From the NCBI GenBank assembly GCA_964017235.1, contig OZ024928.1, forward strand, positions 151,304,881-151,368,880: a stretch of 64,000 bases of DNA. The letters are read 5' to 3'. The translations under genes and the position numbers were made by a program. This document shows, one piece after another, positions 1-64,000 of the stretch (the stretch's first letter is position 1; every line of letters starts with the position of its first letter). The notes below the pieces were generated by a model. The model worked only from the letters and a program-made list of their open reading frames with translations. It had not been told where the DNA came from and made no database searches. The stretch comes from Sabellastarte sp. h YS-2021. Its lineage: Eukaryota > Annelida > Polychaeta > Sabellida > Sabellidae.

Positions 1-1046
1 TGTATGGTCAAATTATGGTTTGGATGTTTTGAATATTACCCATACATACAGATGTGGCAATACATGCTTTTATGTGGAGTTGGGGCCAAACCTGAGGCTC
101 ACTTGATACAATACCATCTGTTACAATGGGAAGTTGCAAAAGTAAAATGGTTAATGAATTCTAATATGACTTTAACAGTGCTTAATCTACACGAAAAGAC
201 ACCCAAAGGTGCAACAACCAAGATTCAAGTAAAAAGATATGAGAGATAAATAGTATCAGATATCCTTGTAGAGACAAAAATTACATCAGATATGCAAGAT
301 CAAAGGTCAAATCCAGGTCACACCATGACATTGCACACATATAACCCTTGACCAATGTCCCTACCAAATATAAACTTCCTATACCTTATGGTTTCCTAAA
401 TATAGCCCAGACAAGGCATTATAGGTCAAGGTCACTACAGCAAGGTCAAAGGTCAAATCATGATGTTGCACACCTACACCACCTAACCAATATCCCTACT
501 CAGTATCAACTTCCTACACCTTACGTTTTCCCCGAGATATACCCTGGACAAGATTTTATAGGTCAAGGTCACTACGGCAAGGTCAAATCAAGGTCAGACC
601 ATGACATTGCACACATATAACCCTTGACCAATGTCCCTACCAAATATAAACTTCCTATACCTTATGGTTTCCTAAATATAGCCCAGACAAGGCATTATAG
701 GTCAAGGTCACTACAGCAAGGTCAAAGGTCAAATCATGATGTTGCACACCTACACCACCTAACCAATATCCCTACTCAGTATCAACTTCCTACACCTTAC
801 GTTTTCCCCGAGATATACCCTGGACAAGATTTTATAGGTCAAGGTCACTACGGCAAGGTCAAATCAAGGTCAGACCATGACATTGCACACCTACACCCCC
901 TAACCAATGTCCCTACCAAGTATCAACTTCCTACACCTTATGGTTTCTGAGAGACAGCCTGGACAAACTTTTTCTGGCCGCCCGCCCGCCCATCCAGACA
1001 CCATAGCTGAAAACAATACCCCAACAGCCCTTAAAGGCTGTGGGGT
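1..1046 (+). mobile_element. Family A element copy A1 (5' end outside the window)
   Basis: The left edge matches the inner 5' region of copy A3 from about 30881, so the element's start lies beyond position 1. It holds about 4-5 copies of the AGGTCA-rich monomer and a 3' GC-rich block with repeated CCCGCC. It ends in a hairpin at 1019-1045, CCCCAACAGCCCTT with its complementary GGCTGTGGGG arm. No protein is encoded; the open frames across it are repeat-derived. Confidence 0.75.
327..950 (+). repeat. Family A tandem array in A1 with a 276-bp exact-looking duplication
   Basis: Monomers carry AGGTCA half sites. The block starting at 325 repeats at 601, a spacing of 276 bp (about two monomers), with no difference I could see over the compared part. 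This points to a recent unequal-exchange or replication-slippage duplication of a two-monomer unit. Confidence 0.75.
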
Positions 1047-1382
1047 AAAAATGAGTCAATTACACACCATTTATTGGCTATGGTTAACACAGGTCCTGTA
1101 GAGTGGCAGTCACTTTGGCTGAAGTAACTGACAGTTTAATATTGTACAGTTGAGGTCACATAATACATCATGTTGCATTTGAGTAATTGTAACAATAACA
1201 ACAATATCTTGGTCTTTGCTGGGAAATGTGTGTGTATAATAATACTGTGCATAACACAAGTAAAATACTAAAATCTACAAAATGTCCAAGTTGTAATTCT
1301 CACAGGTATATTATTGGGATATAGCATAAGAAAGCGTCCCAAGAATCTCATACTGAGATCTACTATTGTCATCTAGGTAAAA

Positions 1383-1626
1383 AAAGGGGGAAGGGGGGGG
1401 CGTGATGCCACAGTGTTAACAAACTTACTTCCCACCTGTGAGGTCAGCGGTTCAAACCCCAAACCTTATGTGGGGAAAGTTGGTAGTTGCTTACCGATGG
1501 TCAGCCCTTTACAGTACGGAACCTAGGCCAACTGTGTGTACTGGTTTCCTGTGCCCACAAAACTACCCAAAGTGATATGACCTGTACAGTGTTGAAAGTG
1601 ACATAAAACTCCAAATAAATAAACAA
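1383..1626 (+). mobile_element. tRNA-derived SINE, family 1
   Basis: An ATCTAGGTAAAA target duplication flanks it exactly (1371-1382 and 1627-1638). The head has tRNA-like A and B boxes (GGTTCAAACCCC). The body has GGTAGTTGCTTACCG and ACTGGTTTCC; the tail reads TGACCTGTACAGTGTTGAAA, then AAATAAATAAAC. Moderately diverged from the copies at 33899 and 54201. Confidence 0.85.
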
Positions 1627-1638
1627 ATCTAGGTAAAA

Positions 1639-4008
1639 GGGGACTCTACTTGACTCTCGACTCTACGCAGTGTTCTACTTAAAGTGGATTGGCTGTATAT
1701 TAGTCATCATCAGTGAATCTTGCTACACCGCTGTCAGCAAGTACATTATCATCTCTATTATTCAACCCTTAGAGGGAGTAACAATTAGATCAGAAAAAAG
1801 ATCGAATCATAGAAAGTCTGAATAACAGGTTTAAATAAAGATGGGAGAGTGTTTATGAGATGTGATAACTGAAAATTTTGACAATAGAGGGTCTGGTAAT
1901 AGACAGTCTACTGCATGTGGTTGAGAAGAGTTTCGCATGAGCTACTTCTCGAGATCCGGTTTCCTCTCAGCATTATGAGGAAACCAGTAGTTATCAGAAG
2001 TATTCTGTGTTACTCATTACTCAGTAATGTACATCCATACATATTCTATATTGTGTAGTTGTGTATTTTGTTGAGCTTGGAAGAACTGATCGATCACAAT
2101 TAGACTTGATGTCTGGTAAGACATAATGTGGAAATTTTCACAAGACATTTTTGTCATAAACAATATTTTATTCCAGAAAAATTAAAGCAATTAGGCAAAA
2201 TTAACAAAATGATTATAATAAGCCTTCTCGCAAGAAGTAGTATATATATACATATACAAAAGAATATGAATTGATGAGAATGATGAAGGTGTGGTTGTGT
2301 GGCTAGTATAAAACTTTTGCTATACATTCAATTTAGCTTTATATTAGCTCATAAGCTTAGAGAGTTTAAATTACTTCCTAGTAAAATTTTAAGTCTGTAC
2401 TGATTTAGTAAAAACTAGCATTAATGGTAATCAATTCAAATTTTTTTTTCAATATTTGAGTCAAAAGTGAGATTTTATTTCAGCTAAAATTTTTAGTCAT
2501 ACAGTAACTTTGCCAAGGATCAATTATGTTTAATTGGCACCACTATCAAGTCTTGCCCCCATCAGTTGGCACAACGTATGTCTCCACACTCCACTTTACA
2601 GGGATTTCTGAAGAAATGCTGAAATTGATAGTTCATAATATGCCCTGGACTGGTCAACAGAAAGATCAGGGAGCACCCCCTCCCCTGACACTATTCCTTT
2701 CCATTCCAATCTTTCAAGACACATATAACTAATAAAAAGAGTTGAAGCATCAAATGTATGATTTGTCTTGTATAACACAGTGAAGTAAAAGGAAACTTAA
2801 GTCAGTCATCAATGAGAGACTGGCCATAACAGTTATGTCAGCAGTATACATACAGAAAATTTAAAAAAAAATCATGAAAAAAATTGGTTTGGAATTTGGT
2901 TATGTTTGGAATGCAATTCAGAATGGCTGGATTATAAGTAACACATTTGAGTGCTTCAAGTATAGCACTGCTTGGATAGCAATAATCTATTGTGCAGCAG
3001 CAATAAAAAGAACTTACATTTATGATTTTTCAGAGGTAGAAAGGAAATGTCAGAGGTATACATGTGGGAAATTACTATGCATGTAAAATTTATATACAAA
3101 TATCAATGAACCCCTGAAAAGCTAATGGCATAATTGAAAAGATGACCCACGGGAAATCTCTGAATATCAAAACACCTATATTTGTGACCGTTTTTACCAT
3201 TCAAAAGAAGTAGAGAAGTTTATGCACTAAAGTCAGACATGATGCCAGTCTTTACACAAGGTGGCTTTGCAATTGACATTGCAATGTAAAATATTGGAAT
3301 CTGGATTGGAGGGACACTCTTTTTCATGGCTCAGTGGTTGATGGTATGAGAAGACATGAGATTAGTCCAAAACAATACCCATTCATTTCCAAAAGGTAGT
3401 AACCAAGGACTCCTGGGTCAAAATCAGCAACCAATGCCTGTTCATTGGCTGCATTGTTTTAGGCAGTGAGGCTTTTATGTGCGCCACTATCCGCCAGCAG
3501 ATAAATTAAGTGCTGTACAAGACTGATTACATTAGCTTTGGTGTGTGACTATTTCAGTTCACTGGTCAAATCCATATAAATTTTTATATTTTTCACTTTA
3601 TTTAGAGAACTGTACATGTTATAGCTCTTCAAACGACCACATCAATCTGACATTTTGGAAAAAGATACATTTTATAAGACATTTTATTTTTGGTGAAAAA
3701 AAAATCAGCCCAGAAGATTACCCTTCCCACCACCATTTAATCATTCCAATCTCATCTAGAGTTAAGCCTTAACTTCAAACACTCATTTTCCTGCATTTTA
3801 AGCACACTTCATACAATGTTAAACACTTAAATAAAATTCTTCTTATACTTTTGATGCAGTTTTTTTCACCGATTTCGAAACTCGTTCTTGTTTGATTACT
3901 TTAGGAGATATAAAAAATGGCACAACAGTCTGCTCATTTCTGGCACACAGTCACGAAAACATGGACCTCCAGCATGAGGGCTATAATTGCTATGAAATAT
4001 GCATATAC
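1639..4008. other. No gene seen; DAPK intron
   Basis: AT-rich sequence to the left of DAPK exon 4009-4107. Short open frames lack splice signals and coding character. The next expected ankyrin exon was searched for and not found. Confidence 0.5.
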
Positions 4009-4107
4009 CTTGTCAGCCACTTTGAAGTCTGCATCCTTTTCTTGTAGGAATTTGATAACGTCCATTTGGCCATTATTAGCTGCTGCATGTAAGACGGTCT
4101 CTCCATG
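4009..4107 (-). CDS. DAPK: DAPK exon: one complete 33-residue ankyrin repeat
   Basis: A 99-nt exon encoding exactly 33 residues, one ankyrin repeat, phase 0 at both ends; acceptor ctgttgacag, donor gtatat. The peptide starts HGETVLHAAANNGQMDVIKF and ends LQEKDADFKVADK. It carries the canonical G-x-T-x-L-H-x-A-A, N-G, V-I-K-F-L and D-x-x-x-x-D-K positions. It aligns with the human DAPK1 repeat that starts HGTPPLLIAAGCGNIQIL and ends IDVQDK. It is the leftmost DAPK exon I can see. The remaining ankyrin repeats, the ROC/COR GTPase-like part and the death domain should lie beyond the left end. Ankyrin repeats are widespread, so this exon alone would not name the gene; the neighbouring exons do. 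Confidence 0.85.
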
Positions 4108-6005
4108 CTGTCAACAGAAAAATCAAAGATATTTTTGTTCTAAAAGTGAAATATCAGGAGATGTATAATGAATCTTGTTCTGTCAAATCCCACAGAGCTA
4201 GAAAAATGCTTTCACTATTACAGTTAACTTTTTAATATATTATTTTATATGTGTGCAACACTCCATAGCATATGTTGGCCAATTATTTACAAGTCAGACT
4301 TAATCTAGGGCCTCATTTATATGTCTTATCTTTGCCAGACACCAAGGCATCTTGAATATTTAGCTCCCCCAGAGAATATTATGACAGATGTGATTATATA
4401 CAAAACAGATACAGAGCGGTATTTATAAGTCACAAAAAGATTCTGTAATCAGGTTTAGGCCTGGTTTTCTTTCAGGTCATATCACATAAAATATGCATAA
4501 TATATTACAAAAATGGTTGTGAAATCATAGGCTAAAAGTATTTTATTCATCCTTTACCGTGGATACACCTGACACCTGATTTTACTCGGATTTGACTTAT
4601 ATTTCAATTATATTTCAGTTCTGTTATGATACAATATAAAATTATATGTCACTCTGATAATATTTCTATTGTATCTCACAATTTCTCAAATATTAAAATC
4701 TCAAATACATGTAGTACAAACAGCAAGCATTTGAAAAAGATGTAGCAAGTCCTTTCTGGACAGTACAAAAATGGTCTCAGAAAGAACTATGAAAGTACAA
4801 AATATTTTACACAGATCCAATGATCAAAATAACCTTCATTTGAGTGGAGTATGTACTACAAGATCATTCTGAGAATATATATACTGGTATGTTGATGGCG
4901 GCTTTGCCTGGATTAGCTGTGCTTGGCTCTTTCATATGATTCAATTATCTCGAGAATAGCAATAGCACATAACACAAGAAAAACATGAGACAACTTTGAA
5001 GAAAAATTACTGCAATTAATCGATATAAAGCAAATTGTTAGGTGAATGACCCGAGTATTCCAATCATTCAATCAATATTCCCATCGTTTATCACAGCAGC
5101 CATGAAAATCACAGATTTAACATCAGTTGTAACATGAACTCCTTAGCTCATTTTCTCTTGTGGATTCTCCGTAGTACTGACCTATTTCTGTCCCTGGACT
5201 TTGAATTTGCATATTGCTATTGCCTTGTTGCGCCTTAGAGTCCACTACTCAGTGGAGATTGAGTGCTATAAAAGTCAAATTAGAATTTGAATTAGAATTA
5301 GAACTGAAACATCAGCAATTTAGTTAATATTTTGAAATATCCTGAAAGGTTACATTATTTGAGCATATATTCTAAACATGCCATATGTGAGCTTGGAAAC
5401 CAAATTTCTGCCAGTTTATCTGAAGATATATGTAAAACACTGAACTGTATTGTTGACAATAGTACATTACCTGACATACTTGTGCCATTGAAGGTTAAAC
5501 AAATCTAATTACGATTGTTGCCCAATTGCTAATAAAATATGTTTAAACTATATAAATCCAAAATTTTGTAAACTATTGAGAAACCTTGCAGCAGAGAATT
5601 GTATAATTTGTAACAAAGGCAGAGAAAGCTGGGTATACATGTTACACACTAAGAATGCACCTCGGTGACCTGTGAATGGTCTGGCAAAGGTGGTCTAATG
5701 ACAATACAAATCACCTATTGAAGATTTTGCGTAATACAACTATATAATTGTATTGCCAATTTGCCAGACAGTTAGGCCAACTTTTCTCTGCAATATTCTG
5801 ACACTTAACACTGAATTAACTGCAATGAAACTAGAGAAGATGTCTGGAGTTGAATGGAGGTGCTTAATAGTATTTTTTCCTTCAAATTTTCAAACCTTCA
5901 TTACATGTGGGGATGTATCTACCACATGGTTTTATTTCATTTAAAACATAAAAAGATCGTGGTTTTTATTTAATGTCACAGCTTCATTTGTTTTGATGAG
6001 AAACT

Positions 6006-6237
6006 TTTTTTATTTATTTGGGGTTTTACATCACTTTCAACACTGTACAGGTCATATCACGACGGGTAGTTGGAAGGGCAGAGGAAACCAGTACATACAG
6101 TTCGTCAGGGTTCTGTACTGTAAACTGCTGACCAACGGCAAGCAACTACCAGCTTTCCCACTTGAGGCCGTGCGGGAACCGAACCCCGGCCTCAGAGGTG
6201 GGAGGCGAGAGTGTTACCACTCTGCCACTGTGGCCCC
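6006..6237 (-). mobile_element. tRNA-derived SINE, family 1
   Basis: Reverse orientation, flanked by the 14-bp target duplication TTTGATGAGAAACT (5992-6005 and 6238-6251). The tRNA-like head (GCCACAGTGGCAGAGTGG on the minus strand), the conserved body and the CCCCAAATAAA tail are all intact. It lies in the DAPK intron between exons 6833-6955 and 4009-4107. Confidence 0.9.
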
Positions 6238-6832
6238 TTTGATGAGAAACTGATATGAGTCAAGTAGCACTGGCCCAAGGTGGTCATTACTCAAAAAGTA
6301 TGCACACTAACTTTTTGCCAGTATGCCCTTTGAAATCACAGACAACTATGCAGTGTGGAAAGGTAAAGAGAAGACAGCTGCTTTATTCAAATAGTAATAG
6401 TACAATATTGCTACCTTTGTAAATGGGCTAAAGTTATAAATTTCTTTGTGTGTGTAAGTAGAATTTAAAGAAAAAAATCTGGTCCAGAAAAAGTCTTCTG
6501 AAGATTGGTTGCCATCAGTTTTATCAAAATTGATGGAAATGAAAAACTGTGTTTACTCTCAGACTGATTACTGGAAGCCAACTCTCTCCTTTAGGCTAAC
6601 TTTAAGTGATGCAAGCAGACTGGCCAACCAAAGTGTCTCCTGACAGTGAAGAAACTGTGATAAGCAATCCAAAATTAGAAAACAAAATAATGAAACACTG
6701 TCTTAGGCACTACAATCTTGAAAATGAATAAAACTCAATCAAAACTTTAATCACAGAAGATGCGCAGAACATTATATTGTCACATAATGAATATCTACTT
6801 GACCAACGAGAAGACACTTCACCCCCACTCAC

Positions 6833-6955
6833 CCTGTTGGTTTGATTGATGTTGACATTTTCTGCCTTGTCCAACAGTTCTTGCAGACCTTTGATATTTC
6901 CTTCTTCTGCAGCTGAGCACAAAGCAGTCAGTACAAAATTCTCCTCCTCCTCCTC
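6833..6955 (-). CDS. DAPK: DAPK exon: start of the ankyrin-repeat region
   Basis: A 123-nt, 41-codon exon, phase 0 at both ends, with acceptor gtggtgtag and donor gtgagt. Five GAG codons open it (EEEEENFVLTALCSAAEEGN), followed by IKGLQELLDKAENVNINQTN and R. Human DAPK1 at this point reads EEDSFVMKAIIHAINDDNVPGLQHLL, then NYDVNQPNK, so the acidic lead, the capping helix and the N-x-N/D-x-N-Q-x-N turn all match. It forms the N-terminal ankyrin cap after the calmodulin segment. In the family the ankyrin repeats direct the kinase to actin and bind partners. The GAG run is a pure trinucleotide repeat and could vary in length between individuals. The splice to the next exon gives an uninterrupted NR-HGETVLHAAA ankyrin junction. 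Confidence 0.85.
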
Positions 6956-8857
6956 CTACACCACCCAAAAAATAGACCAACAATCATTAATTTTTAACCA
7001 GTGTTAAAAAATGCAGTCAGTACAAAAGTCCTCTTGTTCCTCTAACACACAACAAAAAATAGAGTGACAACCATTAAATTAGTCGTCTATATTTACTGCT
7101 ACAGTCCATACAAACTTATGCCCCTTCAGACTACAATACCAAAAAATACAGTGACAGGTTGTAAATTATGAATTATTACCAAAACAGTTTCCATAAAATG
7201 CTTGCTCTACACAGCCCAAAAAATACAATGAGAGACAGGAGTGGTACATTTTTCTGACTTCCTCTTTCACAAATATTAGATACTCTTTAATCAGTATTAT
7301 TTTCAGCAATCAAGCAGTAAGCAGTTACATTAATTGGGAGGCTGTGTAGTATTTGTTTTCAAAAAATAAAACTTCATCTCATTTAGTCCATGACAAAAGT
7401 ACTTTCTGCTGTACATGTTAAAATATTTCAGAGAAGGCAGTAACAACAATGTCTGAAGCATTTAATATTAACAACTGTTTAACCAAAGGTTGAGCACATA
7501 TTTTTTTCAATATCACGTGAAGGACTAATAAATTTACCAAATAATTGTCACAAAGTAGCAATTTCACCTTCTACACCACACTTTTCTCACAGATGGTATC
7601 TCAGCACATGAGATTCCACTGTCACTTTTAAATGACACACCCCCATCCTTTATAAAAAACCCATTGTTTTTAACAAGAACAAGTTAAGTAACTAAATTCA
7701 ATTGGATCAGTGCAGTCACATACCTGTATTGGTTGCATCATATTTCCAGATGAAAAACTAGAGACCCCTCAATATGTTATTGTCTCAACAAAATGCAGAA
7801 TGTTGGGATATAAACACAATGCACATGCACTTCCAAACAAGGTTATTCTTTTGCAAAATCAAATTCTATGTGTTTCTATGATGTGTGACACTGAGTGAGT
7901 CATTTAAAATTACAGGCCACACCTACTATAATAATATGTCCACAGAGCACATGAGACAAGAAAGACTCTCATCAAAACATCAAACAAAAACCAAGTTTAT
8001 AACAATATTCCTTCAATGTGTTCACTGCAACAGTTATGTGTATGTTTGTAAATGCAGGTATTATTTATTCCTGGTTTAATTTACTATTTTTGATAAAAAT
8101 TGGATTTTACATGTGCAACAGAAAGTGCTACCAGTACTGTACAGTATATTATAGAAGTAACACTTGTACATGAAAGCGATACTGTAGACATGATACCAAA
8201 TATTGTCTATTTTAACCTTCTAAATCTTCGCTGATGTTTTATCAAGCTTTTCAGTTATAAACTTATTTTCCTTGAAATGTCATATAAACATAACAGTACT
8301 TGCATACAAATAAAACTGGCACCAAATACCACTCAAATCATATACCCTCTTAAAAACACTGAAATGTAACAACTTGGTGTCACATAGACACATTATCATA
8401 CCATTATATTAAGCATGACTATTTGAGAGGGGTTAGCCTTATATGTACAGCAGGAATTTGTCCTATGTAGAAGTTTATATTGTGGCTCTTCTGAATTGTG
8501 GCTTTATGGACAAATGCTTCTGACACACAGGTGTGTGAATTTACTACACACAACACTACAGATTGATATTTATATTATACACAGGACAGCGGTAGAGCTA
8601 GTTCTTTTTGTGTCTAAAACCATGCACCACATTCTTACATGCTTTATGCACTGACAGTCTTGATCAATAGGCCACATGAACAGAGAGTTATACACAGAGT
8701 CTCTTCAAACTTTATGGTCTTTAAATAGGGGAAACCATAATTGATAAATGTCTGCTTGAGTTGGTACTCAGAAGATGTTTAAAGTGCTTTGTTTAATTAT
8801 ATTATTTTCTTTTTACACTTGACATCAACTTTTATGGCTTGTATATATATAAACAAA
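6956..8857. other. No gene seen; DAPK intron
   Basis: AT-rich unique-looking intron between exons 6833-6955 and 12404-12490, ending at family A copy A2. The stretch 10453-12021 of the same intron is alike, apart from a further tRNA-like remnant near 10480-10590. Confidence 0.5.
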
Positions 8858-10166
8858 TAGCATCAGAGATGCCCGTACCCCACAGCCTGGAGAAATAGTT
8901 TTCAACACCATGAGATATAGAAGTAATGAAACAGTACAAAGATTGGGATACTTTCAGAGCAGTGTCAGTGTCCAAATAATGTTTTAAGTAGAGAAAATAA
9001 CATCTAAGAGAAAGAAACTGCATGTAAAGATTATGTATAAAAACAGGACAATTCAGTTAACTAAAAATTATGAAGCTTCAAGACTTCTCCCATTTTGATA
9101 TTCATTTGTATGGTCGAATTATGGTTTGCAAGTTTTGAATATTACCCATACATACAGATATGGCAACACATGTTTTTGTGTGGAGTTGGGGCAACACCTG
9201 TGCCTCACTTGATGCAATACCATTGTACCTTGTTACAATGGGAAGTTGCAAAAGTAAAACAGTTAATGAATTCTAATAAGACTTTAACAGTGCTTAATCT
9301 ACATCAAAAGACACCCAAAGGTCCAACAACCACGATTCAAGTAAAAGATATAAGAGAGATATAAGAGAGATAAAATAGTATTAGATATCCCTGTAGAGAA
9401 ATAAATAAAGCATCAGATATGCAAGATCAAAGGTTAAATCCAAGTCACACCATGACATTGCACACATATAACCCCCGACCAATGTCCCTACCAAATATCA
9501 ACTTCCAACCACCTTATGGTTTCCGAAATATAGCCCAGACAAGGCATTATAGGTCAAGGTCACTACGGCAAGGTCAAAGATCAAATCAAGGTCACACCAT
9601 GACGTTTTACATCTACACACCCTAGCCAATGTCCCTACCAAGTATCAACTTCCTACACCTTATGGTTTCCGAGATATACCCCGGACAAGATTTTATAGGT
9701 CAAGGTCACTACGGAAAGGTCAAATCAAGGTCACACCATGACGTTGCACACCTACACCCCCTAACCAATGTCCCTACCAAGTATCAACTTCCTACACCTT
9801 ATGGTTTCCGAGATATAGCCCAGACAATATTTTATAGGTCAAGGTCACTACGGAAAGGTCAAATCAAGGTCACACCATGACGTTGCACACCTACACCCCC
9901 TAACCAATGTCCCTACCAAGTATCAACTTCCTACACCTTACAGTTTCCGAGATATAGCCCAGAAAAGATTTTCAAACTCAAGGTCACTACGGCAAGGTCA
10001 AAGGTCAAATCAAGGTCACACCATGACGTTGCACACCTACACCCCCTAACCAATGTCCCTCCCAAGTATCAACTTCCTACACCTTACGGTTTCTGAGATA
10101 CAGGCCGGACAAACTTCTTCCCGCCACCCGCCCGCCCATCCGGACACCATGGGTGAAAACAATACC
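8858..10166 (+). mobile_element. Family A element copy A2
   Basis: Starts with the family 5' end TAGCATCAGAGATGCCCG, which folds on CATC/GATG, then the inner motif TACCCCACAGCC. A ~450-bp unique leader follows, then 4-5 AGGTCA-rich monomers (about 9545-10115) and the CCCGCC-rich block. The copy stops at GAAAACAATACC, just before the terminal hairpin seen in A1 and A5, so its 3' end is truncated. Confidence 0.8.
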
Positions 10167-10267
10167 ATCTAGGTTATGAATGAAGGAACGGTTTCATCAT
10201 GTAAGTCTTTTGTACTTTCAATGCTTTAAGACAACATCTGCATATGAAACACATTATAGCTGTATAC

Positions 10268-10452
10268 CAATCAGTCTGTCCTTGGTGGCCTAGTGGTTAC
10301 CAAGTTTGGCATCTAATCACAGGCAGTCACCTCTGTGTGGGTTTGACTCCCACAATGACAATGCTGAAGACCTGTCCCAGTGTGGCCCTGGGTGTAATGA
10401 AAGAGATGTAAAACCCCAACTTTGAGTTTGTCTTCAGAATAAACAATTCTTA
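10268..10452 (+). mobile_element. tRNA-derived SINE, family 2
   Basis: A different head: TGGCCTAGTGGTTACC (A box) and GGGTTTGACTCCC (B box). Body CTGAAGACCTGTCCCAGTGT and tail ATGTAAAACCCCAACTTTGA. It shares only the tRNA-like design with family 1. Confidence 0.65.
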
Positions 10453-12021
10453 TTCTTGAACTAGATTCTGATGGTGGTATTACAATTACCAAGTGAGTAC
10501 TACCTATGAGGTTTTTGGGTTTGACTCTCACTCAAGTTTAAGTGGGAAACTTGAATGCAGCTTACTGATGATACCCAACCACTTTGACTCGAGGAAATAG
10601 TGGAAATCTCTATAAAATGCTTGTTGAATACAAAACAGATTTGTCACTCTGGAAAAGTAAACACACTTTAACAATTACTTAAGCAAACCCTAAAAACTAA
10701 CTTTTAAAACTAAAATCCAGAGATTATGTATAAAAAAGTGCATCTTTAAAATGGTTAGATTAAAACTGAAAGCCGGAAAAATTAGACTCAAATTTTTTTT
10801 TTTACGAAACATGTAAACATGTGATTTATTTGTTTGTTCTTCTAATTGTTAAGTTTCACATTAAAGTATATAAGACCAAACTCTACAACTTAGATTTAAC
10901 TTAGTGAGTCAGCATCACATCATTCCGATAACTTACAACTATCCTTGGCTAACAGTTAATGATACCCCCTTTGCTGAATCCATACAATATGCCTGGTCCA
11001 AATTACATTAGTCTAACATGTGCACCCAAGGAAGTCAACTAATCAGATATAACGTTTTCCCCATTTTAGAGAGACACCAAAAACCTGAGGCAAAATGCAG
11101 GACTCAAACATATTTCTTTAACATTTTACAAGTTTCACATTCAAACAAGAAAGCAAATTCATACAAATGGGGCAATTCTGCTTCAGCTTAAAGTATTAAA
11201 GATGGACAGATATAACACTCACAGTCTGTACCATCCCCACATCCCTGTTTGTATTTGCAGACTAGGTGGTTTTAAATTATAAATTATATTAACAAATCAT
11301 TTGAGCCTTGTGACTTTATATTTACAGTGGTTATTGTCTCTCAAATATTAGATAATTAATTCTATAAAAGGACAGCATCCATTCGATTATCCCACTCAAA
11401 ATAATGACACCTTACAAGCAAGATAATGGCAAGTGTGTAAGCAACCCACTCGATCTGGATCATGTTTTACTTAATTCAAGTCTGAATAAACATTTTCAGT
11501 GTACCTGGGTATATGGGTGTTCAAAGGGAGTTCTTATGAAACTTTTTTTTTTTTTTTTTGTAAAATTCTAAATGGAATGTATGTCAAAACAAAGATTTTC
11601 CACAAAAAAATAAAGAGACTGGATTGCATCACCCTTACCTGTTGTGTGTTTATTTTTGTTTTGTCATATTTCATGGAAATAACAAAGGAAAGCACATTAA
11701 AGACAATCACATAGATTTGATTTACTTGGCTTTATTGCCATTTTCAATACACTATTAAAAACACATTATTTCAGATCTTTAAAACAATGGATAAAAGTAC
11801 TGCATCTTGGATGTACTACAAACCACAGGTTATCAACATGTATTTGCTACTAACTTTAATGAATCCAATTAGTACACAAGTGGAGAAATGTAAAAATCAC
11901 AACAGAAGATTCAATGGGAAGTTTGGAACTGAGGGAAAGCCCACCATCAGCCTCCATCCCCACCTCTTTACTTTGAACAAAACCTTACTGCTGAAAAGTC
12001 AACTAACCGCTTAGTGATATC

Positions 12022-12174
12022 CAGTCAAAGTTGGGGTTTTAGGTCTCGTTCAACAGCCGAGGTCATACTGGGATAGGTCTTCAGCATTGTCACTTGTGAG
12101 AGTCGAACCCACACAGAGGTGACAGCCTGTGATTAGATGCCAAACCTGTAAACCCACTAGGCCATTGAGGACCT
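12022..12174 (-). mobile_element. tRNA-derived SINE, family 2
   Basis: Reverse orientation copy of the element at 10268. The minus strand reads GTCCTCAATGGCCTAGTGGG, GGGTTCGACTCTC, then GACAATGCTGAAGACCT and AAAACCCCAACTTTGAC. It lies in the intron just downstream of DAPK exon 12404-12490. Confidence 0.7.
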
Positions 12175-12403
12175 ACACCTTGTTGCTGCATATTATGTGT
12201 ATGCTGTGGACCATTTGTGGTGGATATATGCACTCCTTTAAAGAATCTCCAATTTTAAAACTTTGTAGCATTGACTTTTTTACGTTATTTTTTTTTCTAA
12301 TTTGATACAGAATTTTTAGAAATTTTGTCTTTTCAAGTTTTAAAGGGTATCCAGAGTGGTAAAATAAGCACACGTTTTGCTCTATAAGTTTCTATATTCT
12401 CAC

Positions 12404-12490
12404 CTTGACCTCTCCATCCTCTTCTTCTATAGGCTCTAGCTTAGTGATATCCACAAATGTACCATACATGGACATTTTATCATTTCTTAT
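12404..12490 (-). CDS. DAPK: DAPK exon: acidic linker between calmodulin segment and ankyrin repeats
   Basis: An 87-nt, 29-codon exon, phase 0 at both ends, with acceptor gatgggacag and donor gtgaga. The peptide begins IRNDKMSMYGTFVDITKLEP and ends in an acidic tail, IEEEDGEVK. It corresponds to the DAPK linker, where human DAPK1 has SRSNMSVARSDDTLDEEDS. The MSMYGTFVD portion aligns with the NMSV region, and the acidic run continues straight into the next exon (6833-6955), as in the family. The frame stays open upstream of the chosen acceptor for about 55 nt, so the acceptor could lie further right. I chose the one that keeps phase 0 and the family alignment. The polypyrimidine tract is weak. 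Recognition of this exon alone would be uncertain; its order, strand and phase with the flanking DAPK exons make it credible. Confidence 0.72.
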
Positions 12491-15400
12491 CTGTCCCATC
12501 AATATCACAGAACCAGTATAAACAGCCAAGTCTTCCACCACAGTAGAAACGGTTAGTTATTCAAAGTATGCACACTGAATTTCATCAATATCCAATGGAA
12601 TGTTGCAGCACACTGATATTCAATATACAGTTTACTTTTTTAACAGTCTTTGTGGACACTAATTTCTCAGATTTCCAACAATTCTTGATGCATTAATAAG
12701 TTAATTAATCTCTGCCAATACAAATATATATGTTGCATTACAGAAATATCATTTATGGTGACAAACCCCACAGCCTGCAGTTAATCAAGCTTATCTTGAA
12801 GGTGGATGATCAAATCCAGGCCAAAATATTAACATTGACATCTGGCCTCCTTAAAGAAAAATTTTGTTGAAAGTATAAAGATAATGTGATTCAAGTTTGA
12901 TGAGATTTAGCTGAAGCTGGATTTGCAAGGTCAAGGTCACTCTACAAAGGTCAAAGAAAACCTGAACTATATATACTGCAGTACACAGCTAGTCCCTGCA
13001 GAAATGTTGCAAATTTTTCAAAATGGTTTGATTAAATATATCCCAAGATGTCTAAACATTAGGAATATTTGCACAAACCAAATATGAAGTTGTTCTGATG
13101 TATATTTTGTGAGACACTGAACAAATCACTGGAAGACTGACATTAATTGTCCCTCATATAGATGTTATGGAGTTTGGTGACAAATTTAGGTTTCTTAAGC
13201 TTTTCCAGTAATATTTTGTAGTTTTGCTCCTGATAACACCAAAAACAACAATTGCAATCTGCAATGAGAAGTTATTCCTAAAAGAGGCATTTCATCTTAT
13301 TGTAGAGAACATATTTATGTGAAATGAAAAGTCAAAGGAGACAATATTGGCAGTGTATCTCGGCACAAAATCCAGCCATTCAATGCACACATCAATGACA
13401 CTGCATATAGTGTTATATAATTCATCCATCTAGGCTCTTCCTAAATGTTCTCTGCTTCCTTCTATCCTAAGCTTCCTCTCTCCAAATCAACAAACTTTGC
13501 ATGCTACTCCAATGTGATTTGATGGCTTTGCTAAGTATAGCTACAATAACACACAATAAAAATCATAGAGGGATTCTGAGACAGCAACTAAACACTTGGT
13601 CTTTATTGTCTCTGCCACTCTTTTTTGCCACTATTTTTGTCTTTTTCTTGTATTTGCTCTCCCCTTTTGGTAAAGAACAAGGCCAGTTTCTATGGGTACA
13701 TTTTGTCTCATTTTTTATTCCTTTCAATACCAATGGCAGCAGACCATTAGCTTCACTTTTGCTTGGTGATCTTAACACTTTTACATCAATTATACCTACC
13801 TTACTACTGGTGAATCCTGTTCTTTGTCTTTGAAAATAATAATAAAATCTTCTCAATTTGCATATTATTTTCAGATTCTAGTGTACATACAATAAGCATG
13901 TAGTGTAAGTACATTTGTACACCCTTTTTGTTAGATTTCTGGCTTATATTTAATGGATAAGTACAGTGAGTGCTAGTTTCACTTGCCCATTTATTTTTAG
14001 CCAGAGTTAAATGGTGAGGGAGATGAACTCAATCTTGCAACAAGTAGTCCATGTGCACATTATATTACAACTCTATTGATTCCTGTCTAAAGAATGCCTT
14101 ATTTATTATTATGAACGAAAAACTGTCCCATAATTCTACCTCTGGGAAGCAAACGTTTCATCAACTGACTGCAATGTGAACAGAATAATACAGGCGACTG
14201 GCAGCAGCACAGCATATACATGTATATAATTATATCTGGTGTGACTAACTGCATGGGACCATTACTGCAATCCCCCCCCCCTCCCCCCATTCATATTTAA
14301 CTTAATACTTTTCACTCTGTTTCAATAAACATTCTGAGATAAATATTGTGATCACTTTTTATAACCCTTTTTAAAATTTACAAAGGCGCAATCATACTCA
14401 AGTTGTTTTATGAGTGCTTCAAAAGAATAATTGCTTGGGCCATATTGCATATAAATGGAGTTTAAGTTATAAGATATAATATGGTTATAATTTGTTTTCA
14501 TCAAATTTCATGTACCTTACTCAGTACAATAATAAAATGATGAATTTTTAAAAATATAACGGACATTTAACTGATAAATTATATATAACTAGTTATATAT
14601 GTTTCCAGTGTATGTGTCTTATAAAATAATCAAATTGTGGAAATTTTGTATTACATTTGGATGCCTGTTTACAGCTTGGTTTCTGATGTACAACGTACAA
14701 TTTAAATTATTATTATCTGGCAAAGGCAATTAACTTTCTATCTTGTAATTACCTGACTTACAAAAAAAAACTGGCAAGAAGAGGCAATGCTTTTTTCACA
14801 TTTACCTCACTTGCAAGAGATAGAGGTATGTTCTTTCTTCCTAAAATTACCATTGCCATAGTTTTCTCCTAGAGACATATGAATTAGTCAAGAGTACAAA
14901 GATTAGATAGCAGGACAACATTCACCTCACCATAGAAGCACTAATCCATTGTACTAAATTATAATCTCCTTCATAGAACAAGATAAAAAGATTATCCTGA
15001 TGACACTTCAATTTATACTGTAAGAATATCCATCTGTGTTAAGTGAATCAATTATAAATGGAGTCACATTACCTACTAGTCTTTGCCTTTACCTGTGTGC
15101 AGTAAAACTGTCACTGCAATTATTCAGATTACAAGACAGAACATTTGCCATCCTTTGGTAAGCAGGACTGATGTGCTTTATCCCCATAGGATCTATAACT
15201 TTTCACCCAGAAGTGCACTCTGTGTGTTTTATGTTGTCTGCTACAGTCTAGAAAAACACATCTGACTCACAAAGTGTTTACTCTTTAGCTAAGTATATGT
15301 TTGAGTCAGAGCACTTTTAGTGTTTGATATCTGTAAAACAATACTTGATATTTTATGTTAAGGTGTCAATATCCTTTGACTTCAGTAGTTCAGTCAGTTA

Positions 15401-15882
15401 CATACTCAAAAAAAAAGTTCAAATATTTTGGCCCAATGACATCATCGGTTTTTGTTACAGTAATTTTCAAAGAAATAGTTTTCAGAAAATTTCCAATGAG
15501 TATGTTGTATAAACCATAGCTCGCAATTTTAACACTATTTAAAACTTACAATTGTATTAATTCAACTGTCGTTCTCAAGGAAGTGTCTGTTAAATCTGTT
15601 GACATAATATTATACAAAGGAAAGCAATCTTTAATACACGAAAGCTCCAGTTGGGTGATATTGAACCAGCAGTGCTGAGCAAACTGTCCATAAAGTTGAA
15701 GCTACATGTGGTACACAAATAAAAATAGAACTGCTGTTTCCTGGTTATGTAGCCTGGTTTCTGCGTTAATTTTTGCACTTTCTTCCTCACTTTAATTTCC
15801 GCTTCACTTCTTGTTTTTAGATGCACAAGACAAATATAACTCAATTCAAGCTATTACCTTAAAACTAAATAAACCAACTAAT
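12491..15882. other. No gene seen; start of the 47.5-kb DAPK intron
   Basis: AT-rich. A decayed trace of family A may lie at about 12770-12960 (ACCCCACAGCCTG-like and AAGGTCAAGGTCAC). The open frames at 13501-13856 on both strands have no acceptable exon structure. Confidence 0.4.
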
Positions 15883-16105
15883 AGCATGTTATACTTGGTA
15901 TCTTACAATATCCTCCAGGAAAATAAACAAATAGCTACTGTTAGGAAATGGTAAGGGTATTTCGTTATAACAAGCATTTTATACTTGGTATCTTACAATA
16001 TCCTCCAGGAAAATAAACAAATAGCTACTGTTAGGAAATGGTAAGGGTATTTCGATATAACAAGCATTTTATACTTGGTATCTTACAATTTCCTACAGGC
16101 AGGAT
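15883..16105 (+). repeat. 90-bp tandem repeat, about 2.4 units
   Basis: GCATTTTATACTTGGTATC recurs at about 15883, 15973 and 16063. The first two full units differ by only a couple of bases. Confidence 0.85.
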
Positions 16106-16339
16106 TATAAGTATGTTTGGTGGTAAAACAAAGCAAAATTGATAAATGTATGTTGTAACTGTGTTCTAACTGAATATTTTTTCGCTCCTATTTTAACTGA
16201 ATTGGTCAGCAGCCCTGGCAGTCAATATTGCCAACTTATTTGAAATTCTCTTGGCATTATACAACCCTCTGAGAATAAGAAGAGCAGTCTGTTACCATTA
16301 CCTAGATTACTTCTTAAACACAAGTTAGGTTTAACATTC

Positions 16340-16556
16340 ACTTTCAAAATATTGTGCAGGTAATATCGTGACAGACAGTTGTGGGGATGGAGGAATACTG
16401 TGTATACTAGTTGTTCACAATTCTGCACTGTAAATCATAGGGCATTGACAAACAAATGACTCACTCTCTAACCTCAGATCAAGGCCAGATTTGAACCCTG
16501 AACCTCAAAGGTGAGACACCAGTGTGTTACCCACTCCACAATTCTGGTTCCTCTAG
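16340..16556 (-). mobile_element. tRNA-derived SINE, family 1, old copy
   Basis: Reverse orientation. GAACCAGAATTGTGGAGTGG head and GGTTCAAATCTGG B-box region are recognisable; the body is heavily diverged. Confidence 0.6.
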
Positions 16557-19500
16557 GACAACACGTTCTAAATGAATTTAAATATCTGAAATCAATATTC
16601 GACCGAATTCACAAGTGCCCGAGAAAGGCTACAGCAATACACTGTCTTCCTCTTTAAAAGTGACAGCAAGAAGTTGACGCAAATTGTCTGGCATATCGAT
16701 TGCACACGTCCTTGTTGAGAAGATGTTCCATTGTTAATTACTGTTCTTGACATTGAACTTTTTTGCGTCCATAACGTCTGTTACCTGTGAAATATGCTCA
16801 GCTACTGAGAGACAAAAATTGACTATGTAATAAATATTATACAACAGATTCACTCAGGTGTGACAAGAGGGAAAAATCAATTCTCAATTATGTCACTTTG
16901 GAAGTTTTGATGCTGAATGCTTAGTGATCTATATATTTTTTTTAAATTATCCATAAAATAACAAGTTTTTCTTTAAAAAAATAGTATGTCTTTTCACTTT
17001 TATACTTGTACATATACAAAAATCATCCACATCTACTGATCAAATGCCACTAAAGTGACAATAAATTCATTTTTATCGAATAAACATAGCAAATCGTGAT
17101 TTTCTCCTCCTTTTTATAAATTTTCTCCCATCTATTCTATTCATACAGCACTTGTCATGCAGAAACCAAAGCCCCTTAATGCATATCTGTAATGTAGATC
17201 AATAACTTAATTAGCTTTGTTGAGCACAAACTATTTGAAAAATGTGTCCTAATTTGCAGAGACTAGCTGATTATTCAGCCCTCACATTATTTCTGTGTAG
17301 CCATGTAACATGATAAGCATCTCTCCAAAGGACAATCCATTTAAGCAAACTATATACAAAAGCTATACAAAAGCACTCTCTCTTCCTCTGTTGTTTATCC
17401 CTAAACTTTTACACAGGGGCACTGGTATATACTCTCACCCCAAAGCTACAGCATGATGTCTGAAACAAAAACACCCAGTAGTGCTTAAAATACAAACATT
17501 AGGGGCATCACCACTTTGTTCTTTTATGCCATACACACTCAGTTTACTCCATTGACATGAGCAGTATGGAATTATAAATCAACCAGAGTCAGCTCTCAGC
17601 ATGTACCCTCATGCCATACTTGATGTGTCCTTCGACAGGGAATAAAATCAGGGCCTGTTGGTTGAACTGGCCTGTATAATCATAATATCCAAGTATCAAA
17701 TAGGACGATAATCAGTAAGCATCCCCGTGAGACTGAATAATAGGATACAAATGCAAATTATAGATGCCCTCACAAGAATATACATATATTTTCAAACAAT
17801 AGACTCCAGTCACACTTCTATCACTTCTGTCAAATGATAGGACACTCCAAATACTGAGGATTTCATGTTAAAACTTCTGGTTGACAAAAAAACGTCAATA
17901 GGTTTTCTGTCTCTGTGATGTATCTATCCCAAAGGGCTTTTTTTAGTGAAAAGTGTATATTTACACAAAAGAACTGTTTTTCCTTCCATATTCATGATTT
18001 AAATGACCTCTTGTCTCTTTCAAATGTACCTGTGTATCGACTGAACATGTGTACTTGTACATCTGTCTCATTAGCATGTTTAATTCATCAGTGTGAAGTC
18101 ATGCTTTGCCATTGTGCATGTTAAAGTGTGTTACTTAAAAAACTGAACTATTCTGTGCACATTACTGCTACATTTACAGTTCATCATAAATACATTGATT
18201 TTGCATCATTCTACCATAGTTTTCATAAAATATTGCACCAGCACAAGTTACTTCCAAAATCCATTACAACAATGACATACAGCTAATAAGTGGAATTAAC
18301 TTGCAATAACAAATAGTGCCAACAATTCAATTCCGGGTATACTACACCTTGCTGTTAATCTGAAGCAGTTGGTCATTTTGAACAAAAGCAAAATTTTGGA
18401 TATATTACAGCATATGCCTTCTATGTTACAAGTATCTGTTGATTGTTAATTTTTAACCCTCAATTTCGACAAACCATAGCCAACAAAGAATATCTAATAT
18501 AACTGTGAACCCTGCAATAACCATGGCAATAAAGTATTTGTTTCTACTTATCTATCATCTGTTATGTCCTGCTATTCAGCTGTAAATTATATGTACCATC
18601 ACCTTTGCCATTTTGGTCATTCTAATTGTGACCTTCTTTGAGTCAGAACTAATGCTATCTAAACAATACTGCAGTCACAATGAAACCATTGTTATGAAAA
18701 TTTACATCCCACAAATGAAGTTGTTTAATAATTTGGTTTGCTTGGCATCAATGTGGAAGATTTTGTCTAGAATACATATTTTCATAAAACACTTCATTTC
18801 ACCTATACACTCAAGTTATATGCCTCTCTATATGAAACACTGTCAAAAAAAAATTGGCAAATTTGAGGAACTGCATCTGTTCAGTGTGAGTGTTCTCTGT
18901 ACCTTTTACAACAAAATAACAATGACAAAGTCAATGATTATTGTTTTTTTTTTATAAAAGCAAATCTTTAAAAAAAATCATAATGGGGTTGCACAATAGT
19001 TGAGATTTATATAAATCCAGAAATTATGTCACAGTTGAAAATATGTTGAACAGAAAGTGATTTTAAAACACATTCTCCTCTTGTTTAAATACAACCAAAT
19101 GGGTTAGCCTCCATGCTATCTTCACTGATTAAGTCCAGCAGCCTTTGCCTGCAGAAATTTCATTTCTGTCCTTCAAACCAATCAAAGAGATTAGGAGATG
19201 CTTTGTTTTTGTAGGCCCCTTTAATGGTATACATTACCTTAAATCGTATCAAGAGTATCTGGTATCTGGTTTCAAAAATCATCTAAAGACTGCTCTCTTC
19301 AGATCTATCCCCTTTCCTAATTACCCCTCTGCTTGGATACTATTTTTGGAAATAAAAAAAAAATTCCCTTTGAATGGTGCACATTAAAAGAATAATATTT
19401 TTGTGTCAATAAAGTGTAACACAAATACTTTCACAGCACACAGAATTTTTTTTCTAAGTATGGACCTTCTGTTTTTGGACACTGCTGAGTCAGATAATGT

Positions 19501-20831
19501 ATTTAATCAATTTAGCCCTTTATAAATGTTTCTATTATTATTATAAATGTCCTTCCAGACAGTCACTGAAATCAGAATTGCTAACTGAATTATGCATTAC
19601 AATTCAGTTTTTATACAGTACATGAATGTATAATCATCAGTAAATACATGCTTTAACTCGCATCACTATTTATATGTATATTGTCCATTTTCTTCCACAT
19701 TATCCGTGTACTACATTTATTCATTCATACACAGTCAAATATACATGTACAAAAATTCTAAATATTTTCTCCATAAAAAACTGCAATGCTCTATATTAAT
19801 AAGCTTTACTTTGAATGGTCCTGTGATACCAGTGTCTCTGTAGTTGAAGTCTAACGTTATTTTTTCTGTGACTTGTGTTCATGAATATTTTATGAGGTCG
19901 AGCTATCACTTAAGACACCAACCTACATTTCACAAGACAAGACTTTCCTTCCTGTTCTTTTGTAAATATTACTAGTTAGATCTTATTAATGACAGCGCAT
20001 GATCCACCTGCAAAACTAAGAACATGTATTGCATGTAAACTGCATAAACATATTTTTATTGATAGACCATTTCCATTTTATGTAACTTTCATATTTTATA
20101 TTTATGATGAACCAAGAAGCTAATTGACAAAATTAATTTCAGGACAGTCATGTCATAATACTGTTAAGGTTTTCTTTTCCACTTAATAAACTTTTTTGGA
20201 CTTTTTTGTCACAACAATGCTCAGTGTTCACTCATAAAAGTAATTTCCACACAACACTTTTTATGTATCTGTGATCAAATATTCATGGACATATTAACTG
20301 ATAAAACATTGTAGTGTTGCAGCACGCAGGAAAACCAGTAGAAAATAATTACAGAACTACACCAACCAGTCACTTTAAATAATATTTTATTGGATTAAAA
20401 ACCTTGGACGAACCATAGGCCTTAATAATTATTGCTTTAGCCACATTTATCAGTGTATTTCGCTGTTGTCAGTAGTTCTTGTCTTCTGTGTTTTGAGGGT
20501 CTCTCATAAGAATCTGTCAGCAGTGACATCAAAGAACTACCTCCCATCACTCTCACACTGCCACTGAGGTTTGGAGACAGTTCAAGGCCTGTCTTCAAGT
20601 TAGAACACATATTTCATTGTCCTGTCTTATATTAGATTCTATAGAATTATACGGTTTATTGTTTTTCTACCTACATGAGCATAAAAGTTATTCTGTGTAG
20701 AAGAAAGTATTTAAAGAGTTCTTTTGTGGTACTACCATAATCATTAACCAAAAAACTCCTGGATCATGATTCATATGCATTTTCAGCTTTTTACCAATTT
20801 TTTCAACCCTTATGTAACAATATATTCTTAG
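16557..20831. other. No supported gene
   Basis: AT-rich intron DNA with long A and T tracts. Three weak exon-like segments were considered and rejected (listed separately). Confidence 0.4.
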
Positions 20832-20934
20832 GGCCGAGGAGAAGGCTGGTCAACCATCGTATGTAGTGCCTTAAGGTCTTGCATTGAAGACATACCACAG
20901 GTGTACATAGCCAGCATTGTAATCGGGATGCTAA
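20832..20934 (+). CDS. Candidate exon of an unrecognised membrane-type protein
   Basis: A plus-strand segment with an acceptor-like tatattcttag on its left and a consensus donor gtaagt on its right (20935-20940). The open reading begins GRGEGWSTIVCSALRSCIED and continues IPQVYIASIVIGML. The amphipathic then strongly hydrophobic pattern suggests the edge of a transmembrane helix, and its GC content and codon look are richer than the surrounding AT-rich DNA. An in-frame stop sits directly upstream of the acceptor and another ~50 nt after the donor, as expected for an exon. I found no neighbouring plus-strand exons. It could belong to a gene nested in the DAPK intron, or be chance. Confidence 0.3.
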
Positions 20935-21179
20935 GTAAGTTTCCATGCTTTCTCAAGTCTGACTTCTCCATTTGAACACTATAGTCACATTTTGAAACAT
21001 AGTTTTATAAGTGTTGCACAGCCTCTAAAAACTTCAGTGCAAAATGTGTAAACCTTCTTGACACAGATATGTGTATGACATTGCTATATAACCTAACTTA
21101 ACCTAATGTGAACCTTTACAGTGCCACATGCTGTACTGAATATTTTGAAATATTTAAAACATTTACAATATTTAAACAT

Positions 21180-21350
21180 GGGGGCACAGTGGGGCATTAG
21201 TAACACACTTGCCTCCTACCTCTGAGGTCTGCGGTTCAATCCATGGACCATGTACTGGTTTCCTCTTCCCACAAAACTACCCATCATGATATGACCTATA
21301 CAGTGTTGAAAGCGACATTAAAAACCCAAATATATAAACTATAAACACAA
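21180..21350 (+). mobile_element. tRNA-derived SINE, family 1, internally deleted
   Basis: Head GGGGCACAGTGGGGCATTAG and GCGGTTCAATCC, then directly ATGTACTGGTTTCCTCTTCC and the usual tail. The central body is missing. Confidence 0.75.
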
Positions 21351-22824
21351 ATCATCCCTGCTGTTACAGAGAAAAGGGTCATATACATCAGTGTAGAACT
21401 TATAAATTTGTACAATTTATTTTCTTTCTTCTGGTGTTTATATCTACCCCATTTTACTGTGCACAGTCACATTTACTCCTATTCTAGAATCCCATTTGAG
21501 CAGAAAAGACTGGTCCATTACTTTCATACTGTAAATATACAGTATCTCTGTTACCCAACTACTTTATAAACTTCAGTGGGGCCATAACTTAGCTTAACTT
21601 AGGTGAATAACATATTTCAACAAAACACTCTAAATGCAATGGTTTTCAAGTTACAATTGATTAATAATACTCAACATTGAAAGTCCCAAAGTGACTACTG
21701 CTCAGCTATGCAATGAGCTACAAGTATGCAATTTTACTATGTTACAGCTGACCCAAAAGTAGGTGAATAACATATTTCAACAAAATACTGGTGCAATAGT
21801 TTTCAAATTACAACAGTTATACTTATTTTCTGAGAATTCAAACATTTGCTGGGCCCTTCCTTCTTATGTGAGTCTACAAAAAATTTCAAATTTAATAAGT
21901 AAATTAAATTTTTATAAGTTAATACCTTGCCTAATGAACAATCAGCTATACCGGTTGGAATAGATACGCGGTACCGCGAAACGCCAGGACAGTCAGGTAG
22001 TGTGCATTCACCAAATGGCATGCCGTACTTCCTTCCTGTGTAGATGTGATGTGATAGCATCATTGCCTACACCTAGATAAGCCCTTGTAAGTTAAAAGTG
22101 GGGTCAGTTGGGAGGGCCACCCTTATTCATTAGGTAAGGTATTAACTTAAAAATATTTAATTAACTTATTAAATTTGCAACTTTATTGTGTTAATACATC
22201 TTACCTAATGGACAATTACCTAGAATAACTACTGCTTGGAAGGTGGGTAGCTTACTAAGGACTTAAGACTGGACTCAACAGAGACATTGGTAGTTTCCCA
22301 GGGACATCAGCTGGTCCCACTGGTCGGTTGCTAGTAAACAGGTTACTGGAACCAACCAACCTTGCTCCATCCACTTTTTACAGACCTCCCCTGAGGTGGG
22401 GAAGAGAGGTATGAGTTCAGTCCCTGGTGAGGCCCTCTTCAGAAGGAAAAGGAGTCTAGCTGGTAGTCCTTGGGCAGGCCACCACCGCCTGAAGACTGCT
22501 TGGCAAGGTGTCAGGCTGCTTACTTATGTATGGGTTAGTGGTGGATCTGCTGGCAGCCACCACCGGGCCCAGATGAAAAAGCTCTGAATCAGCCCAGGTT
22601 CATTCTTCAAACTAGAAATAGGCCGCCCTGTTGATAGTAGATGCGAATAGAAACAGGATAGCATAGAAGAACACACATTATCATGTGTAATGTCCACCCA
22701 TGAACCTTTTGCCCAAATTGTACAGTAGTCTTACAAGACCCTGTTTCATTTGTAAAATATATCAATGATGCTTAAATATTTGTTAGTGTAGATGTAAATT
22801 ATTTCAGCTTCATGCCTTTTTGCA

Positions 22825-24571
22825 TTGGTTGGGTTGAAAATTTTGACGAAATCACTCTATCTTGCACGGTTAAGAAGATAGAAGCAAATTCCTGTTTTTC
22901 TATTTTTGGCAAAAATTTGAAAATTCAAAATGGCCGCCATTTTTGGAAAAAGGAAATTTTTTTGAAAATTGCCAAGAGTACATTTCTTAGATACCCTATG
23001 GGTCGAAAATTTCAACAAAATAACTCTATTTTGCACGGTTAAGGCCAGTTTGTGTTTTTCCATTTTTGGCAAAAATTCGAAAATTCAAAATGGCTGCCAT
23101 TTTTGGGGAGGGGAAAATTTTTTGAAAATTGCAAAGAGTACACTCCTCAGATACCCTGTGGGTCGAAAATTTCCACGAAATCGCTCTATCTCGCACGGTT
23201 AAGGAGATAGAAGCAAATTAGTGTTTTGCCATTTTTGGCAAAAATTCGAAAATTCAAAATGGCCGCCATTTTTGGGGAGGGGAAAATTTTTTGAAAATTC
23301 CAAAGAGTACACTCCTGAGATACCCTGTGGGTCGAAAATTTCGACGAAATCGCTCTATCTCGCACGGTTAAGGAGATAGAAGCAAATTTGTGTTTTGCCA
23401 TTTTTGGCAAAAATTCGAAAATTTAAAATGGCCGCCATTTTTGGGGAGGGGAAAATTTTTTGAAAATTGCAAATATTACACTCCTTAGATACCCCATGGG
23501 TCGAAAATTTCGACGAAATCGCTCTATCTCGCACGGTTAAGGAGATAGAAGCAAATTTGTGTTTTGCCATTTTTGGCAAAAATTCGAAAATTTAAAATGG
23601 CCGCCATTTTTGGGGAGGGGAAAATTTTTTGAAAATTGCAAATATTACACTCCTTAGATACCCCGTGGGTCGAAAATTTCGACGAAATCGCTCTATCTCG
23701 CACGGTTAAGGAGATAGAAGCAAATTTGTGTTTTGCCATTTTTGCCAAAAATTCGAAAATTCAAAATGGCCGCCATTTTTGGGGAGGGGAAAATTTTTTG
23801 AAAATTACCAAGAGTACACTCCTTAGATACCCTGTGGGTCGAAAATTTTGACGAAATCGCTCTATCTCGCACGGTTAAGGAGATAGAAGCAAATTTGTGT
23901 TTTGCCATTTTTGGCAAAAATTCTAAAATTCAAAATGGCCGCCATTTTTGGGGAGGGGAAAATTTTTTGAAAATTGCAAATATTACATTCCTTAGATACC
24001 CTGTGGGTCGAAAATTTCGACGAAATCGCTCTATCTCGCACGGTTAAGGAGATAGAAGCAAATTTGTGTTTTGCCATTTTTGGCAAAAATTCTAAAATTC
24101 AAAATGGCCGCCATTTTTGGGGAGGGGAAAATTTTTTGAAAATTGCAAAGAGTACACTCCTTAGATACCCTGTGGGTTGAAAATTTCGACGAAATCGCTC
24201 TATCTCGCACGGTTAAGGAGATAGAAGGAAATTTGTGTTTTGCCATTTTTGGCAAAAATTCTAAAATTCAAAATGGCCGCCATTTTTGGGGAGGGGAAAA
24301 TTGTTTGAAAATTGCAAAGATTGCATTCCTCAGATACCCTGTGGGTCGAAAATTTTGCCGAAATCGCTCTATCTCGCACGGTTAAGGAGATAGAAGCAAA
24401 TTTGTGTTTTGCCATTTTTGGCAAAAATTCGAAAATTCAAAATGGCCGCCATTTTTGGGGAGGGGAAAATTTTTTGAAAATTGCAAAGAGTACACTCCTC
24501 AGATACCCTGCGGGTCGAAAATTTTGCCGAAATCGCTCTTTCTCGCACGGTTAAGGAGATAGAAGCAAATT
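22825..24571 (+). repeat. 169-bp satellite array in B1 (about 10 monomers)
   Basis: Period 169 bp, seen from repeated landmarks such as GGCCGCCATTTTTGGGGAGG and CTATCTCGCACGGTTAAGG. The first two monomers are diverged border forms shared with B2 and B3. Because 169 is not a multiple of three, the ~74-residue open frames on both strands are repeat artefacts. Confidence 0.9.
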
Positions 24572-24907
24572 ACTCAAAAGTAGTACTGAAAATACACAAT
24601 GAAGTACCTAAATGGCTATTACTCATGTACTGACAAAGCTATCAGTCCCAAATGCAATACCAAGCGAGCTATGGACATAACAATCTTGTATTCAAAATTG
24701 TAGTAAAATATCTTTAATTATTTTGGCTTAAATGCACGGAAACCAATGGGTACTGAAAATAGCTGTACTTAAGTATTACTCAGTAAGCAAAAGAGGTACA
24801 ACAGCCAAAAGCAATCCCAAGCAAGCTACTGACCCAATAAGCCTGCATACCAAATTTGGTGACAATAGCTCTAATACTTTTCCTTTAAATGAGCGGAAAC
24901 CATGCGT

Positions 24908-24970
24908 GACGCCGGACATCGGACGCCGGACGCCGGACATCGGACATCGGACAACGGACATCGGACGGCG
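24908..24970 (+). repeat. 7-bp CGGACNN minisatellite in B1
   Basis: About eight units of CGGACAT, CGGACGC or CGGACAA just upstream of the terminal hairpin. The same block has about eleven units in B2 and ten in B3. Confidence 0.8.
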
Positions 24971-25554
24971 AAAAAAGCAAAAATAATATATCCACCCCCC
25001 AGGGGGGTGGACATAATAAAACTGTGTTGTGTGTTGTGGGATTTCCATTAACAAGCTGATAATAACTGTTCTAAGGGGACTCCTGACTGGAAGGCCTCAG
25101 AAGCAGCAAAGTCCCTCACACCGTGGGCTTTAAACGAATGTAGACTAAGGGCCTCTTGATCACAGAACTCATGGCATAGGATCAGTCTACTTTATCCATG
25201 ATGAGATAGTGGCAGAAGACAGTTCTTTGTTCTGCCTGAGGTCTGAGGTTCTGTCCAAATAGTAGTGCAGGGCTCCAACTGGGCAAAGTGACCTATCAGA
25301 CTTGAGCGACTTATCCAGCGACAGGGTCTATCCACTAAATCTCAATATTTTTTCCATCACTTCTCCAAGACCAAAGCTTTAAAATCAAGGGCATTTTACA
25401 TGCTTTGTGGCATGCGAGAGACATGTAATGAGGCCACGAGCTCCAGCGCTTTTGCCTTTCAGAACCAGGCACAAGGTTCCAGTCCCATTACATGAGGAAG
25501 ACACCAAAGTTTGATCTGTTTACAAACACATCCTTGTGTTGAAATGCTGGATGA

Positions 25555-25720
25555 AAGAAAGGAACAACACAGTTTTGCGAAAGGATGCCTTTTAATTTCC
25601 ATGACTTTTTATGAATTTTCCAAAACCTGGAGTCAATTTCCATGACTTTTCCAGGTCTGGAAAAAAATGGAATTCCATGACTTTTCAAGGTTTTCCATGA
25701 CTGGATACACCCTGTCCAGA
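25555..25720. repeat. Short repeat rich in TTCCATGACTTTT, within the DIRS remnant
   Basis: Contains about five close copies of TTTCCATGACTTTT in about 165 bp. It interrupts the recombinase region, so it is probably a small later insertion. No terminal repeats were resolved. Confidence 0.4.
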
Positions 25721-28067
25721 GTTGGAACCAGGCCCGTAATAACTAATGGGGCCACACTGTCTGGACCCTCTTTGGCCAATTAGTTCTTCAAAAGAAAGCT
25801 GGGTGAGGGGTAGAGAGACACTTGGGACCAGTCTGTCTGGTGTCTCATGTTTTCCTTGAATCAAGCATGGCTCTCACTCCTGCGTTTGCTGGAACCCAGA
25901 GCTAAGAAGATGATCCTGAAGGCCAGATGCTTCAACGAGGCCTCTTTAAGGGGTTCAAAAGGACCCTTTGTAAGTTAGTGTAGGACCAAGAAAAAATTCC
26001 AAGAGGGAATATCAAGTAAGGAGGAAGATGGCTATGGTTTTGATAGGTGGTGCCCTGAAGTCTTTTGTAAAAATGCCCCACTTTGCTTTGTAGACTGATC
26101 TAGTTGAGACTCTGAGGAACCTCAAATCATGCTCCCACTGCCTCAGAGAAGCCTTGCTCCTTGATCGCTGAGGCTCTAGGAGCCAGGCATAGAGATTTCG
26201 GTTTGACAGATTCTTGTGTGGAATCTGACTGAATAACTGATCTGTGGATTGTCTAGGTTGAGCAGTCACAGAGGGATGTGGCTTGACATGGCTGCAAGAT
26301 CCCAGATTCAGGGCATGTTGGGCCACCCTGGAGCAATCAGAATGACTCTCCTGCACAGTTAGTCCCTTAGTTTTGTCACCACTTGGGTCCAGATCCTCGC
26401 AAGGTAGACAGAGTGCATCTACTGCTCAGACTAAGGAATCTAGAACTGGTGACACAAACTGAGGCAACATCTTGCTGAACCTCTTTGCAAAAAGGTCTAT
26501 TTGAGGATGGTGCATATCAAAAGAAAGACCTCTGGAAGGAGAGACCACACTGTCCAGATGGTCTGGCCCAGCCTGGATAGCTTGTCTGCTACCACATTCA
26601 GTCAGCCTGGAATGTGTCTGACCTTGAGAGATAACGGTTTCATCCGACTTCATGCCTCCCTCCTTGTTTATATAAAAGCAACCACTATGATGTTGTTTGT
26701 TGGTATGCATACTATTTTGCTTGAGCAGAGGTCTTGGAACTCTTTTTTTGCGCCAAAATGACGGCCTTTATTTCCAGATAGTTTATGGTTAACTTGCTTT
26801 CTGGGAGGGACCAAGTCCTCTTGCAGTATGCTCCCCTAAGTGAGCACCCCATCCTTCTTTTGAGGAGTCTGTAAAAATTTGCAGAGCATGACTGAGTGGG
26901 TGTAGTGGTCGACCTTGAAGGACATTTCCTTCCTGAAGCTACCACTTTATGTGAGAATGGAGTGACCTGGGCACTCTCCCGTTGTTTTTCAAATGCCACT
27001 CTATCAGTTTCATATGCAATCCTTCCTGGCCTTGTCCTTAAAATGCTCACTGGATTTGTCACAAAGCTCCTTATGATCCTTGACAAAGTCTACTATAGCT
27101 TCCTCATCTGAGTCTGTTAAATAAATGTTCGTCATATGTGTTTTCTTGCACCTGGATTGGCATTCAGTAGATGCGCTGGCCTCTTCTGGCCTCTGTATGC
27201 ATTTCACTTTCACTCCTCTCAGTTCTTGGTCTTGTTTTCGGCCACTGCATCCTCCATCTGTGAAGTTTCCTCCTGTAGAATTTCTACCCTCCTGGCTTCC
27301 TCCCTCTCCTCCCTCTGTTGTTTCTTTGCCTCAACCCTCTCTCTCTGTTGTCTCTCCTCCCTCCTCCTCCTAACTGTAGGTGTGGGGACTTCTATCTTCC
27401 TCACATTCTTTCTTGCTTTTTTAGGACCCATCTTAGAAATCAAATCAAGGAAGCGCTTTGAAAAAACAAAAGCCTATCAGCTAGCCACCAAAATTTACAT
27501 CTGTGTACTAAATCCTAAGTTGAACTGCAAAAAAACAAAACCCCCATCTCAACGTTACCAGATGTAATCTGTCGGTGTTAAAAATCCAAATAATGCATTC
27601 CACACACCGATTCGCCTTTTATAGACACAGATCCCATAACCAACAAGCTCCGACTTGGTGAAATGCAGCCCGCCTGTCCTACACACTTCCGGGCTTGTCT
27701 GTTGCTGTAACTGCCTTATCGGTTTCCTTTTACAACTTGTCCTGCTCTGTTCCCGGCATGTCCTGCTGTGATGCAAAAGACTCTGCGACCAAAGACTTGG
27801 AGATTTCCCATCTTGATGGGAAACCACGAAGTCAGGTCGTGGTTGATATGACAGGCCAGTTTCCTATCAAATACAGTTGGTATGTTCCTCGGCCTGTTGT
27901 AGAGTGATGGCAGGGTACTTGAATACAACAGGCCGGCAAGTGTTTCCCGATAAGACTGTAACAGTATTGGACAAGTCTGGAAGTAAATATGGCAGAACGT
28001 AGAGAGACGAGGCATTTTCCAGGTGGGCAGAGCCAAAATCGGGAGCAACAGTCGTGGAGGGTCGGTG

Positions 28068-28091
28068 AAATATCAAACATGTTTGATATTT
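28068..28091. other. 24-bp perfect palindrome
   Basis: Perfect dyad with core TCAAACATGTTTGA, flanked by GGGTC and GACCC that can extend a stem. It sits at the right edge of the region next to the DIRS remnant and is likely the centre of a small fold-back element. Confidence 0.6.
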
Positions 28092-28204
28092 TGCTGACCC
28101 ACCATGACAAGCCAGAAAATCACAGCTGATCCTGACTATAAAAATTGCTCCAGACCCTCGAAAAATCCATAGTTACCGACAAGATGGCTCCAGCAGAACA
28201 CCCC

Positions 28205-28505
28205 TGTAAAGTATCCTTGTGTCTTATATTAAACCAGGAATTACAGATGATGAGGTAACTTTCAATACGAAGTACCCCCGTGTCTTATACTGAACCAGTA
28301 ATTGCAGATAATTGGGTAACTGTCAATGTAAAGTATCCTTGTGTCTTATATTGAACCAGTAATTGCAGATAATTGGGTAACTGTCAATGTAAAGTATCCT
28401 TGTGTCTTATATTGAACCAGTAATTGCAGATAATTGGGTAACTGTCAAAGTAAGGTATCCCTTATCTTATACTGAACCAGGAATTACAGATGATTGGGTA
28501 CTGTT
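28205..28505 (+). repeat. 61-bp minisatellite, about five units
   Basis: Units begin GTAAAGTATCCTTGTGTCTT and end GGGTAACTGTCAAT. The third and fourth (from about 28330 and 28391) look identical; the outer ones differ at several positions. Confidence 0.85.
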
Positions 28506-30637
28506 GCGGACCTGATTCTACTTATTAGAGTTCTCCTCTAAGATTTTAGCTATAAACAGCTCTTTAAATTTTAAGTTAGTTACAAGAACTCTCTTGGAAT
28601 ACTTACAGTTTAATACATTTAGTGGCCTAGCCTTCTCCATGTGTCAAATGAATAGTTTTGCTTGGTAGAAAGTCCAATTTGGCTGGATTTGAAATTCTAC
28701 CTGTAGAAACTTGAAATGAACCTGTTACCAGGCTAAATTTAGTATAAAGTCCTTCTACCGGTAGAATTTGAAATTCTATTAATAAGCGTTGGGTTCAAAT
28801 GTTTCCAGAGCTTCTTTCTGAAATAAATACTCTTGGACAACCAAAATAAACTACTACTAAATAAAATTTTCATTGTTTAAACATTATTAAGATAACAATG
28901 GAACATAACTTGTTCGAGCAACTTTCTTTCCTCAAAAGTCATAATGTGCTCATACAGGGATTATTTTGTCATAACGACACCAAATCTATCAGCAGCAATA
29001 AAAATACATGTATCGAGTAAATCAAACAAAAATTTATTATCACTATATGCACAGATTGTAATGATTTAAATACTGACACTGGTTGCAATTCAACACAGGT
29101 ATAAGAAATGGATAAGTTGGCAGACTGCTACAAATGTATTACAAGTTCTAGTGAAATCTCTTCTTGTGCTCTGATTGAACAAATGTACAAATACATACAA
29201 ATGTACCACAACAATGTGAAAAGTGATGAACACTGATCAATTGTCTTTTTTGTATATCACTTATATTTCACCTAGACATCAAAACAAATTTACTCTCAAT
29301 TTTATTCCAACTTTCACAATTTCCTTAAAAGATATTTCAGTAATCAAACAGTTATTAAAAATTGGCACTTATTTTTTATTGGCTAATGTTTTTCTCTTTC
29401 AGTACAAAAGTTATTGTATTACTTTGATATACGCTTCTGTAGGTATGATAACAGTAAGTAAAGAAATAGGTTACTAAAGCTTAAGTGCTTTCGCTTTGTT
29501 AGAGGAAACTTACTTTTTTACAACCTCAGCATTTAGTGTAAAAATTTAATCTATATGATTATTTACAGCTATCTACATAATTATCGAAAAATATCATCAA
29601 CACGCGACATCTGGAGCTGATGCACCTTGAGTGTTTTGTATTGCACAAGGTTATGAACTGCGTAATCCTCAACGAATCATTAACTTTAAAAGGTTAAAAG
29701 ACTCTATCAAACTCGTAACAAGCAATAATCTCAACATATTACTATTGTTGATTAAAAGTAAACCAAAATTTTGTGGCACTATTTTGAAAGCATGGATCCG
29801 AAAAGTCTTCTATAATCACTGATAAAAGCTAATTTATGACATATCCAACAACTGAAGTGCAATATTACAAAATTAGATTATTACGGTATTTTTTATCAAA
29901 TATTCCACCTTTTGCATTAATATGAAGCAGTGTCAATGTTCAATATTATATATTTTCAAAACTTTCAAATGTTCAATAGATTTGAAGCAAATCCCCAGGT
30001 GTATCCTAAACCTATGTAAAAAAATTATTTATAGTTGGTAAGTAGCTGTATATGTTGAATAATTTCTCTTACTTGTGGATGAATTTTTATGCACTGTTTT
30101 TCTTTTAAAGGAAATCAAAAGAATTTTTGAAAAGTAATATGAAAAATTTTTCATTCACATTAAAAAATTAGGTGTTGATTGATTTTTTTTTTTTATTTTG
30201 CAATGAAATTACATTGATCAGACACTGATATTGAGTACTGAAAGTATTAAAGTTATTGTCATTTCTCACACTTTTTGTTTGAAAAAAAAAGTGTTCATAG
30301 AATTATAGTTGAAGAGATACAATATTATTAGGTAGTTAAAACATGTGATTCCAAAGATTTGCACGATAAGGAATTGCTATGAATAAAATTATATCCATGC
30401 AGCTTTAACACCGATTAGTCTAGTTACCGGCAGATCCTTATCATGAAAATAATTTTTATATATTTTTATTCATCACCAACCATGTATGTCATTGGAAGCA
30501 ATTTGTTCAAAACGTTTACAAAAATGAAGCATATAAATTTCACACAAAAGACAAGTTAGCAAGAAGCGGTTATGAAAACAGTCATTGACAACCATTATGA
30601 AATATTATGAATCAACACGATGCAAACCCTACAAAAT
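28506..30637. other. No gene seen
   Basis: AT-rich unique-looking DNA between the 61-bp minisatellite and family A copy A3; no element ends or exons recognised. Confidence 0.5.
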
Positions 30638-32789
30638 AGCATCAGAGATGCCCGTAGCACACAGCCTGGGAAAATAGTTTTCAACACCATCAGATATAGA
30701 AGTAGTGAAACAGTACACAGATTGGGATACTTTCAGTGTCAGTGTCCAAATAATGTTTAAGTAGAGAAAATAACATCTAAGAGAAAGAAATTGCATGTAA
30801 AGAACAAGTATTAAAACAAGACAATTCAGTAAACTAAAAATTATGAAGTTTTAAGACGTCTCCCATTTTGATTTTCATTTGTATGGTCGAATTATGGTTT
30901 GGATGTTTTGAATATTACCCATACATACAGATGTAGCAATACATGCTTTTATGTGGAATTGGGGCTAAACCTGTGGCTCACTTAATGCAATACCATCTGT
31001 TACAATGGGAAGTTGCAAAAGTAAAACAGTTAATGACTTCTAATATGACTTTAACAGTGCTTAATCTACACCAAAAGACACCCAAAGGTGCAACAACCAA
31101 GATTCAAGTAAAAAGATAAAAATAGATATAAGAGAGATAAATAGTATCAGATATCCTCGTAGAGACATAAAATAGCATCAGATATGCAAGATCAAAGGTC
31201 AAATCCAGGTCACACCATGACGTTGCACACATATAACCCTTGACCAATGTCCCTACCAAATATCAACTTCCTACACCTTATGGTTTCCAAAATATAGCCC
31301 AGACAAGGTATTATAGGTCAAGGTCACTATGGCAAGGTCAAAGGTCAAATCAAGGTCACACCATGATGTTTTACATCTACACACCCTAGCCAATGTCACT
31401 ACTCAGTATCAACTTCCTGCACCTTATGGTTTCCGAGATATACCCCGACATGATTTTATAGATCAAGGTCACTACGGCAAGGTCAAAGGTCAAATCAAGG
31501 TCAGACCATGACGTTGCACACCTACACCCCTAACCAATGTCCCTACCAAGTATCAACTTCCTATGCCTTACAGTTTCCGTGATATAGCCCGGACCAGATT
31601 TTATAGGTCAAAGTCACTACGGCAAGGTCAAAGGTCAAACCATGACGTTGCACACCTACACCCCCAACCAATGTCCCTACCTAGTATCAACTTCCTACAC
31701 CTTACAGTTTCCGAGATATAGCCCGGACCAGATTTTAGAGGTCAAGGTCACTACGGCAACGTCAAAGGTCAAATCAAGGTCACACCATGACCTTGCACAC
31801 CTACATCCCCTAACCAATATCCCTACCAAGTATCAACTTCCTACACGTTACGGTTTCCGAGATACAGCCCGGACAAGATTTTATAGGTCAAGGTCACTAC
31901 GGCAAGGTAAAAGGTCAAATCAAGGTCACACCATGACGTTGCACACCTACACCCCCAACCAATGTCCCTACCAAGTATCAACTTCCTATACCTTACAGTT
32001 TCCGAGATATAGCCCGGACCAGATTTTAGAGGTCAAGGTCACTATGGCAACGTCAAAGGTCAAATCAAGGTCACGCCATGACCTTGCACACCTACATCCC
32101 CTAACCAATATCCGTACCAAGTATCAACTGCCTACACGTTACGGTTTCCGAGATACAGCCCGGACAAGATTTTAGAGGTCAAGGTCACTATGGCAAGGTC
32201 AAAGGTCAAATCAAGGTCACGCCATGATGTTGCACACCTACACCCCCTAACCAATATCCCTACCAAATATTAACTTCCTACACCTTACAGTATCCGAGAT
32301 ATAGCCCGGACAAGATTTTATAGGTCAAGGTCACTACGGCAAGGTAAAAGGTCAAATCAAGGGCAGACCATGATGTTGCACACCTACATCCCCTAACCAA
32401 TATCCCTACCAAGTATCAACTTCCTATATCTTACGGTTTCCGAGATATAGCCCGGACAGGATTTTAGAGGTCAAGGTCACTACGGCAAGGTCAAATCAAG
32501 GTCACACCATGACGTTGCACACCTACACCCCCTAACCAATGTCCCTACCAAGTATCAACTTCCTACACCTTATGGTTTCCAAGATATAGCCCGGACAAGA
32601 TTTTCAAACTCAAGGTCACTACGGCAAGGTCAAATCAAGGTCAGACCATGATGTTGCACACTTGCACCTCCTAACCAATGTCCCTACCAAGTATCAACTT
32701 CCTACACCTTACGGTTTCTGAGATACAGCCCGGACCAACTTTTTCCCGCCGCCCGCCCGCCCATCCGGACCCCATGGGTGAAAACAATA
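30638..32789 (+). mobile_element. Family A element copy A3, long array
   Basis: Has the family 5' end at 30638, the shared leader (match to A1 and A2 from about 30881), roughly ten 146-bp monomers and the CCCGCCGCCCGCCC block. It ends at GAAAACAATA without the hairpin, so it is 3'-truncated like A2. The inner 5' motif reads TAGCACACAGCC, two changes from A5. Confidence 0.8.
31315..32735 (+). repeat. 146-bp AGGTCA-rich tandem array in A3
   Basis: About ten monomers of 139-147 bp. A typical unit contains AGGTCAAGGTCACTACGG, then AAGGTCAAAGGTCAAATC, then AAGGTCA, followed by an AT-balanced spacer (TTGCACACCTACACCCCC ... GATATAGCCCGGAC). The unit thus holds about five AGGTCA half sites, including a spaced-by-one pair (DR1). 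Confidence 0.85.
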
Positions 32790-32875
32790 AATGTGACTGG
32801 GGATGTATTTCTTTAAGTGAAACATCTTTTAACCGCAATTTATAAGTCATACCATTATGGATATTTTAGACCGTG

Positions 32876-33045
32876 AAGAATGTAGAGCGCAATAGTTATT
32901 CATGATTCTGAACTGTAAGCCACCAGACTTTGATAAGTAAACACAAACTTTTCCACCTAAGGTCAGGGTCAGGATTTGAACACAAAACTGTAGAGATGGA
33001 AAGTAATTGTGTTTTCTACTATACAACTCAGGGTTCCTAATAAAG
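32876..33045 (-). mobile_element. tRNA-derived SINE, family 1, degraded copy
   Basis: Reverse orientation. Remnants of the head (GGAACCCTGAGTTGT), the B-box region (GTGTTCAAATCC) and the body are recognisable by order rather than identity. Confidence 0.45.
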
Positions 33046-33177
33046 GCTTTTATACATACCTAGTAAATTTCATTTGTTCTTTCAATAACCACACAGATAA
33101 TTTATGCTTTGCCCAAATAATACCATAGTATGGGCAAGTTTCTAAAACTATGAGATTTACGTAATATAAACGTAAGG

Positions 33178-33799
33178 GGCCAGTTACACTTTCACGGATC
33201 CCCCACGGATATATGCCACGGTTCCATATATGGAAACTGACAGGGATGAGGGTGGGTCATGTATAAGATTTACGGATCTGCCACGGATCTCCTACGGACC
33301 GCCACGATGCTCCAAGGACAGGTTTGCGGATGACAAGACTGCACAAAAGATTGGTCTTCTGACTGTTTTTTTTTAATCCGAAACCCTTTCCGTGTAAGTT
33401 TGTAGCAGATCCGGTTAGATCCGGCAATGTTTTTGGGGGATATTTGTTGGTACGGAAGCGTCAAGGATGAAAGTGATGCCACAAGGACATCCAGGATGGG
33501 TTTATGGACAATAAGGACACTCACGGATGAGGTACGGAAGAGCTATGGATATTAACGTCCGTATGGACTTCCCGGAAAAATCAAGCATGTTTGATTTTTC
33601 CGTAATGGCCTAGGGATCTTATCTGATCCTTCGCATGTTAATACGGATCACAACATGCCGCTACAGATCTCACAAGGACATTACGGATGCCCTTATGGAT
33701 GGAAAATATGATCTGTAAATCACTCAACATTTTTCAACATTTTGCAAATTAGGAAACCTGGCGCGATCCAGCAGGCCATCCGTGAATGTGTAACTGGGG
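33178..33799. mobile_element. MITE-like element with ~20-bp terminal inverted repeats
   Basis: The ends are CCAGTTACAC(T/A)TTCACGGAT in inverted orientation with one mismatch. The interior is rich in CACGGATC/TACGGA words on both strands, and a 28-bp near-palindrome lies at 33574-33601. No coding frame. Target duplication not resolved, so the superfamily is open. Confidence 0.65.
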
Positions 33800-33898
33800 T
33801 CTACTTGTTCTTTCAAATACAAAACCTGGAAACCAGTTGATGTTTATAGTGATGCAATAACCTGATCATAGAGATGTGAGTCTGTGAGAATATTTAGT

Positions 33899-34127
33899 TT
33901 ATTTATTTGGGGTTTTACGTCGCTTTCGACACTGTACAGGTCATATCACGACGGGTAGTTGGAAGGGCAGAGGAAACCAGTACATAGAGTTCGCTAGGGT
34001 TGTGTACTGTAAACTGCCGACCAACGGCAAGCAACTACCAGCTTTCCCACTTAAGGCCATCACGGGGATCGAACCCCGGCCTCAGAGGTGGGAGGCAAGA
34101 GTGTTACCACTCTGCCACCGTGGCCCC
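33899..34127 (-). mobile_element. tRNA-derived SINE, family 1
   Basis: Reverse orientation with a 16-bp target duplication, TGTGAGAATATTTAGT (33883-33898 and 34128-34143), still perfect. The head has TGGCAGAGTGG (A box) and GGTTCGATCCC (B box on the minus strand), so it is a young copy. Confidence 0.92.
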
Positions 34128-34143
34128 TGTGAGAATATTTAGT

Positions 34144-35281
34144 GTACTTTGATAAAAACATGATAGTTTTACTCATTTACATGCACACAATGCAGATACA
34201 GCTTTTATAAATATTACTTTATTTCCACTCGCATATATATTATTTTATTTTAACATTTTATAAATTAACACAATTTTGACCATACCTTGCTCATGTGTTC
34301 AAATTTTAATGTTAGTACAATGAGACAAAAATTTCAATTCCTAAAATTTAACCAGAAAATATACAGGTTCTTGCCGACGCTGTAAAAGTCTGAAAATTAA
34401 CCCAAACTGAATACACGCCAACCTACATAGAAACGATCCAGCTACTACTTTGGTGTTTGAATGTTTTACTGTAAGGCTTAACTGCAAGCCATATACATGG
34501 ACAGCTGGGAACAAATAATTATAAAGCACCATCCCAAAATAACATACTCATATTTTATGAGCATTTTATTACATTTCAGTGGTTTGTTCTCAGTAATTTA
34601 AGCTTGGTCTTCTTTATTCAACTTCTGCAATTATTCACACTGTGCATAAAATACAAAGATGTGTTTCTTTTGTCTATATAAAGTCAATTACGTAAATAAC
34701 TATAACAATACAAATGTGCGTAAGCTGGTATTTACCAGATTTCACGTTGTTCCTCTCCATTATTTCAACTTCCAGAAGAGGATACAAGAGTACACAAACA
34801 TCATGATAATAATACATGGTAAAATAATAAACTTACTAACACTAATAGGAATAAATTTCTCATTTAACCTTGCGCAATACATTCATAGCAATTTTCCTAT
34901 ATAAACACACCCAAATTGTTGAGAAGTAAGCACAGAAAAAAATTTCAAAAAGCCCATATACAAAAGCAGAGCGATGAACACTTTGAATGTTTTTTATCAC
35001 ACCAAGTGAGTCAGGCACAAAATATACACAGAAAAGCACCTTTAAATACTGATATGAAAATACAGCGGAATGATAGATATCAGTAACTAATCTGTTTTTC
35101 CTTGTAAAACTACAAAAGTACAAAGGAATGGTTTATTACTATGAACTAATCTGGTTTCACTTTAAATAAATAGTATGCACAGGATATGCAGAAAGCTGAG
35201 GTATGACCAGCAATAAAAACTACAAAGTGTGAACCATAAACATATAACTGACACAAAACTAATATCACAAACTAATGAAAA
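34144..35281. other. No gene seen
   Basis: AT-rich unique-looking DNA between a SINE and family A copy A4. The stretch 36394-37221, between A4 and family C, is alike. Confidence 0.5.
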
Positions 35282-36393
35282 TAACATCAAAGATGCTCGT
35301 ATCCCTCAGCCCAGGGAAATAGTTTTCAATACCATGAGATATAGAAGTAGTGAAACAGTACAGAGATCGGGATACTTTCAAAGAATCGTCAATTATATAT
35401 AATGTTTAAGTTGAGAAAATAACATTTAGGAGAAAGAAAATGACAGAAGATGACATTAATTAATTAATAAACTAAAAATTATGAAGCTGTAAATTGTATT
35501 AAGTGAAGTAGAGCTGTTAATAAAATAGCTCAATTAAGTAAAAGTATTCAATAATCAGTTGCAGGAATCCATATATCTTTGTCAAAAGAGAAACATGTCT
35601 CAAATATTGCAGGTGAACACACTTTGGGAAAGACAAGGTTAAAGGTCACATCATGATGATGCACACCTAACTACTGTCCCTACTGAGTATCAAAACTACC
35701 TACACCTTACGGTTTCAGAGATAAGACCTGGACAAGATGTTAAAGATCAAGGTCACTTTGACAAGGTCAAACGTCAAATCAATGACACATCATGACATTG
35801 CACACTTACACTCCTAACTAATGTCCCTATCACGTATGAACTTTCTACACCTTACAGTTTCTGAGATATCGCCTGGACAAGATTTTAAAGATCAAAGTCA
35901 CTGCAACAACATCAAAGGTCAAATCAATGTGATATCATTATATTCCACACCTACACCCCCAACCCGTGTCTCTACCAAGTATTAACTTCCTACAACTTAT
36001 GGCTTCTGAGATACAGCCAGGGCAAGATTTTTAAGGTCAAGGTCACTACGGCAAGGTCAAAGGTCAAATCAAGGTCACACTAAGACATTGCACACCAACA
36101 ACCCCTAAGCAATGTCCCTCCCAAGTATCAATTTCCTACACGCAACAGTTTCCAAGATAAGACCAGGACAAGATTTTAAAGGTCAAAGTCACTACAGCAA
36201 GGTCAAAGGTCAAATCAAGGTCATATGATGTTGCACACCTACAAACCCTAAGCAATGTCCCTACCATGTACAAACTTCCTACACCTTACAGCTTCTGAAA
36301 TACAGCCTGGACAAACTTTTTCCCACCGCCTGCCCACATGCCCCATCTGGACACCATGAGTGAAAACAATACCCTCACAGCCCGTAAAGTCAG
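35282..36393 (+). mobile_element. Family A element copy A4, old and diverged
   Basis: The 5' end (AACATCAAAGATGCTCGT, then ATCCCTCAGCC), about four monomers and the 3' block are all recognisable but carry many substitutions. The terminal hairpin is degraded (CTCACAGCCCGTAAAGTC). Divergence from the other copies is much greater, so this is the oldest insertion of the family here. Confidence 0.75.
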
Positions 36394-37451
36394 TAGAATG
36401 TACAAGTGGAACCTTCACTTGTGGTGAGCAGTTATTATAATACATGGATTGTATAAGTGGCAAATTTCACAAAGGTAATAATTTCTGGTATTTTAGCTAA
36501 AAAGCTGAGTGATAAATAATTCCCAGTAAAATCTCACATTTGCATGACTTCAGCAGAAAGTGACTTTTAGTTGAATATTAATTCCAGTGAATAACATTAA
36601 TTTTAATATTAGTAAAAAAATTTCCAGCTATATGTCCATTTTGGTATATAGAACATGTCATATGGCTCCTGTGCTATAAATATTTGCGTAAGTCATAACA
36701 GCTGGGTACCTTGGGAGTTTTTCCAAGGACAATTCTAAAATTTGTTTTAAGAAAGAAACATTATGTGCAATAATCTATAATCTATCTTGGTTTTTGACTT
36801 GAGCCACCTTTATCTGTTGAACACGTATTAACTGATCCACTACTAGTAACACTTTTGTCACTATCTCTGAAACTTTCCACATGAAGTCCTCAGGAATCAT
36901 CTGTATTCATAAAGTTAAGTACATAGAGCAAAATCTTCAGAATATTTCAAATGAATCTGCTTCTACATGTAATGGAAGATAATAAATATGTCAGTGTTGC
37001 TTCTGAACCTCAATCAGGACCCCTGAATATATGTACATCATCAAAATATTACTACCAAGTATTAGACACAGTTCCTTGCTGAATAAATCAGTGTTACTAT
37101 TAACGTTTTATGATGTTTCTATAATATATATATTTTTGCTATGCAATCAGCAACCTTGTGCAACTGATTCTACAGCATGCATTTTCTAACAAAGCGTTAA
37201 TGATGTATGATGCAGGTTATAACTAGATTGGGCCAACTCGGCGCCAACATATCCCCAGACAGGTCATCACTCACGCCACAGGTTTTGATCGGGAATTTTT
37301 TTAAAACATAATTACCCATTATTATATGAACTTCAGCACATCAATCTACTCTGTTTATATCTTCCCAAGGAAGATGGTGTATCCCCAGACGCCGAATACA
37401 TAACTCAAATTATATTTTCAATGTTCCTGCAATGATAACTCTAAACCTATT

Positions 37452-37690
37452 TTCAAAGTATTTAAATGATTGATGATTGAATGTCCATTCTAAAATAATA
37501 ATCCCAAAAGAGCATATCTGTTTCTATATTTGTTGACAAATAAAATATTATTTTTAACTCAACTCATCATACTTTTCAATCTTCCTTCAAAGTATTTAAA
37601 TGATTGATGATTCAATGTCCATTCTAAAATTCATAATCCCAAAAGCGCATATCTGTTTCTATATTTGTTCACAAATAAAATATTATTTAA
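37452..37690 (+). repeat. ~136-bp tandem duplication within family C
   Basis: TCAAAGTATTTAAATGATTG recurs at about 37454 and 37589, and both copies run to ACAAATAAAATATTATTT with few differences. Confidence 0.8.
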
Positions 37691-39611
37691 AAAAAAATTA
37701 TTTATATTATTATTTTATTATATTATTTTTAGAATTTGCAAATTGTTTTCAGTTATTCATTTCCTCTATACCTATATATGTGGTCCATATATATGCAACC
37801 TAAATATGTGACACAATCTCAGTTCTGACTCCCCTTTGTGTTATATGTAATGAAGCCCACCACCTCCCACCCCCACCCCTCTCCCCTTCTCCACACCTCT
37901 CTCACTATTACACAAGATCTGCAACCCCATTGAGTTCTTTGTTTCTCATCTGATATCATTAAATACCTTTGTTTATTTAGTGTCACTCAATATAGCTGGA
38001 GGTCCCAGAGGTGGGTGGGGGGAATCCAGGGGGGGGATGTGGGTTCACTTGGGACTACAAAGAGATGGAGTGCTACAGCATAAATGGTAAACAAACAATC
38101 TATATAAAAGGGGTACTCAAATACAAAAGGAATTGAGAATTTTAAGTATGCGATTATCAACTGAAATGAGTTCATAACTGTAGGAGCTGTGTCAAAATTA
38201 ACTGAGGCAAGTTGAATAAAACTGGGCTAGTTGAGGGTTAAAAATCCCCTAGTTTTACTACATAAGGATATAATTTCATTAATATTGGGACTTAAAGCTC
38301 ACTTAAAGTGTCCATTTTGTCTACTTGAATATGTTTAACCAGTTTTATTTTAAAAAGTTAAAAACTCAGCAAGCAGAGGTATAACACACAAAAATAAGTT
38401 CTTAAAAGACTAAGATAGCCATAACATTATTAATATTCAAAATTTAAATAGACAGGCATTTCCTTTGAAAAATTCAAAGATTTCAGCTCTATAACCCACA
38501 TAGTTTGACAGTTACTGGGCTTTAAAGTGGCATAATGTCCATAAATTGGGTTTCTGTGGGCATTTTACAATTGTTAAAGAGACCTTAGCAATTAAACTAC
38601 AGATCTGAAACTTTTTGGGGGACATACATAACAAACAAAAATTATATATAATACAGTTTAAGACTTGTCACACTAAGCATTTCCAAATAACAGGGCAAAA
38701 TACGGAAAAAATGTCAAAAAAGGCACTTGGGCGAGTGTCTATGGCCCTCATACACAGGTTAAATGTCTACTAAAAACCTTGATTTTCGGCACATGTAGAA
38801 AGGACATAATAATGCATTCCCAGATGGGATTTCAGCTCAATCAATCACATAGTTTAACAGTTACAGGGCTTAAAGGTGGCAAAAAGTCCAAATATTGGGT
38901 CTCTGTGGGCCTTTTAGAGATCTCGATGTGCCTTTCAAATTAAAGCTTCAGACTTAAAATTTGTTACATACTAAGATTACACATAGAATATGTATCTAAT
39001 AAAGTTTGAAACTTCTCAGGCTTACCATTTCCAAGTTACAGAGCAAAATATGTGAAAAATGTCTTAAAAGGGTCACTCAGGTGGGTGTTTAAGGTCCTCA
39101 TACACAGGTTAAATGTCTACTTGAAGCCTTGATTTTTGGCACATGTAAAAAGAACATAATAATGTATTCCCAGATGAGATTTCAGCTCTATCAGTCACAT
39201 AGTTTAACAGTCACAGGCCTTAAAATTGGCAAAATGTCCAAATACTGGGTCTTTATGGGGCCTTCTAGAGACCTAAATGTGGCCTTCAAATTAAAGCTTC
39301 AGACTTAAAATTTGTCACATACTAAGATTACACATAGAATATGCATCTAATACAGTTTGAAACTTCTTAGACTTACCATTTCCAAGTTACAGGGAAAACT
39401 AGAAATAGGCCGCCCTGTTGATAGTAGATGCGAATAGAAACAGGATAGCATAGAAGAACACACATTATCATGTGTAATGTCCACCCATGAACCTTTTGCC
39501 CAAATTGTACAGTAGTCTTACAAGACCCTGTTTCATTTGTAAAATATATCAATGATGCTTAAATATTTGATAGTGTAGATGTAATTTATTTCAGCTTCAT
39601 GCCTTTTTGCA

Positions 39612-42600
39612 TTGGTTGGGTTGAAAATTTTGACGAAATCACTCTATCTTGCACGGTTAAGAAGATAGAAGCCAATTCCTGTTTTTCTATTTTTGGCAAA
39701 AATTTGAAAATTCAAAATGGCCGCCATTATTGGGAAAAGGAAATTTTTTTGAAAATTGCCAAGAGTACATTTCTTAGATACCCTATGGGTCGAAAATTTC
39801 AACAAAATAACTCTATTTTGCACGGTTAAGGCCAGTTTGTGTTTTTCCATTTTGGGCAAAAATTCTAAAATTCAAAATGGCTGCCATTTTTGGGGAGGGG
39901 AAAATTTTTTGAAAATTGCAAAGATTACATTCCTTAGATACCCTGTGGGTTGAAAATTTCGACGAAATCGCTCTATCTCGCATGGTTAAGGAGATAGAAG
40001 CAAATTTGTGTTTTGCCATTTTTGGCAAAAATTTGAAAATTCAAAATGGCCGCCATTTTAGGGGAGGGGAAAATTTTTTAGAAATTACCAAGAGTACAAT
40101 GCTCAGATACCCTGTGGGTCGAAAATTTTGACGAAATCACTCTATCTGGCACGGTTAAGGAGATAGAAGCAAATTTGTGTTTTGCCATTTTTGGCAAAAA
40201 TTCGAAAATTCAAAATGGCCGCCATTTTTGGGGAGGGGAAAATTTTTGGAAAATTGCAAAGATTGCATTTCTTAGATACCCTGTGGGTCGAAAATTTCGA
40301 CGAAATCGCTCTATCTCGCACGGTTAAGGAGATAGAAGCAAATTTGTGTTTTGCCATTTTTGGCAAAAATTCGAAAATTCAAAATGGCCGCCATTTTTGG
40401 GGAGGGGAAAATTTTTTGAAAATTGCAAATATTACATTCCTTAGATACCCTGTGGGTCGAAAATTTCGATGAAATCGCTCTATCTCGCACGGTTAAGGAG
40501 ATAGAAGCAAATTTGTGTTTTGCCATTTTTGGCAAAAATTCGAAAATTCAAAATGGCCGCCATTTTTGGGGAGGGGAAAATTTTTTGAAAATTGCAAAGA
40601 TTACATTCCTTAGATACCCTGTGGGTCGAAAATTTCGACGAAATCGCTCTATCTCGCACGGTTAAGGAGATAGAGGCAAAAATTCGAAAATTCAAAATGG
40701 CCGCCATTTTTGGGGAGGGGAAAATTTTTGGAAAATTGCAAAGATTGCATTCCTTAGATACCCTGTGGGTCGAAAATTTCGACGAAATCGCTCTATCTCG
40801 CACGGTTAAGGAGATAGAAGCAAATTTGTGTTTTGCCATTTTTGGCAAAAATTCGAAAATTCAAAATGGCCGCCATTTTTGGGGAGGGGAAAATTTTTTG
40901 AAAATTGCAAATATTACATTCCTTAGATACCCTGTGGGTCGAAAATTTCGATGAAATCGCTCTATCTCGCACGGTTAAGGAGATAGAAGCAAATTTGTGT
41001 TTTGCCATTTTTGGCAAAAATTCGAAAATTCAAAATGGCCGCCATTTTTGGGGAGGGGAAAATTTTTGGAAAATTGCAAAGATTGCATTCCTTAGATACC
41101 CTGTGGGTCGAAAATTTCGACGAAATCGCTCTATCTCGCACGGTTAAGGAGATAGAAGCAAATTTGTGTTTTGCAATTTTTGGCAAAAATTCGAAAATTC
41201 AAAATGGCCGCCATTTTTGGGGAGGGGAAAATTTTTTGAAAATTGCAAAGATTACATTCCTTAGATACCCTGTGGGTCAAAAATTTCGACGAAATCGCTC
41301 TATCTCGCACGGTTAAGGAGATAGAAGCAAATTTGTGTTTTGCCATTTTTGGCAAAAATTCGAAAATTCAAAATGGCCGCCATTTTTGGGGAGGGGAAAT
41401 TTTTTTGAAAATTGCAAATATTACATTCCTTAGATACCCTGTGGGTCGAAAATTTCGACGAAATCGCTCTATCTCGCACGGTTAAGGAGATAGAAGCAAA
41501 TTTGTGTTTTGCCATTTTTGGCAAAAATTCGAAAATTCAAAATGGCCGCCATTTTTGGGGAGGGGAAAATTTTTGGAAAATTGCAAAGATTGCATTCCTT
41601 AGATACCCTGTGGGTCGAAAATTTCGACGAAATCGCTCTATCTCGCACGGTTAAGGAGATAGAAGCAAATTTGTGTTTTGCCATTTTTGGCAAAAATTCG
41701 AAAATTCAAAATGGCCGCCATTTTTGGGGAGGGGAAAATTTTTTGAAAATTGCAAAGATTGCATTCCTTAGATCCCCTGTGGGTCGAAAATTTCGACGAA
41801 ATCGCTCTATCTCGCACGGTTAAGGAGATAGAAGCAAATTTGTGTTTTGCCATTTTTGGCAAAAATTCGAAAATTCAAAATGGCCGCCATTTTTGGGGAG
41901 GGGAAAATTTTTGGAAAATTGCAAAGATTGCATTCCTTAGATCCCCTGTGGGTCGAAAATTTTGCCGAAATCGCTCTATCTCGCACGGTTAAGGAGATAG
42001 AAGCAAATTTGTGTTTTGCCATTTTTGGCCAAAATTCGAAAATTCAAAATGGCCGCCATTTTTGGGGAGGGGAAAATTTTTGGAAAATTGCAAAGATTGC
42101 ATTCCTTAGATACCCTGTGGGTCGAAAATTTCGACGAAATCGCTCTATCTCGCACGGTTAAGGAGATAGAAGCAAATTTGTGTTTTGCCATTTTTGGCCA
42201 AAATTCGAAAATTCAAAATGGCCGCCATTTTTGGGGAGGGGAAAATTTTTTGAAAATTGCAAATATTACATTCCTTAGATACCCTGTGGGTCGAAAATTT
42301 CGATGAAATCGCTCTATCTCGCACGGTTAAGGAGATAGAAGCAAATTTGTGTTTTGCCATTTTTGGCAAAAATTCGAAAATTCAAAATGGCCGCCATTTT
42401 TGGGGAGGGGAAAATTTTTGGAAAATTGCAAAGATTGCATTCCTTAGATACCCTGTGGGTCGAAAATTTCGACGAAATCGCTCTATCTCGCACGGTTAAG
42501 GAGATAGAAGCAAATTTGTGTTTTGCCATTTTTGGCAAAAATTCGAAAATTCAAAATGGCCGCCATTTTTGGGGAGGGGAAAATTTTTTGAAAATTGCAA

Positions 42601-44198
42601 AGATTGCATTCCTTAGATACCCTGTGGGTCGAAAATTTCGACGAAATCGCTCTATCTCGCACGGTTAAGGAGATAGAAGCAAATTTGTGTTTTGCCATTT
42701 TTGGCAAAAATTCGAAAATTCAAAATGGCCGCCATTTTTGGGGAGGGGAAAATATTTTGAAAATTGCAAAGATTGCATTGCTTAGATACCCTGTGCGTCT
42801 AAAATTTTGCCGAAATCGCTCTATCTCGCACGGTTAAGGAGATAGAAGCAAATTAGTGTTTTGCCATTTTTGGCAAAAATTCGAAAATTCAAAATGGCCG
42901 CCATTTTTGGGGAGGGGAAAATTTTTGGAAAATTGCAAAGATTGCATTCCTTAGATCCCCTGTGGGTCGAAAATTTTGCCGAAATCGCTCTATCTCGCAC
43001 GGTTAAGGAGATAGAAGCAAATTTGTGTTTTGCCATTTTTGGCAAAAATTCGAAAATTCAAAATGGCCGCCATTTTTGGGGAGGGGAAATTTTTTTGAAA
43101 ATTGCAAATATTACATTCCTTAGATACCCTGTGGGTCGAAAATTTCGACGAAATCGCTCTATCTCGCACGGTTAAGGAGATAGAAGCAAATTTGTGTTTT
43201 GCCATTTTTGGCAAAAATTCGAAAATTCAAAATGGCCGCCATTTTTGGGGAGGGGAAAATTTTTGGAAAATTGCAAAGATTGCATTCCTTAGATACCCTG
43301 TGGGTCGAAAATTTCGACGAAATCGCTCTATCTCGCACGGTTAAGGAGATAGAAGCAAATTTGTGTTTTGCCATTTTTGGCAAAAATTCGAAAATTCAAA
43401 ATGGCCGCCATTTTTGGGGAGGGGAAAATTTTTTGAAAATTGCAAATATTACATTCCTTAGATACCCTGTGGGTCGAAAATTTCGACGAAATCGCTCTAT
43501 CTCGCACGGTTAAGGAGATAGAAGCAAATTTGTGTTTTGCCATTTTTGGCAAAAATTCAAAATGGCCGCCATTTTTGGGGAGGGGAAAATATTTTGAAAA
43601 TTGCAAAGATTGCATTGCTTAGATACCCTGTGTGTCGAAAATTTTGCCGAAATCGCTCTATCTCGCACGGTTAAGGAGATAGAAGCAAATTAGTGTTTTG
43701 CCATTTTTGGCAAAAATTCGAAAATTCAAAATGGCCGCCATTTTTGGGGAGGGGAAAATTTTTGGAAAATTGCAAAGATTGCATTCCTTAGATCCCCTGT
43801 GGGTCGAAAATTTTGCCGAAATCGCTCTATCTCGCACGGTTAAGGAGATAGAAGCAAATTTGTGTTTTGCCATTTTTGGCAAAAATTCGAAAATTCAAAA
43901 TGGCCGCCATTTTTGGGGAGGGGAAAATTTTTGGAAAATTGCAAATATTACATTCCTTAGATACCCTGTGGGTCGAAAATTTCGACGAAATCGCTCTATC
44001 TCGCACGGTTAAGGAGATAGAAGCAAATTTGTGTTTTGCCATTTTTGGCAAAAATTCGAAAATTCAAAATGGCCGCCATTTTTGGGGAGGGGAAAATTTT
44101 TTGAAAATTGCAAAGAGTACACTCCTCAGATACCCTGCGGGTCGAAAATTTTGCCGAAATCGCTCTATCTCGCACGGTTAAGGAGATAGAAGCAAATT
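39612..44198 (+). repeat. 169-bp satellite array in B2 (about 27 monomers) with higher-order structure
   Basis: Same monomer as B1. Variant monomers recur at fixed larger spacings: a marked monomer at 41412, 42257 and 43102 (845 bp, five units) and at 40905 to 41412 (507 bp, three units). A second variant recurs at 42821 and 43658 (837 bp, five units less a small deletion near 43555). One monomer near 40670 has a large internal deletion. Confidence 0.88.
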
Positions 44199-44534
44199 AC
44201 TCAAAAGTAGTACTGAAAATACACAATGAAGTACCTAAATGGCTATTACTCATGTACTGACAAAGCTATCAGTCCCAAATGCAATACCAAGCGAGCTATG
44301 GACATAACAATCTTGTATTCAAAATTGTAGTAAAATATCTTTAATTATTTTGGCTTAAATGCACGGAAACCAATGGGTACTGAAAATAGCTGTACTTAAG
44401 TATTACTCAGTAAGCAAAAGAGGTACAACAGCCAAAAGCAATCCCAAGCAAGCAACTGACCCAATAAGCCTGCATACCAAATTTGGTGACAATAGCTCTA
44501 ATACTTTTCCTTTAAATGAGCGGAAACCATGCGT

Positions 44535-44618
44535 GACGCCGGACATCGGACGCCGGACGCCGGACATCGGACATCGGACATCGGACAACGGACATCGGAC
44601 ATCGGACATCGGACGGCG
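44535..44618 (+). repeat. 7-bp CGGACNN minisatellite in B2
   Basis: About eleven units, the longest of the three copies, showing that the block changes length independently of the rest of the element. Confidence 0.8.
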
Positions 44619-46396
44619 AAAAAAGCAAAAATAATATATCCACCCCCCAGGGGGGTGGACATAAATATGTGAAAAATGTCTAAAAATGGTCACTCGGGTG
44701 GGGATTTATGGTCCTCATACACAGGTTAAATGTCTTCTTAAAGCCTTAATTTTTGGCACATATAAAAATAACATACTAATATCTTCCCAGATAGGATTTG
44801 AGCTCTATCAGTCACATAGTTTGACAGTCACAGGGCTTAAAAGTAGCAAAAAGTCCAAATATTGGGTCTTTGGGAGCCTTTTAGAGACCTCAATTTGACC
44901 TTCAAAATTAAAGCTTCAGACTTAAAATCTGTTACATACTAAGATTACACACAGAATATATATCTAATACAGTTTGAAACTTCTCAGACTTCCCATTTCC
45001 AAGTTACAGGGAAAAAGATGTGAAAAATGTCTTATAAGGGTCACTCGGGTGGGTGTTTATGGTCCTGATACACAGGTTAACTGTCTATTAAAGGCCTAAA
45101 TGTTGGGGCACATATAAGAAAACACATAGATATATTCCCAGATGATATTTAACTTAGATGAGAGACATAGTTTGAAAGCTACAGTGCTTGAAAGTGGCAA
45201 AAAGTGCATAAATTGGGTCTCTGTGGGCACTTTTGAGACCTTAAGTCGACCCCTTTGGGTAAACCTACAGCCCTAAAATTTTCTACAGACAAGGATTACA
45301 TATCAAAGTTATACCTAGCGCAGTTTGAGACTCATCAGAATTACCACTTCCAAATTATAGGGCAAAATATGTGAAAAGTATAGCAAAAAATTCCTAAGTG
45401 GGGGTATTTATGGGCCTCAAACACAATTTTCTCCTCAACTTAAAGTCGTGATTTTCGGCACATGTACTAAGAACATATTAATGTGTTGTCAGGTATAATT
45501 TCAGCCAGCTGAGCATCATAGTTTGTGACCTACAGGGCTCTAAGTGGCCAAAAGTCCAATTTCTGACCTTAAGGTGGCCATAAGTTCTTTTTTACTGGGA
45601 GTTTAAGGTCACCTTAAAATAGGGATCTTCCTTTGGGCACCCTTAACATGTGTACCAAGTTTGAAAAAAAAATATTAATTTGTTTTTGAGTTATCGCGTC
45701 CACAAGGAAATTTCTACGGCGGCGGCGGCGCGACGGACCTGAATCCAATATATCCCCGACTTTCGTCTGGGGATATAATTACCTTTGTATGGTGGAAGCT
45801 TATACTTCCACTGTTGTTTTTTTTATTTTTTAGTAAGAATACCCATTTAAGTGGCCAAATGACTTTACTGACACTTTTCTAAAAGGAATTGTGTGGTTTG
45901 GTTCAAGGAAGAAATGAATCTATGTTAAAGGCAAACAAAGGTTCCAAAATCTTCCATGGTGACGTATTTGCCCTAAACACAGGGAAATACAGACCAGGAT
46001 GTATTTTTTTTACATACACCGGCGCCCCGGTACTATGGATAATGAGTGTGTATAGCTTTCGTTGTTTCAACAATATCTTCACTTTGGAAAGTATGTAACT
46101 TAAAAACATGAATAAAATATCATTAGAAAGTTATTTTTACAGCGTTTCTGCTCATGTTTGTTGCATAAAAATCCATGCAGAAACTAGAAATAGGCCGCCC
46201 TGTTGATAGTAGATGCGAATAGAAACAGGATAGCATAGAAGAACACACATTATCATGTGTAATGTCCACCCATGAACCTTTTGCCCAAATTGTACAGTAG
46301 TCTTACAAGACCCTGTTTCATTTGTAAAATATATCAATGATGCTTAAATATTTGTTAGTGTAGATGTAAATTATTTCAGCTTCATGCCTTTTTGCA

Positions 46397-48631
46397 TTGG
46401 TTGGGTTGAAAATTTTGACGAAATCACTCTATCTTGCACGGTTAAGAAGATAGAAGCAAATTCCTGTTTTTCTATTTTTGGCAAAAATTTGAAAATTCAA
46501 AATGGCCGCCATTTTTGGAAAAAGGAAATTTTTTTGAAAATTGCCAAGAGTACATTTCTTAGATACCCTATGGGTCGAAAATTTCAACAAAATAACTCTA
46601 TTTTGCACGGTTAAGGCCAGTTTGTGTTTTTCCATTTTGGGCAAAAATTCGAAAATTCAAAATGGCTGCCATTTTTGGGGAGGGGAAAATTTTTTGAAAA
46701 TTGCAAAGATTACATTCCTTAGATACCCTGTGGGTTGAAAAATTTCGACGAAATCGCTCTATCTCGCATGGTTAAGGAGATAGAAGCAAATTTGTGTTTT
46801 GCCATTTTTGGCAAAAATTTGAAAATTCAAAATGGCCGCCATTTTAGGGGAGGGGAAATTTTTTTTTAAATTGCCAAGAATACAATGCTCAAATACCTGT
46901 GGGTCGAAAATTTTGACGAAATCGCTCTATCTCGCATGGTTAAGGAGATAGAAGGAAATTTGTGTTTTGCCATTTTTGGCAAAACTTCGAAAATTCAAAA
47001 TGGCCGCCATTTTTGGGGAGGGGAAATTTTTTTGAAAATTGCAAAGATTGCATTGCTTAGATACCCTGTGCGTCGAAAATTTTGCACGGTTAAGGAGATA
47101 GAAGCAAATTAGTGTTTTGCCATTTTTGGCAAAAATTCGAAAATTCAAAATGGCCGCCATTTTTGGGGGAGGGGAAAATTTTGGGAAAATTGCAAAGATT
47201 GCATTCCTTAGATACCCTGTGGGTCGAAAATTTCGACGAAATCGCTCTATCTCGCACGGTTAAGGAGATAGAAGCAAATTTGTGTTTTGCCATTTTTGGC
47301 AAAAATTCGAAAATTCAAAATGGCCGCCATTTTTGGGGAGGGGAAAATTTTTTGAAAATTGCAAAGATTGCATTCCTTAGATACCCTGTGGGTCGAAAAT
47401 TTCGACGAAATCGCTCTATCTCGCACGGTTAAGGAGATAGAAGCAAATTAGTGTTTTGCCATTTTTGGCAAAAATTCGAAAATTCAAAATGGCCGCCATT
47501 TTTGGGGAGGGAAAATTTTTTGAAAATTCCAAAGAGTACACTCCTGAGATACCCTGTGGGTCGAAAATTTCGACGAAATCGCTCTATCTCGCACGGTTAA
47601 GGAGATAGAAGCAAATTTGTGTTTTGCCATTTTTGGCAAAAATTCGAAAATTTAAAATGGCCGCCATTTTTGGGGAGGGGAAAATTTTTTGAAAATTGCA
47701 AATATTACACTCCTTAGATACCCTGTGGGTCGAAAATTTCGACGAAATCGCTCTATCTCGCACGGTTAAGGAGATAGAAGCAAATTTGTGTTTTGCCATT
47801 TTTGGCAAAAATTCGAAAATTCAAAATGGCCGCCATTTTTGGGGAGGGGAAAATTTTTTGAAAATTACCAAGAGTACACTCCTTAGATACCCTGTGGGTC
47901 GAAAATTTTGACGAAATCGCTCTATCTCGCACGGTTAAGGAGATAGAAGCAAATTTGTGTTTTGCCATTTTTGGCAAAAATTCGAAAATTCAAAATGGCC
48001 GCCATTTTTGGGGAGGGGAAAATTTTTTGAAAATTGCAAATATTACATTCCTTAGATACCCTGTGGGTCGAAAATTTCGACGAAATCGCTCTATCTCGCA
48101 CGGTTAAGGAGATAGAAGCAAATTTGTGTTTTGCCATTTTTGGCAAAAATTCTAAAATTCAAAATGGCCGCCATTTTTGGGGAGGGGAAAATTTTTTGAA
48201 AATTGCAAAGAGTACACTCCTTAGATACCCTGTGGGTTGAAAATTTCGACGAAATCGCTCTATCTCGCACGGTTAAGGAGATAGAAGGAAATTTGTGTTT
48301 TGCCATTTTTGGCAAAAATTCGAAAATTCAAAATGGCCGCCATTTTTGGGGAGGGGAAAATTGTTTGAAAATTGCAAAGATTGCATTGCTCAGATACCCT
48401 GTGGGTCGAAAATTTTGCCGAAATCGCTCTATCTCGCACGGTTAAGGAGATAGAAGCAAATTTGTGTTTTGCCATTTTTGGCAAAAATTCGAAAATTCAA
48501 AATGGCCGCCATTTTTGGGGAGGGGAAAATTTTTTGAAAATTGCAAAGAGTACACTCCTTAGATACCCTGTGGGTCGAAAATTTTGCCGAAATCGCTCTA
48601 TCTCGCACGGTTAAGGAGATAGAAGCAAATT
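46397..48631 (+). repeat. 169-bp satellite array in B3 (about 13 monomers)
   Basis: Shares the diverged 5' border monomers with B1 and B2. It contains shortened monomers near 46880 and 47085 and then the block collinear with B1. Confidence 0.88.
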
Positions 48632-48967
48632 ACTCAAAAGTAGTACTGAAAATACACAATGAAGTACCTAAATGGCTATTACTCATGTACTGACAAAGCT
48701 ATCAGTCCCAAATGCAATACCAAGCGAGCTATGGACATAACAATCTTGTATTCAAAATTGTAGTAAAATATCTTTAATTATTTTGGCTTAAATGCACGGA
48801 AACCAATGGGTACTGAAAATAGCTGTACTTAAGTATTACTCAGTAAGCAAAAGAGGTACAACAGCCAAAAGCAATCCCAAGCAAGCTACTGACCCAATAA
48901 GCCTGCATACCAAATTTGGTGACAATAGCTCTAATACTTTTCCTTTAAATGAGCGGAAACCATGCGT

Positions 48968-49044
48968 GACGCCGGACATTGGACGCCGGACGCCGGACAT
49001 CGGACATCGGACAACGGACATCGGACATCGGACATCGGACGGCG
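48968..49044 (+). repeat. 7-bp CGGACNN minisatellite in B3
   Basis: About ten units; one has changed to TGGAC. Confidence 0.8.
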
Positions 49045-49978
49045 AAAAAAGCAAAAATAATATATCCACCCCCCAGGGGGGTGGACATAATGACTGAGAT
49101 ATTGCATGTTAAAGATTGAATTTTTTATATTCACTGTTGTCACTGCATTTGACAGTCTTTTTCACATTCTCTCATTGAATATTTGTATTATTTAAACCAT
49201 AAATCGTACAAAACGGAGAACAATAAAACTGAAACATCCCTCATCAGACAAATACAGAAAAAATATATCACTCATGAACAATATAATACTCGTGCTACGA
49301 AATCGTATAATATTGTTATCTTCATTCGTGATATATTTATTCTGTATTTGTCATTCGGGAAGTTTTCCTATTATGTGCAGTAGATCTTTTAAAGCTTTTC
49401 AAAGAAAATAATACACACATTGATAGAGATAACCTTTTATCCTGTTCTTGATTCTGTAAATTACCTTAAAATAACCTCATACAAGGAAAGAGATTGAACT
49501 TAAGCTTTTTAAATTATGTGATTTAAAAAGTGGGTATAACACGAATACTAGTATTCTTACCTTATTTTTCAAAGGTTTTCAACCAAAACACCAGTTTTTG
49601 ATTGAATATTTTAACAATGCCTGTCCATATTACTTTCCAGATATAAAAAAAATGTGCATTTTGGAATATTGCATAACAATAGATGAATACAGAACAGAAT
49701 CTGGCATAACGTCACTCAAACTTTACAAAATACATACTTAACATTTACAAGTGAGCCACATGAAGTGTCTCCCTTGCTTTACTTCAGGGAAAAAAGTTCA
49801 TTAAATATTTCTGAACTATAATTTATTGTTATATCCTTTCATTATTCTGAATCTATGCAATATTAGACTAAAGGTTTTCAGTGAACGAAGAAAACATCAA
49901 CCTACTATAATACTAACTGATATCATTAGTAAGTAATTATTCACAGACAAAAATCATATTACTTAAGATCTCCACACA

Positions 49979-49984
49979 TTTATT
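49979..49984 (-). terminator. Poly(A) signal of the 50302-51417 terminal exon
   Basis: A canonical AATAAA on the minus strand follows the stop codon by about 320 nt and is itself followed by a GT-rich stretch (TGTGTGGAG), the usual layout of a cleavage and polyadenylation site. The 3' UTR would then run from 50301 to roughly 49955-49970. Confidence 0.5.
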
Positions 49985-50301
49985 GCACAACATTCACATG
50001 AAACATATGGATAAAACTTGATGAAAATGCAAAACTGGAAAGTCTCACATGGTCAATATAAATATATAGAACAATATGAAATCTTTGAATAATCTTCCAC
50101 AAGTCATTGTTATACATATGAGTAACTTATAAATACTGTACAGTGTACACTACCCTGAAAGCTATGTGTCATTAGTACCCCATATTTGCACTCAAAGTAC
50201 ATGTAAATAAACTTGAATAATACAGTACAAGATAAATACAAAATAACCAATAATATATAGAAAGAAACCTACAAAGTAAGTGTTTCTTTGGTGAAGGAAT
50301 G

Positions 50302-51417
50302 TTACTTTTTCTCTGTGTTTTGGTCCACTCCAGTATTAAATAAATCTATCATTTTCTTCACATAAGTTGCTCGCTCTTGCCGTTTCTTTGATGACAGAGG
50401 CTTTGCATAGTAGGAAATTCCACTGGTTGATGACTGAGGTTCCTTTGTAGTTAACTGTTCCTGAGCAGGGCTTCTACTATCACTTGCCATTTCTCCAGCA
50501 CAATCTGCACCTCTGTTGTCTGCTTCCGTGAGTTCTTCCTCAACAGATGTACCTTTTGTGGAACTGCCTGAATGGCATTCAAAATGTTGAGTAACTGCTG
50601 CAACCATGGAATTACTAGATTCTGGAATAGCTCTGGCTTCCTCTGCTGTGAGGTTATCTTCTTCCTTCTTGGGATTAACCACCTCACTGGAATGGTATGG
50701 TACATTGTTATTGACACAAGTCTTTTCTACTTGGTCAATTTCCTTATCTAAAGTGGTCCCACCCAAAGTAACTCTGTCTTCAGTGAGGTTACAACCATGG
50801 ATCTCTTTACTGGTTTCCTTCATTTCAAATTCTATAAGCGTTTCACAAGAATTGTCAGTTTTCATCACTAAGGCACTCTTATCTGATCCACCATTGTCAC
50901 CAATGTTACCTTTGTCTCTTGAATTGCTTGTTCCAAGAAAGCCGTTTTCCAAATTATCTTTATCATTCACATAAAAATCTTTTGTTTTAGTATCAATAGG
51001 TTTTCCCTTTCTAGTTATAGCATCTGCCTGTTGTTTGATGTATTTGCCTTTGTCATCAGCCTTGCGCATGTCCAAACTTGGTTGACCATTCTGACAAGTA
51101 TCATCCAAATTGCTACAACTGCACTCTTTCTGCACTGTAGAACTTTCTGACTGATCTATCTCTTCCAATGTATCATTGAACCCATCTAAAGTGTCTTCTG
51201 AACCACCAGCAGTTGGTTGGTCTATGTCTTCTAATGTATCATTGATGCCATCAATAGTGTCTACAGAGCCACCAGTCTCGATCCCTCTGAACTGGTTGAG
51301 AGTGGTGACTGAAGCCCCATCTTTTAGGGTACAGTCGAGTACCAGTACTTCCCACAGACTGGGGTCACTGAAGACACTGTCTACCATCTCCATATTCTCC
51401 ATGTCCAGCATGTCAGC
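50302..51417 (-). CDS. 3'-terminal coding exon, 371 residues, inside the DAPK intron; alternative DAPK end or another gene's last exon
   Basis: Longest open frame in the window. A phase-0 acceptor (attttggtttcag, 51418 onward) precedes an exon of 371 codons ending in TAA at 50302-50304, with AATAAA about 320 nt downstream. I do not recognise a family. Residues 1-28 are hydrophobic and acidic (ADMLDMENMEMVDSVFSDPS, then LWEVLVLD). Residues 49-92 are two tandem 22-residue repeats of the form GGSxDTxDGxNDTLExIDQ. The middle is long, acidic, Ser/Thr-rich and probably disordered. The C-terminus is basic and likely helical (KKRQERATYVKKMIDLFN). It lies on the DAPK strand between the calmodulin exon and the linker exon. 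Since that calmodulin exon also ends in phase 0, splicing into it would give a kinase with a unique tail and no ankyrin or death domains. Equally, it may end an unrelated gene whose earlier exons I cannot see. The codon reading is strong; membership in DAPK is inference. Confidence 0.6.
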   Translation of the reverse strand, partial: ADMLDMENMEMVDSVFSDPSLWEVLVLDCTLKDGASVTTLNQFRGIETGGSVDTIDGINDTLEDIDQPTAGGSEDTLDGFNDTLEEIDQSESSTVQKECSCSNLDDTCQNGQPSLDMRKADDKGKYIKQQADAITRKGKPIDTKTKDFYVNDKDNLENGFLGTSNSRDKGNIGDNGGSDKSALVMKTDNSCETLIEFEMKETSKEIHGCNLTEDRVTLGGTTLDKEIDQVEKTCVNNNVPYHSSEVVNPKKEEDNLTAEEARAIPESSNSMVAAVTQHFECHSGSSTKGTSVEEELTEADNRGADCAGEMASDSRSPAQEQLTTKEPQSSTSGISYYAKPLSSKKRQERATYVKKMIDLFNTGVDQNTEKK

Positions 51418-51597
51418 CTGAAACCAAAATACAGCATACCATAGTTGATATTTAATATACATCAGAGTACACTGTATATGTCATGTGACAATAGAATACT
51501 GGCCACTGTAAGGCAATACCACAATGGCCAGTGTACCAGTAGTTTTACTGGTCAATATATTTCATTTGATCTATTTTGGCACTTTAAAGCTTAAACA

Positions 51598-51735
51598 AAT
51601 TGTATAGGCCATACTATAAGGGAAGAGAGGAAAGCAGTGTAGTCCAATTAATTGAGACCCTATATTGTAAACCATTACCAACTTTCTCACCTGAGGCCAA
51701 AGCTGCAATTTGAACCCATGTCCTCAGAGGTTTTT
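51598..51735 (-). mobile_element. tRNA-derived SINE, family 1, fragment
   Basis: Reverse orientation fragment containing GGTTCAAATTGC (B-box region), the TCAGGTGAGAAAGTTGGT body and a diverged tail. It lies just upstream of the 50302-51417 exon. A similar tRNA-head remnant sits near 51845-51890. Confidence 0.45.
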
Positions 51736-51889
51736 CCTGGCTGAGAGCAGGATTCCTATATCTCTATTTGTCACCAAGATTATGAGTCTACTGCCAAAAT
51801 TTTTACAATCAAATCCTGGCTGATAAACCCTAACTGTACTTACTGTAGAGTGGGAAGGCAAGTGTGTTAACCAGTACAATGAGACCCCC

Positions 51890-54187
51890 CCCCCAAAAAA
51901 AAAACAAAAAAAAATTCTACAAAACAAGAACCAGGTAGTGTATGTTAGTAATACCAAGGGCGACCACATATCTCTCTTTATTCAGTTTAAATGTTTCTTT
52001 GTAGCCGAGCACTGACTTTTAAAACATGTTATAATATTACATAAAAAGAATATGTGGAATGGATGTTGTAGATTACTAGATTGGTTTTTACATATAGATA
52101 TATAACAAAGATGTAATCAATTTTTTAAGGTTTTAACCTGTTGTTTAGCTAGATTTTCAATTTCAATATGTTTTCATAATACCTAAGGCTGGTGTGTTAG
52201 GCACTTCAAAACTTCACAGATAATAATATTATAGACGGATTAGGAATTTAAAGATAATACAATCATTGAAAATATTCATATATACAAAACAACAAATTTT
52301 GTAAAACTAAATTAATTGTATAAAATGTGGGTTACACTACACTTATAAATTACAACATAGAGAACACCAAGAAGCTTATCATGATAGAGAATTATACGAG
52401 CTTACTTTATGTATTAGTGCAATATTAAACGTACAAAGTATGATTCAGTTTCAGAGCATACACAAATCAGTAGGAATAATCTAACAGAATCACGAAAATA
52501 TTTATCATTTCATGGATAAACATTCACTAAATTATGTATTCTAGAATGTAACTGACTATATTACATATATATGTTTATACACGTTAACATCAGTGAAATT
52601 CCGTGAAAGTGCTGTCACCATTTATTACTTGATAACAATTAAGTTGAACCAAGGTTATAAATCTCCTAATGCCAGAGTCCCTGCAGTTTTTGATGAGAAA
52701 TCGTTTATACCAGTATACAATAAAGGAACTTATATTTGTCGATGAGGAGTCGAGGACAAAGTTTAGCAAGGGAAAAAATCTTAACATCCAGTGCAGTACA
52801 TAACCATAGAAATGCTTGTGATTTTCTAACTTGTGAAGAATTTTATGGCAAACATAAAGTTCTTTATTTGACTCCATTAAAAATACACACACACAAAAAA
52901 AAAACCCTGATAACTTTGAAATTACAGAAAAGCTTCAGAAACAATAAAGTAAAATTGGGATTTTTGATCAAGTTCAAGTAACTTTTTCTGTACTGGTATA
53001 TCCTATACAAAATGGCAGAGTGAACAAATTTTGAGAGAAAATAACTTTTGAAGAAATTACAGCATGAATAACCAATTTTCTTTAAAGTTTTTTATATATA
53101 AAATTAAACATAAAAGTCAGCACTTTCACTGAAATATAAGATTTTAATAAGAAAATAACATGAGAACAAACATACCTAGTACGAGTGTTAAGCCTAATAT
53201 TATATGCCATGCATCTGTTGTGGAAAAAATCATCTGTTGAAGCAAACTCAGTAAAATGTAATAAAAGCAAAACACACCAAGGTAAACAATATCCATTTCC
53301 TCCAAAATGTCATCTCTGTTAGACCAGGAGTTATTGTATTATGCAATGGAACAGCCACAATCACCCATGTGTGTTAATTGGGCAGGAGAAATTATGTCGT
53401 CAGTTGGGATACACGCAAAGACGTTCAATGGAAAAACATGTTAAGACATCGTAAAATATCCAAGAAAATGTTTTCAGTTTTTCAGAATCCTTGTCTTGCT
53501 GCTTTCAAGATTCAGTGTATTGACTGACCTACTTGTATGCCCAATAAAGAATAATGTTTGTTACTTTTGTAAAACATTTTATATCAAATTTCTAAATAAC
53601 AGAAAAGACTCAATTAATGAGTACTCACAGTTTAAATTGTTTTGTTTAATCCCAAAATATTAACTTATTGCTGTTCACTTACCCTAACATTTTGCAACAA
53701 ATGTCAAATATATTTATCTCCTGAGAATATTCAGTGTACATCAGATATCATGGGGCCATATAATGAGAGATATGAAACAATGAATAAATGATGATATAAG
53801 GTGATGTCTTTGATGTATATCAATGCATTGAACATGCATTATTCTATATTCACCATTATAGGCATGTATATTATATATAGTAAAGATGAACATTTTTGTC
53901 ATCTCGCAATAAATCAGAAAAAAAATTAAGGTTATGTTAATGCCATTGCATAATGTCAAATTTGTATATCAGCCATGTCCTGGTTATGCATTTGTCATTT
54001 GTCTTGAGAAAGAAAAGTCAGGTAACTTTCCATTGGTCTGCAACAATTCCTGCATTCTGGGCTTTGCATGAAAAGACGGTAGACAATCTCTCTCTAATGG
54101 AAGATTTAGCACAAGGTCCAAAACTGTACTTTTAATACCAACTGCCAGAAATATGCAAGTACCATTAATTATTTATGCCATATTTAT
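51890..54187. other. No supported gene
   Basis: AT-rich. Short minus-strand segments bounded by splice-like signals near 53163-53230 and 53660-53725 were examined; neither fits the phase of the neighbouring exons. Confidence 0.4.
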
Positions 54188-54200
54188 CTATACACTATAT

Positions 54201-54432
54201 AAGGGGCCACGGTGGCAGAGTGGTAACACTCTCGCCTCCCACCTCTGAGGCCGGGGTTCACTTCCCGGCACGGCCTCAAGTGGGAAAGCTGGTAGTTGCT
54301 TGCCGTTGGTCGGCAGTTTACAGTACAGAACCCTGACGAACTGTATGTACTGGTTTCCTCTGCCCTTCCAACTACCCATCGTGATATGACCTGTAAAGTG
54401 TTGAAAGCGATGTAAAACCCCAAATAAACAAA
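54201..54432 (+). mobile_element. tRNA-derived SINE, family 1
   Basis: Starts GGGGCCACGGTGGCAGAG, B box near GGGGTTCACTTCCC, tail CCCCAAATAAACAAA. Flanked by CTATACACTATA on both sides (54188-54199 and 54433-54444). A young copy, nearly identical to the one at 33899. Confidence 0.92.
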
Positions 54433-54444
54433 CTATACACTATA

Positions 54445-57400
54445 ATGTGTTTGATCAACTCTTGATGGTGAATATGCTATTTTAACTTGTATTTGGAGGA
54501 GACAAGTTTTGTGACTGTGTGGAAATAGTAGCATTCAAATTTCCAAATTACTTGCATTGTAGCTCTTCCTGACTTGAATGTAATAAAAGTGTTTTAAAGA
54601 ACAATCCACAGACTAAATTTACTTTGTGTCATTGAAAAACAACATGCATATTGATCTACTATATTAATTATCCATCATAAATTAGTTTTTAAGTATGGTA
54701 AATCCAGAGGATTATAAAGTCATGCTTATATTAGTACATCCCAACAAAGGAAAGTGATGGCAGCTCATCATGAGTACTTAGTGTCACTCATAATGGTAAA
54801 TCATCAAGTAAATTGTATGTTGTGATGATTTAGAATTAGCAGTGGTAAAACTACCAAATATTAAAACACTGGTCGAAAATTATTAACAGCTTTTTTCACC
54901 CACAGTGAAACGAGCTTAAAAATGTATCATTGGAAAATGAAAGAAACTGTCACAACAGAAGAGTCACTAACAACATGCTTTCTTCTCAAACATGAAGTTA
55001 TGACAAAGATCATGCAATGAAGTTAGTGTTTTATCTCCATCCCAAAACAGTTAACCTCATAATTCCTATAAAAGATCAAGCCTTTCAATTTTTGAAACTT
55101 GAACACTCAACAGTGCGAAAAGATACTAACTAAAACTAATTTTGTTGCACTTTTGTTTTACATTTTCTGAAAAACCAAAGAAACAACACCGCTGTAACAA
55201 TAAAACTGAAAAGGTGGTGAGAAAAGTAAAATGCGAATAGCACGCTTAACTATGGATGTAAAGGAAATTGTGTAAGTGCACAATATATACATGTATACAC
55301 AGAGATCACATGATGAGGGAAAATTCCTTACGCTAACACTGTCATTGCAGTTTGATTCACGCGAGCTCTGTCTCTGTAAATAACATACATCATATAACAG
55401 CAATCGTCAAAGATTTATGACCAATGTTAACAGATATGGGAAATAGAGGTCACAGCTTCAATTTACAAAGAATGATGACCCTCGACCTCTCCTAAATTTG
55501 CATACGCCACTAGCCTGTATTGGTCAAGCACAATACTGTGACACAAGTTGAACAATCTAAGGTGTGCATACAAGAATTCTATACTTATGAAGAGCTTTTT
55601 GTTGATCATAATGTATTTATTATTTGGTGTGATTTTTGTCACAACCAAACTTCTTGTTTTCAGCTGAACAGTGAGTCTTTGAAAGCATGGATTGTCTGGA
55701 GTCTCGTCCACTAATTCCGTGGGCAAGAATGTGACTTCAATGTATACTTAATCCACCATTGCAAAAACTTCAAAACTGTTCTCTCTTTCGATTCAGTGTT
55801 CCCAAAATATTTTCTCAACAAATAGGTGGTCACCTGTGACTTACAATGAAAGCTGTTAGTAACGGACTATTACATGCAGATAATGAAAACTACCTCCTTT
55901 TCAACACAGTGGTGGAAAGAGGTCGCGAAAATCCAAGCATGTTCATAATGCACTCATATAAATGCTCTGTACAAGACTGCACTGAATGCAAGAATCCACC
56001 GTCATTTCACATGATATACTAGAGCTAGGGTTTATGCACTAACAATTACAAAGTAAGTTTAAGCCTTGTCTTTAATCTATGGTATTGCCTGTGCATTATC
56101 TGTTTTTTTGTTGTTGTTAACAACTAAGGCTTTTTTCACTACAAAAAGCAGTTAATTATCGTGTTAGAACACTACAACTTGGGGTACATAGCCAAACGTT
56201 ACACTGCTACAAGTGCTGATATACTGGGGACACACTACTCTCACAATTAATACCACCAACACAGATAAAATGTCACATCAAGTGAATACACCAAATGGTA
56301 ATATACTACACTCTTTGTGAGGAAAACAACACATAAGTAGATGGTTACTCCTGATGTTATTGTGGTAAGGACAAAAAAAAAAAAAACAACAACAACAAAC
56401 AGCTCATGGACAACTGAAACTTTACCACCCAAAAGTGCCCAACTATGGTTCTATCAAAATTAGTACTATTTTATTGATCTAAAAACATGTGATTTTGTTT
56501 GTTTTATGATTACCTCAATACCTCTAGACATTTGTGTTTCACTACATGTCAAATATCTCACTGATTATCTTCCAAACTCAAACTTGTACACATGAATGAG
56601 TAAGTCAGTACAACATGCTCTGTGTATGTACACCAGTGGAAGTACACATGTATATGTGGAACCAATTCGATGCCCCCTGCATCAGAAAATGCAGTACTTC
56701 TGTACGTATAAGTTGAAGTTAGACTTAACTAGAAATAAATTCTATGAATATTGGAGGTTCTAGTTATGAAGTACTTTTGGTACATCAGTAATCCCAAACT
56801 TCAAAGTTTATTGATTACACCAGTTAGTTAGAAGTTTTCCTCCACCACTTGGCTTAAATCTAGCTTGTGGCAACTGGTGAGATTCAATGAGGTCCGGACC
56901 TCATGTGACCTTGGCTGTTTACAGGGATGTGAAACATCAAGTTTTAACTTTGCTATTTTGCATCAGCATGTTCTCACATTTTCTAACTTGCATATTTTGA
57001 CAATGATATTCTACATGTAAGATTTTATTATTTGATTAGTTGATAGTATGAATATGTTTAATTATGCTTATGTAATGACTTTCATGATTTTGTGTGTTGA
57101 ATAAATTGAATAATTAATAAATCCGAATTGGGTGACAATTAAGTCTCTACAAATGGCCGAGTCACTGCACTAGTTCCAAACTTTGCCACATTAATACATC
57201 TGACTTGAGGATTAACAACAAAGCAATTTTACTACATCTATGTCACAAATCTTGAGTTGAGTAATTTGAGGTAAGGCTTGCATTCCGTACATTATTTTCA
57301 CACAATTTGTGTTAACACAACTGTACAGCTTTACAATCAGTGCCAAGGCGACTCACAATATTGTGCAAGAGTGATGTGTGTTTTAAAAGCTGCAACATCA

Positions 57401-59990
57401 ATATGTGTCAGTGCTCCAGATAAATGCAACTTAGAGGGGAAAACATACCTGAGCATTCATTGTCCTTATTGTTTACATAAACTTGATTATACAGTCAAAA
57501 TCTGACTAAAATCAATTTATTATATATAGATTCTGAGACATAACAAAGTTTTCTGTATGAGAAAAACCAATTATATATTGAAACTATCAACTGTAACACT
57601 TTCTTAAGTTGAAAAAAATCAATGATATACTTTAACTTGAGGATTTTCTCATATCATAGTCGGCTCTTATTGAACAAGTCTTTAATGAATGAAAAAGTTT
57701 TCCAAAAGAAAATTCTTCAAAAGCAGTGTTGTAATTAAAGAAATAAAACAGAATTTTACTGTGGACCTTATCACAGGAATTTTGTTATAAATTTTTAAAA
57801 ATTCAAATGATAAATGTTTCCACATTATGATCAATACAATTAGTAAAAATAAAAATCGTCCCATCCCAAAATTGGATTTAAGAAAAGGATACAGAGTGAT
57901 TAGTAACTGAAATAGAAATTCAGAAATATGCCCTGAAAGATGATATATTTAGCAATCACCCAAACAGTAAGATGTTATTCAGCCCTATGAGCCCTTAACT
58001 AGTATATTTATCAATTTCAAATATTTCCTGCTGTAGCATGTTATCAAAAATTTAACTTTCTCGGAGTTGTTTGGCCTGTAGTATCATGGCTATGTTTATA
58101 AACTTTTTAGTCAAACTTTACGTTACTGTCTCTGAAGATATTAAGTCTATAGTGACAGGTTGGAGAGAAACCGCTATTAGTATTCAGAACCCAGTGAAAC
58201 ACCCTCAATTTATCTGAAGCACTGATTATACAGAAGCAAAGGCAATATTACAAGAACATGTGTGTGTGTATCACAGACTGGACAGTGTGTACTCACCCCT
58301 TCCCATTTACCTCCTTTTAGGAACTACAAGATACAAGTATAGCCACTTTATATTGTTCATTTTTATCTTTATGTTTCAAATATGATTACTCATTACAATA
58401 TTTTAATTGATCTTAAATGCCATGATTCTGAATATATGTTGATATACATGCTACTGAGTCTTAGATATGTTACCTTAATATAGTTCTAAAACCATGCTCA
58501 AATATTGATATGAAACAGGAAGCCACTCAAAATGGCGAGTAAACCTACGGAGTCTGCGTGGACACCTTGGTCACATGTACCCAGGTAACATGTCACAAGG
58601 CACACCAGATTATCCCACATCATCACCATTTGTATTAGTGCTCAATAAAACTTGCACACAGCAATTCTCTTACTGCTTGTTACCTATATAACCATCCAAA
58701 ACTTAAAGACGATGTATAAAACTTAAAGTGATGTATAAACACTAAATTTTAACATTTATTTCAAGATGCTTCAAAATTCTACACACTCCTCAAAACGGCA
58801 TGGTGAAATTGCTACAATGTGACTATTCCACAACCCTTTTTACTCAACCATAAAAACACCTACACTAATGTTTGAAAGTCAAGGACAAATATGGCAGAAT
58901 ATCATGGGATACAAAAATTGCTTAACATCAGATTTTCCATTGCTTTGGAATGTCGACAGATGGAAATCCAACAGATGTTTAAACATACAAAACACTTGGG
59001 AGTCTAAACAGGGAATAATACAAGAAAAAAACATACAACTCAACCTTTGGGCTTACATCCTACCTTAAACCTTAATTGAGGCCCTTTTCTCCTGAGATCA
59101 AGGGAATGGCTGTGAAGATGACTAGTTGATTTGGAAAGACCATTACACAACAATACTATTTCCACAATTTGCTGAAATAAAAGTCATGATACCAAGTTAC
59201 ACAATATGATAAAATAAATACATCATTTTAAGAAAACAGTTTTATGAAGGTACACCTAAACATATCAAAACAATAACATTTTACACAATCAATTTTTTTT
59301 CCATTTTTAGCAAAAGTTGATTATATGTTAATGTAATACATAATCAATTTTAACAGTCAAAAAACATGTACCATTTTTCTAATCAATTTGTAAGAGGCTT
59401 AGCTATTATGCACGAACGATTTGGTAAATGCACAATTAAATCACATAAGAAATAATAAAGGATTAACAAAAATGACGGTCAAAATTATCCGCAAGTGGAT
59501 TAAAATTCATAAACATGTATCAACAAATACATACAATCTTTTCTCTGTTTTGGGAAAGTCATAATAATAGACAGATAATTTTTACTGAGGAAATGAGACC
59601 TAAGTCAGGGGTTTCATTTTACCTCAGTATTTAGCCTCAAGAATTAATTCTCCAGTAATTTTTTTTAAACAGGTTGTGGAAGTCACCTGAAATCTATGGA
59701 TCAAGTTGAGACAAATGTTGCATCAAGCATCAGCGACTGCGGATCTACATTCTGTGATGGAACTCAAATGTGTGTCATATAGGAAATTCTTTTTTTTTTT
59801 TCATGAAAAAATAAATAAATTACTGTCTACAAATGCTTTTCAGTTAGACAGATTTATGTTATTTTTTCACACTGTTTCAATTATGGAGCTTTTCTAATAT
59901 ATTGGACAACTTTAGCACAGTAACAGATGGAAGCCTGGTCAATTTTGGCAAGATACACTTGATGACACCAATCATTAGATTAGAACCTAC
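54445..59990. other. No supported gene; DAPK intron
   Basis: AT-rich intron directly downstream of the calmodulin exon. No second half of the calmodulin-binding helix was found. A possible plus-strand start near 58531 (MASKPTESAWTPWSHVPR with a following gtaaca) is too weak to call. Confidence 0.4.
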
Positions 59991-60080
59991 CATCCACTTA
60001 TTCCTGGCTACAAACTGCTTGAGGTTATCTACATTAATACTGGAAGATCTGCGGTACCGTACTTGTGTCACTTCCTGAGG
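59991..60080 (-). CDS. DAPK: DAPK exon: calmodulin autoregulatory segment (partial gene)
   Basis: A 90-nt exon of 30 codons, phase 0 at both ends, with acceptor tttttacag and donor gtaggt on the minus strand. The peptide starts PQEVTQVRYRRSSSINVDNL and ends KQFVARNKWM. It matches the segment just after the kinase domain of death-associated protein kinases; from memory the human DAPK1 counterpart contains RKASAVNMEKFKKF followed by AARKKWK. In the family this stretch is the start of the Ca2+/calmodulin-binding autoinhibitory helix, and its serine (Ser308 in human DAPK1) is an inhibitory autophosphorylation site. The RRSSS cluster keeps that serine and basic context. The second half of the calmodulin helix (SVRLISLCQRLS in human) is not in this exon and I could not find it nearby. 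Kinase-domain exons are expected to the right of the window. DAPK is a cytoskeleton-associated Ser/Thr kinase in apoptosis and autophagy signalling. Assignment is strong; DAPK1 versus a pre-duplication ancestor is undecided. Confidence 0.85.
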
Positions 60081-60639
60081 CTGTAAAAATTACAAAATAA
60101 AATCATGTTATAACAACACCACCATGGTAGTATGATCATTAAACACTCAATGATATAAAAAATATGAAATTTCACTGACTCCTAAAAAATTATTATATGC
60201 AATCTTATTCAACAATTTTGTTATGACAGAGAACACATCATATCCAGATGCCAAGAACAAATGCTAGAATAAATATTCCAAGGAACCTGCAAAACAAGTA
60301 ATTTACTTAATAATGGACCTTAATCTCTGAAAAGTTGCCATCACAATGTACATCACAAAGCAGATGTACCAAATACTGCAGGAAAATGCTCCAAATTCCA
60401 TACTTTTGCAGGTATAAGGGATTTGGTGAACTGTTAAAGAACATCAGGAAGAGCATTCCCAACACTGGGAGCATTAAAAGTACCTAGTACTGTAAGAACT
60501 ACTACAAGAAGAAAGATATGGACAAAAACAGTGTTCGCTCTCGAGCACGATTTCGCGAGTTTGTACACACTCCGGGGCGAGTTGTAGCAAAACGAACTAA
60601 CTAACGCGTCTGTGCTGTCGCTACCAGGCGAAACACTCA
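60081..60639. other. DAPK intron with a CpG-bearing patch
   Basis: AT-rich from 60081 to about 60530, then a CpG-bearing stretch (CGCTCTCGAGCACG, TTTCGCGAG, CTAACGCGTC) leading into the 213-222-bp repeat. No kinase exon seen. Confidence 0.4.
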
Positions 60640-61130
60640 AAACTGACTGAAGAAATTCATCTATTATCGGAAGCGACGACGTACATATTTCCTCATAGAA
60701 ACGGGTGAGAAAAGCAGTTTATTTTATTTTATATATCCAACTAACAGTAATTCACGTGAGATTTCCTGTATTCTCGCGAGATTTCCGTGCTTTTTGTCGA
60801 TTTTTAAACTCGTCTTCTGCTTATAGTGTCACAGGCGAAACAGTCAAAACAACTATTGACCAAAGAAATTCGTCTATTATCGGAAGCGATGACGTACATA
60901 TTTCCTCATAGAAATAGGTGAGAAAGACATGAAAGTGAGTTTCTTTTATTTGATACATCCAGCTAACAGTAATTCACGCGAGAATTTGGGTATTCTCACG
61001 AGATTTCCATGCTTTATGTCTAATTTTTAACTCGTCTTCTGCATATTGTGTCACAGGCGAAACAGTCGAAACAACTACTGACCAAAGAAATTCGTCTATT
61101 ATTGGAAGGGACAATATATATCTTTCTTCA
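60640..61130 (+). repeat. ~213-222-bp tandem repeat, about 2.3 units, CpG-bearing
   Basis: The landmark CTATTATCGGAAGCGA recurs at 60661, 60874 and (diverged) 61096. Units contain TGACGTACATATTTCC, GTAATTCACG and TTCTCGCGAGATTTCC, plus CACAGGCGAAACAGTC. CpG sites are kept in the first unit and partly lost in later ones. Confidence 0.75.
60772..60781. promoter_or_regulatory. TCTCGCGAGA palindrome (BANP/ZBTB33-type motif)
   Basis: A perfect 10-bp TCTCGCGAGA. In vertebrates this motif marks CpG-rich promoters and is bound by BANP or ZBTB33. It lies in the CpG-bearing tandem repeat ~700 bp upstream, in DAPK orientation, of the calmodulin exon. A function here is inference only. Confidence 0.3.
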
Positions 61131-61646
61131 AAGAAAAGAGAAAAAATGCAATTTATTTATTTATTTCATGAATCCAGATAACAGTAAAATTAAAAAAAAA
61201 AAAAATAATAAAAAAAACCAGTAGCACCCAGCCAATAAGCCATTAAGATGTGGTTTAGAAGTGAAATTAAAAAAAAAAAGACAAAATTTAATAAAAACAG
61301 CATTAAATAGTTTATTTATTTGAACTTTTAGTTTAGCATCTATTTCTTATTATTTAAATAAAGAAGATTTTATGCAGTCCCAAATTGGAACTAATATTTC
61401 AAAATATCTTGAAGTTAGACATGTCTCACATTTTTTCACAGGTGTCTCACCTTTTTAAGTGAAGGGAGACAGTCTGTCTCGCATTCATTTTTGACGAGAG
61501 CAAACACTGCAAAAATTAGTGTGAAGAAATTTGTTAACTGTGGCTGTTTTAAACATGCAGTAGGGGTGTTGCGGATTTTTTCCTTCCGGTTTCACGTCTA
61601 GTACTTCCAGGTCAGTTACCGGTTAACCGTCTCTTATTTAACAAAA

Positions 61647-63798
61647 TAGCATCAGAGATGCCCGTACCCCACAGCCTAGGGAAATATTTTCAACACCATG
61701 AGATACAGAAGTACTGTATCAGTATAAACTTTAGGATACTTTCAGAGCACTGTCAGTTATATAAAGGTCCAAATAATGTTTAAAAGAAAGATCATGCATA
61801 TAAAGATGAAGTATTAAAACAAGATAATTCAATAACAAGATGACAGCATTAATCAGCAAACTAAAATTCAACCCTCTTTATCTACATCTGCATGGCCAAA
61901 TTATGGTTTAGATGGTTTGAATATTACCATGCATATAGAAGTGGTAATACATTTAATGAATGCTTATGTGTGGTGTTGGAGCAAAATCTGTGGCTCACTT
62001 GATGAAATTCTATCTCTTACAATGGGAAGTTATGAAAGTAAAATTCTTAATAAATTCTAATATGACTTTAACAGTGCTTAATCTGCATCAAAAGAGAGAC
62101 CCAAAGGTGCAACAAGATTTTATAGGTCAAGGTCACTAGGACAAGGTCAAAGGTCAAATTAAGGTGACACCATGATAATACACACCTACAGCCCCTAACC
62201 AATGTCCCTACCAAGTATCAACTTCCTCAACCCTACGGTTTCCAAGATATAGCCCGGACAAGATTTTATAGGTCAAGGTCACTACGCCAAGGTCAAAGGT
62301 CAAATCAAGGTCAGACCATGACGTTGCACAACTATATCCCCTAACCAATGTCCCTACCAAGTATCAACTTCCTACACCTTACGGTTTCTGAGATATAGCC
62401 CAGACAAGATTTTTAAACTCAAGGTCACTATGGCAAGGTCAAAGGTCAAATCCTGGTCAGACCATGACGTTGCACACCTACACACCCTAACCAATGTCCT
62501 TACCAAGTACCAACTTCCTACACCTTACGGTTTCCGAGATATAGCCCGGACAACATTTTATAGGTCAAGGTCACTATGGCAAGGTCAAAGTTCAAATCAA
62601 GGTCAGACCATAACATTGCACACCTACACCCCCTAACCAATATCCCTACCAAGTATCAACTTCCTACACCTTACGGTTTCTGAGATATAGCCCGGACAAG
62701 ATTTTATAGGTCAAGGCCACTACGGCAAGGTCAAAGGTCAAATCAAGGTCAGACCATGATACTGCACACCTACACCCCCTAGCAAATGTCCCTACCAAAT
62801 ATCAACTTCCTACACCTTACGGTTTCCGAGATATAGCCCGAACAAGATTTTATAGGTCAAGGCCACTATGGCAAGGTCAAAGGTCAAATCAAGGTCAGAC
62901 CATGACGCTGCACACCTACACCCCCTAACCAATATCCCTACCAAGTATTAACTTCATACACCTTACGGTTTCTGAGATATAGCCTGGACAACATTTTATA
63001 GGTCAAGGTCACTACGGCAAGGTCAAAGGTCAAATCAAGGTCACACCATGACGTTGCACACCTACACCCCCTAACCAATGTCCCTACCAAATATCAACTT
63101 CCTATACCTTACAGTTTCCGAGATATAGCCTGGACAAGAATTTATAGGTCAAGGTCACTACGGCAAGGTCAAAGGTCAAATCAAGGTCAGACCATGACGT
63201 TGCACAACTACACACCCTAACCAATGTCCCTACCAAGTATCAACTTCCTACACCTTACGGTTTCCGAGATATAACCCGGACAAGATTTTATAGGTCAAGG
63301 TCACTACGGCAAGGTCAAAGGTCAAATCAAGGTCAGACCATGACGTTGCACAACTACACCCCCTAACCAATGTCCCTACCAAGTATCAACTTCCTACACC
63401 TTACGGTTTCCGAGATACAGCCCGGACAAGATTTTCAAACTCAAGGTCACTACGGCAAGGTCAAAGGTCAAATCAAGGTCAGACCATGACGTTGCACAAC
63501 TACACCCCCTAACCAATGTCCCTACCAAGTATCAACTTCCTACACCTTACGGTTTCCGAGATACAGCCCGGACAAGATTTTCAAACTCAAGGTCACTACG
63601 GCAAGGTCAAAGGTCAAATCAAGGTCAGACCATGACGTTGCACACCTACACCCCCTAACCAATGTCCCTACCAAGTATCAACCTACACCTTACGGTTTCT
63701 GAGATACAGCCCGGACAAACTATTTCCCGCCGCCCGCCCGCCCATCCGGACACCATGGGTGAAAACAATACCCCGACAGCCCTTAAGGGCTGTGGGGT
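61647..63798 (+). mobile_element. Family A element copy A5, most complete copy
   Basis: Complete at both ends. The 5' end TAGCATCAGAGATG is followed by TACCCCACAGCC at 61665-61676. The 3' end closes with the hairpin at 63771-63797 whose outer arm, GGCTGTGGGGTA at 63788-63799, is the exact reverse complement of that 5' motif. In between are the leader, about eleven monomers and the CCCGCC block. Flanks are A-rich (AAAA before, AAAA after), so target duplication cannot be resolved beyond A residues. There is no coding capacity, so it must have been mobilised in trans. Confidence 0.85.
62125..63715 (+). repeat. 146-bp AGGTCA-rich tandem array in A5
   Basis: About eleven monomers. The spacing between successive AGGTCAAGGTCAC blocks is 146 bp in the measured stretch (63001, 63147, 63293, 63439). 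Monomers are highly alike, consistent with recent homogenisation. The last two or three use TTTTCAAACTCAAGGTCAC instead of TTTTATAGGTCAAGGTCAC, a variant also seen at the end of the arrays in A2 and A3. Border monomers are therefore inherited with the element. Confidence 0.88.
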
Positions 63799-64000
63799 AA
63801 AAACATGAGAACCAAATAGTTTTCCATACTGTGAAACAGGAATTTTAACACAACACAGATGTGTCCTCAATTCTGATTCGCTAAACGGCGAAATATATGG
63901 TAGTTCCAAATTATCGCTCATTATGGCTGTCTTATAACAGTAAAAAGCAAATAAAAGTGGATTACGACATTTATTTTGTATGTAAGGTTAGTAAAGTTAC

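Follow-up and report, generated by a model that had tools for sequence, protein, structure and literature searches.

Three abundant satellite-carrying element families with the anatomy of HINE-type rolling-circle transposons

We analysed a 64,000-nucleotide stretch of DNA (C2:151304881–151368880; hereafter, the window) together with the genome from which it comes (1.786 Gb, 647 contigs). A preliminary description had placed three element families, A, B and C, with tandem monomers of 146, 169 and ~352 bp, in the interval 37222–49088 of the window. We recovered monomers of 146 bp (A), 169 bp (B) and about 350 bp (C), and found that the interval contains one family C element and two family B copies, one of which is nested in C; family A lies elsewhere. 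The features are as follows (window positions).

37222–45778, minus strand: complete element of family C, interrupted by B copy 2; its canonical 5′ end lies at 45776–45778 and its 3′ CTAG at 37223–37226
45750–45776, minus strand: C 5′ hairpin, formed by the subterminal inverted repeat (subTIR; 45765–45776) and the IR (45750–45760), with one unpaired base
45716–45738, minus strand: C GC-rich block with a single GTCCG
38645–45377, minus strand: C central array of ~350-bp units, broken by B copy 2
37249–37260, minus strand: C 3′ subTIR, the exact inverse of the 5′ subTIR; a second copy lies farther in, at 37379–37390
37228–37247, minus strand: C 3′ palindrome, TTGGCGCC..GGCCCAA, weak as a fold
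22611–25016, minus strand: family B copy 1, complete, outside the interval 37222–49088
39398–44664, minus strand: family B copy 2, inserted within the C array; exact empty site in locus L093
46183–49090, minus strand: family B copy 3, complete
49062–49088, minus strand: B copy 3 hairpin of 5′ subTIR and IR
48973–49040, minus strand: B copy 3 GTCC(GAT) microsatellite, which is the CGGAC block of the preliminary description
46402–48631, minus strand: B copy 3 central array of 169-bp units
46245–46271, minus strand: B copy 3 3′ subTIR (46262–46271), then palindrome (46245–46260; weak as a fold)
61646–63799, minus strand: family A, complete copy, outside the interval 37222–49088
Parts of this A copy, minus strand: 5′ hairpin 63769–63799, array 62112–63718, 3′ subTIR 61665–61676, palindrome 61649–61661
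1–1047, minus strand: family A copy that runs off the edge of the window
about 8857–10166, minus strand: family A copy without the 5′ hairpin
30639–32789, minus strand: family A copy without the 5′ hairpin
35285–36387, minus strand: family A copy, diverged and truncated

Family A is thus represented by five pieces in the window, only one of which (61646–63799) is complete, and the array of B copy 2 comprises about 27 units. The window also has other tandem families. A generic scan of the window for such ends gave eight matches (five of them the B and C ends) against 0–5 in 20 shuffles, which is too weak to add a family; the scan missed family A, probably through its complexity filter.

The exact motif pairs reported earlier for A, B and C are present in all three families, at 61665–61676 and 63788–63799 in A, at 22690/25005, 39477/44653 and 46262/49079 in B, and at 37250 and 37380, both matching 45765, in C. 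The longest exact pair measures 12 nt in A, 10 nt in B and 12 nt in C, lengths reached by only 1, 40 and 3 of 20,000 Markov-shuffled tails, respectively, and therefore beyond chance (comparing the canonical element’s first 18 nt with its last 200 nt; for C, the inner copy at 37379–37390 was scored, and the outer copy at 37249–37260 is likewise 12 nt). These lengths agree with the identical subTIRs of ~11–15 bp found at both ends of HINEs, with B one below the 11-bp family rule. An IR complementary to the 5′ subTIR was found in each family, with one G–T pair in B and one unpaired base each in A and C, and the 5′ hairpins of the three families fold beyond shuffles (z = −2.7, −4.3 and −5.8). Each canonical 5′ hairpin is therefore imperfect, by one G–T pair or one unpaired base, and the distant copy is exact. 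A switch model opposing the imperfect hairpin to perfect long-range pairing was not pressed, given a B variant with a perfect hairpin (L014, L020 and L034). The 3′ palindrome is present by sequence in all three families; as a fold it is clear in A (z = −3.4) and weak in B and C (−1.3 and −1.5). The distance of the 3′ subTIR from the end is about 19 nt in A, 79 nt in B and 27 nt in C. A CGGAC-containing block does occur in every family, as had been described, although a repeat array is seen only in B (8, 11 and 9 repeats in its copies), A and C having one CGGAC within a GC-rich stretch; the ACTAGA start attributed to B and C is confined to these two families, A ending differently.

Read in reverse complement, the complete elements have a common order: Ts, a subTIR of 10–12 nt, its hairpin partner, a GC-rich GTCC block, the array and, towards the 3′ end, the exact inverse of the subTIR together with a palindrome. 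In B, this order runs TT-ATGTCCACCC with hairpin, GTCC repeats, array, GGGTGGACAT, palindrome and CTAG-T, and C and A keep the same succession of modules, as expected from the earlier proposal that satellite arrays sit on a common scaffold. The anatomy published for HINEs consists of a 5′ subTIR, a complementary IR, a microsatellite, tandem repeats, a 3′ subTIR and a palindrome, with insertion at TT targets (PMC4067079 and PMC7492417; this and all other literature is cited for the sections available). Because in this layout the hairpin marks the 5′ side and the inner subTIR with the palindrome marks the 3′ side, the ‘3′ hairpin’ of the preliminary description is the 5′ end of the element and its ‘5′ inner motif’ the 3′ subTIR; the HINE/Helentron pattern that it proposed matches in architecture, but in the reversed orientation. 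We conclude that A, B and C are very probably non-autonomous rolling-circle transposons of the Helentron/Helitron2 group (HINE type) that lie reverse-complemented in the window, where Helentron and Helitron2 are separable only by an endonuclease domain, and none was seen here. The published HINE layout is matched feature by feature, but loosely in distances. Three observations count against the HINE reading: the 3′ subTIR falls outside the 38–60 bp range of mites in A, B and C (a range that is descriptive, not a rule, in the sections of PMC4067079 available), the B subTIR has 10 nt against 12–15 in mites and 11–12 in oyster, and folding support is weak for two of the three 3′ palindromes. In B and C, HINE anatomy goes together with CTAG ends that resemble those of the proto-Helentron described in PMC4067079, and A ends in T-runs; these differing ends argue against A, B and C being one family.

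All three families are abundant. Exact copies in the genome number 2,518 for a 30-mer of the B 3′ end, 6,919 for a 39-mer of the C 3′ end and 7,453 for a 24-mer of the A 5′ end, with none for any reversed-pattern control and with the two strands about equally represented. That thousands of copies share identical end segments suggests that a source has been active recently in this genome.

The genome encodes candidate enzymes. The PF14214 profile gave 24 matches above the cut-off, with open frames of up to 2,245 aa, and about six or more distinct Rep groups could be told apart by eye among these loci. Rep motif 2 was found in 18/24 loci, as GSP in nine (several of which look like mutual copies: L042, L044, L045 and L047; L060 and L061), with W before P in eight and with a stop in one; the Helitron-type L was found in none (Helentron signature from PMC4067079). 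Pfam searches with three translated stretches from two loci identified DUF6570 in two and OTU in one. Given Helentron-type Rep motif 2 and no Helitron-type L, an enzyme of the right type, a Rep with the Helentron signature, is present in the genome as predicted from sequence. No autonomous element with A, B or C ends was identified, which counts against the explanation that we favour; none of the end matches listed adjoins a Rep locus. A search for partners that carry the hairpins around a different interior (which would miss any partner sharing more than the hairpin with the HINE) returned one C-type and ten B-type matches, none beside a PF14214 Rep locus. As for coding capacity, the translated modules gave matches to the Rep loci only where A, B or C copies are inserted, besides short near-threshold stretches; comparing the modules with these loci as protein or DNA likewise yielded only the C, A and B insertions of L042 and L055 and short near-threshold matches. 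A second C-type element was also considered (among the best 40 matches to the C 3′ module, 15 start at 1–6 and 25 at 117–253, most near 140) and was dropped on one case, L093, which is an ordinary C copy with an array indel.

The diversity of Rep genes bears on how many enzymes are involved. It is fairly probable, and compatible with the Helentron/Helitron2 assignment, that different Helentron lineages move A, B and C with no common replicase: the modules of the three families share only short weak matches, the 24 loci fall into the several Rep groups noted above, and the A termini are unlike those of B and C. Against such a separation stand the TCTAGT-T 3′ ends and the (A)TT target that B and C have in common. 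That one Helentron/Helitron2-type Rep moves all three families, recognizing not a sequence but a shape made of the 5′ hairpin and its exact inverted copy ahead of the 3′ palindrome, with multimer cycles extending the array from the 5′ side, seems unlikely.

Ends and insertion sites were compared among copies at base resolution. T precedes the B 5′ hairpin in 36/36 rows and TT in 33/36, the three rows without TT (L014, L020 and L034) being the opposite arm of the inner perfect hairpin. The TT is preceded by A at 25/32 B 5′ ends (one of the 32 is a tandem junction), against a background of 29.5%. B 3′ ends show CTAG followed by T in 35/35 cases and by TT in 34/35. C has ATT at the 5′ end (2/2) and CTAG-TT at the 3′ end (3/3), and A has TTTT before the 5′ end (6/6) and TT after the 3′ end (6/6). 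The ends are thus near-constant among the copies compared, and variation between copies, which had been named in advance as evidence against the preliminary interpretation, did not appear. The TT targets anticipated for such elements also hold, with B and C at (A)TT and one exact B empty site, and the A-rich insertion sites reported earlier are seen on the strand read at the time but are T-rich in the element’s own orientation.

The empty site of B copy 2 is given by L093, in which 40 joined flank bases match exactly only if two Ts are assigned to the element, not zero, one or three; under this two-T reading, 120 joined bases align with three mismatches and no gap, and the site has no target duplication. 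T slippage leaves both A^TT and AT^T as possible insertion points in B. Counting against this site, two C arrays without B at the same position (L042 and L083) show a one-base difference at the join, and neither is an exact match. Family C breaks a Helentron-type Rep open reading frame in L042, where L044, L045 and L047 are intact and read TTTATT and then TTGGATAG (C site read on the 5′ side). A TT or T-rich target without duplication is therefore documented by one two-sided exact empty site for B and by a one-sided site for C, with no such site for A.

These termini also bear on whether the families could be canonical non-autonomous Helitrons (Helitron1) inserted at A^T. The CTAG 3′ end of B and C fits CTRR, a 3′ palindrome is present, A precedes TT at 25 of the 32 B 5′ ends, and a proto-Helentron with 5′ TT, 3′ CTAG and A^T insertion is in print (PMC4067079). 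However, the 5′ ends of the three families are TT-ATG, TT-ATAT and T-TACCCC, none with the 5′ TC of Helitron1; CTAG is absent from A, which has no CTRR end; a 5′ hairpin of subTIR and IR, together with an inner inverted copy near the 3′ terminus, follows the Helitron2/Helentron layout; and S or W stands before P in Rep motif 2 at 17/18 loci (one stop), never L. We therefore consider a Helitron1 origin very unlikely and retain the Helentron/Helitron2 assignment.

Further support comes from head-to-tail joins. Allowing 0–4 bases between B ends, we found 17 such sites, of which 14 are exact CTAG-TT-ATG and three have extra bases; the one C join found is exact (1/1), and reversed controls gave none for either family. 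Since the B element carries two Ts, the CTAG-TT-ATG sites are direct 3′-to-5′ end joins. Four of the 14 exact B joins lie in one C1 array, with junction spacings of 4,674, 4,673 and 4,673. Helitron transposition is known to yield precisely joined ends (PMC5876387), and the joins seen here support rolling-circle replication, which predicts them in head-to-tail form. L014, L020, L034 and L038 contain composite B elements in which an inner 5′ module of variant sequence is not preceded by a 3′ module.

The arrays of family B are polarized. On the 3′ side, compared among 30 copies (27 loci and the three window copies; 80 random pairs; L079–L081 omitted as the same array as L078), the two units adjoining the 3′ module resemble their counterparts in other copies (medians, 0.981 and 0.971) but differ from the units next to them (0.736 and 0.772), and from the third unit on, similarity between copies (0.90–0.92) and to neighbours (0.91–0.95) is much the same. 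On the 5′ side, no unit is rank-specific (32 of 33 copies usable, L009 being window copy 3), which is weaker evidence because fixed 169-bp frames lose register there. The B satellite is therefore probably one founder array that has grown and shrunk away from the 3′ module. The scaffold had been suggested to capture or grow satellites; for B, the one family for which we have such data, these favour growth inside a founder array.

Large arrays and the presence of other tandem families in the window could also be expected of ordinary satellite arrays that recombination or segmental duplication had spread, their flanks being coincidental. This is hardly credible, since the ends are near-constant to the base although the flanks are unrelated, one empty site is exact and the copies, about equally on both strands, number in the thousands. 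MITE-like TIR cut-and-paste elements would likewise carry inverted repeats and no genes, but the repeats here are subterminal and asymmetric, the one exact empty site has no target duplication and the joins are precise and head-to-tail, making that origin highly improbable. Such elements have at times been called MITEs.

The mechanism that we infer for HINE-type elements of the Helentron/Helitron2 group goes beyond the observations in its enzyme, in the sequence of nicking steps, in a circular intermediate and in any single Rep type for all three families. A Rep/helicase acting in trans would recognize the subTIR at both ends and would nick, displacing one strand from the 5′ end with its subTIR and hairpin, until displacement would halt at the 3′ module, with its inner subTIR and palindrome. 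The displaced strand would then either circularize or continue into a multimer, and the single strand would insert without target duplication where the sequence is T-rich, at (A)TT in the case of B and C. The internal satellite would travel along and, in B, units would be gained or lost in the part of the array distal to the 3′ module.

The closest published counterpart is Cg_HINE of the Pacific oyster (PMC7492417), compared here by described layout and not by module sequence, which has a 5′ subTIR, an IR, a GTCC-type microsatellite and a satellite-like array, followed by a 3′ subTIR and then a palindrome, and inserts at a T-rich target with no TSD; in A and C, by contrast, the microsatellite is reduced to one GTCC in the GC-rich block. 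Oyster arrays are mostly of up to 5 units and at most 29, compared with about 27 in B copy 2, and the autonomous Helentron was likewise left unlinked to Cg_HINE in the available sections of that study. HINE-Mo/DINE-1 (PMC4067079) has subTIRs, a 3′ palindrome, central repeats and a TT target as seen here, although its 3′ subTIR lies 38–60 from the end, against about 19, 79 and 27 for our families. FoHeli of Fusarium (Helitron2-type, PMC5148889) has asymmetric terminal inverted repeats with hairpins as in A, B and C, and a 3′ subTIR ~20–40 from the end; FoHeli1 and 2 insert between TNAT and T, and joined ends were detected for one subgroup. It differs from A, B and C in its terminal sequences, and satellite arrays are not described for it in the sections available. 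Comparable architecture, likened by description only, is reported for Pearl (CvE and MgE, with ~160-bp central repeats) and DTC84 of bivalves (PMC7492417). The Mercenaria mercenaria genome contains 4–5% rolling-circle elements and about 10% satellites (PMC8905726), and the words Helitron and Helentron are absent from the main text of that paper as available. Among the matches listed for bivalve and Mercenaria Helentron literature, titles and abstract openings do not name families A, B or C, nor are these described in the passages covered of a survey of bivalve transposons.

Satellite-carrying HINEs are thus already in print for bivalves, including oysters, and A, B and C add members. Beyond membership, the likely additions are a base-exact empty site, head-to-tail joins and array polarity. 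The genome holds three HINE-type families in very high copy number, whose ends and target are defined to the single base. In the oyster, too, the partner of satellite-carrying HINEs is unresolved in the sections of PMC7492417 available, and the recently active source suggested here makes the question testable. Were a shape-reading Rep and read-through multimers to prove true, the element would be a satellite-making machine.

All nine copies of families A, B and C (HINE-type, that is, Helentron-associated, satellite-carrying elements) found within window positions 1-64000 share one strand, in contrast to the roughly even strand use of these families genome-wide. The window also holds the following features, of which the two short arrays lie outside the A, B and C assignments:

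15883-16099, short tandem array (90 bp repeat)
28205-28504, short tandem array (61/122 bp repeat)
37379-37390, second copy of the C 3' subTIR, 130 bp inward of the first copy

A fourth dispersed tandem family (GTCAGCTATAACATAGTG...) adjoins the B insertion at locus L030 of the same genome, and similar sequence occurs near 21622 in the window and at five further loci (L018, L013, L027, L032 and L068).

Four loci (L014, L020, L034 and L038) are composite B elements, each of which carries internally a second 5' module (subTIR and hairpin end) with a similarity of approximately 70% and no 3' module ahead of it; the hairpin of this inner module is perfect in L014, L020 and L034.

At L042 (about 1-1502), a C element interrupts the gene for the replication protein (Rep) of a Helentron-type element, with the insertion point immediately past the HUH motif. 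An OTU-like protease segment upstream of Rep has been reported for Helentrons, and such a segment was found upstream of Rep in L039 (2-1006; Pfam match) and was recognized by eye in L048.
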